In this document: positions 1 to 51,391 of the stretch, piece after piece | Layout of the letters: each line of letters starts with the position of its first letter | Numbering within the stretch: position 1 is the first letter of the stretch | NCBI GenBank assembly: GCA_030429455.1 | Contig: JAUIFC010000006.1 | Coordinates: 1 to 51,391 of the forward strand | Reading direction: 5' to 3' | Source of the DNA: Bacteroidia bacterium | GTDB lineage: Bacteria; Bacteroidota; Bacteroidia; Flavobacteriales; Flavobacteriaceae | DNA: 51,391 nucleotides | Translations under genes and position numbers: made by a program | The notes under the pieces: generated by a model | Database searches by the model: none | Told to the model about the DNA's origin: nothing | Seen by the model: only the letters and a program-made list of their open reading frames with translations

Positions 1-514
1 CGATAATTCCAATGCTCCAAACACAAATCCATATCACCGCCCAATCTGATAAACCTAACAATTCCGGGATGTCGAACATAGTGCTGAATGCCAATGACCC
101 AGAATAAAGAATTGTCGGTAATAAAACAATGGTATAAGCCGTGAGGAATAAGAGTGATAACAATGCCTTAGTTTGTTGATCGAAGCGTCTTTCGATAAAT
201 TCGGGAATCGTCGTAATTCCCGAGCGCATGTATTTGGGTAATAAAAATATAGCACCAAAGATGATGGCAATTGCAGCTAAAGTTTCCCAAGCCATGACCA
301 TCAAACCTTCTTTAAAAGCAGCACCGTTTAAGCCTACGATTTGTTCGGCAGAAAGGTTGGTTAATAGCAAAGAACCTGCGATAGTTATGGCGCCTAAACT
401 CCTGCCAGCCAGATAGTATCCTTCCGCAGAGGATTCATCGGTTTTTCGTGTAGCATACCAGGAAATTATGGCCACAAGGGCTGTAAACCCTACAAAAGTT
501 ATAGCTGAAAGCAT
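1..514 (-). CDS. sodium:solute symporter (SSS family), N-terminal part only
   Basis: This is the first 171 codons of a sodium-coupled transporter; the gene runs off the left edge of the window. Translation from the ATG at 512-514 gives a first membrane helix, then a short loop with a YYLAGRSLG motif and a second helix with TNLSAEQIVGLNG. Both are typical of sodium/glucose-type SSS permeases. Further hydrophobic helices follow, separated by the loop LPKYMRSGITTIPEFIERRF, which is the family's conserved cytoplasmic segment. The gene is divergent from the GH13 phosphorylase-like gene at 670, with 155 bases between them. The substrate is probably a sugar, judged from the neighbours, but it cannot be read from the sequence. 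Family assignment is secure; substrate is inference. Confidence 0.88.
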   Translation of the reverse strand, partial: MLSAITFVGFTALVAIISWYATRKTDESSAEGYYLAGRSLGAITIAGSLLLTNLSAEQIVGLNGAAFKEGLMVMAWETLAAIAIIFGAIFLLPKYMRSGITTIPEFIERRFDQQTKALLSLLFLTAYTIVLLPTILYSGSLAFSTMFDIPELLGLSDWAVIWICVWSIGII

Positions 515-669
515 ATTAAAAATTTGAAATTATTGTAATTTGATAAATATATAAAAATACTAATTATTACCTTTGAGACTTTTGAAAATTTCTTAGAATA
601 AGGTTGTCTTTTTTAAGAATTCAATTGAAAAACAAATAGATAGTTAAACAAATAATAGTTTTAATACCA

Positions 670-2415
670 ATGAAAAATATGAAAAAAGAAATTAGTGGTG
701 TCATGCTCAATGCTTATCCAGATAGTATAGGAAAAAATTTAGCTGATGCATTGCAAGTCTTAAGCTTAGACGACCTTAAAGAGGTGTTTTCTTTGTTTTA
801 TGTTTTACCGACGTTTTTTAACAGCGATTTGGACAGAGGATTTTCAGTTATAGATTACAATATAAATGAAGACCTAATTTCACATCAGGATTTAGAAACT
901 TTAAATGACTTGGGAATCGATTTGAAATTTGATATCGTTCTCAATCATCTTTCAGTTGCTTCACCGCAGTTTAAAGATTTATTGAAAAATGGCGAGCAAT
1001 CAAAATACAAGGATTTCTTTATCAATTGGAATACCTTCTGGAAAGGAAATGGCGAAATGAATGCCGAAGGAATAGTAATTCCTCATAAAAAATACCTGGA
1101 TAAACTCTTTATGCGAAAGGCAGGTTTGCCAATATTAAAGGTAAAGTTTCCTGATGGTTCTGAGCAACCTTATTGGAATACGTTTTACCAAAAAATAGGT
1201 CATCATGCCTTAGAACATAAAGATGTAGAAGGTATTGATTTATCTACTGTTAATGCTGATGAATTGCTTCATTATTTAAATCAAAAAATTTCTACTTCAA
1301 CTGAAATCGAATTTGCAAATTTTGACATTTCAGAATCGGCTAAAACTGAAATTTTAAACCTGAAAGAAACCAAAACCTACTATTTAGGACAAATGGACGT
1401 GAATGCCAATTCGCCTTTGGTTTGGGAATTTTACGAGGAAACTTTAACTAAACTAAAAAGTTATGGCTGTCAGATATTGCGTTTGGATGCATTTGCTTAT
1501 CTGCATAAAGCTGTAGGTGAGTCCAATTTTTTTAACACACCTGGAACATGGGACAACCTTGAACGTATAAATGATATGGCTAAAGCTTTGGATATAAAAC
1601 TTTTACCAGAAATTCATGCTGAATATGGTTCAGGGCTTCATAAGGAAGTTGCAGATAAAGGTTATATGATTTACGATTTTTTCCTACCAGGATTACTAAT
1701 TCATGCGCTTGAATTTAACACCAATACTGCGCTTTTAAAATGGGCAAGAGAAATTTTGGATAATGGCTATAAAACGGTAAATATGCTAGGATGCCATGAC
1801 GGTATTCCTGTTCTGGATTTAAAAGGCAAAACTGTTGATGGTGTGTATCATGAGGGTCTTCTCGAAGATGCTGCCATAGAAAGTATCATGGATATCATCA
1901 TTAACCGAGGCGGAAAAGTGAAAAATCTTTATGGCCCAAATGGCGAAAAAATATCCTATTACCAGGTCAATGCCACATTTTACAGTGCTTTAGGCGAACA
2001 GGATGATAAGCTTCTCTTAGCTAGAGCTTTACAAATCTTTATGCCAGGAATTCCTCAGGTTTGGTATCTGGATTTATTTGCAGGGAAGAATGATTATGAA
2101 GCTGTAGAAAGAGCAGGAGATGGTGGCCACAAAGAAATAAACAGAACCAATTTAAGTCTAGATTTTGTAAATGAACATATTAATCGACCAATAGTGAAAC
2201 ATCAATTGGAACTGTTGCGCTTAAGAAATACTTATAAGGCTTTTTCTGGAGATTTGACAATTAATGCTTCTGAAAATGACAAAGTCGATTTTCTTTGGAA
2301 AAACAAAGAAGATTATGCCCATCTTAAAGCTGATTTGAAAACATATACATTTAGCATTTCCTGCTATTCTGCAGAAACTGCAGAAACTTTGGAACTGAAT
2401 TCAAACTCATATTGA
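670..2415 (+). CDS. GH13_18-type sugar phosphorylase (sucrose phosphorylase-like)
   Basis: This alpha-amylase-superfamily enzyme (581 aa) resembles sucrose phosphorylase, which cleaves sucrose with phosphate to glucose 1-phosphate and fructose. The barrel landmarks are in order: VLNHLS near residue 90, nucleophile Asp273 in RLDAFAY, acid/base Glu314 in LLPEIHAEY, and transition-state Asp377 in LGCHDGIPVLDLKG. The segments QVNATFYSALG and PGIPQVWYLDLFAGKNDYE match the family's C-terminal half. It is longer than the roughly 500-residue bifidobacterial enzymes, mainly through an insertion at about residues 150-240. Related GH13_18 enzymes act on glucosylglycerate, glucosylglycerol or sucrose 6'-phosphate, so the acceptor is uncertain. 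It sits between two sugar transporters, SSS divergent and MFS convergent. The start is the first ATG; MKKEIS at the fourth codon is an alternative. Confidence 0.82.
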   Translation: MKNMKKEISGVMLNAYPDSIGKNLADALQVLSLDDLKEVFSLFYVLPTFFNSDLDRGFSVIDYNINEDLISHQDLETLNDLGIDLKFDIVLNHLSVASPQFKDLLKNGEQSKYKDFFINWNTFWKGNGEMNAEGIVIPHKKYLDKLFMRKAGLPILKVKFPDGSEQPYWNTFYQKIGHHALEHKDVEGIDLSTVNADELLHYLNQKISTSTEIEFANFDISESAKTEILNLKETKTYYLGQMDVNANSPLVWEFYEETLTKLKSYGCQILRLDAFAYLHKAVGESNFFNTPGTWDNLERINDMAKALDIKLLPEIHAEYGSGLHKEVADKGYMIYDFFLPGLLIHALEFNTNTALLKWAREILDNGYKTVNMLGCHDGIPVLDLKGKTVDGVYHEGLLEDAAIESIMDIIINRGGKVKNLYGPNGEKISYYQVNATFYSALGEQDDKLLLARALQIFMPGIPQVWYLDLFAGKNDYEAVERAGDGGHKEINRTNLSLDFVNEHINRPIVKHQLELLRLRNTYKAFSGDLTINASENDKVDFLWKNKEDYAHLKADLKTYTFSISCYSAETAETLELNSNSY

Positions 2416-2446
2416 TTGAAATCTTAGCGTCGAATTTCATGTCAGT

Positions 2447-3742
2447 TTAACTCATTTTTCGCCCATACCAAGCAATGTATGTAAAGCATAACAATGGTAG
2501 AATAAAGGAAAAATTAATTTCAGTCACACCAAATACAGTCGTATCTGCCACACCATTTCCGCCGATGTCAATAATCATTCCTTGGAGTTTTGGCATCAAT
2601 GCACCTCCCACAATGGCCATAACAAGTCCAGCAGAGCCCAATTTGGATTGTTCTTCTGTAAGATCGTTTAGGGCAATGCCATAAATTGTAGGAAACATAA
2701 GAGACATAAAAAATGAAATACCTACAAGCGCATATAAACCTGGAATACCTTGATAAGCTATGGTGAAAGCTACAAATAGAATAGCTAATGTCGAGAAAAC
2801 CATTAACAGTTTACCTGAGTTGAAGAAGCGCAAAAGATACGTGCAAACAGCTCTGCCAATGGTAAACAAAATAAACGCTGCCAGCTGGTAATAGCCTGCA
2901 GTAACACTATCCACTCCAATGGCTTCGGCGTATTGATAGATGTAAGTCCAACACATGATTTGCCCTCCAACATATAAGACTTGAGCGAGGACGCCTAGGC
3001 TGTAAGTGTTGTTTTTTAATAATTCCTTGACTATCTTTTTCAGCTTTTGCTCCTTTGTCTTTTCTCTGTTTTCAGGCATTTTGGCAATCAAAAAAATGAT
3101 AAAAATAGCGAGTAGTACCAGTCCTAAAATCACATAAGGATTTCGAATAACGAGCAAGTCAGATGTTCTGATGATAGTTTTTGCCGCTTCGTCTAAGGTG
3201 TTATAGTCGGCGATATCGTCTGATTGCAGATTTTTTAAAACAAATTGTTGTGCGACCAATAATCCTGCTAAAAGTCCGATAGGATTAAATGCTTGTGCCA
3301 AATTTAAGCGTTGGGTTGCCGTTTGCTTAGAACCCATCGCTAAAATATAGGGGTTGGCAGCCGTTTCTAAAAATGCCAAGCCAAAAGTCAAAATGTACAA
3401 TCCAAAACAGAAAAACTTAAAGCTTTCGGTTTGAGCGGCAGGATAAAACAACAATGCTCCAGAAGCGTACAATGCAAGACCAATTAAGATGCCTACTTTG
3501 TAAGAATACCGCCTCATAAATAAAGCTGCTGGCAATGCCATACAAAAATAACCGCCATAAAAAGCCATTTGTACCCAAGCGGCTTGAGAATTAGATAATT
3601 CCAATACTTTCTTAAAAGCTTGAACCATAGGGTCGGTAACCGAATTTGCAAAACCCCATAAGGCAAACAAAGAGGCTACCAGTATAAATGGTAGGACTAT
3701 TTTTTTGGAGACGACAGGTGTTTTAATTGAATTATTTTCCAC
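2447..3742 (-). CDS. FucP/GluP-type MFS sugar permease
   Basis: This is a 431-residue, twelve-helix inner-membrane protein of the L-fucose:H+ symporter / glucose-galactose transporter branch of the MFS. Landmarks are FALWGFANSVTDPMVQAF in helix 1, LETAANPYI in helix 4, LNLAQAFNPIG in helix 5 and the soluble linker KMPENREKTKEQKLKK before helix 7. The reading frame opens at GTG (3740-3742); an in-frame stop lies a few codons upstream and no ATG precedes the first helix, so GTG is the likely start. It converges on the GH13 phosphorylase gene with only 31 bases between stop codons. Import of the phosphorylase substrate, or of a released monosaccharide, is a reasonable inference from position. 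Confidence 0.88.
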   Translation of the reverse strand: MENNSIKTPVVSKKIVLPFILVASLFALWGFANSVTDPMVQAFKKVLELSNSQAAWVQMAFYGGYFCMALPAALFMRRYSYKVGILIGLALYASGALLFYPAAQTESFKFFCFGLYILTFGLAFLETAANPYILAMGSKQTATQRLNLAQAFNPIGLLAGLLVAQQFVLKNLQSDDIADYNTLDEAAKTIIRTSDLLVIRNPYVILGLVLLAIFIIFLIAKMPENREKTKEQKLKKIVKELLKNNTYSLGVLAQVLYVGGQIMCWTYIYQYAEAIGVDSVTAGYYQLAAFILFTIGRAVCTYLLRFFNSGKLLMVFSTLAILFVAFTIAYQGIPGLYALVGISFFMSLMFPTIYGIALNDLTEEQSKLGSAGLVMAIVGGALMPKLQGMIIDIGGNGVADTTVFGVTEINFSFILPLLCFTYIAWYGRKMS

Positions 3743-3972
3743 GTTTTTAGGGTTTTACTATTTTCATTACTTTATTCGAAGGTCAATAACCGCATTAGAA
3801 TAAAACAATTCGGTTGAGTAGCTGAATTTTTTTAGAAAGTAAAAAAACAACTTTCTAAACAATTTTTTAATTTTAATTCTTCTTTTTTGCTAAAAGATGT
3901 TGCTTTTATCAACTCATGACAACTCTCTTTTTGATAGTCGGCAAGTTGTTCATGTTTTTAACCTAACCTGAA

Positions 3973-4027
3973 ACCACCAAAACTTAACACTTTAAACCTT
4001 TGTGTCTCTGCACCTTTGCGTGAGATT
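3973..4027 (+). repeat. dispersed intergenic repeat, copy 1
   Basis: A 55-base unit starting accaccaaaac and ending ttgcgtgagatt. It matches the unit at 4133-4187 at 48 of 55 positions, counted by eye. The two copies are exactly 160 bases apart in the same orientation. The core tctctgc/ttgcgtgag resembles the 'gcgtctttgcg' type of intergenic element seen in many bacterial genomes. Confidence 0.75.
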
Positions 4028-4068
4028 AGCTATTCGACATTGCACACACTGCAACCACCAAAATTAAA

Positions 4069-4118
4069 TTAACCGCTAGGATCGCAACGTAGACGCCAAG
4101 TTCGCCAAGAAATGCTTA
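4069..4118 (-). repeat. dispersed intergenic repeat, inverted unit
   Basis: Between the two direct copies lies aaccgctaggatcgcaacgt followed by agacgccaag and ttcgccaag. This reads like the complementary arm (cgcaa-agacgc-aag) of the same element, so the region has a direct / inverted / direct layout. Similar words recur at 46966-47083. Confidence 0.55.
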
Positions 4119-4132
4119 GTTTAAAAAACTGA

Positions 4133-4187
4133 ACCACCAAAACCTACCAGTTTAAACCTTAGCGTCTCTGCGCCATTGCGTGAGATT
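4133..4187 (+). repeat. dispersed intergenic repeat, copy 2
   Basis: Second direct copy of the 55-base unit at 3973-4027, with seven mismatches and no indels. It has the same edges, accaccaaaac and tgagatt. Confidence 0.75.
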
Positions 4188-4316
4188 GATCGTTTGATAT
4201 CATCACACTCAAATTTTTTATATAACCAAAAACCTGAAGCAAACCTAAAAACCAAAACAACCTCTAAATCTTACCATCCAATGCCTAAGCCTTCTCGCTT
4301 TATTAGAAATATAATT

Positions 4317-4324
4317 TATTTTTG
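4317..4324 (+). promoter_or_regulatory. candidate -7 element for the Nudix gene
   Basis: TATTTTTG fits the Bacteroidota -7 consensus TAnnTTTG and lies 31 bases before the ATG at 4356. The best -33 match is a weak TTC at 4292-4294 with a 22-base spacer. Confidence 0.4.
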
Positions 4325-4355
4325 AATTTTTATTTTAGCAGCAGAAGGTTTTAAT

Positions 4356-4931
4356 ATGGACGAACTCATAGATATTGTAGACAAAAACGGAATGCCCACT
4401 GGAGAATCTGTTCTAAAGTCTCAAATTCATAAAAAAGGATATTTTCATCATACAGCGCATCTTTGGATTTACAATACGAAAGGAGAAATCTTATTGCAGC
4501 AACGGGCGGCTTCAAAAGCCATTCATCCCTTGTTGTGGGATGTGTCTGTTGCAGGGCATATCGATGCTGGAGAAACAGCTGAAGAAGGTGTGATAAGAGA
4601 AGCTAAAGAAGAAATTGGTATAACGATACATGAAAAAGACCTTATTAAAATTGGTGTATTCGAATGTTTTCAAACCTATCCTCATGGCATTATTGACAAT
4701 GAATTTCACAATACCTTTATCCTCAAAACAGATGTCGGCTTGGCTGATTTAACCCCACAAAAAGATGAAGTAGAAGCCTTAAAATTTGTAACCATTGATG
4801 AGTTTAGGCATTTGTTAGATTTCAGTCATGAAAATAAGCACTTTGTAGGAACAAATAAAGATTATTATTTGAAGGTTGTGGATAGGATTTTAAAGGCTTT
4901 GAAACAAGATAATGATAATCTTAAAGACTAA
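4356..4931 (+). CDS. Nudix hydrolase, IPP-isomerase-like (YfcD type)
   Basis: This 191-residue Nudix protein starts MDELIDIVDKNG, a leader shared by isopentenyl-diphosphate isomerase-like and YfcD-type Nudix enzymes. The Nudix box begins at GHIDAGET and closes with REAKEEIGI, preserving G-x5-E-x7-RE-x2-EE-x-G. The upstream segment HHTAHLWIYN is also typical. Members hydrolyse nucleoside-diphosphate-linked compounds, but the substrate here is unknown. True IDI enzymes have additional metal and catalytic residues that I could not confirm. The gene stands alone on the plus strand behind a repeat-rich gap and has its own promoter candidate. Confidence 0.85.
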   Translation: MDELIDIVDKNGMPTGESVLKSQIHKKGYFHHTAHLWIYNTKGEILLQQRAASKAIHPLLWDVSVAGHIDAGETAEEGVIREAKEEIGITIHEKDLIKIGVFECFQTYPHGIIDNEFHNTFILKTDVGLADLTPQKDEVEALKFVTIDEFRHLLDFSHENKHFVGTNKDYYLKVVDRILKALKQDNDNLKD

Positions 4932-5263
4932 GGATTATTAGAAAATTAAGGTTATCAGCAGGAGTTAACCAAAAATCTGTCTACTTACCAATCAACCGTT
5001 TCTATTGATTGACATTGATAACAACGCCGTTATATTAAATATGGGTATTTTAGTATTTCGTGACCTTCTTTTCACATTGTTGAGACCTAAATAATCATCC
5101 TTGACATATCATATGCAGATTATTTGCTTAATAATTGAACCTTCCTAAAAGTAAATGTTTACTGAAACTATTGGCATAACGGTATTGAAACGTAAATCCC
5201 ATCCAGATTAATAATCTAGACAGGATTTTTACTACTAGCTAAATAATAATAGCTAATTACTGC
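4932..5263. other. 332-base intergenic region, no gene seen
   Basis: Convergent gap between the Nudix gene and ssb. The only structure noticed is a weak nested hairpin at 5194-5228: outer AAATCC/GGATTT, inner AGATT/AATCT, followed by a T run. It could act as a terminator for the Nudix gene. No RNA gene or ORF is supported. Confidence 0.5.
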
Positions 5264-5599
5264 TTACTTATTCTGCGGCAACACAATCTCATTACAGACG
5301 ACTTCGGTGATGTAACGCTTTTGGCCGTCTTTCGTTTGGTAAGAGCGGTTGCTCAGTTTTCCTGATATGACAACTTCTCTGCCTTTGGTAACGTAATTTT
5401 CAACAATTTCTGCTGTTTTTCCCCAGGCGACAACACTTTGCCAAAGTGTATTTTCAACTTTTTCACCTTTGGTGGTTGTGTAGTTTTCATTGATGGCCAA
5501 ACTGAATTTTGCCAATTTTTTTCCAGAATCTAGATTTAAAATTTCTGGTTCTTGTCCTAATCTTCCCATTAACTGTACGTGGTTTCTTAAATTACTCAT
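5264..5599 (-). CDS. ssb: single-stranded DNA-binding protein, short form
   Basis: This 111-residue protein is essentially one SSB OB-fold. It has NHVQLMGRLGQEPE at the start, then KLAKFSLAINE, NTLWQSVVAWGKTAE (with the aromatic residues used for ssDNA stacking) and GREVVISGKLSNRSYQ. It ends at EIVLPQNK. The Gly/Pro/Gln-rich linker and the acidic DDxxPF tail that recruits repair and replication partners in canonical SSBs are missing. It is therefore probably an accessory SSB rather than the main chromosomal copy. It stands alone on the minus strand with large gaps on both sides and no recombination or competence partner nearby. Confidence 0.92.
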   Translation of the reverse strand: MSNLRNHVQLMGRLGQEPEILNLDSGKKLAKFSLAINENYTTTKGEKVENTLWQSVVAWGKTAEIVENYVTKGREVVISGKLSNRSYQTKDGQKRYITEVVCNEIVLPQNK

Positions 5600-6006
5600 G
5601 ATACTATTTTTTAAAAGTTAAACATTATGCCGTTGCCAAAATGTATGAGTCAGTAGCAAACGACAGTGCAAAGATGAAATAGCATATCCCTTCGAGTCGG
5701 TAAATAAATAGGTACTTACGTTTATTATTGCTTGTAGTCGTTTGTAAACGGATAAGTATTTAATATACAAATGATTAAAAAATAAAGTAAGACTATTTTA
5801 ATTTTTAGATTTGTTTTAAAAAAAATGATTAGAGGTAAAGAAAACAGCCTTCTATGCTTTTTAAAAGTGGTAAACCTTATTAATAAAACACAGCATTCTG
5901 CTAATTTCCTAAGCACAAAAAAGGCTAGAATATCCTTTTTTATGGCGTATCTGGAAGTTTTAAGTACACTATTCCATCTTTTAAACTTTCTCAGTTTTGA
6001 ACAACT
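5600..6006. other. 407-base intergenic region, mostly A/T-rich
   Basis: Upstream of ssb and downstream of the heme oxygenase gene. Apart from the hairpin at 5917-5941 I see no gene. Short open frames here have no start context, no recognisable domain and low-complexity translations. Confidence 0.5.
5917..5941 (-). terminator. possible terminator of the bphP operon
   Basis: AAAAAAGG (5917-5924) pairs with CCTTTTTT (5934-5941) around a 9-base loop, 66 bases past the heme oxygenase stop codon. The stem is A/T-rich with only two G:C pairs, so confidence is limited. Confidence 0.45.
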
Positions 6007-6618
6007 TTAAATGACTTGTTTAGTGGTAAACTCTCCAAACTTTTCAGGATGTGTAAACAGATTAAATGCCATTTTTGCTGAATTTATAGTTTGGTCTATA
6101 AACGCGTTGGACTCGTGGGCAATTGCATTAACATGATTACACCATGTTTTCCAATCCTGCATCAACGTATCTTGGGGCGTAGTTTTATAGAAAATGGCTG
6201 GTTTTACATGCCATCGTTTGCGATGCTTTTCAATCTGTTTGCCGATGATATTGCCGCCAAGTTCAGAGCCTTTTACAACATAAATAAGCCCAATAAGTCC
6301 TGGTAGAGACGAAAAATCGGAATAATGTTTAAGTTTAAATTCTGATATAAGTAAACTTTTATTTAAATTCAACAAATCTTGTTTGATGTGTTCGCTTCTA
6401 TCGGCTGGAAGAACTTGATCGGTTGGCAAAATATGTTTATGACGTTTGATAATTTCACTGACCAAACAATGCGCTTTATAGAGATGAGCTAGATGCTTTG
6501 TATAACAGTCTAGGTCGTAGTCATCTGAAAACATCATTTTGGCATTCATCATGCCTTCTGTGTGGGCATGCTCTTTTCGAGTTTCTTTTCTTAAGCGTTC
6601 CGTAAGGATTTTGCGCAT
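6007..6618 (-). CDS. bphO: biliverdin-producing heme oxygenase
   Basis: This 203-residue all-helical heme oxygenase opens heme to biliverdin, the chromophore of bacterial phytochromes. The proximal heme ligand is likely His17 in LRKETRKEHAHTE, which keeps the family spacing T-x3-H-x3-E. The distal-helix region GLIYVVKGSELGGNIIGKQI matches the Gly-rich segment over the heme. It is the last gene of the operon bphP / response regulator / heme oxygenase, six bases after the regulator's stop codon. That placement explains its job: supplying bilin to the phytochrome two genes upstream. Whether IX-alpha or another biliverdin isomer is made cannot be read from the sequence. Confidence 0.9.
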   Translation of the reverse strand: MRKILTERLRKETRKEHAHTEGMMNAKMMFSDDYDLDCYTKHLAHLYKAHCLVSEIIKRHKHILPTDQVLPADRSEHIKQDLLNLNKSLLISEFKLKHYSDFSSLPGLIGLIYVVKGSELGGNIIGKQIEKHRKRWHVKPAIFYKTTPQDTLMQDWKTWCNHVNAIAHESNAFIDQTINSAKMAFNLFTHPEKFGEFTTKQVI

Positions 6619-6624
6619 GCTATT

Positions 6625-6987
6625 TTATCTTTCCAGTAGTTTTTTGAATTCTTCCAAGTCAAAGGGTTTTGGATAGTATAAATTAAAACCAGCATCCAAA
6701 CACTTTTGTTTCCACTCGTCTCCAAAATAGTTTGTGTGTGCAACGAATATGGAATTGGCTAGGTTTGGATACGTTTTTAGCTCTTCTAACACGCCAAAAC
6801 CATCAATCTCAGGGTCGTCTAAATTTAAATCCACAAGAAGGATTTCATATCCCTTTTGTTTTGCCAATTCAAAACATTGGTTTGCTGTTTCCACAGTATC
6901 TATTTGATATGCTTCAGAAGCTAATTTTTTGACAATAAAACGGTTAACGTTATTGTCTTCGACATATAAAATATTTTTCTTACTCAT
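6625..6987 (-). CDS. single-domain response regulator (phytochrome partner)
   Basis: This CheY-like receiver (120 aa) has no output domain. The acidic pair is in ILYVEDNN, the phospho-acceptor is Asp53 in LLVDLNLDD, the switch threonine is Thr85 in FVAHTN and the lysine is Lys107 in YYPKPFD. Its ATG overlaps the last eight bases of bphP, so translation is probably coupled and the two proteins made in step. Free-standing receivers next to phytochrome kinases (Rcp1 in cyanobacteria is the model) accept phosphate from the kinase. Here it must pass the signal by protein contact, since nothing DNA-binding is attached. Confidence 0.9.
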   Translation of the reverse strand: MSKKNILYVEDNNVNRFIVKKLASEAYQIDTVETANQCFELAKQKGYEILLVDLNLDDPEIDGFGVLEELKTYPNLANSIFVAHTNYFGDEWKQKCLDAGFNLYYPKPFDLEEFKKLLER

Positions 6988-9367
6988 CTTTTAAGGGGAT
7001 TAGAATTTTAAAAATGGAGCCTTTATGTTTAATACTTTCAACATCAATTTGTCCTCCAAGTGAAGCCAAATTATTCTTTAAAATATACAAGCCTAAACCT
7101 GTGCTTTGATCTGCTTGAAAAGTAGCTTCGTTTACGGTATAATAAGGTTCAAATATTTTATCCATTTCACTCTCGTCAATACCTATACCATTATCTTCGA
7201 TGCTTAAGTAGATGTAATCTGTGTCATTTTCTCTAATCGTTTTCAGGTTTATTTCAATTTTGCCTTTCTCTTGGGTAAATTTGATGGCATTGCTCAGTAG
7301 ATTATTGAAAATCTGACCATACAGGTGCGGGTCTGTATAGGTGTATAACTCTTTACTTTGCAAAAGTAAAAGCACATTTATATGTTTTTCATCGGCCTCG
7401 GGTTTTAATATCTTCACCAATGACGATGTCAGCTGTACGAGATCCACGTGCTCTATGATTTTTGACGGATTAGCTCTTTCCAATTTGGATGCACGCAAAA
7501 CCCTATCGATAATGGCTAAAAGCCTTTGAGCACTTTTTAGAACCAGCATTATCAATTCTTTATGGTTGGGGTCAAGTTGTTTTTCCTGCAAAAATATTTT
7601 TGATATTCCGATGATGTTAGTTACTGGCGTTCTGATTTCATGCGAAAGATTTGAAAATACTTTTGATTTTAAATGATTAATTTCCTCTCCTGTTTTCAAG
7701 GCAATTTCAAGTTCCCTTTGGTACTTTTTACTGGATTTTAATTCATTCTGAAGTTGAAGATTTATGGATGATAACTCTTCCGATTTGTCTTCTAATAAAA
7801 CTTTCAAATTTTTACGACTTAAAGCTAATTTTGTATTTTCTTCAAAAATAGTTTTCACAAAACTGAGTTCTTTTTTTGCTAATAATCGGTACAGTTTTTC
7901 AACAAGTATTTTCTGATGATGCAACCATGGTAAAGTTTTATGTTTTTCCTTTTGTACCCAAATGTCAAAAGAGGCTCTAGGTGTTAAAACCAGCCTGTTG
8001 TTTTTCTCTTCAACATTCATGGATTTTTCTGGATTGCCAGCCCAATTAATAGTTTCTTCTTTTGCGGTTCTCCAGAAATAAATGTAATCATTGAGGCGAG
8101 ATGAAATTTCCAAACAAGCATAACCTGCAATTTCCTCATTTTTCCAATGTTCCAGACTTGTTTTGATGGAGTCTGAATACAAAATACTCTTTTCAGCATC
8201 TTTATGATCTTCTTTGTTTAAAGCAGAATGAAGTTGCACAAGCTCCTCGTCGGAGGGCGTTGCTCCATAATGTTGAAATGTGTTGTTGTCATTACATAAG
8301 CTATACCCACAGGCGTCAATGAGTTTGGATATGTCCGACCAATACTCTTTTAATAGAGTATCAAAATTTTGACTTTCGCTATACATATTTATGCTATACA
8401 AAACTTCATTCTGATGCTCTTCCTGTAATCTTAAATTTTCTAGAGCCAGTACCCCTAATTTATTTGAAAATTGGTTGGCAATCAATTCGAGTAAAAATCT
8501 TGAATTAAAATCCAAATACCTGGAGCCACTATAATGGTGGCATATCAACATGCCCCAAAGCGCATTGTCTACAATAACAGACACGACATGAGTTGCGGAG
8601 ACCCCCATATTTTTTAAATACTGTATGTGCACAGGACTCACGCTGCGGTAAACAGAGTAGCTTAAATCTAATGCTGCACCTTTGGATTCTAGGCATACGA
8701 TTGGTATGCCGACATCTTCTACATGGTTTATGGCCCTGCTCAAGTTGGTTAGATATAATTTTCGCGCCTGTTTTGGAATATCCGAAGCAGGGTATTTTAA
8801 GCCTAAAAACGAATCCAATCCGATGGACTTCTCTTCTGCAATGACTTCACCATCACCACGCTCGTCAAATTGATAAATCATAACCCTGTCAAACTGAGTA
8901 AATTCTTTTAAGAAATGGGCCGTCGTATTTATCAAATTGTCTTTTGTCTTACAGTCTTTAATGTTTTGACTAATGGTCTTAAAGGTGTTAAAGCTTTCGT
9001 AAGTTGAGGATTCTACAGTTTGTTTCTCCAATTCTATGGTGATGTATGCGCCTGCATTGGAAAAAAACAAGAGGTATTCTGTATTTTGAATGTTAACGCG
9101 GTGATTATACAGCGAACTATAAAATGTTTCTTTTTTTAATTTATTGAAAAATTGAATGACATCATCTTCAAAAAAATCTTTTAAATTTTTATTTGAATTT
9201 ATAGATTCAAAAACATCACTTGCATTGTCACTTATGTAAGCTAAGGTGTGTGTAGTTTTCTCAAAAGCGAGGAGAAGACCATGAGATTGTATTTTACCTA
9301 ATAAGTGTATCGGTTCGTTGTCACATTCTGACAAATTCAATTCAATGTCATTTATCTTTTTGTTCAC
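6980..9367 (-). CDS. bphP: bacteriophytochrome histidine kinase
   Basis: This is a red/far-red photoreceptor kinase (795 aa). The biliverdin-linking cysteine is Cys15 in NLSECDNEPIH, ahead of the PAS domain (about 20-120). The GAF domain (about 140-310) has PASDIP at 193-198 with Asp197, RSVSPVH with His247, and LICHHYSG with His277/278, all matching chromophore-pocket residues of known bacteriophytochromes. The PHY domain carries the tongue motif PRASF at 463-467. A coiled coil (about 505-560) leads to HisKA with His576 in SNLSHEIRTP and a full HATPase (NLLSNAIKF, DNGIGI, GLGLYILKN). It is the first gene of an operon with its receiver and heme oxygenase, and divergent from the CheB/CheR fusion gene. 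Confidence 0.96.
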   Translation of the reverse strand: MNKKINDIELNLSECDNEPIHLLGKIQSHGLLLAFEKTTHTLAYISDNASDVFESINSNKNLKDFFEDDVIQFFNKLKKETFYSSLYNHRVNIQNTEYLLFFSNAGAYITIELEKQTVESSTYESFNTFKTISQNIKDCKTKDNLINTTAHFLKEFTQFDRVMIYQFDERGDGEVIAEEKSIGLDSFLGLKYPASDIPKQARKLYLTNLSRAINHVEDVGIPIVCLESKGAALDLSYSVYRSVSPVHIQYLKNMGVSATHVVSVIVDNALWGMLICHHYSGSRYLDFNSRFLLELIANQFSNKLGVLALENLRLQEEHQNEVLYSINMYSESQNFDTLLKEYWSDISKLIDACGYSLCNDNNTFQHYGATPSDEELVQLHSALNKEDHKDAEKSILYSDSIKTSLEHWKNEEIAGYACLEISSRLNDYIYFWRTAKEETINWAGNPEKSMNVEEKNNRLVLTPRASFDIWVQKEKHKTLPWLHHQKILVEKLYRLLAKKELSFVKTIFEENTKLALSRKNLKVLLEDKSEELSSINLQLQNELKSSKKYQRELEIALKTGEEINHLKSKVFSNLSHEIRTPVTNIIGISKIFLQEKQLDPNHKELIMLVLKSAQRLLAIIDRVLRASKLERANPSKIIEHVDLVQLTSSLVKILKPEADEKHINVLLLLQSKELYTYTDPHLYGQIFNNLLSNAIKFTQEKGKIEINLKTIRENDTDYIYLSIEDNGIGIDESEMDKIFEPYYTVNEATFQADQSTGLGLYILKNNLASLGGQIDVESIKHKGSIFKILIPLKDE

Positions 9368-9755
9368 GGAAGTTTTATATTTAGTTATACAATTTTACTA
9401 AAAAAATGTGAAATTCTAAAGGAATTAAAGGGCTTTTATTAGTCAAAAAAATGCAATTACCAGCGGTATTTATAATATGCTCATTTCTGGACTGACAACG
9501 GCAATCTTGTGCATTTGCCATTGCTGTTTTCGCATTCAAAACTCCATTTTTTAAAGGTTTGGGATGAATAGACAAGCAAGAAGGTCTTCATTATTTTCTT
9601 ATTCAAATTCTTGTTTTACGTTTGGTTGAGAGTTATTTTGCACCTACTTTTACTTAAGGTGGATTTTTTTAGTCTAAAATGTAAAAAGTTTGTATTTTTA
9701 TTAAAATTTTCTAAATATTTTTTTGATAAACTAATTTACTTCAGGAAGCCTAAAC
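9368..9755. other. 388-base divergent control region between bphP and the CheB/CheR fusion
   Basis: The two large signalling operons start on either side, so both promoters should be here. I see one candidate -7 element for the plus strand and no confident one for bphP. Minus-strand frames of 36 and 64 codons near 9381-9590 have no recognisable features and are not called. Confidence 0.55.
9617..9624 (+). promoter_or_regulatory. candidate -7 element upstream of the CheB/CheR fusion
   Basis: TACGTTTG fits TAnnTTTG, 132 bases before the ATG at 9756. There is no clear TTG at the expected -33 distance, so this is weak. Confidence 0.28.
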
Positions 9756-12700
9756 ATGAGTGATAAAAAAGAAAACGATAAAGATTTGATAGTCATAGGT
9801 GTTGGTTCTTCGGCAGGAGGGATAAAGGCACTTCAAAATTTTTTTAGCGAGTTGCCAGTTCATCCAAGTTATGCCGTTGTTGTGGCACAACATCTTAGTC
9901 CTACACATAAAAGCAGTTTGCCACAGATTATACAAAAAAGCACTAAGCTTAAAGTGGAACAAGCTTCAAATGGCAAGGATTTATTGGGCGGATACATTTA
10001 TATTGCTCCTCCAGATAAAGACATCGAGGTTAAAGATCGAAAGATTATTTTAAGTCCATCTGAAACAGAATTTGGCCCAAAACCAAGTGTTAATAAGCTG
10101 CTATACAGCATTGCGCAAGAATTCAAAGAGCGGAGCATTGCTGTGATATTGTCAGGTACAGGAACAGATGGTGCTGCAGGTTCGGAACATCTACAGACAA
10201 GAGGTGGAAAAGTATTGGTTCAGGATCCTAGTGAAGCTGCTTTCGATGGCATGCCTTTGGCGAGTTTAAGTCATGTTTCTGTCACTATTTCGGCCAAAGC
10301 GCATGATTTAGGCAAGAAAATAAAGAGTTTAATCCTTAATAAAGAACCACTTGTTATCGAGGATGTTGTTGCTGGACCTAACGATGGACTTGCAACCATA
10401 TTAAAAATACTCGAACAACACAGTGGCGTGGATTTTAGGCGTTACAAATTTAGCACAATCGAACGTCGGCTAAATGGTCGAATGCTCAAATTGGGGCTTG
10501 TAAATTTTGAAGACTACATACAGCAAATAAAAGAACGCCCCAGTGAGTTACAGGTTTTATTTGAATATCTGCTCATCGGTGTTACAGAATTTTTTAGGGA
10601 ACCGGACTCCTTTAAGGCTTTAGAATATCAAATCGAAGATTACATCAACCAAACCCAAAAGACCGATTTAAGATTTTGGGTACCCGGTTGTGCTTCTGGA
10701 GAAGAGGCTTATAGCCTGAGTATCATCGTTAGCGAGATCAGTAAACGCATTAACAAAGACATCAAACTGCAAATATTTGCCACGGATATCGACCGTAAAG
10801 CACTGCAAACAGGTAGAAAAGGCATCTATTATAAGGATAGAGTCGAAGGCTTGCCAAAAGACATTATTTCGCGCTATTTTAAGGTCAAGGAGAATTACTA
10901 CGAGGTAAACAAGGAATTGCGGTCGAAAATCTTATTTTCCAATCACGATTTAACGGCCAATGCGCCTTTTAGCAAAATTGATCTGATAAGTTGCCGAAAT
11001 CTCTTCATATACTTTAACCGTGACTTGCAAGCGGATATTTTACCGTTATTGCATTACAGTCTTAATGAAAATGGCTTGCTCTTTTTAGGTAAGTCTGAGA
11101 ACATTACAGGTTTTGATAGCCTTTTTAAACCCATTGTAAAAAAACATCGCATTTGGGAGAAAGTTAACCACAAAAGGACCGATCCTATAAAGTTAATTCG
11201 TTTTAAAGGCAATAGCAACAAGGCTTCAACCATAGGAAAACCATTAAGTGCTTACAGCAAGGGCTTAAAAGAGATGGTCCAGAACAGCTTTTACCAAGAG
11301 TTGCACCATCCTTATATCGTTGTAAATTCCGATATGCAATTAGAATTCATAAATGGCGATCCAGATCCTTTTGTAAAATTAGGTCAAGGTGCTGTTTCAA
11401 ATTCATTACTTAAACTATTGCATCCTATGTTGCAAATAGAGGTGCAAGACACGGTGAGGTTGTCAAGAGAACGTAATGAATTAACGATTGGCGATTTTCA
11501 TGTATTAAAGGACGATGTGAGCACAAAAATTGTTCGCCCTGTCGTTTATCCCATTTTTAGCTTACAAGGTTTGTATTTTATCATTGTTTTCGACTATTTT
11601 CTGTTAAAGGAATTGCCAAAGGTGAGCAAGGACTTTGGTACTTTGCACGAACAAGCAGAATACCAATTCCTACAACAGGAATTAATTTCAACACGAGAGC
11701 ACTTACAATCGTATGTTGAGGAATTGGAGACATCTAACGAGGAAATGCAAGCCCTTAATGAAGAGCTTCAGAGCACTAACGAAGAGTTACAGAGTCTTAA
11801 TGAAGAATTGGAGACCTCTAACGAAGAGCTTCAAAGTACCAACGAGGAAATGCAAGTCGCTTACCAACAGTTGGAAAATACTCATACAGAAATTAAGCAA
11901 AAAGATGCCGAATTAAGAGAAACGATTGCATTTCTGGAAACAGTTCTTGATAATAACGAACAAGGTATTCTAATCGTAAATCAACATTTGAAAATAACCC
12001 AATTTAATTCTAGAGCTAAAGAGGTATTTAAAAATTTAGGAAAAACCCTTAGTCTAAATAAATCTATATTTTCTCAAGTGCCTAAAGAATGGCATATCAA
12101 ATTTGAAGAGTATTTAGAAGAGGCTAACACTAAAGATGTATGGCATAAGAGCATTATGATAGAGCGTAAAAACGATACACATCATTTCTTGTTAAGCATC
12201 AAAAATATAGCCAATAATCCTAGATCTAGTGATAGCAAGATCGTTAGCCTTTTGGATATTACCAAGGATAAAAAGTTAAGTAACGAATTGTCTAAACTCA
12301 ATTTACTACTAAATCAAGTTGGGCAATTGGCATCGATTGGCGGTTGGGAATTGGACGTCAAAACTGGCGAGGTGACAAGAACAGAGGAAAATTATAGAAT
12401 ACATGGCCTTCCTTTTGGAGATAGTCCTGGTTTGCTGAATAGCTTAGAGTTTTATCCCGAAGAAGCTCGAGTAAAACTAGAAAGACTTCTTAACAGACTC
12501 ATCAAACATGGTACCTATTACGATGAAATCTTCCCGTTTGTAGCGATCGATAATAAGGCAAAATTTGTACGAGTGACAGGTAGACCTCATATTGATGAAA
12601 ATGGCGAGATCACTAGAGTTTGGGGAACCATTCAAGACGTTACTGGAGATCACAAGAAAAAGATTGAAATCGAAGCCTTAAACCAAGAATTGCTCAGATC

Positions 12701-13373
12701 GAATAAAGAACTTACGGAGTTTGCTTACATTGCTTCTCACGACTTGCAAGAGCCATTACGCATGATTTCTAGTTTTACCCAACTTTTGGCAGATCGCTAT
12801 AAAGACAAACTAGACGAAAAAGCCAACGACTATATTTCTTATGCTGTAAATGGCGCTAAACGGATGAAAGAAATGATTACAGACCTTCTGGAATATTCTC
12901 GTGTAAACACCAGCGAAGAAGAGATTGTAGAAATAAGTCTAGAAGGCATTGTAAATGAAGTAAAATTGTTGCTCAAGTCCAAAATTGAAAGTACAGGAGC
13001 GCTTATTTCCGTTGGTCCTTTGCCATACATAAAAGGGATAAAAGTTTTAGTCGTTGCTTTGTTTCAAAACTTGGTCGACAATGCACTTAAATACACAGAA
13101 GACAGGCCAATTATTCATATAAGCAGTAGAGAAGACAACAAATATTTTCACATAGACATCAGAGACGATGGTATAGGAATTAATGCAAATAAATATGAAG
13201 ATATTTTTGTGATATTTAGGCGTTTACACAGCCCCGAAGCTTTCGAAGGAAACGGAATGGGACTGGCAGTTTGCAAAAGAATCATGCTACGCCATAAAGG
13301 AATGATAAGTGTGAAATCCAAGTTGGGTAAAGGGTCTACCTTTACAGTCAGTTTTCCAAAAGTAGAATTATAA
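9756..13373 (+). CDS. CheB-CheR-PAS histidine kinase fusion
   Basis: This 1205-residue multidomain protein joins chemotaxis adaptation enzymes to a kinase. CheB methylesterase (about 10-195) has Ser19 in GSSAGG, His46 in AQHLSP and Asp138 in LSGTGTDGAAG. CheR methyltransferase (about 210-480) has FRRYKFSTIERRL, the SAM loop VPGCASGEEAYS and FATDIDRKAL. A PAS domain follows (about 505-625), then a heptad coiled coil (about 640-730), PAS (about 735-850), PAS (about 850-975), HisKA with His995 in ASHDLQEPLR, and HATPase (NLVDNALKY, DDGIGI, GNGMGLAVCKR). No receiptor MCP, CheA or CheW gene is in the window, so the methylation target is unknown. It heads an operon with a receiver (16 bases on) and a giant PAS protein. 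A role in modulating the neighbouring light pathways is inference. Confidence 0.93.
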   Translation: MSDKKENDKDLIVIGVGSSAGGIKALQNFFSELPVHPSYAVVVAQHLSPTHKSSLPQIIQKSTKLKVEQASNGKDLLGGYIYIAPPDKDIEVKDRKIILSPSETEFGPKPSVNKLLYSIAQEFKERSIAVILSGTGTDGAAGSEHLQTRGGKVLVQDPSEAAFDGMPLASLSHVSVTISAKAHDLGKKIKSLILNKEPLVIEDVVAGPNDGLATILKILEQHSGVDFRRYKFSTIERRLNGRMLKLGLVNFEDYIQQIKERPSELQVLFEYLLIGVTEFFREPDSFKALEYQIEDYINQTQKTDLRFWVPGCASGEEAYSLSIIVSEISKRINKDIKLQIFATDIDRKALQTGRKGIYYKDRVEGLPKDIISRYFKVKENYYEVNKELRSKILFSNHDLTANAPFSKIDLISCRNLFIYFNRDLQADILPLLHYSLNENGLLFLGKSENITGFDSLFKPIVKKHRIWEKVNHKRTDPIKLIRFKGNSNKASTIGKPLSAYSKGLKEMVQNSFYQELHHPYIVVNSDMQLEFINGDPDPFVKLGQGAVSNSLLKLLHPMLQIEVQDTVRLSRERNELTIGDFHVLKDDVSTKIVRPVVYPIFSLQGLYFIIVFDYFLLKELPKVSKDFGTLHEQAEYQFLQQELISTREHLQSYVEELETSNEEMQALNEELQSTNEELQSLNEELETSNEELQSTNEEMQVAYQQLENTHTEIKQKDAELRETIAFLETVLDNNEQGILIVNQHLKITQFNSRAKEVFKNLGKTLSLNKSIFSQVPKEWHIKFEEYLEEANTKDVWHKSIMIERKNDTHHFLLSIKNIANNPRSSDSKIVSLLDITKDKKLSNELSKLNLLLNQVGQLASIGGWELDVKTGEVTRTEENYRIHGLPFGDSPGLLNSLEFYPEEARVKLERLLNRLIKHGTYYDEIFPFVAIDNKAKFVRVTGRPHIDENGEITRVWGTIQDVTGDHKKKIEIEALNQELLRSNKELTEFAYIASHDLQEPLRMISSFTQLLADRYKDKLDEKANDYISYAVNGAKRMKEMITDLLEYSRVNTSEEEIVEISLEGIVNEVKLLLKSKIESTGALISVGPLPYIKGIKVLVVALFQNLVDNALKYTEDRPIIHISSREDNKYFHIDIRDDGIGINANKYEDIFVIFRRLHSPEAFEGNGMGLAVCKRIMLRHKGMISVKSKLGKGSTFTVSFPKVEL
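11733..11858 (+). repeat. 21-base coding repeat, heptad coiled coil
   Basis: Six consecutive seven-codon units encode the pattern (S/T/L)-N-E-E-(L/M)-(Q/E)-x at residues 660-701 of the CheB/CheR fusion, for example TNEELQS and LNEELET. This is a rigid parallel coiled-coil linker common in this protein class. The 21-base periodicity also opens a spurious frame on the same strand. Confidence 0.85.
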
Positions 13374-13389
13374 AAAAACACATCTCAAA

Positions 13390-13794
13390 ATGAAAACAAT
13401 AGTCGTAATTGAAGATAATCCTGGAGATCAGGAGCTTATGGAGTCTGTTTTGGAGAGCATTCCTCCAGGAGATAATTTCGAGTTTTACAGCAATGCCGAA
13501 GATTATATAGAGGTGTTGCAACAAGATAAAGTCATACCAAAGCTCATAATACTCGACTTAAATTTGCCAAACCTCAGTGGGTTTAGTGTGTTGGAGGCAC
13601 TTAATGATATGGACATAATTCATAATGTTTCAGTCGTTGTATTATCTACATCTCGAACCGATTCCGATATAAAAAAGAGCTATGAGTTAGGAGCTAATGC
13701 GTTTATAGCCAAGCCTTTAAATTACTCGGAATTTAAACAATCGACTCAGAATCTAGTAGAGTTTTTTTTAAAGCATAACTTAACTGTTTCTTAG
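13390..13794 (+). CDS. single-domain response regulator (Rcp1-like)
   Basis: This 134-residue receiver has no output domain and is of the IEDNPGD type often found beside PAS and phytochrome kinases. Landmarks are the acidic pocket in VVIEDNPGD, phospho-acceptor Asp56 in LIILDLNLPN, Thr87 in VVLSTSRTDSD and Lys108 in FIAKPLN. It lies 16 bases after the CheB/CheR-kinase gene and 18 bases before the giant PAS gene, so it is the likely phosphate acceptor of the fusion kinase. Its TAG stop (13792-13794) is in the same frame as the following giant gene, which opens six codons later. Confidence 0.92.
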   Translation: MKTIVVIEDNPGDQELMESVLESIPPGDNFEFYSNAEDYIEVLQQDKVIPKLIILDLNLPNLSGFSVLEALNDMDIIHNVSVVVLSTSRTDSDIKKSYELGANAFIAKPLNYSEFKQSTQNLVEFFLKHNLTVS

Positions 13795-13812
13795 TTTTTA
13801 ATTTATTATAGT

Positions 13813-16800
13813 TTGGACGTAAAGATTTTACATATAGAAGACTCTCCGGGCGACCGTCGTTTGGTGGCAGAGTATTTAGAAGATTTTAAAAAAATAAGAG
13901 TAGAATATGTTGAAGCCTCGTCGTTAGATTCTGGTCTAAAACTCCTAGGAGAACAAACCTTTGACATCTTACTATTAGATTTAAATCTACCAAACAGCCT
14001 TGGTGTCGAAACAATGAATCAAGTCGACCCTTTAAAAATTTGTACTATTATTTTAAGTGGCTCCGACGATCAAGATTTGGCCCTTGATTGTATTAAATTC
14101 GGAGCACAAGACTTTATTCATAAAAATGATTTAAGCCCAGGCCTGCTAGAAAGAACCATACAATTTGGTCTAAAACGATGGCATATATACAATCAAAATG
14201 AAGAACTGAAAGCTAATTTGTTTTTCAAAGAACAACAGCTAGAGGCCATCAACAAAACCAAAAATGCTTATATCGTAAGAACAAATGTCGAAGGCCAGTA
14301 CACCTTTTATAACGAAAGTTTTGCAGAAACCTTTTTAAAAGAAGGCGAAAATCCTATAGGTTGCCATTCTCTATCGCATATTATGGAAGAGGATCACCAT
14401 AAAACTTTCAAAACAGTAGAGAAGTGTTTTAGCAGTCCTGGAGAAATTTTTACGGTCAACCTTAGAAAACCTGGGATAGAAGATGGTGTAGTTCATAATA
14501 CATCTTGGGAGTTTATGGCAGTGCAAGATGCAGAAGGAAATATCATCGAGGTTCAATGTACTGGTTACGACATTACAAGGCAGAAGGAAGAGATACGAAG
14601 CATCAAAGAGAAATACCAATTAAGTAAATCCTCCATAGACCATACTTCAGATTTAGTTATTCTTCATCATCACGATTTAAGAATCAATTTTGCTTCGCCG
14701 TCCGCTGTCAATATTATTGGATTTACCAATCGTGAGTTGTTTAAATTCAATTTTTTAGATCGAGTGCATCACAAGGATTTAGCGTTTGTTAAATCCACTT
14801 TTGAAAAGGTAAGCAAAAAAGACGCCACAGAAACGATGCGTTACAGGTTCAGACACGCCTTGGGGCAATACGTGTGGCTGGAAACGCGCGCAAGTAGTTT
14901 TTTTGATAACAACTCAAAAGAGCGCTTGATCATTACAAACTCTAACAATATTGACAGAACTATTGAAATAGAAAAGGAACTAGAATATAGCCAAGAACGC
15001 TACAGAAGTTTGTTTGCTACAAGTCCATACGCCATTGTAGTTACCGTGATGAGTTCTGGATTGGTGCTAGAAGTCAATCAAGCCTTGACCAATATCTCTG
15101 GTTTTACTCAGCAACAATTGCGGGGCAAAAGTTTTAATCTGTTAGGCATATGGAAGAAGCAAACGGATAAATTAGAATTTATCAATCGCTTAAAGCAGGA
15201 GAGGTACATAGACAATTACAACGCAGATTTTCGATTAGCCGATGGCACAACACATCAATGTATACTCTCGGCATCTATCGCTTACATAAATGGGCAAGAG
15301 TGTATCGTCAATTTTATTCAAGATATCCACGAACAAGTTGAATTAAAAAATAAGGTTGTTGAACAAGAAAAACGCTATAAAGACTTAATCGATAGCGTCG
15401 AAGATGTCATTTTTGAGCTAGATATGAAAGGCGAAATGACATTTGTTTCAACACAAATACAGCGTTACGGCTATACGGAAGAAGAGTTTATTAATTTAGC
15501 TCCCCAAGCTTACATACACCCAGTTGACTTAAACTATTATCAATCCCTATTCGAAAATGCGTTAAATGAAGACAAAAGCATACATAGCAGACCTTACCAG
15601 TTTAAGACCAAGGACGGAGGTTATGTTTGGCATCAATCCGATGGAGCTGCTAGAATGGATAGTAATGGGACTATTAGCGGTATTGTTTGCATTGCGAGAG
15701 ATGTTACACAAGATTTAAAGAGGGAAAAGGAATTAGAAATTGCGCATGACAAGGCAACAGGACTTCAATACAATCTCGAAAGCCAAAAATTTGCCTTAGA
15801 CCAACATGCGATTGTAAGTATTGCAAATAAAAAAGGAGAAATAACCTATGCTAATAAGATGTTTTGTGACATAAGTGGCTTTAATGCGGGCGAACTATTA
15901 GGTCAAGACCATCGGATTCTCAACTCTGGTTATCACAGCAAAAACTTCTTTAAAGAACTTTGGAGAACTATTAGCAGAGGCAAAGTTGGGAAAGGTGAAG
16001 TAAAGAATAAAGCAAAAGATGGTTCTTTTTATTGGGTACAGACGTCGATTGTTCCTAGAAAAGATGAAAAAGGGAAAATAGTCGAATACATCTCCATGCG
16101 CACGGATATTACGGCACGTAAGCAAGCAGAACTACAACTTGAAGAAAGAGAAGCAAGATTAAGTAGTTTGATTAATAGTGTAAATCAGGAAATATTTGCA
16201 ATCGATACGAATTATCGTGTTTTAGTAGGCAACGATAACTGGTTGAGGAATTTTAAACAATTTTTTGGAAAAGACATTCATATTGGAGACAAACTTGTAG
16301 ACGAACAAGGTATGTCAGAAGAATTCTTCTCGCCATGGAGAGAACAATACCAGAAAGTATTTAAGGGAGAATATTTTGAATCAAAAGAAAAATATGTTTT
16401 TCCAGGTGATGTAGAACGCTATGTAAATGTCAAACTAAGTCCATATCGAAATCATAAAAATGAGATAAGAGGTGCTGTGGTGTATAATGAGGATGTCACT
16501 CAACTTACATTAGCTCAACAAGAGGAGGAATACCAAAAAGAGTTAATGGCACATTTGGTCAACACGACTGGACACTTAATTAATGTGACTACAGAGTCCG
16601 AATTGCATCAACTTCTTGCAAAAAGTGTCCGATCTATTTTTGATGCACTTAACTGTATGGCGATAAGTGTGAGTTACGATACAGAGAACAGAAAATATGG
16701 TAGATTTTGTTTTGATGGACCTGAGGACCTTATTAAAAAGTTTCCTTTTTTAAACATTGCCTCCGATCAAGACAGCAGTTTTGATACCATTCCGGAAAGC

Positions 16801-19800
16801 TTGTTCGCAGCCCAAAAGCAAACGACGCTCTTTAAAATTAAAGGCATAAACCAGCTTTCTGAAAATCATTTTACAGAGGAAAGCAGAACTCTTTTTCAAG
16901 ACCTTTATCCAAATATTGAAATTTATACCATTGGCTATCAGCTTGATAAACAGGTGCAAGGCGCATTATTTTTTGGTTTAATTCAATCTGATCATAGAGT
17001 AGAAAAGGCTAAGTCCATCATAGAGACGATAGCTTCTCAATCCTCTACCGTGCTAGCTGCTTTAAGAAGCAAAGAAAAATTACAGATCACAACAACTCAA
17101 TTGAGCCAAGCCCAAGAGCTTGCGTCTTTAGGCTATTGGGAGTGGGACGTCGTAAAAGATCATGTCACTTGGTCGGATACCATGTGGGAGATATACGAAC
17201 TTGACCGCAAAATTAAAGCACTGGATTTGGATGGGCATGCAAAATTGTACTCCAAAGAGAGCTTTGATATACTGAGCGAATTAGTCAACAGATCCTTGAT
17301 CTACCATGAGCCTTATGACATAAAATTAACAGTTTTGACAGCTAAAGGCGAGAAATATATTCGGGCTTATGGCGCTCCAGAAATCCTGAATGACCAAGTT
17401 GTAAAGTTAAAAGGATATGTTCAAGACATAACAGAATTGGAAAAATCGAGACTTCGTGAACAAGAACGACTACAAAACATTCGTGTCTTAGCCAATTCTG
17501 CTTTCAAATTGTTAAATGTTTCAACTCGCGAAAGTTTGTACCAAACCGCTGTGGAAAGTTTTAAACTGTTGGCTAATAAGGATGCTATTATGTTATTTAA
17601 TTTATACAGTGAAGATTTAAGTGAATTTTCTACAGATTATATGCACTTTCCCGATGCGATGAAGGCTGAAATTCAGTTAGATGATTTTCAGTTTAAAGAC
17701 ATTTGGGTTCCAACTAATCCAGTATTTGTAAACGAATTAAGCACCAATGAATTTGTTTATGTCGAGCATCCAAATTTTACGTCAATCAACGCCATTATAC
17801 CAAATTTTAAACAAAAAGTTGAACAGAATTTCTCTCCTTACGAGTTTTATGTTTTTGGAATTTTATACAACGAAAATTTGTTTGGAAGTATCGATATCAT
17901 CATTCCAGACAAAATCAAATCTGACCAAAAAGACATCCTATTGTCTCTAGTGTCTCAAATTTCTTCAAGTTTTGCCCAACTCAATAGTAATGAACGTATT
18001 TTGGAATCCGAAACCCGTTTGCAATTGGCGATAGAGGCTTCTCAAGCCGGAATATACGAAGTAGATTTGAACACAGAACACTACTTCTACGATAAGAGGT
18101 TTGCCGAAATGCTTGGGTATAAAATGGAGGATTTTGCCAATTTAGGTTATGAAGTTATAAGCAAATTGACACATCCTGTGGACGTTAGCTTGATTATGGC
18201 AGATGTGTTATCTTCTGACGGACCTAAAAAGAAACATTCCACTTATCAGCATGAAATAAGGATGCAACATCGTGACGGGCATTATGTGTGGATTCAAGAC
18301 AGTGGTATAGTTTTGGAATGGCATAAAGACTTAGATAGTCCATCCAAATTTGTAGGTATTCTAATCGATCAAACCAAGCGTAAAGAAAGAGAGGAACAAC
18401 TGCTTCTTTTCGAATCTGTCATCACCAATGCGAAGGATGCAGTGTTGATAACTGATAATCAACTTAGTTCTCCTGGACCACATATCATTTATGCGAATAC
18501 TGCTTTTGAAAAGATGTCGGGGTATACCTTACAAGAAGTTTTGGGCAAATCTCCACGCATATTGCAAGGGCCTGGAACTTCAAAGGATACTACCGATGTT
18601 ATCAGAACTGCTCTTCAGAATAATGAAGTTGTGTCTGTTGAAATTGTGAATTATACCAAAAGTGGCGAACCTTATTGGGTAGATATGAACATTTCTCCAG
18701 TTTTTAATCAGGTTAATGAGGTTAGTCATTTCATCGCTATCGAAAGAGACATTACCCAACAAAAAGAAAGTCGGAATAAGTTACGTGAGGCATTAACGCG
18801 TTTAGAACTGGCGACAAGAACCTCTAAAATAGGCATTTGGGAATATAAACCTCAATCCAACGATTTGGTTTGGGATGTCTCTATGTTCGAATTATACGAA
18901 ATGAACCCTAAAGATTTTACAAGCCATGTGGATGCATGGGAAGAATCTTTGCATCCTGAAGATAGACAGAACGCAGAAAATGAACTTGCTTTGGCAATGT
19001 CTGGTGACAAAGAATTTGATACGCGTTTTCGTATTAAGACGCCAGAAGGCCAAATAAAATACATATCGGCCATAGCACATACAGAGTTTACAGATGGGCG
19101 TGCTACACGTGTTGTAGGTTTAAATTGGGACGTTACAGAACAAGTTACGCGGCAGATCGAAATCGAAAATGCACTTAATGAGCGCGAAGAAATTCTTAAC
19201 TCGATGAGTGATGGATTCTTTGAAGTAGATCATAATTGGAACATAACTTATTGGAGTAAATCTGCTTCGGAAATTATGGGTGCTCAAAAAGAAGAAGTCT
19301 TAAACAAAAATCTATGGGAGCTTTATGCCGATGCGCTTGATACAAATTTCTTTAGAGAGTATCATATCGCCATGGAAACTGGAAAACAGCGAAAAGCTGT
19401 TGATTTTCATATTGGAAGTAAAAAATGGTTAGAGGCTACCGCCTATCCGAAGGAAGATGGATTAGCTATATTTTTCAGAGATATAACACACGAACACGAC
19501 TATCAAGAAGAGCTTGAGCGCTTAAAACAAAATCGAGAAGCTCTAGTAAATACAACAGATGATTTCATTTGGTCGGTAGATTCGGAAATGAATTTAATAA
19601 GTGCAAATGATGCCTTTATAAAACGATTTAAGAAGCTTACTGGTCATAACATCACGGAAGGCGATTACATATTACAAAAGGAATTAAAAGCAAGTTATTT
19701 AGAACGGTGGAAAGAACTTTATAAAAGTGCCCTAAAAGGTGAAGAAGTAAAAGAACTTATCGAAAATGATTCCTATGATGATGAGCGTGTATTGTCTATA

Positions 19801-20124
19801 TCTTTATATCCTATTCAAGATGCAGATCATAATGTAACAGGTGTGGCTTGTTATTCCCGCGATGTTAGCGAACGCTTTAAATATTTGAAAGCCTTAGAAA
19901 GTCAAAACGAGCATTTGAAGGATATAGCTTGGAAACAAAGCCATCTTGTACGGGCGCCTTTAGCAAATATCATGGGTGTGATAAATCTATTTGATTTCGA
20001 AGACATGTCTGAAACGCTAGACCAAGAAACACTTGATCTCATGGAAATCATGAGGGAGTCCACAACCAAATTGGACGACATTATACACGACATCACAAAA
20101 AGAACCCAAGAAGCTAAGTGGTAG
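13813..20124 (+). CDS. giant receiver / 12xPAS / 2xGAF protein ending in an orphan kinase dimerization domain
   Basis: This 2103-residue sensor begins with a receiver domain (Asp56 in LLLDLNLPN, Ser82, Lys104). Twelve PAS units follow, at about 145-905 (six), 1095-1210, and 1400-2025 (five), most closed by a D-(I/V)-T type end motif. GAF-like domains lie at about 910-1090 and 1215-1400. The last 75 residues (2029-2103) look like a HisKA helical hairpin with His2044 in WKQSHLVRAPLANIMG, but the protein stops before any HATPase. It cannot autophosphorylate as a normal kinase and may be phosphorylated in trans or act as a scaffold. The start is TTG at 13813: the receiver strand KILHIED begins three codons later and the preceding in-frame codons run back to the regulator's stop. 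The PAS at 1530-1655 is LOV-like in sequence (LGKSPRILQGPGT) but lacks the flavin-binding Cys. Confidence 0.9.
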   Translation: MDVKILHIEDSPGDRRLVAEYLEDFKKIRVEYVEASSLDSGLKLLGEQTFDILLLDLNLPNSLGVETMNQVDPLKICTIILSGSDDQDLALDCIKFGAQDFIHKNDLSPGLLERTIQFGLKRWHIYNQNEELKANLFFKEQQLEAINKTKNAYIVRTNVEGQYTFYNESFAETFLKEGENPIGCHSLSHIMEEDHHKTFKTVEKCFSSPGEIFTVNLRKPGIEDGVVHNTSWEFMAVQDAEGNIIEVQCTGYDITRQKEEIRSIKEKYQLSKSSIDHTSDLVILHHHDLRINFASPSAVNIIGFTNRELFKFNFLDRVHHKDLAFVKSTFEKVSKKDATETMRYRFRHALGQYVWLETRASSFFDNNSKERLIITNSNNIDRTIEIEKELEYSQERYRSLFATSPYAIVVTVMSSGLVLEVNQALTNISGFTQQQLRGKSFNLLGIWKKQTDKLEFINRLKQERYIDNYNADFRLADGTTHQCILSASIAYINGQECIVNFIQDIHEQVELKNKVVEQEKRYKDLIDSVEDVIFELDMKGEMTFVSTQIQRYGYTEEEFINLAPQAYIHPVDLNYYQSLFENALNEDKSIHSRPYQFKTKDGGYVWHQSDGAARMDSNGTISGIVCIARDVTQDLKREKELEIAHDKATGLQYNLESQKFALDQHAIVSIANKKGEITYANKMFCDISGFNAGELLGQDHRILNSGYHSKNFFKELWRTISRGKVGKGEVKNKAKDGSFYWVQTSIVPRKDEKGKIVEYISMRTDITARKQAELQLEEREARLSSLINSVNQEIFAIDTNYRVLVGNDNWLRNFKQFFGKDIHIGDKLVDEQGMSEEFFSPWREQYQKVFKGEYFESKEKYVFPGDVERYVNVKLSPYRNHKNEIRGAVVYNEDVTQLTLAQQEEEYQKELMAHLVNTTGHLINVTTESELHQLLAKSVRSIFDALNCMAISVSYDTENRKYGRFCFDGPEDLIKKFPFLNIASDQDSSFDTIPESLFAAQKQTTLFKIKGINQLSENHFTEESRTLFQDLYPNIEIYTIGYQLDKQVQGALFFGLIQSDHRVEKAKSIIETIASQSSTVLAALRSKEKLQITTTQLSQAQELASLGYWEWDVVKDHVTWSDTMWEIYELDRKIKALDLDGHAKLYSKESFDILSELVNRSLIYHEPYDIKLTVLTAKGEKYIRAYGAPEILNDQVVKLKGYVQDITELEKSRLREQERLQNIRVLANSAFKLLNVSTRESLYQTAVESFKLLANKDAIMLFNLYSEDLSEFSTDYMHFPDAMKAEIQLDDFQFKDIWVPTNPVFVNELSTNEFVYVEHPNFTSINAIIPNFKQKVEQNFSPYEFYVFGILYNENLFGSIDIIIPDKIKSDQKDILLSLVSQISSSFAQLNSNERILESETRLQLAIEASQAGIYEVDLNTEHYFYDKRFAEMLGYKMEDFANLGYEVISKLTHPVDVSLIMADVLSSDGPKKKHSTYQHEIRMQHRDGHYVWIQDSGIVLEWHKDLDSPSKFVGILIDQTKRKEREEQLLLFESVITNAKDAVLITDNQLSSPGPHIIYANTAFEKMSGYTLQEVLGKSPRILQGPGTSKDTTDVIRTALQNNEVVSVEIVNYTKSGEPYWVDMNISPVFNQVNEVSHFIAIERDITQQKESRNKLREALTRLELATRTSKIGIWEYKPQSNDLVWDVSMFELYEMNPKDFTSHVDAWEESLHPEDRQNAENELALAMSGDKEFDTRFRIKTPEGQIKYISAIAHTEFTDGRATRVVGLNWDVTEQVTRQIEIENALNEREEILNSMSDGFFEVDHNWNITYWSKSASEIMGAQKEEVLNKNLWELYADALDTNFFREYHIAMETGKQRKAVDFHIGSKKWLEATAYPKEDGLAIFFRDITHEHDYQEELERLKQNREALVNTTDDFIWSVDSEMNLISANDAFIKRFKKLTGHNITEGDYILQKELKASYLERWKELYKSALKGEEVKELIENDSYDDERVLSISLYPIQDADHNVTGVACYSRDVSERFKYLKALESQNEHLKDIAWKQSHLVRAPLANIMGVINLFDFEDMSETLDQETLDLMEIMRESTTKLDDIIHDITKRTQEAKW

Positions 20125-20210
20125 GCGGTGTTGAAAAGGAGTTTAAAGTATCAGGACTAAAGTTTAGGAAGATGTATTAAGGACATTTGTCTGAATTTGA
20201 GAAGGTTTGA

Positions 20211-21767
20211 TTACTTACAAGGTAAATGTTCAAATTGTTCAGCTATTGAAATGATATGCTCTGTTAAGTGTTCAATCTCAGGGCTTAATGCGCGATCTTC
20301 TTGGAGTGGAGAAAAATGAGAGCCAAAATAGGTTAACCAATCTAAGCTTTGTGCAGAAGGTTGGCGATTAATCTGTTTTAGCCGATGCCTTAAAGCCTCG
20401 ATATTTACCATGCATTCAATGCTTATCAAAGGTTTTAGGATGTTGAGCATCTGTTGTCCTCGCCAAGCGGAAGCTGTACCCATACTTACCATGTCTTGGT
20501 TTTGTCCATTGGTACTTAAACTTTGTAAACTAAGCGGTTGATACAAGCTTTTCAGTTCTGCGCAAAGCGCTGTGGCTGTGACTTGTGCACCCATAAAACC
20601 GCTGTTTTCGCCTTCATTTCCTGATTTTAAAAATGCTGGTAAGCCCAAATTAAGCTTCGAATCGCATAAGGTGCTGATTCGTTTTTCGGCATAAATGCCT
20701 AAATAAGCCATTTGAAGATTTAGCTGATCTGACGAAAAAGACACATGTTGCCCATTAAAGTTGCCACCATGATAAACTTGTTTGTCTATGGAGAAGAAAT
20801 TCGGGTTGTCGCTTATACTGTTCATCTCAATAGTGATGCAATCTTGAATTTGCTGTAGTTGGTCTTTTACAGCACCTAGCAATTGAGGAATACAACGGAT
20901 GGAATAAGGGTCTTGAGGCCATTTGGCTTCAAAAGGGTGTTCAAGTTCCATGGGGTTATGTTGAAACCAACCTTCTTTACTCTGTTGGTACAACCAGTTG
21001 GAAACCGCAATGTGGCCTTTTTGTGGATGTAGTTGTGCTAATTTAGGATGCCAAGCTTCTGGATATGCGCCTAAACATTCTCCATAAGAAAAAGCAAGTT
21101 GACTACTTAATCGAAATAAAACCAAGGTCTCATAAAGATTTCTTGCAACTATCGATGTCATGGCAGCAGTGCCATTTACAAAAGCGAGCGCATCTTTATT
21201 TGACCATTTTATGGCTGAAAAGGGATGTGTCTTATCAAAATCGCTAGCTAAATACGTCTTTCCTTTCCATTGAAAATCAGCCTGACCAGCTAAGCCAAGA
21301 GCCAAATGCGCCAATGGTGTTAAATCTCCACTGGCACCAACAGAACCCAAAGCAGGAATTTCTGGCAGAAAGTTCATTTGAAATGCCTGAACTAGGGTTT
21401 TAAAACTCTCAGGATTGATGCCAGAATAGCCTTGAGCAAGTTGTTTTAAGCGTAAAGCCAATATCATCCTTGTAATTTCAGGTTTTAACTTTGGGCCAAC
21501 ACCAGTTGCCAAGTGATAAATCAAACGTTCTTGCCGTTGTAAGTTGGCAGAAGCATCCTCGGAGGCTAAAGGGCCAAAACCACTGCTTACGCCGTAAATC
21601 CATTTGCCTTTTTCAATAAGCGCTTTCAAGGTCTCATAAGCTAAATTTACCTTTTCGAAATCAGAGCGGTTAACGTCTATGTTTTTAGCTTGATTGCCAA
21701 TAGCAATAAAATCTGCTAAAGACCAATGATCAGAAAAATGTAGTTTCGAATTTGTGCCTCTTGTCAT
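20211..21767 (-). CDS. tal: tyrosine ammonia-lyase for the PYP chromophore
   Basis: This 518-residue aromatic amino acid lyase contains the self-forming MIO cofactor triad Ala145-Ser146-Gly147 in GSVGASGDLTPLAH. Catalytic Tyr58 is in IYGVSSGFGPLA. The selectivity position reads His85-Leu86 (LIYHLATG), matching the His-Leu pair that gives Rhodobacter TAL its preference for tyrosine; histidine lyases have Ser-His and plant PALs Phe-Leu there. The predicted reaction is L-tyrosine to p-coumarate plus ammonia. It overlaps the upstream ligase by ATGA (21764-21767), is the last gene of the PYP operon, and has no hut genes nearby. All of this favours chromophore synthesis over histidine degradation. 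Confidence 0.9.
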   Translation of the reverse strand: MTRGTNSKLHFSDHWSLADFIAIGNQAKNIDVNRSDFEKVNLAYETLKALIEKGKWIYGVSSGFGPLASEDASANLQRQERLIYHLATGVGPKLKPEITRMILALRLKQLAQGYSGINPESFKTLVQAFQMNFLPEIPALGSVGASGDLTPLAHLALGLAGQADFQWKGKTYLASDFDKTHPFSAIKWSNKDALAFVNGTAAMTSIVARNLYETLVLFRLSSQLAFSYGECLGAYPEAWHPKLAQLHPQKGHIAVSNWLYQQSKEGWFQHNPMELEHPFEAKWPQDPYSIRCIPQLLGAVKDQLQQIQDCITIEMNSISDNPNFFSIDKQVYHGGNFNGQHVSFSSDQLNLQMAYLGIYAEKRISTLCDSKLNLGLPAFLKSGNEGENSGFMGAQVTATALCAELKSLYQPLSLQSLSTNGQNQDMVSMGTASAWRGQQMLNILKPLISIECMVNIEALRHRLKQINRQPSAQSLDWLTYFGSHFSPLQEDRALSPEIEHLTEHIISIAEQFEHLPCK

Positions 21768-22864
21768 TTGTCAAACTTACTAAAACTGGAGTAACCGACA
21801 TCCCATTTACGAGGCTTAAAAACTGAAGGTATGGTTTTAAGATAGGATTGCAATTGTTCTTCAAACTCTTTTTGCAAAATACCCTGTTCCAATTGAAAGT
21901 AACTGTACAGCCGTGTTCCCCAATGGTCTTCATATGGTTTTACCCAAACTTCTCTTATGCCAGGTACTTCTTTTAAGCGCTTTTGAACTTGAGCGATGGA
22001 CACATTTTCGCCTCCAATTTGTATCATCTTATCTTTCCTGCCAATAACACGGAATTCGCGTTGATTTGTCCACGACAGATGATCAGGAATCGTGTGTATT
22101 TGACTATGTCTTACAATTTTATCTCCGTCTTTTTTCCAGTAGGGCAGAAGTTCGAAGTGGTTGTTCTTCCATTTTTGGTAGGCAATACCAGCAGTTTCTG
22201 TACTGCCATAAATATTCATGCCTTTAATGTTTTGGTGGCGTAGTCTGTCTGTCAATGCTTTTTCTATCGGAGCTGTAGAACTTACAGCCAATAGATGAGG
22301 AAAAGGTGGTGAAATGTATTGCCAAGCCGTCGGATGTCCAATAATTAAATCTTTATCGGTTGCAGTTTCTCTTATTTTGTGCCATTCGTTTTGGTTTAAG
22401 AATTTTGCTTGTTTTAGTTTTGATCCTAAGAGCAAACCCCAAATAAAACCATAAATGTGCCTCACTGGAACCAAACATAATAGCCCTTCTGCTTGTGTGT
22501 ATGTCAACCAAAAGTCTCGCTCTTCTATAAGTGTGTTTTTAGAATGCCAAACCTCTTTTGGTGTACCACTTGTGCCTGAGGAGAAAAATCCAAACCTTTT
22601 ATTCGGATCATTTGCAGCTTTGTGAATTTGAGTTAGCCAATCTTTGGTATGTTTATATTGCAAAAGATAGGCATCCTTATCGCCAGAAAGCATATCAAAC
22701 CGAAAATGAAATTCTGCAGCCAGGTCTAAAATTTCTAGTGAATCCAAGCCTAAATCTAGAACCAAATCACCTTTAAAAGGTATGTGTTGTTGTCTTGGAA
22801 TACACTTCCAAAACACCTCATTAATCAATACTTCTAATCGCTCTAGATCAAGAATCTCCGCCAT
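21764..22864 (-). CDS. pcl: p-coumarate-activating ligase with N-terminal acyl-carrier-like domain
   Basis: This 366-residue protein has two visible parts. Residues 1 to about 75 look like an acyl carrier protein: VLDLGLDSLEILDLAAEF with Ser42 in the DSL motif, where phosphopantetheine would attach. Residues from about 85 are an ANL-superfamily adenylating enzyme with the P-loop FFSSGTSGTPKE, YGSTETAGIAY, GRKDKMIQIGGENVS and a C-terminal SKFDK lysine. The usual 100-150 residues ahead of the P-loop are nearly absent, so the adenylation domain is unusually short. Its stop overlaps the TAL start and its ATG directly abuts the stop of the hybrid kinase (TAAATG). In other PYP systems the matching enzyme makes p-coumaroyl-CoA. 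Here loading onto the fused carrier is plausible but unproven. Confidence 0.85.
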   Translation of the reverse strand: MAEILDLERLEVLINEVFWKCIPRQQHIPFKGDLVLDLGLDSLEILDLAAEFHFRFDMLSGDKDAYLLQYKHTKDWLTQIHKAANDPNKRFGFFSSGTSGTPKEVWHSKNTLIEERDFWLTYTQAEGLLCLVPVRHIYGFIWGLLLGSKLKQAKFLNQNEWHKIRETATDKDLIIGHPTAWQYISPPFPHLLAVSSTAPIEKALTDRLRHQNIKGMNIYGSTETAGIAYQKWKNNHFELLPYWKKDGDKIVRHSQIHTIPDHLSWTNQREFRVIGRKDKMIQIGGENVSIAQVQKRLKEVPGIREVWVKPYEDHWGTRLYSYFQLEQGILQKEFEEQLQSYLKTIPSVFKPRKWDVGYSSFSKFDK

Positions 22865-24433
22865 TTATTTTGGAAGTCCAATTTCAAACTCTGCACCAAC
22901 TGAAGGCTGGTTTATTTGAATATAACCTTTGTGCGCATCGATAATTTGCTTGACAATGGCAAGACCTAATCCTGTGCCATGTTCCTTGTTTTTGGTAACA
23001 AAAGCTTCAAAAAGTTTCGCTTTAATGTCCTCTGGAATACCTGGACCATTATCTTTAATTTTAATGGTAATATGGTCATTTACTTCTTCGCAGATAAGGT
23101 CGATTTTTGGTGCTTCTGTTTTGTTTTCAATCAAGGCTTCACAGGCATTCTTAACCAAATTGATTAAAACACGGTCCATTTTTTTGACATCAATCCCCAA
23201 GTCTACGTCTTCAAAACCAATCATATTGACCTGAACATGACCTATTTCCTCATTTCGCTTAAGCGTTATAATCACATCTTTAAGCCAGTTGTTTAAATTT
23301 ACCTCCGTCTTTTTGATGGAAGCGTTTTTGGTAAAGTCCATCACATCGGCTATGATATCTGATGCATTTTGGGTCGCATCCAATATAAAATTAGCCAATG
23401 TTTCATTTTCTTCTGCATTGCCCGGATCCATTTTTATCAACTCGGCAATGCCCATGAGCTGAGCTATTGGCGATCTGATGTCGTGCATCACCATACTAAT
23501 GGCTTGGCCAACAGCCGAAAGTTTTTCTTGTTTTATCAATTGTTCGCTGAGTTCGGAATTTTTAATCGCCCTTACAGCGTTTTCGACAAACAAGCGTAGG
23601 AGATAAATCTTTTCTTGATTGAAAAGCTCTGGTTCTGATGGTACTGCCAAAATACAATATTGTTCCAAAGGACAAATTAAAACACCTTCAGTGTATTTAA
23701 TGTCATTCACCGATTGAATGTCAATCTTTTCAGATAACAAATCGATTCGAATTCTATGTTTGCCCGTACCCATGGACGAAACTTCTTCAAACGAATCATC
23801 TTGGAATTTCCCTAAAATCGCATAATCGGTGCCGATGTAGTCTGCAATTTGATGTAAAATATTGGTTAATAAGGTTTTGAGTTGTGTAGCGCCTAAGCCA
23901 ATTTCACCAATAATTTCTAGTAGTTTTTCAAGATTTGTCAATCTTGCCCAATCGTAAAGGCTTTTTGTAGCCAGTTGTAGGATTTCTTCTGGAATAAAAG
24001 GTTTGCTTAAATAACCGACGTCTCCACCTGCTTGTTTGATGATTTCGTCAATACTCCGATCGGTAAATGCAGTAATGAAGGAGATTTGTGCCTTAGGGTC
24101 TAACTTTCTAATTTCCACACAAGTCGTTAAGCCATCCCAACCTGGCATTCGCATGTCGATAAAAATAACAGTAAAGGGTTGGCCTTTTTCAAGACTTTCC
24201 TTTACTTTTTCCAATCCTTCTTCTCCATTTTTGGCTTCAGTAATTTCAAAATCTGGATGTAGTCCACGAGGATTGCGTTCTACCACTTCTTCGATTTCGC
24301 CAAACAAATCTGAGGAAGCTTCGCCAAGCTCCAGAGAAGACTCGTCTTCTTCTTTTGGAGATAAAATTTCTCTTATGCTATCTCTTACTATTTCTTCATC
24401 GTCTATGATGAGTAATCGGCTAATAATCTTCAT
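22865..24433 (-). CDS. receiver-histidine kinase hybrid of the PYP operon
   Basis: This 522-residue cytoplasmic protein has an N-terminal receiver (about 1-160) with Asp93 in VIFIDMRMPGWDG, Thr121 in FITAFTD and Lys144 in YLSKPF. The receiver carries an acidic insertion of about 35 residues (26-60) after helix 1. A GAF-like region (about 170-290) follows, then HisKA with His317 in SMVMHDIRSPIAQLMG and a complete HATPase (NLVKNACEAL, KDNGPGIPE, GTGLGLAIVKQ). It starts two bases after the upstream kinase's stop. The receiver-first layout suggests it accepts phosphate from that kinase and in turn controls its own kinase domain. No membrane segment or DNA-binding domain is present. Confidence 0.9.
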   Translation of the reverse strand: MKIISRLLIIDDEEIVRDSIREILSPKEEDESSLELGEASSDLFGEIEEVVERNPRGLHPDFEITEAKNGEEGLEKVKESLEKGQPFTVIFIDMRMPGWDGLTTCVEIRKLDPKAQISFITAFTDRSIDEIIKQAGGDVGYLSKPFIPEEILQLATKSLYDWARLTNLEKLLEIIGEIGLGATQLKTLLTNILHQIADYIGTDYAILGKFQDDSFEEVSSMGTGKHRIRIDLLSEKIDIQSVNDIKYTEGVLICPLEQYCILAVPSEPELFNQEKIYLLRLFVENAVRAIKNSELSEQLIKQEKLSAVGQAISMVMHDIRSPIAQLMGIAELIKMDPGNAEENETLANFILDATQNASDIIADVMDFTKNASIKKTEVNLNNWLKDVIITLKRNEEIGHVQVNMIGFEDVDLGIDVKKMDRVLINLVKNACEALIENKTEAPKIDLICEEVNDHITIKIKDNGPGIPEDIKAKLFEAFVTKNKEHGTGLGLAIVKQIIDAHKGYIQINQPSVGAEFEIGLPK

Positions 24434-24435
24434 CT

Positions 24436-25674
24436 TTATTCGGTTATGTAGGGGAGTTTGATAATAAATTCTGCACCAGTGCCAGGGCCTTTACTCGTAA
24501 TGCTTAGGGCTCCTTGATGAGTTTCTATGATTTGTTTACAATTGTACAGGCCAAATCCCGTACCGGTTTTTTTATGGGTGTTGCCTTTTTCAAGCAGTTT
24601 TTCAGACAGACTGGGCTCAAAGCCAATAGCATTGTCTTTTATACTTAAGACCACCATTTCGCTCTCTCTGTCGATGCTCAAGTCGATTATTAATTGTTTG
24701 TGTCGGTCTTCTTTTAATTCGTCATAGGCTTCAGCACTATTTTTAAAGGCATTGATCAACACTTGAATCAGTTTTGTTTTATCGCCTTTAATTGGTGGAT
24801 TGTCCAATGGAATATTTCTGCTTATTTCGACACCTCTTTTTACAAGGCTTTGTTCATGAATAGACATGGCATCTTCGATTACCGTGCTTAATTTGAAGGC
24901 GGCGCGTTCTCCTTTTGTCTTCCCTTTTACATAGCTTCGTTGAATATTAAGTATGTCCTGAATGTGACTCGTAGTTTGGTAGAGCTTGTTGATGACGGTT
25001 AAAATATCACCTTCGCGAAACTCAAGACTTTTTCTTAAGGCACTTAAAAACTTTTTTAAAGCAGCACCTTTTCCTCTCCCAAGTGCAGTGTCAAGCGCAT
25101 CAATTTTCTTTTCAAACAAGCCTTCTAGTTTAGATAATTCCGTTTTTTCTTTGCCTTCTGCTTTGGCTTGTAATCGGGCCACATCTGTGCCAAAAGAGGT
25201 TACAGCATTTCCGATATCATGTAATACACCTGTAGCCATTTCTAGTTTTCCAGCTTCTAAAGCCTTGGTTTCGGCAATAGCGCTTAGCTCTTCTTCGACT
25301 TTTACCCTTGCGGAAATATCATTAAAGGCATATTGGTATACTGCTTCATTTATTCTAATGACGGAAAATGCTAAATAAATAGATTCACTTTGGCCTGGAA
25401 AATTTAAGCTTACTCTTTCGTTTTCGAATATTATACCGAAATTATTTTTGAAATTCTTAATGCGTTCCAACCATTCAGGTTTCAAATCTTTGAGTATCGC
25501 AAAAATATCCGTTGTGGAACAGCCGGATTGCATACAAAATGGTATCAAGATTTGACTTGCGGCGGCATTTTGCATCATGATTTGCCCGTTTTGATCCGCC
25601 TTAATAATGCCAAAAGGGCATTGATTAAGAAAATCTACTAGAGCATGAAATTCTTTTTCCGATTCAGTGCGCAT
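24436..25674 (-). CDS. PAS histidine kinase directly downstream of PYP
   Basis: This soluble sensor kinase (412 aa) has a PAS-like domain at about 10-125 that closes with QYAFNDISARVKVEEEL. A short helix leads to an unusual H-box, ATGVLHDIGNAVTS, with His152. The helical hairpin is long (to about 265), with a charged segment around 170-215. The HATPase has the N-box NAFKNSAEAY, G1 as DNAIGF (Ala where Gly is usual) and GTGFGLYNCKQ. It starts ten bases after the pyp stop codon on the same strand, so it is the best candidate for the protein that reads PYP's light state. That partnership is inferred from position only. Confidence 0.9.
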   Translation of the reverse strand: MRTESEKEFHALVDFLNQCPFGIIKADQNGQIMMQNAAASQILIPFCMQSGCSTTDIFAILKDLKPEWLERIKNFKNNFGIIFENERVSLNFPGQSESIYLAFSVIRINEAVYQYAFNDISARVKVEEELSAIAETKALEAGKLEMATGVLHDIGNAVTSFGTDVARLQAKAEGKEKTELSKLEGLFEKKIDALDTALGRGKGAALKKFLSALRKSLEFREGDILTVINKLYQTTSHIQDILNIQRSYVKGKTKGERAAFKLSTVIEDAMSIHEQSLVKRGVEISRNIPLDNPPIKGDKTKLIQVLINAFKNSAEAYDELKEDRHKQLIIDLSIDRESEMVVLSIKDNAIGFEPSLSEKLLEKGNTHKKTGTGFGLYNCKQIIETHQGALSITSKGPGTGAEFIIKLPYITE

Positions 25675-25684
25675 GTGTTAAAGA

Positions 25685-26044
25685 TCAAGACTTTTGAACG
25701 AGCAGATATTGATGGTCTTGGCCTGGACTGCAAAGCATACGCAATTTTACTTTTGTGGGTTGCATCAAGTAAGTGAATATGTAATCAAGCTCTTCATCCA
25801 ATGCAGCCTCTGTATTGTATTTTTCGGCGACCATGAAATTATTTGTACAAGGTGCAACTTGTTGGAAAAAGTCTTTTCCTAAAACTTCTTCAACTTGTTT
25901 TCCAGAAAGGTCCGATTCAAATTTGTTGTAGGCTTTGATCCTGGCATTACGATCCATGCGAATAACACCAAAGTCCAATTGATCCATGTCTTGTTGGCTC
26001 ATTGGTTCTAAGGTTTCAAAAGGTTTGGAAGTGTTAAAAGTCAT
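25685..26044 (-). CDS. pyp: photoactive yellow protein
   Basis: This 119-residue PAS-fold blue-light receptor aligns with Halorhodospira halophila PYP. LDFGVIRMDRNARIKAYN corresponds to that protein's segment around residues 26-43, GKDFFQQVAPCT carries the chromophore cysteine, and YLMQPTKVKLRM matches the strand with the Met100 gate. With a three-residue offset, Tyr42 is Tyr39, Glu46 is Glu43 and Cys69 is Cys66, all kept. Thr50 is Ser47 and Arg52 is Lys49. Met100 corresponds to Met94, after a three-residue shortening of the loop following the cysteine. It is the first gene of the operon PYP / kinase / receiver-kinase / ligase / TAL. The chromophore should be p-coumarate thioester-linked to Cys66. 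Confidence 0.95.
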   Translation of the reverse strand: MTFNTSKPFETLEPMSQQDMDQLDFGVIRMDRNARIKAYNKFESDLSGKQVEEVLGKDFFQQVAPCTNNFMVAEKYNTEAALDEELDYIFTYLMQPTKVKLRMLCSPGQDHQYLLVQKS

Positions 26045-26388
26045 AATTTATATTTATAGAATTAATAAATGTATTTTAACAGTAATAGAAATATTTAAGT
26101 TTAATTTAAAGCTAAAATTACTAAAAAAAACCAAAAACTAAAAACATTTTTTTATGAAATTTTTAGGAATATTCGGTTTTTATTGATTTTAGTTATTCAA
26201 TTGTTTTTCATCTGAATTGGAAAATAATTTTTATGACAAATTTCAATTTTTGATATTGATTTTTTCAATCAATACTCATGTTTGATTGTCGCTATTTATG
26301 AAGAGGTTTTAGTTAAAGAAATTATTTTCATCTTCTGCTCATATATCATTTATGCCTTATATTTAAGCATTGAAATATAACGGAACAA
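26045..26388. other. 344-base divergent control region upstream of pyp
   Basis: Very A/T-rich, between pyp (minus) and a small membrane protein gene (plus). I found no perfect TAnnTTTG on the pyp side; the closest is TAGTTTTT read on the minus strand at 26140-26133. No gene or RNA is visible. Confidence 0.5.
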
Positions 26389-26856
26389 ATGGAAACCATA
26401 ACTGATCTCAAATTGAATGCTAAGTATAAAACCCACAAAAAGATATTTCAGAAATTCAGTAACTTAGAATGTCTTGTTGCCGAAGTTAGAAAAAAGGAAT
26501 TGAAAACTAAAGTAATAACATACATCAATCAACAAATTAGTGAATTCAATGCATGTGCTGAGTCAGAGAAAGAGTATCTCAAACAAATTCGCAAACTTCA
26601 ATATAACATCATCAAGATATTAGAGAAGGAACAACATATTATTCCTAAAGGCTATTACAGAAATAAGTGGTTTGCACTTGGTATGACGACCTTTGGGATA
26701 AGCTTTGGCGTCGTGTTTAGTGTGCTTTTGGATAATTATGCTTTTATTGGTATCGGGTTACCTATTGGAATGAGTATTGGAATGGCCATAGGTGCAGGTA
26801 AGGACAATCAAGCCAAAAAGGAAGGTAGACAGCTAGATATTGATTTGAAATGGTAA
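26389..26856 (+). CDS. small membrane protein with helical N-terminus and glycine-zipper hairpin
   Basis: This 155-residue protein matches no named family that I recognise, although the C-terminal layout is one I associate with flavobacterial hypothetical proteins. Residues 1-90 are charged and helical, probably a coiled coil. Two membrane helices follow (about 95-140): WFALGMTTFGISFGVVFSVL, a short NYAF turn, then a run of Gly every few residues around GIGLPIGMSIGMAIGAG. The tail KKEGRQLDIDLKW is charged. No signal peptide is seen. It is divergent from pyp and could share a control region with it, but nothing links their functions. Confidence 0.78.
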   Translation: METITDLKLNAKYKTHKKIFQKFSNLECLVAEVRKKELKTKVITYINQQISEFNACAESEKEYLKQIRKLQYNIIKILEKEQHIIPKGYYRNKWFALGMTTFGISFGVVFSVLLDNYAFIGIGLPIGMSIGMAIGAGKDNQAKKEGRQLDIDLKW

Positions 26857-26964
26857 AACTTCATATGTTGTTCTGGCAAGAAACAGTCTTGAACTTTTAG
26901 TTGTTAGATGTTGTAAAAACATCAATTTATAACCGATAAGAAATAATAAGTTGAAAAAAATCAG

Positions 26965-27945
26965 TTATGGCAATGTTGGTAAAATAACATTGTCTAATAC
27001 GTGAATCACACCATTGGATCCGGTAACATCTGTAGAAATCACATTTACAACTCTTCCGTTTTGGTCAGTGATGGTAACACCATCTGATGTATTAAGTGTA
27101 ATGGTTTCAGTTTGAAGCGTTACAGGTGTTAGTCCATCTGTTATTTCTCCAGACCTTACCGTCGTGTTTCCTAAAACATGATAAGTCAGAACGTCTGACA
27201 AGAAGGGAAGACTAAGGACATCGTCAATAGTTTCAAGGTTGTCCGTCGTACTTTCGTCCAGAAAAGCTTGAAAGGCTGTGTCGCTAGGCGCAAAAACCGT
27301 AAATGGCGCAGGTGAGGCATCAGAAGAAAGTGTTGTCACTAGATTTTCTTGAATAAGAGCTGTTTCCAGATTAGAAAAATTTGGATTTGCCGCTGCCAAT
27401 GTGACAATGTGAGGTATGCTAATAACCTGGTCAACAACATGAATTGTGCCATTAGAAGCAGTTAAATCTGGACTTGTCACCGTAGCACTTGCATTTAATA
27501 CAACGCCACCATCGACATTGACGTAAATATCAATTTTGTTATCATCACCAGAATAGGTTTCTGCCGCATTGGTTTTATAATATCCATTCGCAAGGTCAGT
27601 AGATTCCACATTTCCAGTAATCACATGATTTAGCAGAATATTTCTGATATCGTCTGAAGAAAAACCACCTAAATCTATAGTCGAAAATGCGTCATCCGTA
27701 GGCGCAAAAACGGTAAATGTTCCAGAGTTTAATACATCAACCAAATCTGCATTAACAAGTGCTTGTTCCAGAGTAGTATGATCAGGGCTATTCGCAATAA
27801 TTTCAAAAGTAGTAGGGTTATTGTTTATAATCTGGCCTGCGTCGTCATTGGTGTCGCATGAGAATATGGCGAAAACAAAAATTAAGGATATTATGATAAA
27901 AACAAGAATTTTACTAATTCTCATATGTAATTGACTTATTGCCAT
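26965..27945 (-). CDS. lipoprotein with two fasciclin (FAS1) domains
   Basis: This is an exported 326-residue lipoprotein. The signal peptide ends in a lipobox at FAIFSC, followed by DTNDD. Two FAS1 domains cover about 45-175 and 180-325. Each has the TFTVFAPTDDAF/FTVFAPSDTAF motif, a central NHV/YHV strand region and the closing SNGTIHVVD/SNGVIHVLD motif. Such proteins sit on the cell surface or in the periplasm and are linked to adhesion. The first ATG is at 27945; the ATG at 27924 (MRISKILVF) gives a tidier signal peptide and may be the true start. It is monocistronic, with a candidate promoter about 80 bases upstream. Confidence 0.9.
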   Translation of the reverse strand: MAISQLHMRISKILVFIIISLIFVFAIFSCDTNDDAGQIINNNPTTFEIIANSPDHTTLEQALVNADLVDVLNSGTFTVFAPTDDAFSTIDLGGFSSDDIRNILLNHVITGNVESTDLANGYYKTNAAETYSGDDNKIDIYVNVDGGVVLNASATVTSPDLTASNGTIHVVDQVISIPHIVTLAAANPNFSNLETALIQENLVTTLSSDASPAPFTVFAPSDTAFQAFLDESTTDNLETIDDVLSLPFLSDVLTYHVLGNTTVRSGEITDGLTPVTLQTETITLNTSDGVTITDQNGRVVNVISTDVTGSNGVIHVLDNVILPTLP

Positions 27946-28026
27946 GCTTTTTTTTACTTTTTTACTAAGTTAACTGAATATTTCCTATAATTATTGTGTA
28001 TTAAATTAACATTAACAAGAAGATTT

Positions 28027-28034
28027 CAAAGTTA
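28027..28034 (-). promoter_or_regulatory. candidate -7 element for the fasciclin lipoprotein
   Basis: The minus strand reads TAACTTTG, fitting TAnnTTTG. It is about 80-100 bases upstream of the two possible start codons. No TTG lies at the usual upstream spacing. Confidence 0.38.
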
Positions 28035-28290
28035 ATTTAACATCTCTAAAATAGACTAATTAAACGTATTTTTCATTTGAATTCGGTCAAAAGTATTATT
28101 TTATCGATTAAAACATTTTTGACGTCGATAAATAAAATGGGGCTTATTTTGTTCATTTATAATATAACCTAAACGTAGCGTTAAATACTGTTAAGGCTTG
28201 TAACTAATTGTTGTTAGGCACGTACAATAAATAGAGTTTTAATTTATTTGAATTAGCCCTTGAATTAAAGATAAAACTTAATCAGAATAT

Positions 28291-28324
28291 AAAAGCCTTT
28301 GGAACATTATAACCAAAGGCTTTT
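28291..28324 (-). terminator. terminator of fabH
   Basis: A perfect 12-base stem, AAAAGCCTTTGG (28291-28302) with CCAAAGGCTTTT (28313-28324), 10-base loop, starting 60 bases past the fabH stop. Its T-rich end falls correctly for minus-strand transcription. It could work in both directions. Confidence 0.82.
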
Positions 28325-28383
28325 CTTTTGCTAAGAGATAAATTACGGTCTAAATTATAGTTGATGAATTAGAGGTTTTTTGA

Positions 28384-29397
28384 CTAAGCCCATTTGATTA
28401 TTGCGCTTCCCCAAGTAAACCCACTTCCAAATGCCGCCAACACAACGCAATCTCCTTTATTTATTTTGCCTTCTTCCCATGCTTCTGCTAAGGCTATAGG
28501 TATAGAAGCAGCAGTTGTATTACCATACCTTTGGATATTGTTATAAACCTGCTCGTCAGATAATCTGAATTTTTTCTGAATAAATTGAGATATTCTTAAA
28601 TTGGCCTGATGCGGAATAAGCATGTCAATGTCTTCTTTATTTAAATGATTGGTCATTAGACCTTCGACTATTGCTTCGCTAAAACGAACGACAGCATGCT
28701 TGAAAACAAACTGTCCATTCATGTATGGATAATAAGAGGTATCGTCGGGGTCATTTTCTTCCATTATGGCGTCTACCCAACGGCCAGTAGATGGGCCTTC
28801 CAAAGCCAGTTCTTTTGCATATTTTCCCTCGGAATGAAGATGTGTCGATAAAATTCCAGTACTTTCATCTTCACTTCGGCTTAGGACAACAGCACCTGCA
28901 CCATCGCCAAAAATTACCGTTACACCTCTACCACGAGTAGAACGTTCTAAACCACCTGAGTGATTTTCGCTGCCTATGACCAAGATGTTTTTGTACATCC
29001 CTGTTTTTATAAACTGGTCTGCCACAGAAAGGCCATAGATAAATCCTGAACATTGATTTCGCACATCAAGCGCTCCAATAGTGTCCATTTCTAATAGTTC
29101 TTGGACTCTAACACCACCACCTGGAAAATACATGTCCGGACTCAACGTTGCAAAAACGATAAAGTCGATATCATCTTTGGAAATTCCAGCGCGCTCCATA
29201 GCTTGTTTGGCCGCTTTTGCTCCCATAATGGATGTGGTGTCGTCGCTTGTTTCCGTATCTATCCATCGTCGTTCTTTAATTCCAGTTCGTTCTTGTATCC
29301 ACTCGTCGGTAGTTTCCATCCATTGTTTTAAATCGTTGTTGGTTACCACATTTTCTGGAAGGTATTTGCCTACTCCTGATATTTTTGACCTGTACAT
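28384..29397 (-). CDS. fabH: beta-ketoacyl-ACP synthase III
   Basis: This 337-residue thiolase-fold enzyme starts fatty acid synthesis by condensing an acyl-CoA with malonyl-ACP. The catalytic cysteine is Cys116 in DVRNQCSGFIYGL, the histidine is in LIPHQANLRI and the asparagine in RYGNTTAASIP. The N-terminal SKISGVGKYLPENVVTN and TTDEWIQERTGIKERRW are family hallmarks. Flavobacteria commonly hold more than one FabH; the position here, away from plsX and rpmF, suggests this may be the second copy. It is monocistronic with a strong terminator. It is not obviously connected to the PYP ligase's carrier domain. Confidence 0.92.
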   Translation of the reverse strand: MYRSKISGVGKYLPENVVTNNDLKQWMETTDEWIQERTGIKERRWIDTETSDDTTSIMGAKAAKQAMERAGISKDDIDFIVFATLSPDMYFPGGGVRVQELLEMDTIGALDVRNQCSGFIYGLSVADQFIKTGMYKNILVIGSENHSGGLERSTRGRGVTVIFGDGAGAVVLSRSEDESTGILSTHLHSEGKYAKELALEGPSTGRWVDAIMEENDPDDTSYYPYMNGQFVFKHAVVRFSEAIVEGLMTNHLNKEDIDMLIPHQANLRISQFIQKKFRLSDEQVYNNIQRYGNTTAASIPIALAEAWEEGKINKGDCVVLAAFGSGFTWGSAIIKWA

Positions 29398-29595
29398 TGT
29401 ATTTTTTAAACTTAATAATTTATTAATGATGCAAAATAGGTAATCTTAAGATTTTAGCATAACTAAAAACAAAACATTAATTATGCATGCATAATAAATA
29501 ATTCGTAAAAATTTTAATTTAGACTATCAATTCCTTAATAATTTCAAAATAATTTAAATCTATTAGGATTGATAAAAATGGTATTGTCAAATTTT

Positions 29596-29603
29596 TATCT
29601 TTG
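29596..29603 (+). promoter_or_regulatory. candidate -7 element for the PASTA-protein operon
   Basis: TATCTTTG fits TAnnTTTG and ends 12 bases before the ATG at 29616, implying a very short leader. The nearest upstream TTG (29569-29571) leaves a 24-base spacer, slightly long. Confidence 0.45.
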
Positions 29604-29615
29604 TATTTTTTCAAA

Positions 29616-30254
29616 ATGAATCTCATAAAATTTATTTTCAGCAAAACTTTTCTTAAACAGATTCTCATTGCTGTTTTAGTTTCAATAGTGCTCATTGTAG
29701 GACTTTTCTACTGGTTGAGCTATTACACTAATCACGATAACTACATTACAGTTCCAGATTTGTCGAAACTAAGCATCGATATTGTAGAGAAAAAGCTGGA
29801 ACAAATGGATTTAGATTATAGAATACTGGATACCATAGCTTTCAACCCAAATTTTCCGCCCTTGTCGGTCATCGATCAAAACCCTAAAGCAGGGCAATCT
29901 GTCAAATCTCAACGGAAAATCTACATTACTGTAAACCCAGATGATTATAAGGAAGTTAAAATAACAGGAAATTTATATGGCAATACGCTTAGGCAAGTAG
30001 AGCCAAGTTTAAGAGCTCTTGGGTTTCAAATAGGCGAAATAACAGAAGAACCTGACATGGCAAAAAACGTAGTTTTGAAACTGCTTCATAACGACACCCT
30101 TGTCGAAGAAGGTTCTAGATTGAAAAAAAGAAGTACCATAAATATCGTTGTTGGCGATGGCAGCTTAAGTTTTGAAGAACAACAAAGACAACAAAAATCT
30201 CAAGATAGCATCGGGAACTCCGATACATCAAAACCTGAAGGTCTTAATGAATAG
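29616..30254 (+). CDS. membrane-anchored PASTA-domain protein
   Basis: This protein has one membrane helix (about residues 12-35, QILIAVLVSIVLIVGLFYWL) followed by PASTA-type repeats in the periplasm. The first runs from ITVPDLSKLSIDIVEKKLEQ to KIYITVNP, the second to INIVVGDG. PASTA repeats bind peptidoglycan fragments in kinases and PBPs, but here no kinase or transpeptidase domain is attached. The ATG at 29616 is preferred over the upstream TTG because that TTG lies inside the probable -7 element. Eight bases overlap the following pseudouridine synthase gene, so the pair is one transcription unit. I associate this pair with flavobacterial genomes. The function is unknown beyond cell-wall association. 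Confidence 0.85.
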   Translation: MNLIKFIFSKTFLKQILIAVLVSIVLIVGLFYWLSYYTNHDNYITVPDLSKLSIDIVEKKLEQMDLDYRILDTIAFNPNFPPLSVIDQNPKAGQSVKSQRKIYITVNPDDYKEVKITGNLYGNTLRQVEPSLRALGFQIGEITEEPDMAKNVVLKLLHNDTLVEEGSRLKKRSTINIVVGDGSLSFEEQQRQQKSQDSIGNSDTSKPEGLNE

Positions 30255-31278
30255 TGAACAGCCAAATACCGAAAGCGATGAGCTCTTCGAACATTATCAT
30301 TTTGTAGCTTCCAAAGGACAAGAACCTTTAAGAATCGATAAGTTTTTAATGAATTTTGTTGAAAATGCCTCACGAAATAAAATTCAGAAAGCGGCGAAAT
30401 CGGGTAACATTTTTGTAAATTCTGTTGCTGTAAAATCTAATTATAAAGTGAAAGCAGGTGATGAGGTAAAGGTTTTAATGTCTTATCCGCCCTATGAAAA
30501 TCTTCTCGAACCGGAAGATATACCTCTAGACATTGTTTTTGAAGATGAACATTTGCTTGTCGTAAACAAACCTGCAGGAATGGTTGTTCATCCTGGCCAT
30601 GGGAATTACTCGGGGACACTTATCAATGCACTTATTTTTCATTTTAATAACCTTCCTAAAAACAGTTCCGATCGCCCTGGTCTTGTTCATCGTATCGATA
30701 AAGATACCAGTGGACTTCTTGTTATTGCAAAGACTGAAGTGACCATGGCGCACTTAACCAATCAGTTTTTTCATAAAACGAGTCAAAGGGAATACCTAGC
30801 CTTAGTTTGGGGTGATGTTGAAATGGATAATGGAACTATCGAAGGCAATATAGGAAGGCATCCCAAAAACCGTTTACAAAACACAGTTTTTCTTGGCGAT
30901 GAAGCCGAAAAAGGAAAACCAGCCGTTACCCATTACCGTGTTGTCGAACGTTTTGGATATGTTACGCTCGTTTCGTGCAAACTTGAAACCGGACGTACGC
31001 ACCAAATCAGAGTGCATATGAAACACATAGGACACACGCTTTTTAACGATGAGCGCTATGGTGGTCATATGATATTAAAGGGAACTAATTTTTCTAAGTA
31101 TAAACAATTTGTAGAGAATTGTTTTTCGGTTTTACCACGTCAAGCTTTGCATGCCAAGACCTTAGGATTCGAACACCCCATATCAGGCGAATTTATGTCG
31201 TTCTCTACAGAATTGCCTGAAGACTTCCAGAGTTGCATTGATAAATGGCGAAACTACGCCAGACACGTCAAATACTAG
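30247..31278 (+). CDS. RluA/RluD-family 23S rRNA pseudouridine synthase
   Basis: This 343-residue enzyme isomerises uridine to pseudouridine in rRNA. An S4 RNA-binding domain (about 28-85) contains LRIDKFLMNF and GNIFVNSVAVKSNYKVKAGD. The catalytic domain has PAGMVVHPGHG and the catalytic aspartate in GLVHRIDKDTSGLLV, then KLETGRTHQIRVHMKHIGH. These are RluD-like features. The start is ATG at 30247, inside the last codons of the PASTA gene; longer in-frame extensions upstream would overlap that gene by over 70 bases and add no domain. The exact rRNA target (RluD-type positions in helix 69 are the usual ones) cannot be decided from sequence alone. Confidence 0.9.
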   Translation: MNSEQPNTESDELFEHYHFVASKGQEPLRIDKFLMNFVENASRNKIQKAAKSGNIFVNSVAVKSNYKVKAGDEVKVLMSYPPYENLLEPEDIPLDIVFEDEHLLVVNKPAGMVVHPGHGNYSGTLINALIFHFNNLPKNSSDRPGLVHRIDKDTSGLLVIAKTEVTMAHLTNQFFHKTSQREYLALVWGDVEMDNGTIEGNIGRHPKNRLQNTVFLGDEAEKGKPAVTHYRVVERFGYVTLVSCKLETGRTHQIRVHMKHIGHTLFNDERYGGHMILKGTNFSKYKQFVENCFSVLPRQALHAKTLGFEHPISGEFMSFSTELPEDFQSCIDKWRNYARHVKY

Positions 31279-31399
31279 TCTGTTTCTAAATTGTATTTTT
31301 AAACTAACTTCATTCAGGTTAATGTTTTGTTTAATCTTTCAGCATTTAATTGTTAGGCGTATTTCAATATTTTAATTTTACAATCCTAAGAACGAAATC

Positions 31400-32161
31400 A
31401 TGAAAATACTATTGTCGCCGGCAAAATCCTTAAATTTAGAAGACGATTATCCAGAGTTTGAACTTTTTGAACCTCAATTTTTAGATAAAACTGAAAAATT
31501 ACATAAAAAGTTGAAAGCCTTGACTCCAAAAAAAATTGGAGACTTAATGTCGATAAGTCCTAATTTGTCAGAGTTGAATTATCAGCGTTTTCAAAGTTTT
31601 GACATCAAACATGATACACATAATTCCAGACCTGCAATTTTCACCTTCGACGGGGATGTTTATGATGGTTTGGATGCCTACACATTAGAAAAAACTGATG
31701 TAGAAAGATTACAAAACCGCTTGAGAATATTGTCGGGATTCTACGGGATTTTACGTCCTTTGGACATGATGCAAGCTTATCGTTTGGAGATGGGTACTTC
31801 GTTAAAAATATACCGGTCCAACAACTTATATGAGTTTTGGAAAAAAGAGCTTACAAATGCATTAAACAAAGAACTATCTTCGGATGAACTTGTGGTCAAT
31901 TTGGCAAGCAAAGAATACTCTAAAGCCATTGATGTTAAAAAGTTAAAAGGACAATGGATAGAGCCTGTTTTTAAAGATTACAGCAAGGGAAAACTTAAAG
32001 TAATCAGTTTTTTTGCCAAAAAAGCCAGAGGAATGATGACGAGATACCTCGCTAAAATAGAACAGCCTGATTTTTCTGATGTTCTAAAGTTTAATGAATC
32101 TAATTATGCCTTTAGCAAAGAAGAAACAAAAACTGAAGTTCAACCTGTCTTTGTACGATAA
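31400..32161 (+). CDS. yaaA: YaaA-family peroxide stress protein
   Basis: This 253-residue protein is a clear YaaA (DUF328) homologue. It begins MKILLSPAKSLNLE, contains PAIFTFDGDVYDGLDAYTL and the conserved GFYGILRPLDMMQAYRLEMGT, then YEFWKKELT and VVNLASKEYSKAI. In E. coli YaaA is induced by peroxide, lowers intracellular free iron and binds DNA. It is 121 bases after the pseudouridine synthase gene and probably has its own promoter. Length and motifs are complete. Confidence 0.92.
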   Translation: MKILLSPAKSLNLEDDYPEFELFEPQFLDKTEKLHKKLKALTPKKIGDLMSISPNLSELNYQRFQSFDIKHDTHNSRPAIFTFDGDVYDGLDAYTLEKTDVERLQNRLRILSGFYGILRPLDMMQAYRLEMGTSLKIYRSNNLYEFWKKELTNALNKELSSDELVVNLASKEYSKAIDVKKLKGQWIEPVFKDYSKGKLKVISFFAKKARGMMTRYLAKIEQPDFSDVLKFNESNYAFSKEETKTEVQPVFVR

Positions 32162-32345
32162 TTTAGTCCTTAATAATACGATTTATAACTTGAAATTACC
32201 GTAATAAATAGGCCTTTTATCCTTTCTACTGCAACATAACAATAAGCCTTAGTTATGGCTATGCTTTATTTTTCTGTATTGTATAAAGAAAAAAATCATC
32301 GATTTCTATTACAGTAATTTTAAATCACAAAAGGTATAAGCATAA

Positions 32346-32374
32346 AAAAAGCTGCCAATTTTTGGCAGCTTTTT
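32346..32374 (-). terminator. terminator of groES-groEL
   Basis: A perfect 13-base stem, AAAAAGCTGCCAA (32346-32358) with TTGGCAGCTTTTT (32362-32374), 3-base loop, 22 bases past the groEL stop. It is symmetric, so it could also end transcripts from yaaA. Confidence 0.88.
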
Positions 32375-32395
32375 ACTTGTTATAAGCTTGATGAA

Positions 32396-34042
<1,647 letters not shown>

Positions 34043-34053
34043 TTAAAGTAAAA

Positions 34054-34329
34054 TTATACGATTGCTAAAATATCATCTTCTCTCATCATCAAATAGTCTT
34101 GACCTTCAAGCTTAAGCTCTGTTCCAGAGTATTTTCCATAAAGAACAGTGTCTCCAACTTTTACAGTCATGTCGTGGTCTTTTTTGCCATTTCCTACAGC
34201 GACTACGATGCCTCTTTGTGGTTTTTCTTTTGCTGAATCAGGGATGATAATACCAGATGCAGTTTTGGTTTCTGCAGCTTGTGGCTCTACAAGCACTCGA
34301 TCTGATAATGGTTGAATTTTTATTGCCAT
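34054..34329 (-). CDS. groES: 10-kDa co-chaperonin GroES
   Basis: This 91-residue GroES has [12 protein letters not shown], the mobile-loop region [18 protein letters not shown], the roof segment and the conserved [16 protein letters not shown] near the C-terminus. It caps the GroEL ring. It is first in the groES-groEL operon, downstream of the secG terminator, so it is transcribed from its own promoter in the 34330-34405 gap. I could not identify that promoter with confidence. Confidence 0.98.
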
Positions 34330-34407
34330 TTTTTGTTGATTTTTTAATTAAACTGCTTCCAAAAAGACCAATATTATGCCATTAGCAATAATCTGACAAA
34401 CAAGTAA

Positions 34408-34444
34408 AAAAAAATGCCAGCTTATGACAAGCTGGCATTTTTTT
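34408..34444 (-). terminator. terminator of the miaB-secG operon
   Basis: A perfect 16-base stem, AAAAAAATGCCAGCTT (34408-34423) with AAGCTGGCATTTTTTT (34429-34444), 5-base loop, 17 bases past the secG stop. It separates this operon from groES. Confidence 0.9.
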
Positions 34445-34461
34445 AAAAATTTTATTTAAAA

Positions 34462-34803
34462 CTATTCTTCAGAATCGTCTTGAGTCTCTGGTAAAACAGG
34501 TACATCATCCGCTGCTGGAACATTAATCTCCGAGGAAGTAGGAATAATTTTGGAATCCTGTGTCGTATTGGACATGATGCTTACATTGGATAGTAAGACT
34601 AATACCAAAAGCAATGTGGCCAATACCCACGTACTTTTGTCTAAAAAATCTGAGGTTTGCTTAACGCCACCAATTTGTTGTGAACCACCTCCACCAAAAG
34701 ACGATGATAAACCACCTCCTTTAGGATTTTGAACCATGACAACCAACACTAAGAGGAAGGCTACGATAACGATAAGAATTAAAAATATTGAAAAAGTACT
34801 CAT
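34462..34803 (-). CDS. secG: preprotein translocase subunit SecG
   Basis: This 113-residue inner-membrane protein has two helices. The first (about 5-24) is followed by VVMVQNPKGGGLSSSFGGGGSQ, the SecG signature loop, then KSTWVLATLLLVLVLLSNV as the second helix. The C-terminus is a longer acidic tail (EINVPAADDVPVLPETQDD), which I would expect in Bacteroidota SecG proteins. It supports SecYE during export. It is the last gene of the miaB / sigma-54 activator / lptE / TPR protein / secG run, one base after the TPR gene's stop. Confidence 0.94.
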   Translation of the reverse strand: MSTFSIFLILIVIVAFLLVLVVMVQNPKGGGLSSSFGGGGSQQIGGVKQTSDFLDKSTWVLATLLLVLVLLSNVSIMSNTTQDSKIIPTSSEINVPAADDVPVLPETQDDSEE

Positions 34804-34804
34804 A

Positions 34805-35608
34805 TTATTGTTCTTGTAATTTCTTGATTATTTCAATTTGGCTTGCAAAGAAACTACTTTTTTCGGGATTATTCAACAATAAAATGTTATAAGCTTGAAT
34901 TGCTCTGTTATATTTTTTTTGTTCGACAAAAATCTTGGCTAAGGTTTCGGTCATCATTTCTTTGCTTGGTTGGCTTTTTATCTCGGGTTTAATTAAAATT
35001 TGTTGTTGCTGTTTTTGTTTAATTTTTGGGTTTTCTTGGATAAATTTGTCTATCAGAGTACGCTTTCTTTTGGATTCTTCACTTTCTGTCGCATCAACTT
35101 TTTTTTTTGATTCCCGTTCAGGTTGAATTTTTAATCTGTTCATCCAATCCAAAAAGTCATGTGTTTCGGGTTTTGTAGGCGTTGTAATGGCTTCGTTGAT
35201 AACTTCTTGACTTTCAATAGTTGCTTCTTCAGTGTTTTGTTTTTCTTCAACAATAGGTGTTTCTACTTTTGTCGTCAATGGTAAATCTTCCTCTATAGTT
35301 TCATCTTCTTTCTCATTTTTTTCTAATGAATCATTTTGAGTCGTAATGAAGCGAAGATTTTCTTCTTGCGATTTAAGGTCATGATTTATATAATTATATA
35401 AAATTTCCCTATTGCTTGTATGTATCGAAGTTTGTCTTAGGTATTTTGTAAAATCAAAATTGCCTTCTTTTTGAATTAATTTAAGATGAAGGTTTTGTGC
35501 CGATTGAAAGTAGGGGTATTTTTTTACAATTTCGCGCAAAGCCATTTTGTCTGAGGATTTTAATTCCTCAGGATTTTTAATTTTAGAAATCAACTCTGAT
35601 TTTTGCAT
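34805..35608 (-). CDS. conserved TPR-ended protein of the lptE-secG operon
   Basis: This 267-residue cytoplasmic protein has no assigned function that I know. The N-terminus (MQKSELISKIKNPEELKSSD, then REIVKKYPYFQSAQNLHLKL) looks like a helical repeat. The middle is low-complexity and Glu/Thr-rich. Near 150 comes THDFLDWMNRLKIQ, and the last 45 residues form a TPR-like pair (TLAKIFVEQKKYNRAIQAYNIL). The ATG at 35608 overlaps the lptE stop by a few bases; a TTG at 35617 would extend it by three codons. It lies between lptE and secG, so a link to envelope assembly is possible but unproven. Confidence 0.85.
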   Translation of the reverse strand: MQKSELISKIKNPEELKSSDKMALREIVKKYPYFQSAQNLHLKLIQKEGNFDFTKYLRQTSIHTSNREILYNYINHDLKSQEENLRFITTQNDSLEKNEKEDETIEEDLPLTTKVETPIVEEKQNTEEATIESQEVINEAITTPTKPETHDFLDWMNRLKIQPERESKKKVDATESEESKRKRTLIDKFIQENPKIKQKQQQQILIKPEIKSQPSKEMMTETLAKIFVEQKKYNRAIQAYNILLLNNPEKSSFFASQIEIIKKLQEQ

Positions 35609-35610
35609 GA

Positions 35611-36126
35611 CTACCAATCTGTCAGGGATTCGTTAAACACATCTTGTGTGAGTCTTGTAAAAATTTCGTCTAAAGCTTCATCTCTAACCCCACCAACTAA
35701 TTGTGCACTAGCATCATAGTCGAAATAAAAGGAAAACTTCTTTTCAAAATCTTTTTCTGGATTTAAGGTGTTAAAATACCTGACATTTATGGCGATTGTC
35801 AGTCTGTTTTGTGCAGCTCTTTCATTTGAAGTCGCTGTCATAGGAGCGATATAAAACTGTGTGATTTCTCCTTCGTAAATCAAATCTCCATTAGAATTTA
35901 CAAGGCTTAAATTTGTTTGATTTTGGATGAGATCTTGTAATGCCAACGTAAAATCTCTATCGATTCCTGGTTCGACAATTGGTGCATTGTTTTGAAAGAA
36001 ATTGACTTGAAAGGTTTCCGCATTTCCTGTATCCGCACCCGTAAAAGAATATGCTCCACATCCGATTAACAAACTAATACCAAGTATAGAAAAAATAAAT
36101 TTGATTAAGGTGTGCTTATAAGTCAT
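35611..36126 (-). CDS. lptE: LptE-family LPS-assembly lipoprotein
   Basis: This 171-residue outer-membrane lipoprotein has a signal peptide ending in the lipobox SLLIGC, then GAYSFTGADTG, the typical start of Bacteroidota LptE. The body keeps DFTLALQDLIQNQTNLSLV and the strand YEGEITQFYIAPM. LptE plugs the LptD barrel that delivers LPS to the outer leaflet. Its first codons overlap the 3' end of the sigma-54 activator gene by 11 bases, so translation is probably coupled. Confidence 0.9.
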   Translation of the reverse strand: MTYKHTLIKFIFSILGISLLIGCGAYSFTGADTGNAETFQVNFFQNNAPIVEPGIDRDFTLALQDLIQNQTNLSLVNSNGDLIYEGEITQFYIAPMTATSNERAAQNRLTIAINVRYFNTLNPEKDFEKKFSFYFDYDASAQLVGGVRDEALDEIFTRLTQDVFNESLTDW

Positions 36127-37393
36127 ATTGTTTAATTTTTCTGTAAAGTGTTCTTTCGCTAATCCCTAATTCCTCTGCCGCTGGTTTTCGTTTTCCTTGG
36201 TGGCGCTCTAAAGACTTCTTAATAAGTTCTAGTTCTTTATCTTGTAAAGATAAGGTTTCTTCTTCTTCAATTTCTTCTGCAAAATCATACTTATCATTAA
36301 CGATTATTGGTTCTTCTGCTTCTTTGTGTTCAGTTAATTTTAAAACTTCTACATCTGGTTCTCGATAGTTAAAAGCGGTTTCTTCCTTCGAATATTCAAC
36401 ATCATCGTCTCCATATATTTTGTTTATAAGGTGCTGATTTTCTTTTTTGACCATTTCGTGATCATCCGATTTCATGATTTTAAGCGTCAATTCTTTTAAA
36501 TCACTCAAATCTCTTTTCATATCAAAAAGGACTTTGTAAAGAATTTCTCTTTCGGTGCTAAAATCGCTTTCCTTTTTCTTTTGTTCCACAACAGAAGGCA
36601 AGTTGCTTCCATTTTCTGGTAAATATCCTCTTAAGATGCTAGCATTAACTTCGCGTTTAGTTTCTAGTACAGAAAGTTGTTCTGTAATATTTCTAAGTTG
36701 ACGAATATTTCCTTGCCATCTGCAATTTAACAATAGATATACCGCATCCTCAGTAAGTCTTATGGTCGGCATTTTATATTTCAGCGCAAAATCTGAGGCA
36801 AATTTTCTAAATAATAAATGGATGTCATTCTGCCTATCTCTGAGCGGTGGAAGATGAATTTCTACTGTGCTGAGTCTGTAGTACAAATCTTCTCTGAATT
36901 TCTCTTTCTTAATAGCTTCGAACATATTTACGTTTGTAGCCGCCACTATTCTGACATTGGTTTTTTGAACTTTTGAAGAGCCTACCTTTAAAAACTCGCC
37001 GTTTTCGAGAACTCTTAGCAGCCTTACTTGAGTTGTTAAGGGCAATTCCCCGACTTCGTCTAGAAAAATAGTGCCTCCATCGGCTTCGGCAAAATAACCG
37101 TTTCGCGATTGTGTTGCGCCTGTGAAGGCTCCTTTTTCGTGTCCGAACAATTCGCTGTCAATGGTTCCTTCTGGAATGGCTCCGCAGTTTACAGCAATGT
37201 ATTTATTGTGTTTTCTATGAGATAATGCGTGAATAATTCTGGGAATACTTTCTTTACCAACACCACTTTCGCCAGTAACCAAAACCGAAATATCAGTTGG
37301 AGATACACGTATTGCTTTTTCAATCGCACGATTTAGGCTAGCATCATTGCCAATGATTTCAAATCGTTGTTTTATGGTTTGTACTGATTCCAT
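36116..37393 (-). CDS. sigma-54-dependent transcription activator without receiver
   Basis: This 425-residue protein begins almost directly with an AAA+ sigma-54 activator domain. It has Walker A VTGESGVGKES, the sigma-54 contact loop GHEKGAFTGA, Walker B GGTIFLDEVGELP and arginine-finger region FREDLYYRLS. GAFTGA is intact, so it should activate RpoN promoters. A long acidic linker (about 260-375) leads to a Fis-type helix-turn-helix at the end (AAEELGISERTLYRKI). No receiver or PAS sensor precedes it, so control is by another protein or by abundance. It lies between miaB and lptE. Confidence 0.93.
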   Translation of the reverse strand: MESVQTIKQRFEIIGNDASLNRAIEKAIRVSPTDISVLVTGESGVGKESIPRIIHALSHRKHNKYIAVNCGAIPEGTIDSELFGHEKGAFTGATQSRNGYFAEADGGTIFLDEVGELPLTTQVRLLRVLENGEFLKVGSSKVQKTNVRIVAATNVNMFEAIKKEKFREDLYYRLSTVEIHLPPLRDRQNDIHLLFRKFASDFALKYKMPTIRLTEDAVYLLLNCRWQGNIRQLRNITEQLSVLETKREVNASILRGYLPENGSNLPSVVEQKKKESDFSTEREILYKVLFDMKRDLSDLKELTLKIMKSDDHEMVKKENQHLINKIYGDDDVEYSKEETAFNYREPDVEVLKLTEHKEAEEPIIVNDKYDFAEEIEEEETLSLQDKELELIKKSLERHQGKRKPAAEELGISERTLYRKIKQYDL

Positions 37394-37470
37394 AAGCCTC
37401 TAAATCCCTGGGGAATTTAATTTTTTGCTGTTAATACTGCTTGTCATATTTTATTTTTGTCAATAGGTAT

Positions 37471-38904
37471 TTATCCACTTACAGCTTCACCAAGAAGCGT
37501 TGCACTCGTGCAATCCGTAATTTTTACCATGACAAAATCACCAATCTTATAGTTTTCCTTTGGGAATACAACCATGGTATTTTGTGTATTTCTGCCTGCC
37601 CAGTGGTCTTTAGATTTTTTTGATTCTTTTTCAATCAAAACCTCTTCAACTTTACCTAAATGCTGTTGTGTTCTGTATAACGAATGCCGTTGTTGTAAAG
37701 CAATGATTTCCTGTAATCTTCTTTTTTTAACATTTAACGGAATGTCGTCTTCCAGTTTTCGAGCAGCCATTGTGCCTGGTCTTTCAGAATATGCAAACAT
37801 GAAGCCAAAATCGTATTTAACATACTCCATAAGTGTTAATGTGTCTTGATGATCTTCTTCGGTTTCTCCTGGAAAACCTGCAATCATGTCTTGCGATATT
37901 CCACAATCTGGAATTAATTTTCGGATATTATCTATAAGCGTGAAATATTCTTCTCTGGTGTGTAGCCTATTCATAGCTTTTAGAACAGTGTTACTTCCAC
38001 TTTGAACAGGCAGATGAATGTAATTACAGATATTCTCATGTTTTGCCATGCTTTCAATAACATCCAAAGTCATGTCTTGAGGGTTTGAGGTCGAAAAACG
38101 AATTCGCATTCTCGGTTGAGCTTTGGCTACCATGTCGAGAAGATTGGCAAAATTTACGGATGTGGCTTTTTGCATGGGAGTGGCGTTTTTGAAATCTTTT
38201 TTCAAGCCGCCACCATACCATAAGTAGCTGTCTACGTTTTGACCTAGAAGTGTAACTTCTTTAAAGCCTTTCGCCCATAAATCGTTGACTTCCTCCAATA
38301 TGCTTTGCGGATCTCTGGAGCGTTCTCTTCCTCTTGTAAAAGGCACAACGCAGAATGTACACATGTTGTCGCAACCTCTGGTGATGGACACAAAAGCTGA
38401 CACGCCATTGCTTTGTAGTCGCACAGGTGTAATGTCGCCATAGGTTTCTTCTTTAGATAAAATAACATTCACTGCATTTTGACCGCTTTCTACTTCTTCA
38501 AGGAGATTTGGTAAATCTTTATAGGCATCTGGACCCACTACTAAATCTACAATTTTTTCTTCTTCAAGAAATTTGTGTTTGAGGCGTTCTGCCATACAAC
38601 CTAAAACACCAACTTTCATGTCTTGGTTTTGTTTTTTGACGGCATTGAACTTTTCCAGTCTTTTTCTTACGGTTTGTTCTGCCTTTTCTCGTATAGAACA
38701 AGTGTTCACCAAAACTAAATCCGCGTCTTCCAAAGATGAGGTCGTATTGTAACCATTTTTAGCTAAAATTGAAGCTACAATCTCACTGTCGCTAAAGTTC
38801 ATCTGGCAACCATAGCTTTCGATATAAAGTTTTTTTGTATTCTTTTCGTTTATCTCTTTTACAAGGCTTTGTCCTTGTAAAGTTTCATCAATTATTTTCT
38901 CCAT
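37471..38904 (-). CDS. miaB: tRNA-2-methylthio-N6-dimethylallyladenosine synthase
   Basis: This 477-residue radical SAM methylthiotransferase completes ms2i6A37 in tRNAs reading UNN codons. The N-terminal cluster domain has [24 protein letters not shown] and [10 protein letters not shown], which provide the auxiliary [4Fe-4S] cysteines. The radical SAM motif is in [19 protein letters not shown]. The C-terminal TRAM domain is present ([17 protein letters not shown] and on). It is the first gene of the operon that runs to secG and has a very good Bacteroidota promoter upstream. Confidence 0.97.
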
Positions 38905-38930
38905 AGAAAAACCCTATCTAATTTTTTATG

Positions 38931-38960
38931 CAAAGATAGGTTGTATTATTTTTATGACAA
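38931..38960 (-). promoter_or_regulatory. Bacteroidota sigma-A promoter of miaB
   Basis: On the minus strand TTG (38960-38958), a 19-base spacer and TATCTTTG (38938-38931) match TTG-N19-TAnnTTTG exactly. The -7 element lies 26 bases before the miaB ATG. This is the clearest promoter in the window. Confidence 0.72.
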
Positions 38961-39030
38961 AATGTCACTTTTATAACATTAAAGGAAATGATAATAGACT
39001 TAGAGGTATTTTGAAAGTGTTAAACGTCAT

Positions 39031-40032
39031 TTACTCCGAGGACCCTCTTTTTATAAGTGTAGTCGGTTGAATAAACCTTGTTAATTCAGCGTCTTTGTTG
39101 TTGATTCGTTTAATAAGTAATTCAACCGTTTTTTGTCCAATTTCGATGGCATGCTGTGCAATAACACTCATTTTTGGATACGAATTATTAGCTAGAAGAC
39201 CGTTTGTAAAGCCTACAATAGCGATGTCTTTGGGAATGTCAAGATTGTTGTGTTTGGCTATATTAATACAGGTCACTCCAGAAAATTCGTCTAAAGCTAT
39301 GATGGCATCAAAATTATGTGTGTTTAAAAAAGTATTAATGAGGTCTTCTGCCTCTTTTTCTTCATGTATAAGCAAGGTTTCTAAAACCTTACTCGTGTTT
39401 TTAGCAGCATTTTCAACACCTTGAAGCCTAGCTTTTGATACGCTTAAATGAGGAATAGATGAAATCACGCCGATTTTAGCTCTATTTTGCTCATTTAGGT
39501 AATTGAATATTTTTTCCCCAGCTTCAAAATCATCAACAAGTACCTCGTCACACTTTATACTTTCATGAACCCTGTCGAATAAGACTAAAGGGTTTGAAGC
39601 ATTTGTGTAATGTAAAAAGTGATCTAAATCTGATTTAACCTGTGTTTCTCTACCTAATGCAGCTATAACTCCATCTACTTTGTTATATTCCAACATTTCT
39701 AGGTATTGTATTTCTTTTTCAAGAGATTCGTTGGTTAAACAAGTGATTATTCTATAACCATGTTTGCTTGCTTCTTGCTCTATACCGTGTAAAACTTTAG
39801 CAAAAAAATGATTCAGAATATCAGGAATTAAAATACCAATGGTATCTGTTTTATTACGTTTTAGGCTTACAGCAACAGGATTCGGTTTGTAGCCATAAAG
39901 TTTAGCCAACTCTTTAACCCGTTTAATCGTTTTTTCGCTTATTTCGGGACTATTGTTTAAAGCTTTAGAAACTGTTGAAACGGAAACGTTTAACTCTTTC
40001 GAAAGTTGTTTTAATGTAGTTTTAGTACTCAT
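39031..40032 (-). CDS. LacI-family transcription regulator
   Basis: This 333-residue repressor has an N-terminal helix-turn-helix (TLKQLSKELNVSVSTVSKAL), hinge helix NPVAVSLKRNKT and a periplasmic-binding-protein-like sensor domain (IGILIPDILNHFF, DGVIAALG, VDDFEAGEKIF, AIVGFTNG). LacI-type regulators usually sense sugars. The nearest sugar genes in the window are about 35 kb away, so its target is not obvious. It is divergent from the BLUF operon with 228 bases between, so control of that operon is possible. Family is certain; regulon is not. Confidence 0.93.
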   Translation of the reverse strand: MSTKTTLKQLSKELNVSVSTVSKALNNSPEISEKTIKRVKELAKLYGYKPNPVAVSLKRNKTDTIGILIPDILNHFFAKVLHGIEQEASKHGYRIITCLTNESLEKEIQYLEMLEYNKVDGVIAALGRETQVKSDLDHFLHYTNASNPLVLFDRVHESIKCDEVLVDDFEAGEKIFNYLNEQNRAKIGVISSIPHLSVSKARLQGVENAAKNTSKVLETLLIHEEKEAEDLINTFLNTHNFDAIIALDEFSGVTCINIAKHNNLDIPKDIAIVGFTNGLLANNSYPKMSVIAQHAIEIGQKTVELLIKRINNKDAELTRFIQPTTLIKRGSSE

Positions 40033-40049
40033 ATGGTGTAAACATTATC

Positions 40050-40057
40050 CAAATTTA
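40050..40057 (-). promoter_or_regulatory. candidate -7 element for the LacI gene
   Basis: The minus strand reads TAAATTTG (TAnnTTTG), 17 bases before the ATG. Possible TTG partners give spacers of 15 or 24 bases, neither ideal. Confidence 0.42.
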
Positions 40058-40216
40058 ACTTATTATTCCTTACAAAATTGTCAAGTGACTTTAAATGATT
40101 AAATGATTATCTAAAATTAACATAGTCTTAATTAAAGATTAGCAGTGTAATTATGATACGAGTCATAATTCTCTAAAATAAAACTAAAAATTTTTAGTCG
40201 ACATGTGTTTATGTGG

Positions 40217-40224
40217 TATATTTG
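40217..40224 (+). promoter_or_regulatory. candidate -7 element of the BLUF-kynurenine operon
   Basis: TATATTTG fits TAnnTTTG, 36 bases before the TTG start of the BLUF gene. The -33 position shows only a weak TTA with about a 20-base spacer. Confidence 0.5.
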
Positions 40225-40260
40225 TTTAAATTTAATATAAAATTATCATAAATTTAAATT

Positions 40261-40692
40261 TTGAATAAGTTAAAATTTGTCTCATACATGAGTGTTCAGG
40301 CACAAACGCTTCGAGATACCGATATCGAAGAGTTGCTTTTTAATGCTAGAGAAAAGAATAGACGCTTGGCAATAACGGGTGTTTTACTTTTAATACAAGG
40401 CAAGTTTATCCAATACATCGAAGGATATGAAGAGGATATTGACGAACTCTATGGCAGTATTAAAGCAGACCCTCGTCATAACGACATTTTACTACTAGAT
40501 AGCGGATATATCGATAAAAGACAATACACGAATTGGTCTATGGCCTACAAGAAAGTTCGCAATAGCGAAATAAAGAATATTCTGGGCTATACTGAACTCA
40601 AGTTAGACGAATTATTCCTAAGTCCTCCGGAAGAAAAAACACATCCTGTTTTAAAAGTTTTGTATAACTTTACACACAGTTTATCCGCATAA
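40261..40692 (+). CDS. BLUF-domain blue-light sensor
   Basis: This 143-residue protein is almost only a BLUF flavin photoreceptor domain. Key residues align with Slr1694 at nearly the same numbers: Tyr9 in FVSYMS, Asn33 in REKNRRLAITG, Gln51 in GKFIQYIEG, Trp92 and Met94 in NWSMAY. The Tyr-Gln pair that rewires hydrogen bonds to FAD is therefore intact. Helices after residue 100 form a short cap with no effector domain. The start is TTG at 40261, since TAA lies two codons upstream and no ATG precedes the first strand. It is the first gene of a tight run: 8 bases to a lipoprotein gene, which overlaps kynU. Confidence 0.93.
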   Translation: MNKLKFVSYMSVQAQTLRDTDIEELLFNAREKNRRLAITGVLLLIQGKFIQYIEGYEEDIDELYGSIKADPRHNDILLLDSGYIDKRQYTNWSMAYKKVRNSEIKNILGYTELKLDELFLSPPEEKTHPVLKVLYNFTHSLSA

Positions 40693-40700
40693 TATTTAAT

Positions 40701-41387
40701 ATGAAATTTTACACTGCTTTCATCGTTATGATGCTTTTTTTGGTGTCATGTAATAACGATAAGATTTCCCGTGAAGAACAAAATGAACAGCTTGTTGTAG
40801 AAAAAGCAATAGAACAAACAATTCTAGAAAAAATAGCTGGTAGTTATGGACTGCCAAATTGGAAAAATGTAAACCAAGTCGCTTTTAGTTTTGTAGTCAA
40901 TCCAGGAGAAAATGAATTTGAAAGACGTTGGATTTGGTCTCCAAAACTCAATATGGTTTCTTCAATCAACCAATCAGATACTTTAAGTTACAATAGAGCT
41001 GATGTTAAAGAAGAATTTGTGAAGACGGATAAAGCTTTTGTCAACGATTCCTTTTGGTTAACCTTTCCATTTCATTTAGTTTGGGATGATGTCAGTTTTG
41101 AAGATTTGGGACAACAGCTATCGCCAATTCAGCAAAAAGAATCTACAAAAATAAGAGTAAACTATCCAAAAGAAGGCGGTTATACGCCAGGCGACAGTTA
41201 TGAAATTTATGTTGATGACAACTACAAAATTTTAGAATGGACCTATCATCCTAAAGGACAAGCGGATCCTGCACTTGGAAACACATTTGAAAATCAACAA
41301 TCCTTTATGGGTATAATGATTGATATGGAACACGCTAATCCTGAAAATGGTTTTCAATTAAATTTTAGAGATGTCGTTATCAAGTAA
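40701..41387 (+). CDS. lipoprotein of unknown function in the kynurenine operon
   Basis: This 228-residue exported lipoprotein has a signal peptide with lipobox FLVSC followed by NNDK. The mature part has ILEKIAGSYGLPNWKNVNQVAFSFVVN, then a strand-rich domain with paired aromatic residues (ERRWIWSPK, FPFHLVWDDV) and a C-terminal sheet. The fold is not named by any motif I recognise; the shape is reminiscent of periplasmic lipid-binding sandwich proteins. Its last 17 bases overlap kynU, implying coupled expression with the pathway. Confidence 0.82.
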   Translation: MKFYTAFIVMMLFLVSCNNDKISREEQNEQLVVEKAIEQTILEKIAGSYGLPNWKNVNQVAFSFVVNPGENEFERRWIWSPKLNMVSSINQSDTLSYNRADVKEEFVKTDKAFVNDSFWLTFPFHLVWDDVSFEDLGQQLSPIQQKESTKIRVNYPKEGGYTPGDSYEIYVDDNYKILEWTYHPKGQADPALGNTFENQQSFMGIMIDMEHANPENGFQLNFRDVVIK

Positions 41388-42654
41388 GTTTGAATTTCAA
41401 AACAGCATAAATTTTGCAAAGGATTGTGATGAGAAGGACGAATTGAAATCCTATAGAGATAAATTCTATTTTCCTAAAACAAATAATGGTTCTAAAAAAG
41501 TGTACTTATGTGGGAATTCTTTAGGACTACAGCCATCCAATACAGAAACATACGTTAATCAAGTCCTTTCGGATTGGAAAGAATTTGGGGTAGAAGGTCA
41601 TACAGATGCAGAATGGCCTTGGCTACCGTATCATGAGTTTTTAGCTGAACCTATGGCAAAAATCGTTGGCGCAAAACCATCAGAAGTTGTCGTAATGAAT
41701 ACCCTTTCGGCAAACCTTCACTTTATGATGGTGTCTTTTTTCAATCCTAATTCAACAAAAAATAAAATCCTTATCGAAGCAGACGCATTTCCCTCAGATT
41801 TGTATGCTGTAGAATCTCAGTTAAAATTTCATGATCTAGACCCAAAAGAATCGCTTTTGTTTTGGCAGCCACGTGAAGATAATAGGTATGACCATAAGGA
41901 TTTTGATCAACTTATTCAAAAGCATAAAGACGAAATTGCGCTTGTCCTGATAGGAAATACCAATTATTACACAGGACAATGTTTTGATATGAAACATATT
42001 ACAAAAACCTGTCAAGACCATGGTATAACAATTGGCTTCGATTTAGCACATGGGGTTGGAAATATTAAGCCAAATCTGCACGAATTAGGAGTTGACTTTG
42101 CCGTTTGGTGTACCTATAAGTATTTGAATTCTGGGCCAGGAAGTTTAGGAGGTTGTTTTGTTCATGAAAAGCATCATAGAGCAGATCTCAAACGATTTAC
42201 AGGTTGGTGGGGTCACGATAAAACCACGCGTTTTAATATGCGTCAAGGATTTAATCCCATACCAAGTGTGGAAGCTTGGCAATTAAGCAATCCACCAATT
42301 TTATCCATGGCAGCGGTAAAAGCATCGCTTGATATTTTTGATGAAGCTGGCTTCGAGAATATACATGCAAAGTCAAAGAAATTGACGTCGTATTTAGAAT
42401 ACTTGCTTTTAGAACTTAAGGATGAAAACCTTAATATCATAACACCTTCAAGTCCAGAAGAAAGAGGTTGTCAATTATCAATTCAATTTTTGGATGCAGA
42501 CAAAAGTCTTTTTGAAGAATTGACGAAAGCAGGAGTAATTGCAGATTGGCGAGAGCCTCATGTTATTCGAGTAGCACCTGCACCGCTGTACAATTCTTTT
42601 GAAGATGTTTATAACTTTGTCCAAATTCTAAAACGTATAAGATATGAAAGATAG
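41371..42654 (+). CDS. kynU: kynureninase
   Basis: This PLP enzyme (427 aa) cleaves kynurenine or 3-hydroxykynurenine to (3-hydroxy)anthranilate plus alanine. Landmarks are VYLCGNSLGLQPSNT, the tryptophan-rich AEWPWLPYHE, FDLAHGVGN (PLP-binding Asp) and WCTYKYLNSGPGSLGG with the Schiff-base lysine. The C-terminal RGCQLSIQF and GVIADWREP are also typical. It overlaps both neighbours: 17 bases with the lipoprotein gene and 11 with kmo. Together with kmo it converts kynurenine to 3-hydroxyanthranilate. Confidence 0.95.
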   Translation: MSLSSKFEFQNSINFAKDCDEKDELKSYRDKFYFPKTNNGSKKVYLCGNSLGLQPSNTETYVNQVLSDWKEFGVEGHTDAEWPWLPYHEFLAEPMAKIVGAKPSEVVVMNTLSANLHFMMVSFFNPNSTKNKILIEADAFPSDLYAVESQLKFHDLDPKESLLFWQPREDNRYDHKDFDQLIQKHKDEIALVLIGNTNYYTGQCFDMKHITKTCQDHGITIGFDLAHGVGNIKPNLHELGVDFAVWCTYKYLNSGPGSLGGCFVHEKHHRADLKRFTGWWGHDKTTRFNMRQGFNPIPSVEAWQLSNPPILSMAAVKASLDIFDEAGFENIHAKSKKLTSYLEYLLLELKDENLNIITPSSPEERGCQLSIQFLDADKSLFEELTKAGVIADWREPHVIRVAPAPLYNSFEDVYNFVQILKRIRYER

Positions 42655-44029
42655 TCACATCCTTGTGGTTGGCGCTGGTTTATGCGGTTCTTTATTGGCG
42701 TTGAGACTTGCTCAACATGGCTATCAGGTCTCTCTTTTCGAAAAAAGAAAAGATTTGAGAAAAGCAGATATTTCTGCAGGGCGGTCTATAAATCTTGCAT
42801 TTTCAGACAGAGGTTTGAAAGGAATAAAACGAGTAGGTCTAGAAAAAAAAGTAGAGGAATTATGCATCCCAATGCATGGTCGAATGCTTCACGACAAAAA
42901 AGGCACTACCAAATTATCCCCATACAGCGGACGACAAAACGAATATATAAATTCGATTTCAAGATCAGGCTTAAATGCGCTTTTACTTTACGAAATAGAA
43001 AAACATGAAAATGTTCGAATTCAATTTGAGGCTTCTTGCCAACACGTTGATATCGAAAATAATTCGGCTGTATTTGTAAACGATACGACTAAAGAACAAA
43101 TAACAATCAATGCAGATTACGTCATCGGAACAGATGGCGCAGGTTCAGTGGTTAGGCAAGCCATGATGAAGATAAGAGCATTGAGATTTAGCTTTTCTCA
43201 AAATTTCCTTACCCACGGCTATAAAGAGTTAAGTATTTTACCTGACGAAAATGGAACCCATCAAATGGAAAAAGGTGCTTTACACATTTGGCCAAGAGGC
43301 GAAAATATGCTCATTGCGCTGCCCAATTTAGACGGAAGTTTTACAGTCACGTTGTTTTTGGCTTACGAAGGTGGAACATACAATTTTAATAACCTCACCA
43401 ATCCAGCAATTGTTGAAGAATACTTTAAGTCGGATTATAAAGACGCTTACGCGCTTATGCCACATCTTAAGGATGAGTTTTTTGAAAACCCTACAGCTTC
43501 TTTAGGAACGATTAGGTGCACGCCTTGGACACATAAAAATACCTTGCTAATGGGCGATGCCGCTCATGCTATAGTTCCGTTTTATGGACAAGGCATGAAT
43601 GCATCTTTCGAAGATGTGGCGGTGTTTGATGATATTTTGTCTGAGGAAGAATTTGATTTGGACAAAACCTTAAAGCGCTTTAGCAAAGAAAGAAAACTGG
43701 ATGCAGATGGTATTGCAGATTTGGCTTTAGATAATTTTCATGAAATGAAAGCACACACGGCGCAAGATTTGTTTTTAAAGAAGCGTAAACTAGAGTTGGA
43801 ATTAGAAGAACATTTTCCAAAAGACTATTTGTCCAAGTACTCCTTGGTAACTTTTAATGAAGATATTGGATATCATGAAGCAAAAGTAAAAGGGAGAGCT
43901 CAAGACAAAGTGATTCTTAACTTGTTTCAAGAAGGTAAATTAACGGATGAGCAGACTTTGGAAGAAAAACTACAAATCATCGACAAATACACTGGATTGT
44001 ATTTAGATAAAGATATTCTTATTTTATGA
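42644..44029 (+). CDS. kmo: kynurenine 3-monooxygenase
   Basis: This 461-residue flavin hydroxylase turns L-kynurenine into 3-hydroxykynurenine. The FAD-binding motif is VVGAGLCGSLLALRLAQ, then SAGRSINLAFSDRG, the DG motif GTDGAGSVVR and the third FAD motif GDAAHAIVPFYGQGMN. The hydrophobic C-terminal helices of the eukaryotic membrane enzyme are not seen. It overlaps kynU by 11 bases and the next gene by ATGA. An internal reading on another frame is only a shadow. Confidence 0.95.
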   Translation: MKDSHILVVGAGLCGSLLALRLAQHGYQVSLFEKRKDLRKADISAGRSINLAFSDRGLKGIKRVGLEKKVEELCIPMHGRMLHDKKGTTKLSPYSGRQNEYINSISRSGLNALLLYEIEKHENVRIQFEASCQHVDIENNSAVFVNDTTKEQITINADYVIGTDGAGSVVRQAMMKIRALRFSFSQNFLTHGYKELSILPDENGTHQMEKGALHIWPRGENMLIALPNLDGSFTVTLFLAYEGGTYNFNNLTNPAIVEEYFKSDYKDAYALMPHLKDEFFENPTASLGTIRCTPWTHKNTLLMGDAAHAIVPFYGQGMNASFEDVAVFDDILSEEEFDLDKTLKRFSKERKLDADGIADLALDNFHEMKAHTAQDLFLKKRKLELELEEHFPKDYLSKYSLVTFNEDIGYHEAKVKGRAQDKVILNLFQEGKLTDEQTLEEKLQIIDKYTGLYLDKDILIL

Positions 44030-44787
44030 CAGATAACGAAATAGCAGACATCCTTCATCAAGCTGCTTTTACGATGAAGCCAGTTTCACAAATGGCTGCC
44101 GATGTTGGAATGACATTAGAACAAGCATACAATATCCAAAGTTTGTTATTAGAAAAACGATTGGCGGTTGGCGAAAAACTAACAGGGTACAAACTTGGAT
44201 TCACCAGTAAAGCTAAAATGAAACAAATGAATGTTGATGATTTGATTTGGGGCTTTCTCACAGATGCCATGGAGATAAAATCTGGCGAAGAGGCATTACT
44301 TTCAAAATATATCCATCCTCGCGCAGAGCCTGAAATTGCATTTAAAGTAAAAAAGGACATAACTTCAAAAATCGAAATGCATCAAATTTCAGAATACATT
44401 GAAGCTTTTGCCGTGGCTGTTGAAGTGATAGATTCAAGGTACAAAAATTTTAAATTTTCGCTTGAAGATGTAATTGCTGATAACTGTTCGTCTACGGGCT
44501 ATTGCATTGGTGAATGGCATCCATTAGTAGATAACTTAAATGACCTCAAAATCCAACTGTCGTTTAATGACGAGGTTGTTCAAAAGGGCTTTTCTCAAGC
44601 TATATTGGATAATCCATATGCATCTGTACTAGAGTTAAGCCGATTAGCCTCTGAAAAGGGACTTAGGCTTAATAAAGGTCAAATTATATTGGCAGGTGCA
44701 GCAACAGCTGCGGAATGGATGAAACCAAATGTTAATGTTCAAGCCAGTTTACAAGGTTTTGGTCATGTGAGTTTTACCTCAAAATAA
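44026..44787 (+). CDS. FAH-family 2-oxopent-4-enoate hydratase / 4-oxalocrotonate decarboxylase
   Basis: This 253-residue member of the fumarylacetoacetate hydrolase superfamily has the metal-site motif HPRAEPEIAF, plus TGYKLGFTSKAKM and the C-terminal GQIILAGAATAAEWM. In meta-cleavage pathways the two close relatives decarboxylate 4-oxalocrotonate or hydrate 2-oxopent-4-enoate; I cannot separate them by eye. Behind kynU and kmo it would serve 3-hydroxyanthranilate breakdown through 2-aminomuconate. The dioxygenase, aldehyde dehydrogenase and deaminase that should come in between are not in the window. It ends the operon, followed by a terminator. Confidence 0.88.
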   Translation: MTDNEIADILHQAAFTMKPVSQMAADVGMTLEQAYNIQSLLLEKRLAVGEKLTGYKLGFTSKAKMKQMNVDDLIWGFLTDAMEIKSGEEALLSKYIHPRAEPEIAFKVKKDITSKIEMHQISEYIEAFAVAVEVIDSRYKNFKFSLEDVIADNCSSTGYCIGEWHPLVDNLNDLKIQLSFNDEVVQKGFSQAILDNPYASVLELSRLASEKGLRLNKGQIILAGAATAAEWMKPNVNVQASLQGFGHVSFTSK

Positions 44788-44822
44788 ATCTTTGCAGCAA
44801 TAGCTGTATTTTTAAAAATAAA

Positions 44823-44847
44823 AAAAGGCTCCATTCAAGAGCCTTTT
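44823..44847. terminator. bidirectional terminator
   Basis: AAAAGGCTC (44823-44831) pairs with GAGCCTTTT (44839-44847), 7-base loop. It lies between the convergent kynurenine operon and the small secreted-protein gene and could serve both. Confidence 0.82.
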
Positions 44848-44870
44848 ATCTTTTTTGATCTATAGAAATT

Positions 44871-45245
44871 CTATAATCCTACTATTTTCATAGCTTTCTT
44901 TAGTAAATCTGGATTGTTCTTAACGTAGTCAATTGCGACTTTTGCCAAGTTTTTGTCACCTAAAATAGACTTCATTAAAGTCTTGTTGGAACCGCCTTTA
45001 TTCTTAGATATTAGGTCTAGTACCGATGGTTTTGTTTTTACATTAGATTTTAAAAAATCTATGGTTTGCGTTTGTAAATCTTCATCTTTTAATAAAGCTG
45101 AAGAAATCTGTTTATCTACTTGTTCAGTGTTTGTCGTAATAGAGCTTTTTGCTTTATCTGCAGCATTGGTTAATTTGTTTAAGTTTTGTGCAGATAATGA
45201 CATGGTAAACAAAAAAAAGACAAGCACATAAAAATAATTTTTCAT
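44871..45245 (-). CDS. small secreted helical protein
   Basis: This 124-residue protein has a clear Sec signal peptide (residues 1-19, ending SLSAQ). The mature part is charged and helical: a Lys/Asp/Ser-rich stretch, then LLKDEDLQTQTIDFLKSNV and a C-terminal half of amphipathic helices (SILGDKNLAKVAIDYVKNNPDLLKKAM). I do not recognise a named family. It stands alone, convergent with the kynurenine operon. Confidence 0.75.
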   Translation of the reverse strand: MKNYFYVLVFFLFTMSLSAQNLNKLTNAADKAKSSITTNTEQVDKQISSALLKDEDLQTQTIDFLKSNVKTKPSVLDLISKNKGGSNKTLMKSILGDKNLAKVAIDYVKNNPDLLKKAMKIVGL

Positions 45246-45531
45246 AGTAAAAGGTGTTTTTAATTAATGTTCAATAATACAAATAAATCTCAATTTTATC
45301 GGGTTTTACATCTATTTTAATCTGAAGTTTTTAGGTTAAAAATTTAGGTCTGTTTAAGCAGTAGCTTTCTAAAATTCTTAAGAGTCATTGCTGCCAAATA
45401 CCATGTGTCCATTCCACATAAAAAGTGCCAAATAAATAAGGAGTTCGGAATTACAATTCAAGACGATTGCTCTGTTTTACCACCGTTTCTTTGTACCATT
45501 ATTTAATTATAACTATTTAAAAAAGAAAACA

Positions 45532-46131
45532 ATGAAAACAATTAAATTAAGTAAAATAACAAACATGGTTTGCATAGCATTGCTTCTATTTGGAGTGGTT
45601 GCTCATGCTCAAGAAGATCCATCAAGTGCATTTAAACGTGAAGGTTTTATGTTCGAGTTTAGTGTTGGAGGTGGTGTAATCAGTTTTGAAGATACTGTTG
45701 GTAATCAATCTTTTGATGACACCCAAGGGGCATTTATATTTCCAGATTTAAAATTTGGCTATATGCTTAATGAAAGGCTTGCGCTTACACTTTCTGTGCC
45801 AGGAATGATTTATGAAATAGGCGAATACGATCGTCATTTTGGAAGTCTAATTCCTTCTGTTCAGTATTGGGTCAAGGATCGCTGGTGGATTCACGGAGGT
45901 TTAGGTCTTGCTATAGATTCGCCGGCATTGTATGACATCGAAGACAATGTAAACGACGATTGGAATACCGGAATTTCTGCTATGGCAAGTACAGGTTACG
46001 AGGTTTACAGAAAGAACAATTTTGCACTCAACATTCAATCCAAGCTGGTTTTTGGAGGTGTTAAGTTAGCTGATAATGTAGACAGAGGCGTTGTTCAGTT
46101 TAGTCTAGGTGTTGGTTTTAGCTGGTTTTAA
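45532..46131 (+). CDS. outer-membrane beta-barrel protein
   Basis: This 199-residue protein has a signal peptide (cleaved after VVAHAQ) and a mature part of alternating short amphipathic strands rich in Gly and aromatics, for example FMFEFSVGGGVISFED and YMLNERLALTLSVPG. It ends in a strand with terminal Trp-Phe (VGFSWF), the usual barrel-insertion signal. Size fits an eight-stranded OmpA/OmpW-like barrel. No peptidoglycan-binding domain is present. It lies 12 bases before an alpha/beta hydrolase gene, and the two probably form an operon. Confidence 0.82.
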   Translation: MKTIKLSKITNMVCIALLLFGVVAHAQEDPSSAFKREGFMFEFSVGGGVISFEDTVGNQSFDDTQGAFIFPDLKFGYMLNERLALTLSVPGMIYEIGEYDRHFGSLIPSVQYWVKDRWWIHGGLGLAIDSPALYDIEDNVNDDWNTGISAMASTGYEVYRKNNFALNIQSKLVFGGVKLADNVDRGVVQFSLGVGFSWF

Positions 46132-46143
46132 AATCAAAAAACA

Positions 46144-46911
46144 ATGAATTCGTATCAAGACCACAATTTCACAAATTCTAACTATACCAATCTTTATTAC
46201 GAGAGGTTGTACAGTTTAGATATTGATTTCGAATTTATGAGCATTGAAACCAGTTTTGGCGATACAACTATAATCTCGACAGGAATTCAAGGCAATACTC
46301 CATTGATTTTGGTGCATGACTTAAGCAGTTGTGCGCCAATCGCTTTAAGTCAGCATTTGTATTTAACTAACTATTTTAAAGTCTTTGCCGTTGATGTACT
46401 AGTTGAAGATAACAGTCACAAAAATGCTGAAATGAATCTAAAATATGATGATTATGGCAAATGGATGTACGAAATTTTATCTCGACTACAATTAGTGAAT
46501 GCCACAGTATTTGGGATTTCTTTCGGCGGATATATAGCTCTTAAGTCGTTGATATACAATACGGATAGAATTAGTTATGGCATTCTGATAAATCCAAGTG
46601 GATTGTTAAAGCAAAGTCGATCAAAGTGGTTTAACCCTTGTAGGATGTTTAAATATCTTTTTACAAAAAATGCTAGAAAATCCTCTTATTCAGTGCCAAT
46701 GATTTCTAAAAAAAAGTTGTCAAACATCAAAACGCCAATAAGTGTAGTCTTGAATGCTAATAACAGCGCTCAAGAGGTGAAAACTCTAAAGCAAATAGTG
46801 AAAGACAACATATCAACTATTGATGAAGTTGTCGACATCCAATCCCAAGATATGCATCAAGAATACGCTACCATCGAAAAATTTATAAAAGAGAAATTTA
46901 AAAATAAGTAA
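46144..46911 (+). CDS. alpha/beta hydrolase
   Basis: This is a 255-residue cytoplasmic hydrolase fold. LILVHDLSSCAP holds the oxyanion-region strand-loop, the nucleophile elbow is GISFGGYIAL (Ser in G-x-S-x-G), and a C-terminal histidine is seen in SQDMHQEYATIEKFI. The acid residue is probably in SVVLNANNSAQE or nearby and is not certain. No signal peptide is present. The N-terminal 30 residues are Asn/Tyr-rich. The substrate is unknown. It follows the barrel gene closely and may be co-transcribed. Confidence 0.8.
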   Translation: MNSYQDHNFTNSNYTNLYYERLYSLDIDFEFMSIETSFGDTTIISTGIQGNTPLILVHDLSSCAPIALSQHLYLTNYFKVFAVDVLVEDNSHKNAEMNLKYDDYGKWMYEILSRLQLVNATVFGISFGGYIALKSLIYNTDRISYGILINPSGLLKQSRSKWFNPCRMFKYLFTKNARKSSYSVPMISKKKLSNIKTPISVVLNANNSAQEVKTLKQIVKDNISTIDEVVDIQSQDMHQEYATIEKFIKEKFKNK

Positions 46912-46965
46912 CTCATCAGTCTGATATTAAATTTTCAATTTATTGGAAAACAAGGCTTAGTATAT

Positions 46966-47083
46966 TTTTCTGCTAAGGAACGCCAAAGTTTGCGCAAAGG
47001 GTTACAAAAAGCTAAATCGTTGAATATAAACCCTTAGCGGTCCTTTGCGTATTTTCATTGTGTTCCTTGCGGTTTATTTTTAG
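46966..47083. repeat. imperfect inverted repeat of the 'cgcaaag' type
   Basis: The left arm (46971-47003) reads gctaaggaacgccaaag then tgcgcaaagg. The right arm (47028-47083) contains ccttagcggtcctttgcgt and gttccttgcggttt, which are complementary words. The same vocabulary (accgct-agg, cgcaa, acgccaag) occurs at 4069-4118, so these are probably one dispersed family. Confidence 0.6.
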
Positions 47084-47215
47084 TTTTGATAATCAGATAA
47101 CCAAAAGAATAACGAATACTGAGTAGTTACAAAAATAATTGAAATAGTTCTGTAACATTTTTAATGCAGTGGCGTCTAATTGATAAATCAACCAAACCAT
47201 TTAAAATTATAAATC

Positions 47216-47305
47216 ATGTCATCAAAAAAATTAGATTTTATCGTAAGTAAGTGTTACCTCGCTGCGATTTCGCTTAGTCTTGTTTTGTTTTTTGTTTTAG
47301 GATAG
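47216..47305 (+). CDS. possible 29-residue membrane peptide
   Basis: ATG at 47216 opens a frame encoding MSSKKLDFIVSKCYLAAISL and a further SLVLFFVLG, then TAG. It is a short basic head plus one hydrophobic helix. An A/T-rich ribosome-binding context (taaaattataaatc) precedes it, and a good terminator lies about 90 bases downstream, suggesting a short transcript of its own. No homologue is known to me. It could instead be a small RNA with an accidental frame. Confidence 0.4.
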   Translation: MSSKKLDFIVSKCYLAAISLSLVLFFVLG

Positions 47306-47394
47306 AAGAATAGTAAATAAAACTTCTTTTTTCAACCTTTTAGAAAAAAACCAAAACAACATTTCAACCAAAGAAGTTTATCACTTGACCATAC

Positions 47395-47413
47395 AGCCCA
47401 TTTTATATGGGCT
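47395..47413 (+). terminator. intrinsic terminator after the small ORF
   Basis: AGCCCAT (47395-47401) pairs with ATGGGCT (47407-47413) around a 5-base loop, followed at once by a T run. There is no annotated gene just upstream except the 29-codon frame. Confidence 0.75.
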
Positions 47414-47704
47414 TTTTTCTTGCCCAATACCAGTACTCAACCAGAATTTAGAAGCCTTCATTTATTGAATATTTTCAATTAAAACCTTTCATTCTCAAAA
47501 ATTTTGGCTTAATGTCTCATTAAAACTCTTTTCAAATCAAGATCAAAAGCTTTAGTTTAATATCTATTTTTTTAGTCGAATTTTCAGTCAAAATGTATTC
47601 AATAATCATTTATTTAATTGAAAACAATTTCAATTTTAATAGAAATTTCATTTGTAAACCCACCGCAGAAATGCTAATTTTATAGCAATATTTAAATACA
47701 ATCG

Positions 47705-48229
47705 ATGAAATTATTAGGTATAGGTTCAAGAATTAATCACCCACAATACGGGAAGGGTGTGGTAACAAATGTGACGTCCATTCATTATTGGGTCACTTTT
47801 ATTGATAAAGGTTTAGAAACCATAGACATAGATGCAGAATTTGAGGTGATTGAAGCTGCAGAAGACGATGTAGACACCGTGAGTTTTTATGAAGTTGAAA
47901 AAACTCTTCGAGGTATTTTGAAAAAATGGTCGGACGTGTCTGAAGTAGTGACGATTGGTGATAAATGGAAAGGCGGAAAACTGATTTTAGAACCTGGCGA
48001 TACAAGTCTGAAGTCCAAGGAAATGCCTATTGACACCTTTTTTCATAAGATTACGATGGTGAGAGATAGGCTAAGGGTCATGGAACAAAAAATCAATTCC
48101 AGCAAAAATTTGGACGAGCAAGAGAAGATCGACTTGCAACAATATCTGACAAGAAGTTATGGGAGTTTGACAACTTTTAACGTGTTGTTTAAGTTAAAGT
48201 CTCAGCAGTTTGTAGGGCAGCGGAGTTGA
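47705..48229 (+). CDS. conserved protein with CarD/Tudor-like N-terminus
   Basis: This 174-residue cytoplasmic protein starts LLGIGSRINHPQYGKGVVTNVTSIHYWVTFIDKG. That is a small beta-barrel of the kind found at the start of CarD-like factors and the end of UvrD-type helicases (G-x-x-V-x-H-P-x-(Y/F)-G-x-G-x-V). The rest is helical: FYEVEKTLRGILKKWSDVSEVV, a strand pair around GGKLILEPGD, then a charged helical hairpin. I associate this layout with flavobacterial hypothetical proteins. The role is unknown; nucleic-acid or polymerase contact is a guess from the N-terminus. It is monocistronic. Confidence 0.8.
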   Translation: MKLLGIGSRINHPQYGKGVVTNVTSIHYWVTFIDKGLETIDIDAEFEVIEAAEDDVDTVSFYEVEKTLRGILKKWSDVSEVVTIGDKWKGGKLILEPGDTSLKSKEMPIDTFFHKITMVRDRLRVMEQKINSSKNLDEQEKIDLQQYLTRSYGSLTTFNVLFKLKSQQFVGQRS

Positions 48230-48323
48230 CGATACTAGGTGTATTTTTTAATTCTCCATTATTAATCTTTCAATCATTTTGCCTTTTTAGAAATGATTTT
48301 ATAAGGTTTATGTCTATGTTGTA

Positions 48324-48354
48324 TTGATGATGTATATTTATTTGCTTATCTTTA
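48324..48354 (+). promoter_or_regulatory. candidate promoter of the paralogue-cyclase operon
   Basis: TTG (48324-48326), a 20-base spacer and TATCTTTA (48347-48354) resemble TTG-N19-TAnnTTTG with one mismatch at the last base. It lies 35 bases before the ATG at 48390. Confidence 0.42.
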
Positions 48355-48389
48355 TAAAAATAATAACTAATAACTAAATAAAACTAAAA

Positions 48390-48776
48390 ATGGCAACACA
48401 TTATATTGCAATTTATGCTACTAAAGAACAACCATGGCCACCAGTAATCGCTGATGATGAAGGGCATACAGCCTCAACAGAACAAGGTGACATGGACTTA
48501 ACAACGGATCTTCAGAGTGGTGATGTGATCATTTGGGAAAAGAGTTCTTGGGAAGGTCCAGATGATAATCACCCTAATGCAATCGTAAATATATACGATA
48601 TAGAAGTAAGCAATCTTCTTGTATTTAGCGAAGCCCCTGAAAAACAACAGGATGGGTCGTGGAAGGCAACAGTAGGGGAGATTTCAAATGAGACAGATTT
48701 AAAATATACTATCTATTATGATGTGAGATTTATTCAAGACCCTAAAATAAGGCTTAGACCAAGCATCGGCTCATAA
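48390..48776 (+). CDS. unknown small beta-rich protein, paralogue 1
   Basis: This 128-residue protein lacks a signal peptide. It begins MATHYIAIYATKEQPW, carries DDEGHTAS, then LTTDLQSGDVIIWEK, a strand region, QQDGSWKATVGEI, KYTIYYDVRF and the ending QDPKIRLRPSIGS. The next gene encodes a protein with the same skeleton, so this is a tandem duplication. The pattern suggests a small beta-sandwich. I recognise no functional family with confidence. It is separated from its paralogue by 43 bases and probably belongs to one operon with it and the adenylate cyclase. Confidence 0.8.
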   Translation: MATHYIAIYATKEQPWPPVIADDEGHTASTEQGDMDLTTDLQSGDVIIWEKSSWEGPDDNHPNAIVNIYDIEVSNLLVFSEAPEKQQDGSWKATVGEISNETDLKYTIYYDVRFIQDPKIRLRPSIGS

Positions 48777-48819
48777 ATAACTATAAACTTTAACCACAAT
48801 TAACCCTTAATATTAAATT

Positions 48820-49215
48820 ATGGCAACACACTACATTGGCCTTTATGCCACAGAAGAAAATCCAGATACACTTCAGATACTTGATGACGAAGGTCACGTA
48901 TCAGGTACAAAATCTGACGACGAGGAATTAACTACCGACGTAGTTAATGGAGATATAATTACCTGGAAGATTATTGAATTTGAAGGTAACTTTATAAAAA
49001 GCATAGATAGAATTGATATTAATAGTAATGGTTTTTTTAGTCCTGGTCCATCACCAAATGGAGATGGAACTTGGTCGGCTACTGTGAATGACAATTCTGA
49101 TCCTTCTATGTATGGTGACGGATTTTCATTATATACAATAACTTATATTGATAAAAATGATCAGCCACACACTCAAGATCCAAAAATAAGATTGAAACCT
49201 AGTATAGGTTCATAG
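48820..49215 (+). CDS. unknown small beta-rich protein, paralogue 2
   Basis: This 131-residue paralogue of the preceding gene has MATHYIGLYATEENPD, DDEGHVSG, LTTDVVNGDIITWK, NGDGTWSATVND, YTITYIDKND and the same ending DPKIRLKPSIGS. The ends and the GD-x-I-x-W core are strongly kept while the middle has diverged, so the duplication is not recent. There is no signal peptide or membrane helix. Its stop codon is one base from the ATG of the adenylate cyclase, implying coupled translation and a possible regulatory or cargo link to that enzyme. Confidence 0.8.
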   Translation: MATHYIGLYATEENPDTLQILDDEGHVSGTKSDDEELTTDVVNGDIITWKIIEFEGNFIKSIDRIDINSNGFFSPGPSPNGDGTWSATVNDNSDPSMYGDGFSLYTITYIDKNDQPHTQDPKIRLKPSIGS

Positions 49216-49216
49216 T

Positions 49217-51037
49217 ATGAGTTTTTCTTTTGACATACCAAAAGCCTGCTTAATAGTGGGCTTTAATATTTTATTTTCAATTACTTCTGTTGCTCAAGAA
49301 CAAAAAGTAGCAGATAGCCTTAAAAAGATATTTGAAGCTGATACGCTATTTGGAATAGACAGGTTGGATTTACTAACTGAACTTGCTTTCAATGAAGTAA
49401 ATGATGTAGAATTATCAATGAAATACTCTAATTTGTTAATTGAAGAAGCTGTAAATTACGATTACTTGTATGAAGGATATTACCAATTGGGTAATAATTA
49501 TAGATTATTAGGAGATTTAGACAAAGCACTTGACCTATATATAAATGCAGCTGAGGCTGCAATTTCTGGAAATAGTAAATCCGATGAAGGAGGTGCATAC
49601 ATTTCTATAGCTGATGTCTATTCTGAAATGGGTAACTCTTTAAATGCAGAGCTGTACTACGATAAAGCAATTAAATTATTAAGAGAATCTAAAAATGTAA
49701 TCTATCTAGCCTCTGCTTTATTAAATGCTGGAGATGAAGCATTTAATTCTGGGAAGTACGAAAGGGCACTTAACTATTTTAAAGAGTCAGGAGAACTTTT
49801 CAAGGCCGAAGATTATTTAGTTGGAACCGCCTATAATTTGGGAAATACAGGCATGGTTTACGCCGAACAAGGTAAAAACGAGCTTGCAGAACAAAATATT
49901 AATGAGGCTATAAAGATTCTCCAAGACTTTGAAGATTATACAGCGATTGCAGAATATCTGACCTATATGTCGGATATCTATGTCAACAAGGAAGACTATG
50001 GTTCTGCTTTAAATTATGCACATACCAGTTTAAAAATTGCACATACAAATGACTTGAAAAAGCAAATAAGCGAGTCCAGCTTAAAACTCTACGAGCTGCA
50101 TAAGGCCAATGAGAATTTGGATTCTGCTTTGCATTATTACCAAAGGCATATTGTATATCGAGACAGTGTAAGAAATCTGGAAGTTGTGGAGAACATGGCT
50201 TTTGGTAATATCCAATTTTCAGAGACGGTTGCTGAGCAAAAAGCCCTTGAAGCGAAGATAGCAGAACAAAACAGGAAGGTGGCAGAACAAAAAAGAGCGC
50301 TTGCCGAAGCCAGAAGCAGAACACAACTCATCATTTTAGGCTTTACGGGTGCGATTTTGCTATCCTTAGTCTATTTTTTTATCTCTATCCGCAAAGAAAA
50401 GAAAAAATCAGATAACCTTTTATTAAATATCCTCCCAGAAGAAACGGCTGAAGAGCTAAAGAAAAAAGGCAAAGTCAAAGCCCGTCAATACGAGTCGGTG
50501 AGCGTGTTATTTACCGATTTTAAGGGCTTTACTTCCTATTCTGAAAACTTATCTCCAGAGGAATTGGTAAAAACCATTGGTTATTATTTTTCAAAATTTG
50601 ATGACATTATTGCCAAGCATGGTCTGGAAAAGATTAAAACCATTGGAGACGCGTATATGTGTGTAGGCGGGATTCATGGATTAAAAGAAGACCATGCCCA
50701 ACAAATCGTGGCTGCCGCTCTGGAAATCACAAAATTTGTAGAAGAGACTAAAAAAGATGCCGCTAAAGGTGAATTAAATTTTGATGTCCGTATTGGCATC
50801 AACTCAGGTCCAGTTGTCGCTGGAGTGGTTGGTACACGAAAGTTCGCTTACGATATTTGGGGCGATACGGTTAACGTGGCATCCAGAATGGAGTCGGCTG
50901 GAGAAGTGGGAAGAGTTAATATTTCAGAGGATACTTACGAACTGGTCAAGGACCACTTCAACTGTGATTACAGAGGGGAAATTCCAGTTAAAAATAGAGG
51001 CGAGTTAAAGATGTATTTGGTTCATGTACCTATGTAA
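49217..51037 (+). CDS. membrane TPR adenylate cyclase (class III)
   Basis: This 606-residue protein has a signal/anchor (about 9-27), a periplasmic TPR array (about 60-320, e.g. YYQLGNNYRLLGDLDKALDLY), a coiled coil rich in AEQK/LAEAR (about 335-370), a membrane helix (about 371-390) and a cytoplasmic class III cyclase domain (about 420-606). Metal aspartates are in VLFTDFKGFT (Asp434) and KTIGDAYM (Asp478). The base-selecting pair is Lys474 and Asp546 in YDIWGDT, the adenylate cyclase pattern, and ASRMES carries the transition-state Arg. It should make cAMP in response to something sensed by the TPRs. It is one base after the second small paralogue. Confidence 0.93.
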   Translation: MSFSFDIPKACLIVGFNILFSITSVAQEQKVADSLKKIFEADTLFGIDRLDLLTELAFNEVNDVELSMKYSNLLIEEAVNYDYLYEGYYQLGNNYRLLGDLDKALDLYINAAEAAISGNSKSDEGGAYISIADVYSEMGNSLNAELYYDKAIKLLRESKNVIYLASALLNAGDEAFNSGKYERALNYFKESGELFKAEDYLVGTAYNLGNTGMVYAEQGKNELAEQNINEAIKILQDFEDYTAIAEYLTYMSDIYVNKEDYGSALNYAHTSLKIAHTNDLKKQISESSLKLYELHKANENLDSALHYYQRHIVYRDSVRNLEVVENMAFGNIQFSETVAEQKALEAKIAEQNRKVAEQKRALAEARSRTQLIILGFTGAILLSLVYFFISIRKEKKKSDNLLLNILPEETAEELKKKGKVKARQYESVSVLFTDFKGFTSYSENLSPEELVKTIGYYFSKFDDIIAKHGLEKIKTIGDAYMCVGGIHGLKEDHAQQIVAAALEITKFVEETKKDAAKGELNFDVRIGINSGPVVAGVVGTRKFAYDIWGDTVNVASRMESAGEVGRVNISEDTYELVKDHFNCDYRGEIPVKNRGELKMYLVHVPM

Positions 51038-51391
51038 TATTTAAGCTCATTTGAAGAAAAAAATGCTTAATTAAACATGTCATTCCCTTCGTATTCTAAC
51101 TTCATTCCTATGATAACTCCTTTTAAACACGCTGCTTGCTTTAATGTGTTTTATAATTAGAGATTTAATCAACTTCGGCAATTGCTAAGCTGCAATCTTG
51201 CCATAAATACTAACCTTAAACAAGGTTTAACTGTAAAGCAGTTGCTAAATTTTTAAGTTTTTTAGTTTTCAAAATCAGCCTCTATTTATGCATTTTTTCA
51301 AATTGCATGCGCTACTGGTGGTTTAGGATAACAATCGTTTACTGCTGCTTTGTTGGTATAACGTTTTTTCTTCAGTGCAGATTAATTTACA
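51038..51391. other. 354-base tail of the window, no gene seen
   Basis: A/T-rich. A weak stem TTAAGC...GCTTAA just after the cyclase stop could be a poor terminator. No ORF, tRNA or repeat of note is visible before the window ends. Confidence 0.5.

Follow-up and report, generated by a model that had tools for sequence, protein, structure and literature searches.

How does a photoactive yellow protein (PYP) that is encoded together with two kinases and its own chromophore enzymes pass on its signal, and which of its neighbours reads it? This question is raised by a locus within a window of 51,391 nucleotides (the whole stretch of DNA analysed, from a member of the Flavobacteriaceae), where five minus-strand genes lie in the order pyp, PAS-kinase, receiver-kinase, ligase and ammonia-lyase (Table 1). 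The tight packing described in an earlier, sequence-only reading of this DNA is reproduced exactly on recomputation from the open reading frames, with gaps of 10, 2 and 0 bases followed by a 4-base overlap. The five-gene operon lacks a response regulator that has an output domain.

Table 1. Features of the pyp operon, in window coordinates.
Feature	Position	Strand	Description	Evidence
pyp	25685..26044	-	119 aa, single-domain photoactive yellow protein, chromophore Cys66	TIGR02373, PDB PYP chains, pocket residues, clade
PASx-histidine kinase (PAS-kinase)	24436..25674	-	412 aa, LHDIGN 151-156, HATPase_c 297-409	Pfam, alignment
PASx domain of PAS-kinase (residues 1-128)	25291..25674	-	putative receiver domain for PYP	alignment, AlphaFold, genome searches
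receiver-kinase REC-HisKA-HATPase	22865..24433	-	522 aa, REC Asp93, Lys144; His317	Pfam, alignment
p-coumarate ligase, PYP type	21764..22864	-	366 aa, N-terminal acyl-carrier-like domain	TIGR02372, AlphaFold
acyl-carrier-like domain of ligase (residues 1-84, Ser42 of DSL motif)	22613..22864	-		Ser conservation, helices, profile matches
tyrosine ammonia-lyase (TAL)	20211..21767	-	518 aa, ASG 145-147, His85-Leu86	Lyase_aromatic, 2o6y alignment

The first gene had been called a PYP from its chromophore cysteine and pocket residues, an identification that holds. Its product matches TIGR02373 with E 6.3e-27 (94.1 bits, where the curated cut-off is 143.05) and PDB chains of PYP with E down to 1.9e-18, and it is identical to Halorhodospira halophila PYP at 9/9 positions of a pocket set taken from PMC12826048 (I31, Y42, E46, F62, V66, A67, P68, C69 and F96, as placed by the PDB alignment). 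The chromophore cysteine, Cys69 in the numbering of that set, is Cys66 in the window protein. Because all nine pocket residues match, a blue-light photocycle may be predicted for it. According to PMC9664959, TIGR02373 recovered 155 homologues, roughly 20% of the number that BLAST found, and clade C PYPs have lost the conserved Phe92, Phe96 and Trp119 while keeping Met100; the window PYP has Leu for Phe92 and Tyr for Trp119 and keeps both Met100 and Phe96, a comparison made by residue in that our tree holds no rows labelled by that paper. In 12 other genomes of the same family TIGR02373 gave weak matches (E 1.7e-5 or worse); these fell in frames of at least 129 aa, most of them large proteins, and were set aside as non-PYP, leaving a PYP in 1 of 397 same-family genomes.

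The sequence-only reading also assigned the chromophore enzymes, and here the families are borne out (Lyase_aromatic, E 7.3e-123; TIGR02372, E 1.9e-51) whereas two curated cut-offs are missed. The ammonia-lyase scores 304 bits against the NCBIfam FlxA model, below its cut-off of 700. Its ASG triad was found as described, and His85-Leu86 aligns with the H-L pair of 2o6y (E 4.5e-77), presumably the R. sphaeroides TAL; we take the triad and the selectivity pair to be marks of a tyrosine ammonia-lyase. The ligase reaches 174.9 bits against TIGR02372 (curated cut-off 334.7), a model that matched in 10 of 12 PYP-bearing genomes and exceeded its cut-off in one, and passes the AMP-binding family PF00501 (40.1 bits, cut-off 29.9).

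On our reading, which draws on sequence, a conserved serine and the helix pattern, the N-terminus of the ligase is an acyl-carrier-like domain. The serine is kept in 32/32 ligases; in the AlphaFold model (pLDDT 87) the domain has helices at 7-21, 42-55 and 73-84, the second beginning at Ser42, with short helical turns at 63-65 and 67-69; and a profile of the N-terminal region matches PDB acyl carrier proteins (best E 0.0057). Pfam PP-binding is recognised in 4/18 ligase members (best E 2.4e-7), and the window ligase scores 13.6 bits against PF00550, below the cut-off of 20.8. A Foldseek search with the whole ligase model returned adenylating enzymes, with no lone carrier protein among the 50 matches listed; at rank 33 stands the EntE-EntB fusion 3rg2, which likewise joins an adenylating domain to a carrier domain but differs from the window ligase, a protein of only 366 residues in all that has its carrier-like domain at the N-terminus. 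Possibly, a PYP ligase first attaches p-coumarate to the carrier domain that it contains, and the chromophore passes from there to PYP; the domain raises the question of whether the donor is a protein and not free CoA.

Between pyp and these enzymes lie the two kinases. In the receiver-kinase, Response_reg, HisKA and HATPase_c all exceed their Pfam cut-offs with catalytic residues present, and D11, D12, D93, K144, H317 and N429 are invariant in seven aligned rows, the window included. In the PAS-kinase, HATPase_c (E 9e-17) and HATPase_c_5 are over their cut-offs, and neither PAS nor HisKA was matched in the Pfam scan; LHDIGN, whose histidine is His152, stands as the candidate phospho-acceptor site without a HisKA match. 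Alignment with seven Spirochaetota kinases (31-33% identity) finds LHDIGN kept in 8/8 cassette PAS-kinases, and DNAIGF in the window protein as against DNGxGF in the other seven. The PAS-kinase begins with ~125 residues that constitute a PAS subfamily, here termed "PASx", which Pfam sees in 1 of 12 members and whose AlphaFold model (pLDDT 91) has structure matches of the PAS fold. Descent of PASx from PYP was considered and rejected: when the profiles are compared, 44 columns at most can be aligned (probability 80), too few to establish kinship beyond the PAS fold.

A lack of conserved kinases next to pyp among relatives, named in the sequence-only reading as grounds for abandoning the signalling link, is not what these genomes show. 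Among the best 80 of 164 PYP relatives, which represent 79 loci, the eight closest loci are all from Spirochaetota; pyp is followed by the PAS-kinase in 8/8, for which reason chance adjacency was rejected, and then by the receiver-kinase in 7/8, the contig ending in the eighth. Across six loci examined, the Spirochaetota cassette pyp-PASx.HK-REC.HK occurs in two different surroundings: in L052, L054, L055 and L057 the next gene, on the other strand, is one that we take to be ribH-like, while L050 and L053 share a second setting. A common downstream output gene was sought and rejected, no gene beside the trio being shared by all six.

The linkage extends well beyond these loci and attaches to PASx. 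Whole-genome searches covered 941 genomes in three groups and, with matches weaker than E 1e-6 excluded from the counts, detected PASx in 26: 2/395 Bacteroidota, 3/296 Spirochaetota and 21/250 genomes from the family of the Methylibium MAG G782. In all 26, of which 22 contributed no row to the search model, pyp lies on the same strand as PASx, 11-198 bp upstream of it; the conserved neighbourhood proposed earlier as a check is thus present, for the PAS domain of the kinase, in every PASx genome of the sets searched. The comparison with PASx-negative genomes covered the G782 set and the Bacteroidota. Within the G782 set, where 52 of 229 PASx-negative genomes were examined for PYP, pyp occurs in 1/52 (Fisher p 2e-17, a value that treats rows as independent, shared descent inflating the linkage counts). 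Among plasmids, 11 of 72,556 records have a PASx match, with pyp just upstream in 11/11. Pyp is also carried by 12/393 PASx-negative Bacteroidota genomes, so other PYPs signal by other means.

The PASx-linked PYPs, including that of the window, form one clade (support 100/99), and the linkage may for that reason have arisen once. The loop just after the chromophore cysteine, NNFMVAEKY in the window protein, follows a pattern found in 35/36 of them vs 1/96 others, and the sole loop-bearing protein among the latter has PASx 849 bp away. L185 is PASx-linked and lacks the loop; in L230 (CP099603) the loop is present and PASx is absent within 6 kb; and in L072 (Myxococcaceae) a loopless PYP lies 2 kb from a PASx-like domain. 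Cys69 and Glu46 are kept in 36/36 PASx-linked PYPs, and Tyr42 is replaced by Val in four from Spirochaetota, whose photochemistry may therefore be different. Kinases, GGDEF enzymes and GGDEF-EAL enzymes all carry PASx, which also occurs alone, as in the 138-aa protein behind pyp in G749; the 27 PASx proteins scanned for outputs, out of 45 listed PASx stretches, gave GGDEF in 19, EAL in 8 and HATPase_c in 6, possibly an undercount since some stretches end with their locus. Judged by gene neighbourhood, the conserved partner of pyp is the PAS domain rather than the kinase.

The window also holds a bacteriophytochrome operon about 16 kb from pyp. A phytochrome domain was found in 0/10 other genomes of the genus searched, window positions 6-20 kb are almost without DNA match in six genus mates, and the light-sensing block looks accessory. 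The right flank (about 28.4-44 kb of the window) has long DNA matches at 66-78% identity in 6/6 genus mates searched; the contig therefore fits the genus, and contamination was rejected even though the light-sensing block is not common to these genomes.

Taken as a whole, the operon is probably a self-contained blue-light signalling unit in which PYP is read by PASx and a kinase relay follows. TAL would make p-coumarate from tyrosine, as its family and residues suggest; the ligase would activate this acid, perhaps keeping it bound to the ligase's carrier domain; and the product would be loaded on Cys66 of PYP, whose photocycle blue light would then drive. PASx, at the front of the PAS-kinase, would read the signalling state of PYP, most likely by direct contact through the loop just after the chromophore cysteine, a proposal we make because of the genome linkage and the association with the loop. 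The phosphorylation state of the PAS-kinase would change, and phosphate would be passed to, or withdrawn from, the receiver domain of the receiver-kinase. Elsewhere PASx would act as a portable adaptor, standing behind PYPs of the same clade on GGDEF, GGDEF-EAL and other histidine-kinase modules. We lean, with slightly less assurance, toward the broader view that one clade of single-domain PYPs has in PASx its dedicated and portable receiver. The two would form a light-switched PAS-PAS pair whose contact is set by the loop, and this pair would persist in evolution as the enzyme behind PASx, be it a kinase, a diguanylate cyclase or a cyclase-phosphodiesterase, is exchanged.

Alternatively, PYP could control the kinases in another order, with the receiver-kinase as the main enzyme and the PAS-kinase as its phosphatase or decoy, or with a hetero-oligomer in place of a relay; the completeness of the receiver-kinase, the want of a recognised HisKA in the PAS-kinase and its departure from DNGxGF would all fit, but LHDIGN is kept throughout the aligned cassette kinases, and we hold this arrangement to be possible though doubtful. 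PAS domains commonly bind ligands, and PASx, with its ordinary fold, might be a sensor with a ligand of its own in an operon inherited as a block, with PYP acting alongside it on the same output and no contact between the two. The single clade of PASx-linked PYPs agrees with such a history. It is nevertheless unlikely, given that PASx persists behind PYP even as its output modules vary, that it stands alone behind pyp in G749, and that the loop common to this clade is absent from 95/96 other PYPs.

Much less probable still is that the window PYP is no blue-light receptor, its cysteine binding another group or sensing redox. Shifts of this kind are proposed for some PYPs in PMC9664959, and the Tyr42 replacement in four relatives points the same way; the intact pocket of the window protein, the TAL and ligase genes in its operon and the constancy of Cys69 and Glu46 among PASx-linked PYPs oppose it. 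That the kinases lie beside pyp by chance or recent transfer, functionally unrelated to it, might be suggested by the accessory look of the block, but the same gene order across phyla and the 26/26 linkage largely contradict this idea, which we find scarcely credible.

Several known systems resemble parts of the preferred arrangement, in which PASx reads PYP. In the H. halophila pyp-pcl-tal operon, too, PYP is accompanied by a pCL and a TAL of its own; PMC12826048 describes three genes there and no kinases, and the H. halophila PYP lacks the NN[FY]xVA loop in the PDB alignment. Of the 113 pyp operons predicted in the same source, 8 contain HisKA and 9 contain HATPase, so that a histidine kinase gene in such an operon has precedent, and the present loci may be among the 113; those operons, however, prefer kinases upstream of pyp, whereas the window has two in a row downstream, joined with both TAL and pCL, TAL occurring in 7 of the operons. 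Clade C PYPs beside GGDEF genes share with the window protein the altered Phe92 and Trp119, the retained Met100 and an adjacent signalling gene, and are suggested to modulate adjacent GGDEF/EAL proteins (PMC9664959); the window PYP differs in keeping Phe96, in coming from Bacteroidota and in having PASx on a kinase, and the accessible part of that paper makes no mention of a shared PASx domain. Ppr of Rhodospirillum centenum, a PYP-phytochrome-kinase fusion (PMC12826048, PMC9664959), also has PYP feeding a histidine kinase with a phytochrome partner, but as one fused protein, where the window has separate proteins and a phytochrome in its own operon ~16 kb away. Kinase and GGDEF genes near pyp are thus already in print; PASx was not met in the portions of the literature examined.

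A dedicated partner would fill a long-standing gap for PYP, a model photoreceptor. With PASx directly behind pyp in 26/26 carrier genomes, and on several kinds of output, the partner question for one PYP clade comes down to a simple binding experiment. The PYP-PASx pair could provide a two-part light switch in front of kinases or cyclases, and, if the reading is true, single-domain PYPs would have in PASx a specific partner, and optogenetics would gain a plug-in module.

The N-terminal ~125 residues of the PAS-kinase encoded directly behind the photoactive yellow protein gene (pyp) define a PAS subfamily, here termed PASx, which we propose as the partner domain of PYP. When whole genomes were searched at E 1e-6 with a 12-row PASx profile and without regard to the presence of PYP, PASx was found in 2/395 Bacteroidota, 3/296 Spirochaetota and 21/250 genomes of the family of a Methylibium MAG (G782). 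All 26 PASx-carrying genomes also carry pyp, and in each PASx begins 11-198 bp after the end of the PYP stretch, in the same orientation. Four of these genomes (G000, G749, G773 and G782) contributed rows to the profile; the other 22 contributed none. Among PASx-negative genomes of the G782 set, PYP was present in 1 of 52 tested (229 negatives in all), yielding a Fisher p of 2e-17 with rows treated as independent; PASx-negative Bacteroidota had PYP in 12/393, the PYP and PASx search sets being equal in size and their listed handles identical. Within the searched sets, PASx thus implies PYP, whereas the converse is false. A plasmid collection gave PASx matches in 11 of 72,556 records, each with PYP just upstream (nine PYPs from the search tables, those of CP071131 and CP049319 from reading the regions). 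On plasmid records CP099603, NZ_CP049319, NZ_CP071131, NZ_CP049159 and NZ_CP048421, PYPs of this type are labelled 'phosphonate transporter', which looks like a misannotation.

PASx is detected by Pfam in only one of 12 members (E 0.0012), while its AlphaFold model (pLDDT 91) has PAS proteins as top Foldseek matches, the best at E 1.4e-4. The domain precedes varied outputs: 27 scanned PASx proteins contained GGDEF (19), EAL (8), HATPase_c (6) and HisKA (5) domains. In the Methylibium MAG, PASx stands at the head of two proteins encoded behind a second pyp, one PAS-GGDEF and one GGDEF-EAL. G749 belongs to the class of the window genome but to a different family; there, pyp is followed by a 138-residue protein and then a ligase. 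This protein aligns only with the N-terminal portion of the window PAS-kinase, and no kinase follows pyp.

PASx-linked PYPs are themselves distinctive. Of 132 aligned PYPs, 36 were counted as linked (PASx within 250 bp) and 96 as others. Cys69, the chromophore cysteine in H. halophila numbering, and Glu46 are kept in 36/36 linked PYPs and Tyr42 in 32; the remaining four, from Spirochaetota (L052, L054, L055, L057), have Val at a position that, according to PMC12826048, is generally Tyr (90.8% of PYPs) or Phe (8.9%). Just after the chromophore Cys, most linked PYPs carry a loop with the consensus NN[FY][ML]VAx[KR][FY]; the pattern used matched 35/36 linked vs 1/96 other PYPs (p 1e-29 if rows are independent), and the single exception has PASx 849 bp away. 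The linked PYPs and this one form one clade (support 100/99), although the tree, whose 121 columns include those of the loop, cannot serve as an independent check on it. Within the clade, the window, G749 and eight Spirochaetota PYPs group weakly together (84/72), and the kinase-linked Spirochaetota PYPs of G798 and G857 sit among GGDEF-linked PYPs (group support 93/95), a placement suggesting that the output module behind PASx was swapped during evolution. Two cases count against the linkage: plasmid CP099603, whose PYP has the loop yet lacks PASx within 6 kb, and the Myxococcaceae locus L072, where a protein combining Hpt and HATPase with a PASx-like domain (12430-14643) lies 2 kb from a loop-less PYP. 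Genomes G689, G766 and G708 contain 4-6 PYP-like domains each, part of them within ORFs 529-1123 residues long, and at least three of the domains (L040, L043, L047) are without the chromophore Cys.

Features of the window at and around the pyp operon
Feature	Position	Strand	Basis or remark
PYP gene (pyp)	26044-25685	minus	ORF calling
PAS-kinase	25674-24436	minus	ORF calling
Receiver-kinase	24433-22865	minus	ORF calling
Ligase	22864-21764	minus	ORF calling
Acyl-carrier-like start of ligase	22613-22864	minus	conserved Ser, helix pattern, profile matches
Ammonia-lyase	21767-20211	minus	ORF calling
Intergenic gap, pyp / divergent ORF	26045-26388		344 bases
Bacteriophytochrome kinase (PAS_2-GAF-PHY-HisKA-HATPase), single receiver, heme oxygenase	6007-9367	minus	
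CheB-CheR-PAS-HisKA-HATPase fusion (1205 aa), lone receiver (134 aa), 2103-aa protein	9756-20124	plus	

The sequence-only reading had described the operon as five packed minus-strand genes; ORF calling places them exactly so, and by recomputation three of the junctions are gaps of 10, 2 and 0 bases and the fourth is an overlap of 4 bases. Its recognition of a tyrosine ammonia-lyase (TAL) is supported by ASG and the His-Leu pair, which align in register with 2o6y, the R. sphaeroides TAL. For the ligase, the nearest model is that of the PYP-type 4-coumarate ligase (pCL), but the score falls below that model's cut-off. PYP itself was correctly identified: it matches PDB PYPs (E down to 1.9e-18), shares 9/9 pocket residues, as defined in PMC12826048, with H. 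halophila PYP and matches TIGR02373 (E 6.3e-27), although at 94.1 bits it remains under the curated 143.05. The gap upstream of pyp is likely the promoter region; the divergent 155-residue ORF beyond it had no Pfam match. None of the five genes examined encodes a final target.

Conservation of kinase genes beside pyp, which that reading had named as a check on its proposed two-kinase relay, was found when the genome collection was scanned with a PYP alignment of 16 rows. Among the best 80 of 164 relatives (79 loci), the top eight loci are all from Spirochaetota MAGs (43-52% identity); a PAS-kinase homolog follows pyp in 8/8 and a receiver-kinase comes next in 7/8, the eighth contig stopping inside the PAS-kinase. 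Because six of these loci have two kinds of surroundings (4 + 2), the trio of pyp and two kinases is their common part. Each of the eight genomes also carries, on a separate contig, a sequence that matches the PYP-type ligase model (E 2.6e-40 or better); in the window, trio and chromophore genes are joined in a single operon. The window PAS-kinase has LHDIGN and HATPase_c, no HisKA match in a Pfam scan, and DNAIGF where seven relatives read DNGxGF, while receiver-kinase residues D11, D12, D93, K144, H317 and N429 are invariant across seven aligned rows, window included.

PYP ligases also appear to bear their own carrier-like domain, as indicated by a conserved serine, helices and carrier-protein matches. 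The GLDSLE serine is invariant in 32/32 ligases (window + 31), and this stretch lies approximately at the start of BLAST alignments to most PYP-linked ligases. The AlphaFold N-terminus has helices at 7-21, 42-55 (beginning at Ser42) and 73-84, while residues 63-65 and 67-69 form short turns. A profile from 18 ligase N-termini retrieved chiefly acyl carrier proteins from the PDB, the top match at E 0.0057 and the majority much weaker, and four of the 18 match Pfam PP-binding (best E 2.4e-7), although the window protein by itself falls below the cut-off; the whole ligase model found adenylating enzymes only among the 50 Foldseek matches listed. In the titles and abstract openings of the papers listed by literature searches, no account of such a domain on PYP ligases was found.

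The window is an entire contig of a draft genome (4.1 Mb in 310 contigs, completeness 86%). The phytochrome cluster, a red-light system that likewise includes an enzyme for its chromophore, lies about 16 kb from pyp; between the two stand the genes at 9756-20124, convergent with the pyp operon, whose 2103-residue product has REC and seven PAS_4 stretches and no HATPase match. A convincing PYP occurs in 1/397 genomes of the family and a phytochrome domain in 1/11 of the genus, and genus mates match the right flank of the window and hardly at all its 6-20 kb. The light-sensing block is accessory and was perhaps acquired.

Beyond the directly observed gene content, gene order, conserved residues and linkage, we infer a pathway in which p-coumarate would be made and loaded on PYP, PYP would run a blue-light photocycle and touch PASx, the activity of the PAS-kinase would change, and phosphate would be exchanged between it and the receiver domain of the receiver-kinase. 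The idea of PYP acting on a neighboring enzyme has already been published. Among the 113 predicted pyp operons of PMC12826048, 42 contain pCL, 29 GGDEF, 9 HATPase, 8 HisKA and 7 TAL, and none contains a phytochrome. The literature searched yielded no mention of the shared PASx domain, its linkage to pyp, the loop or the two-kinase cassette.
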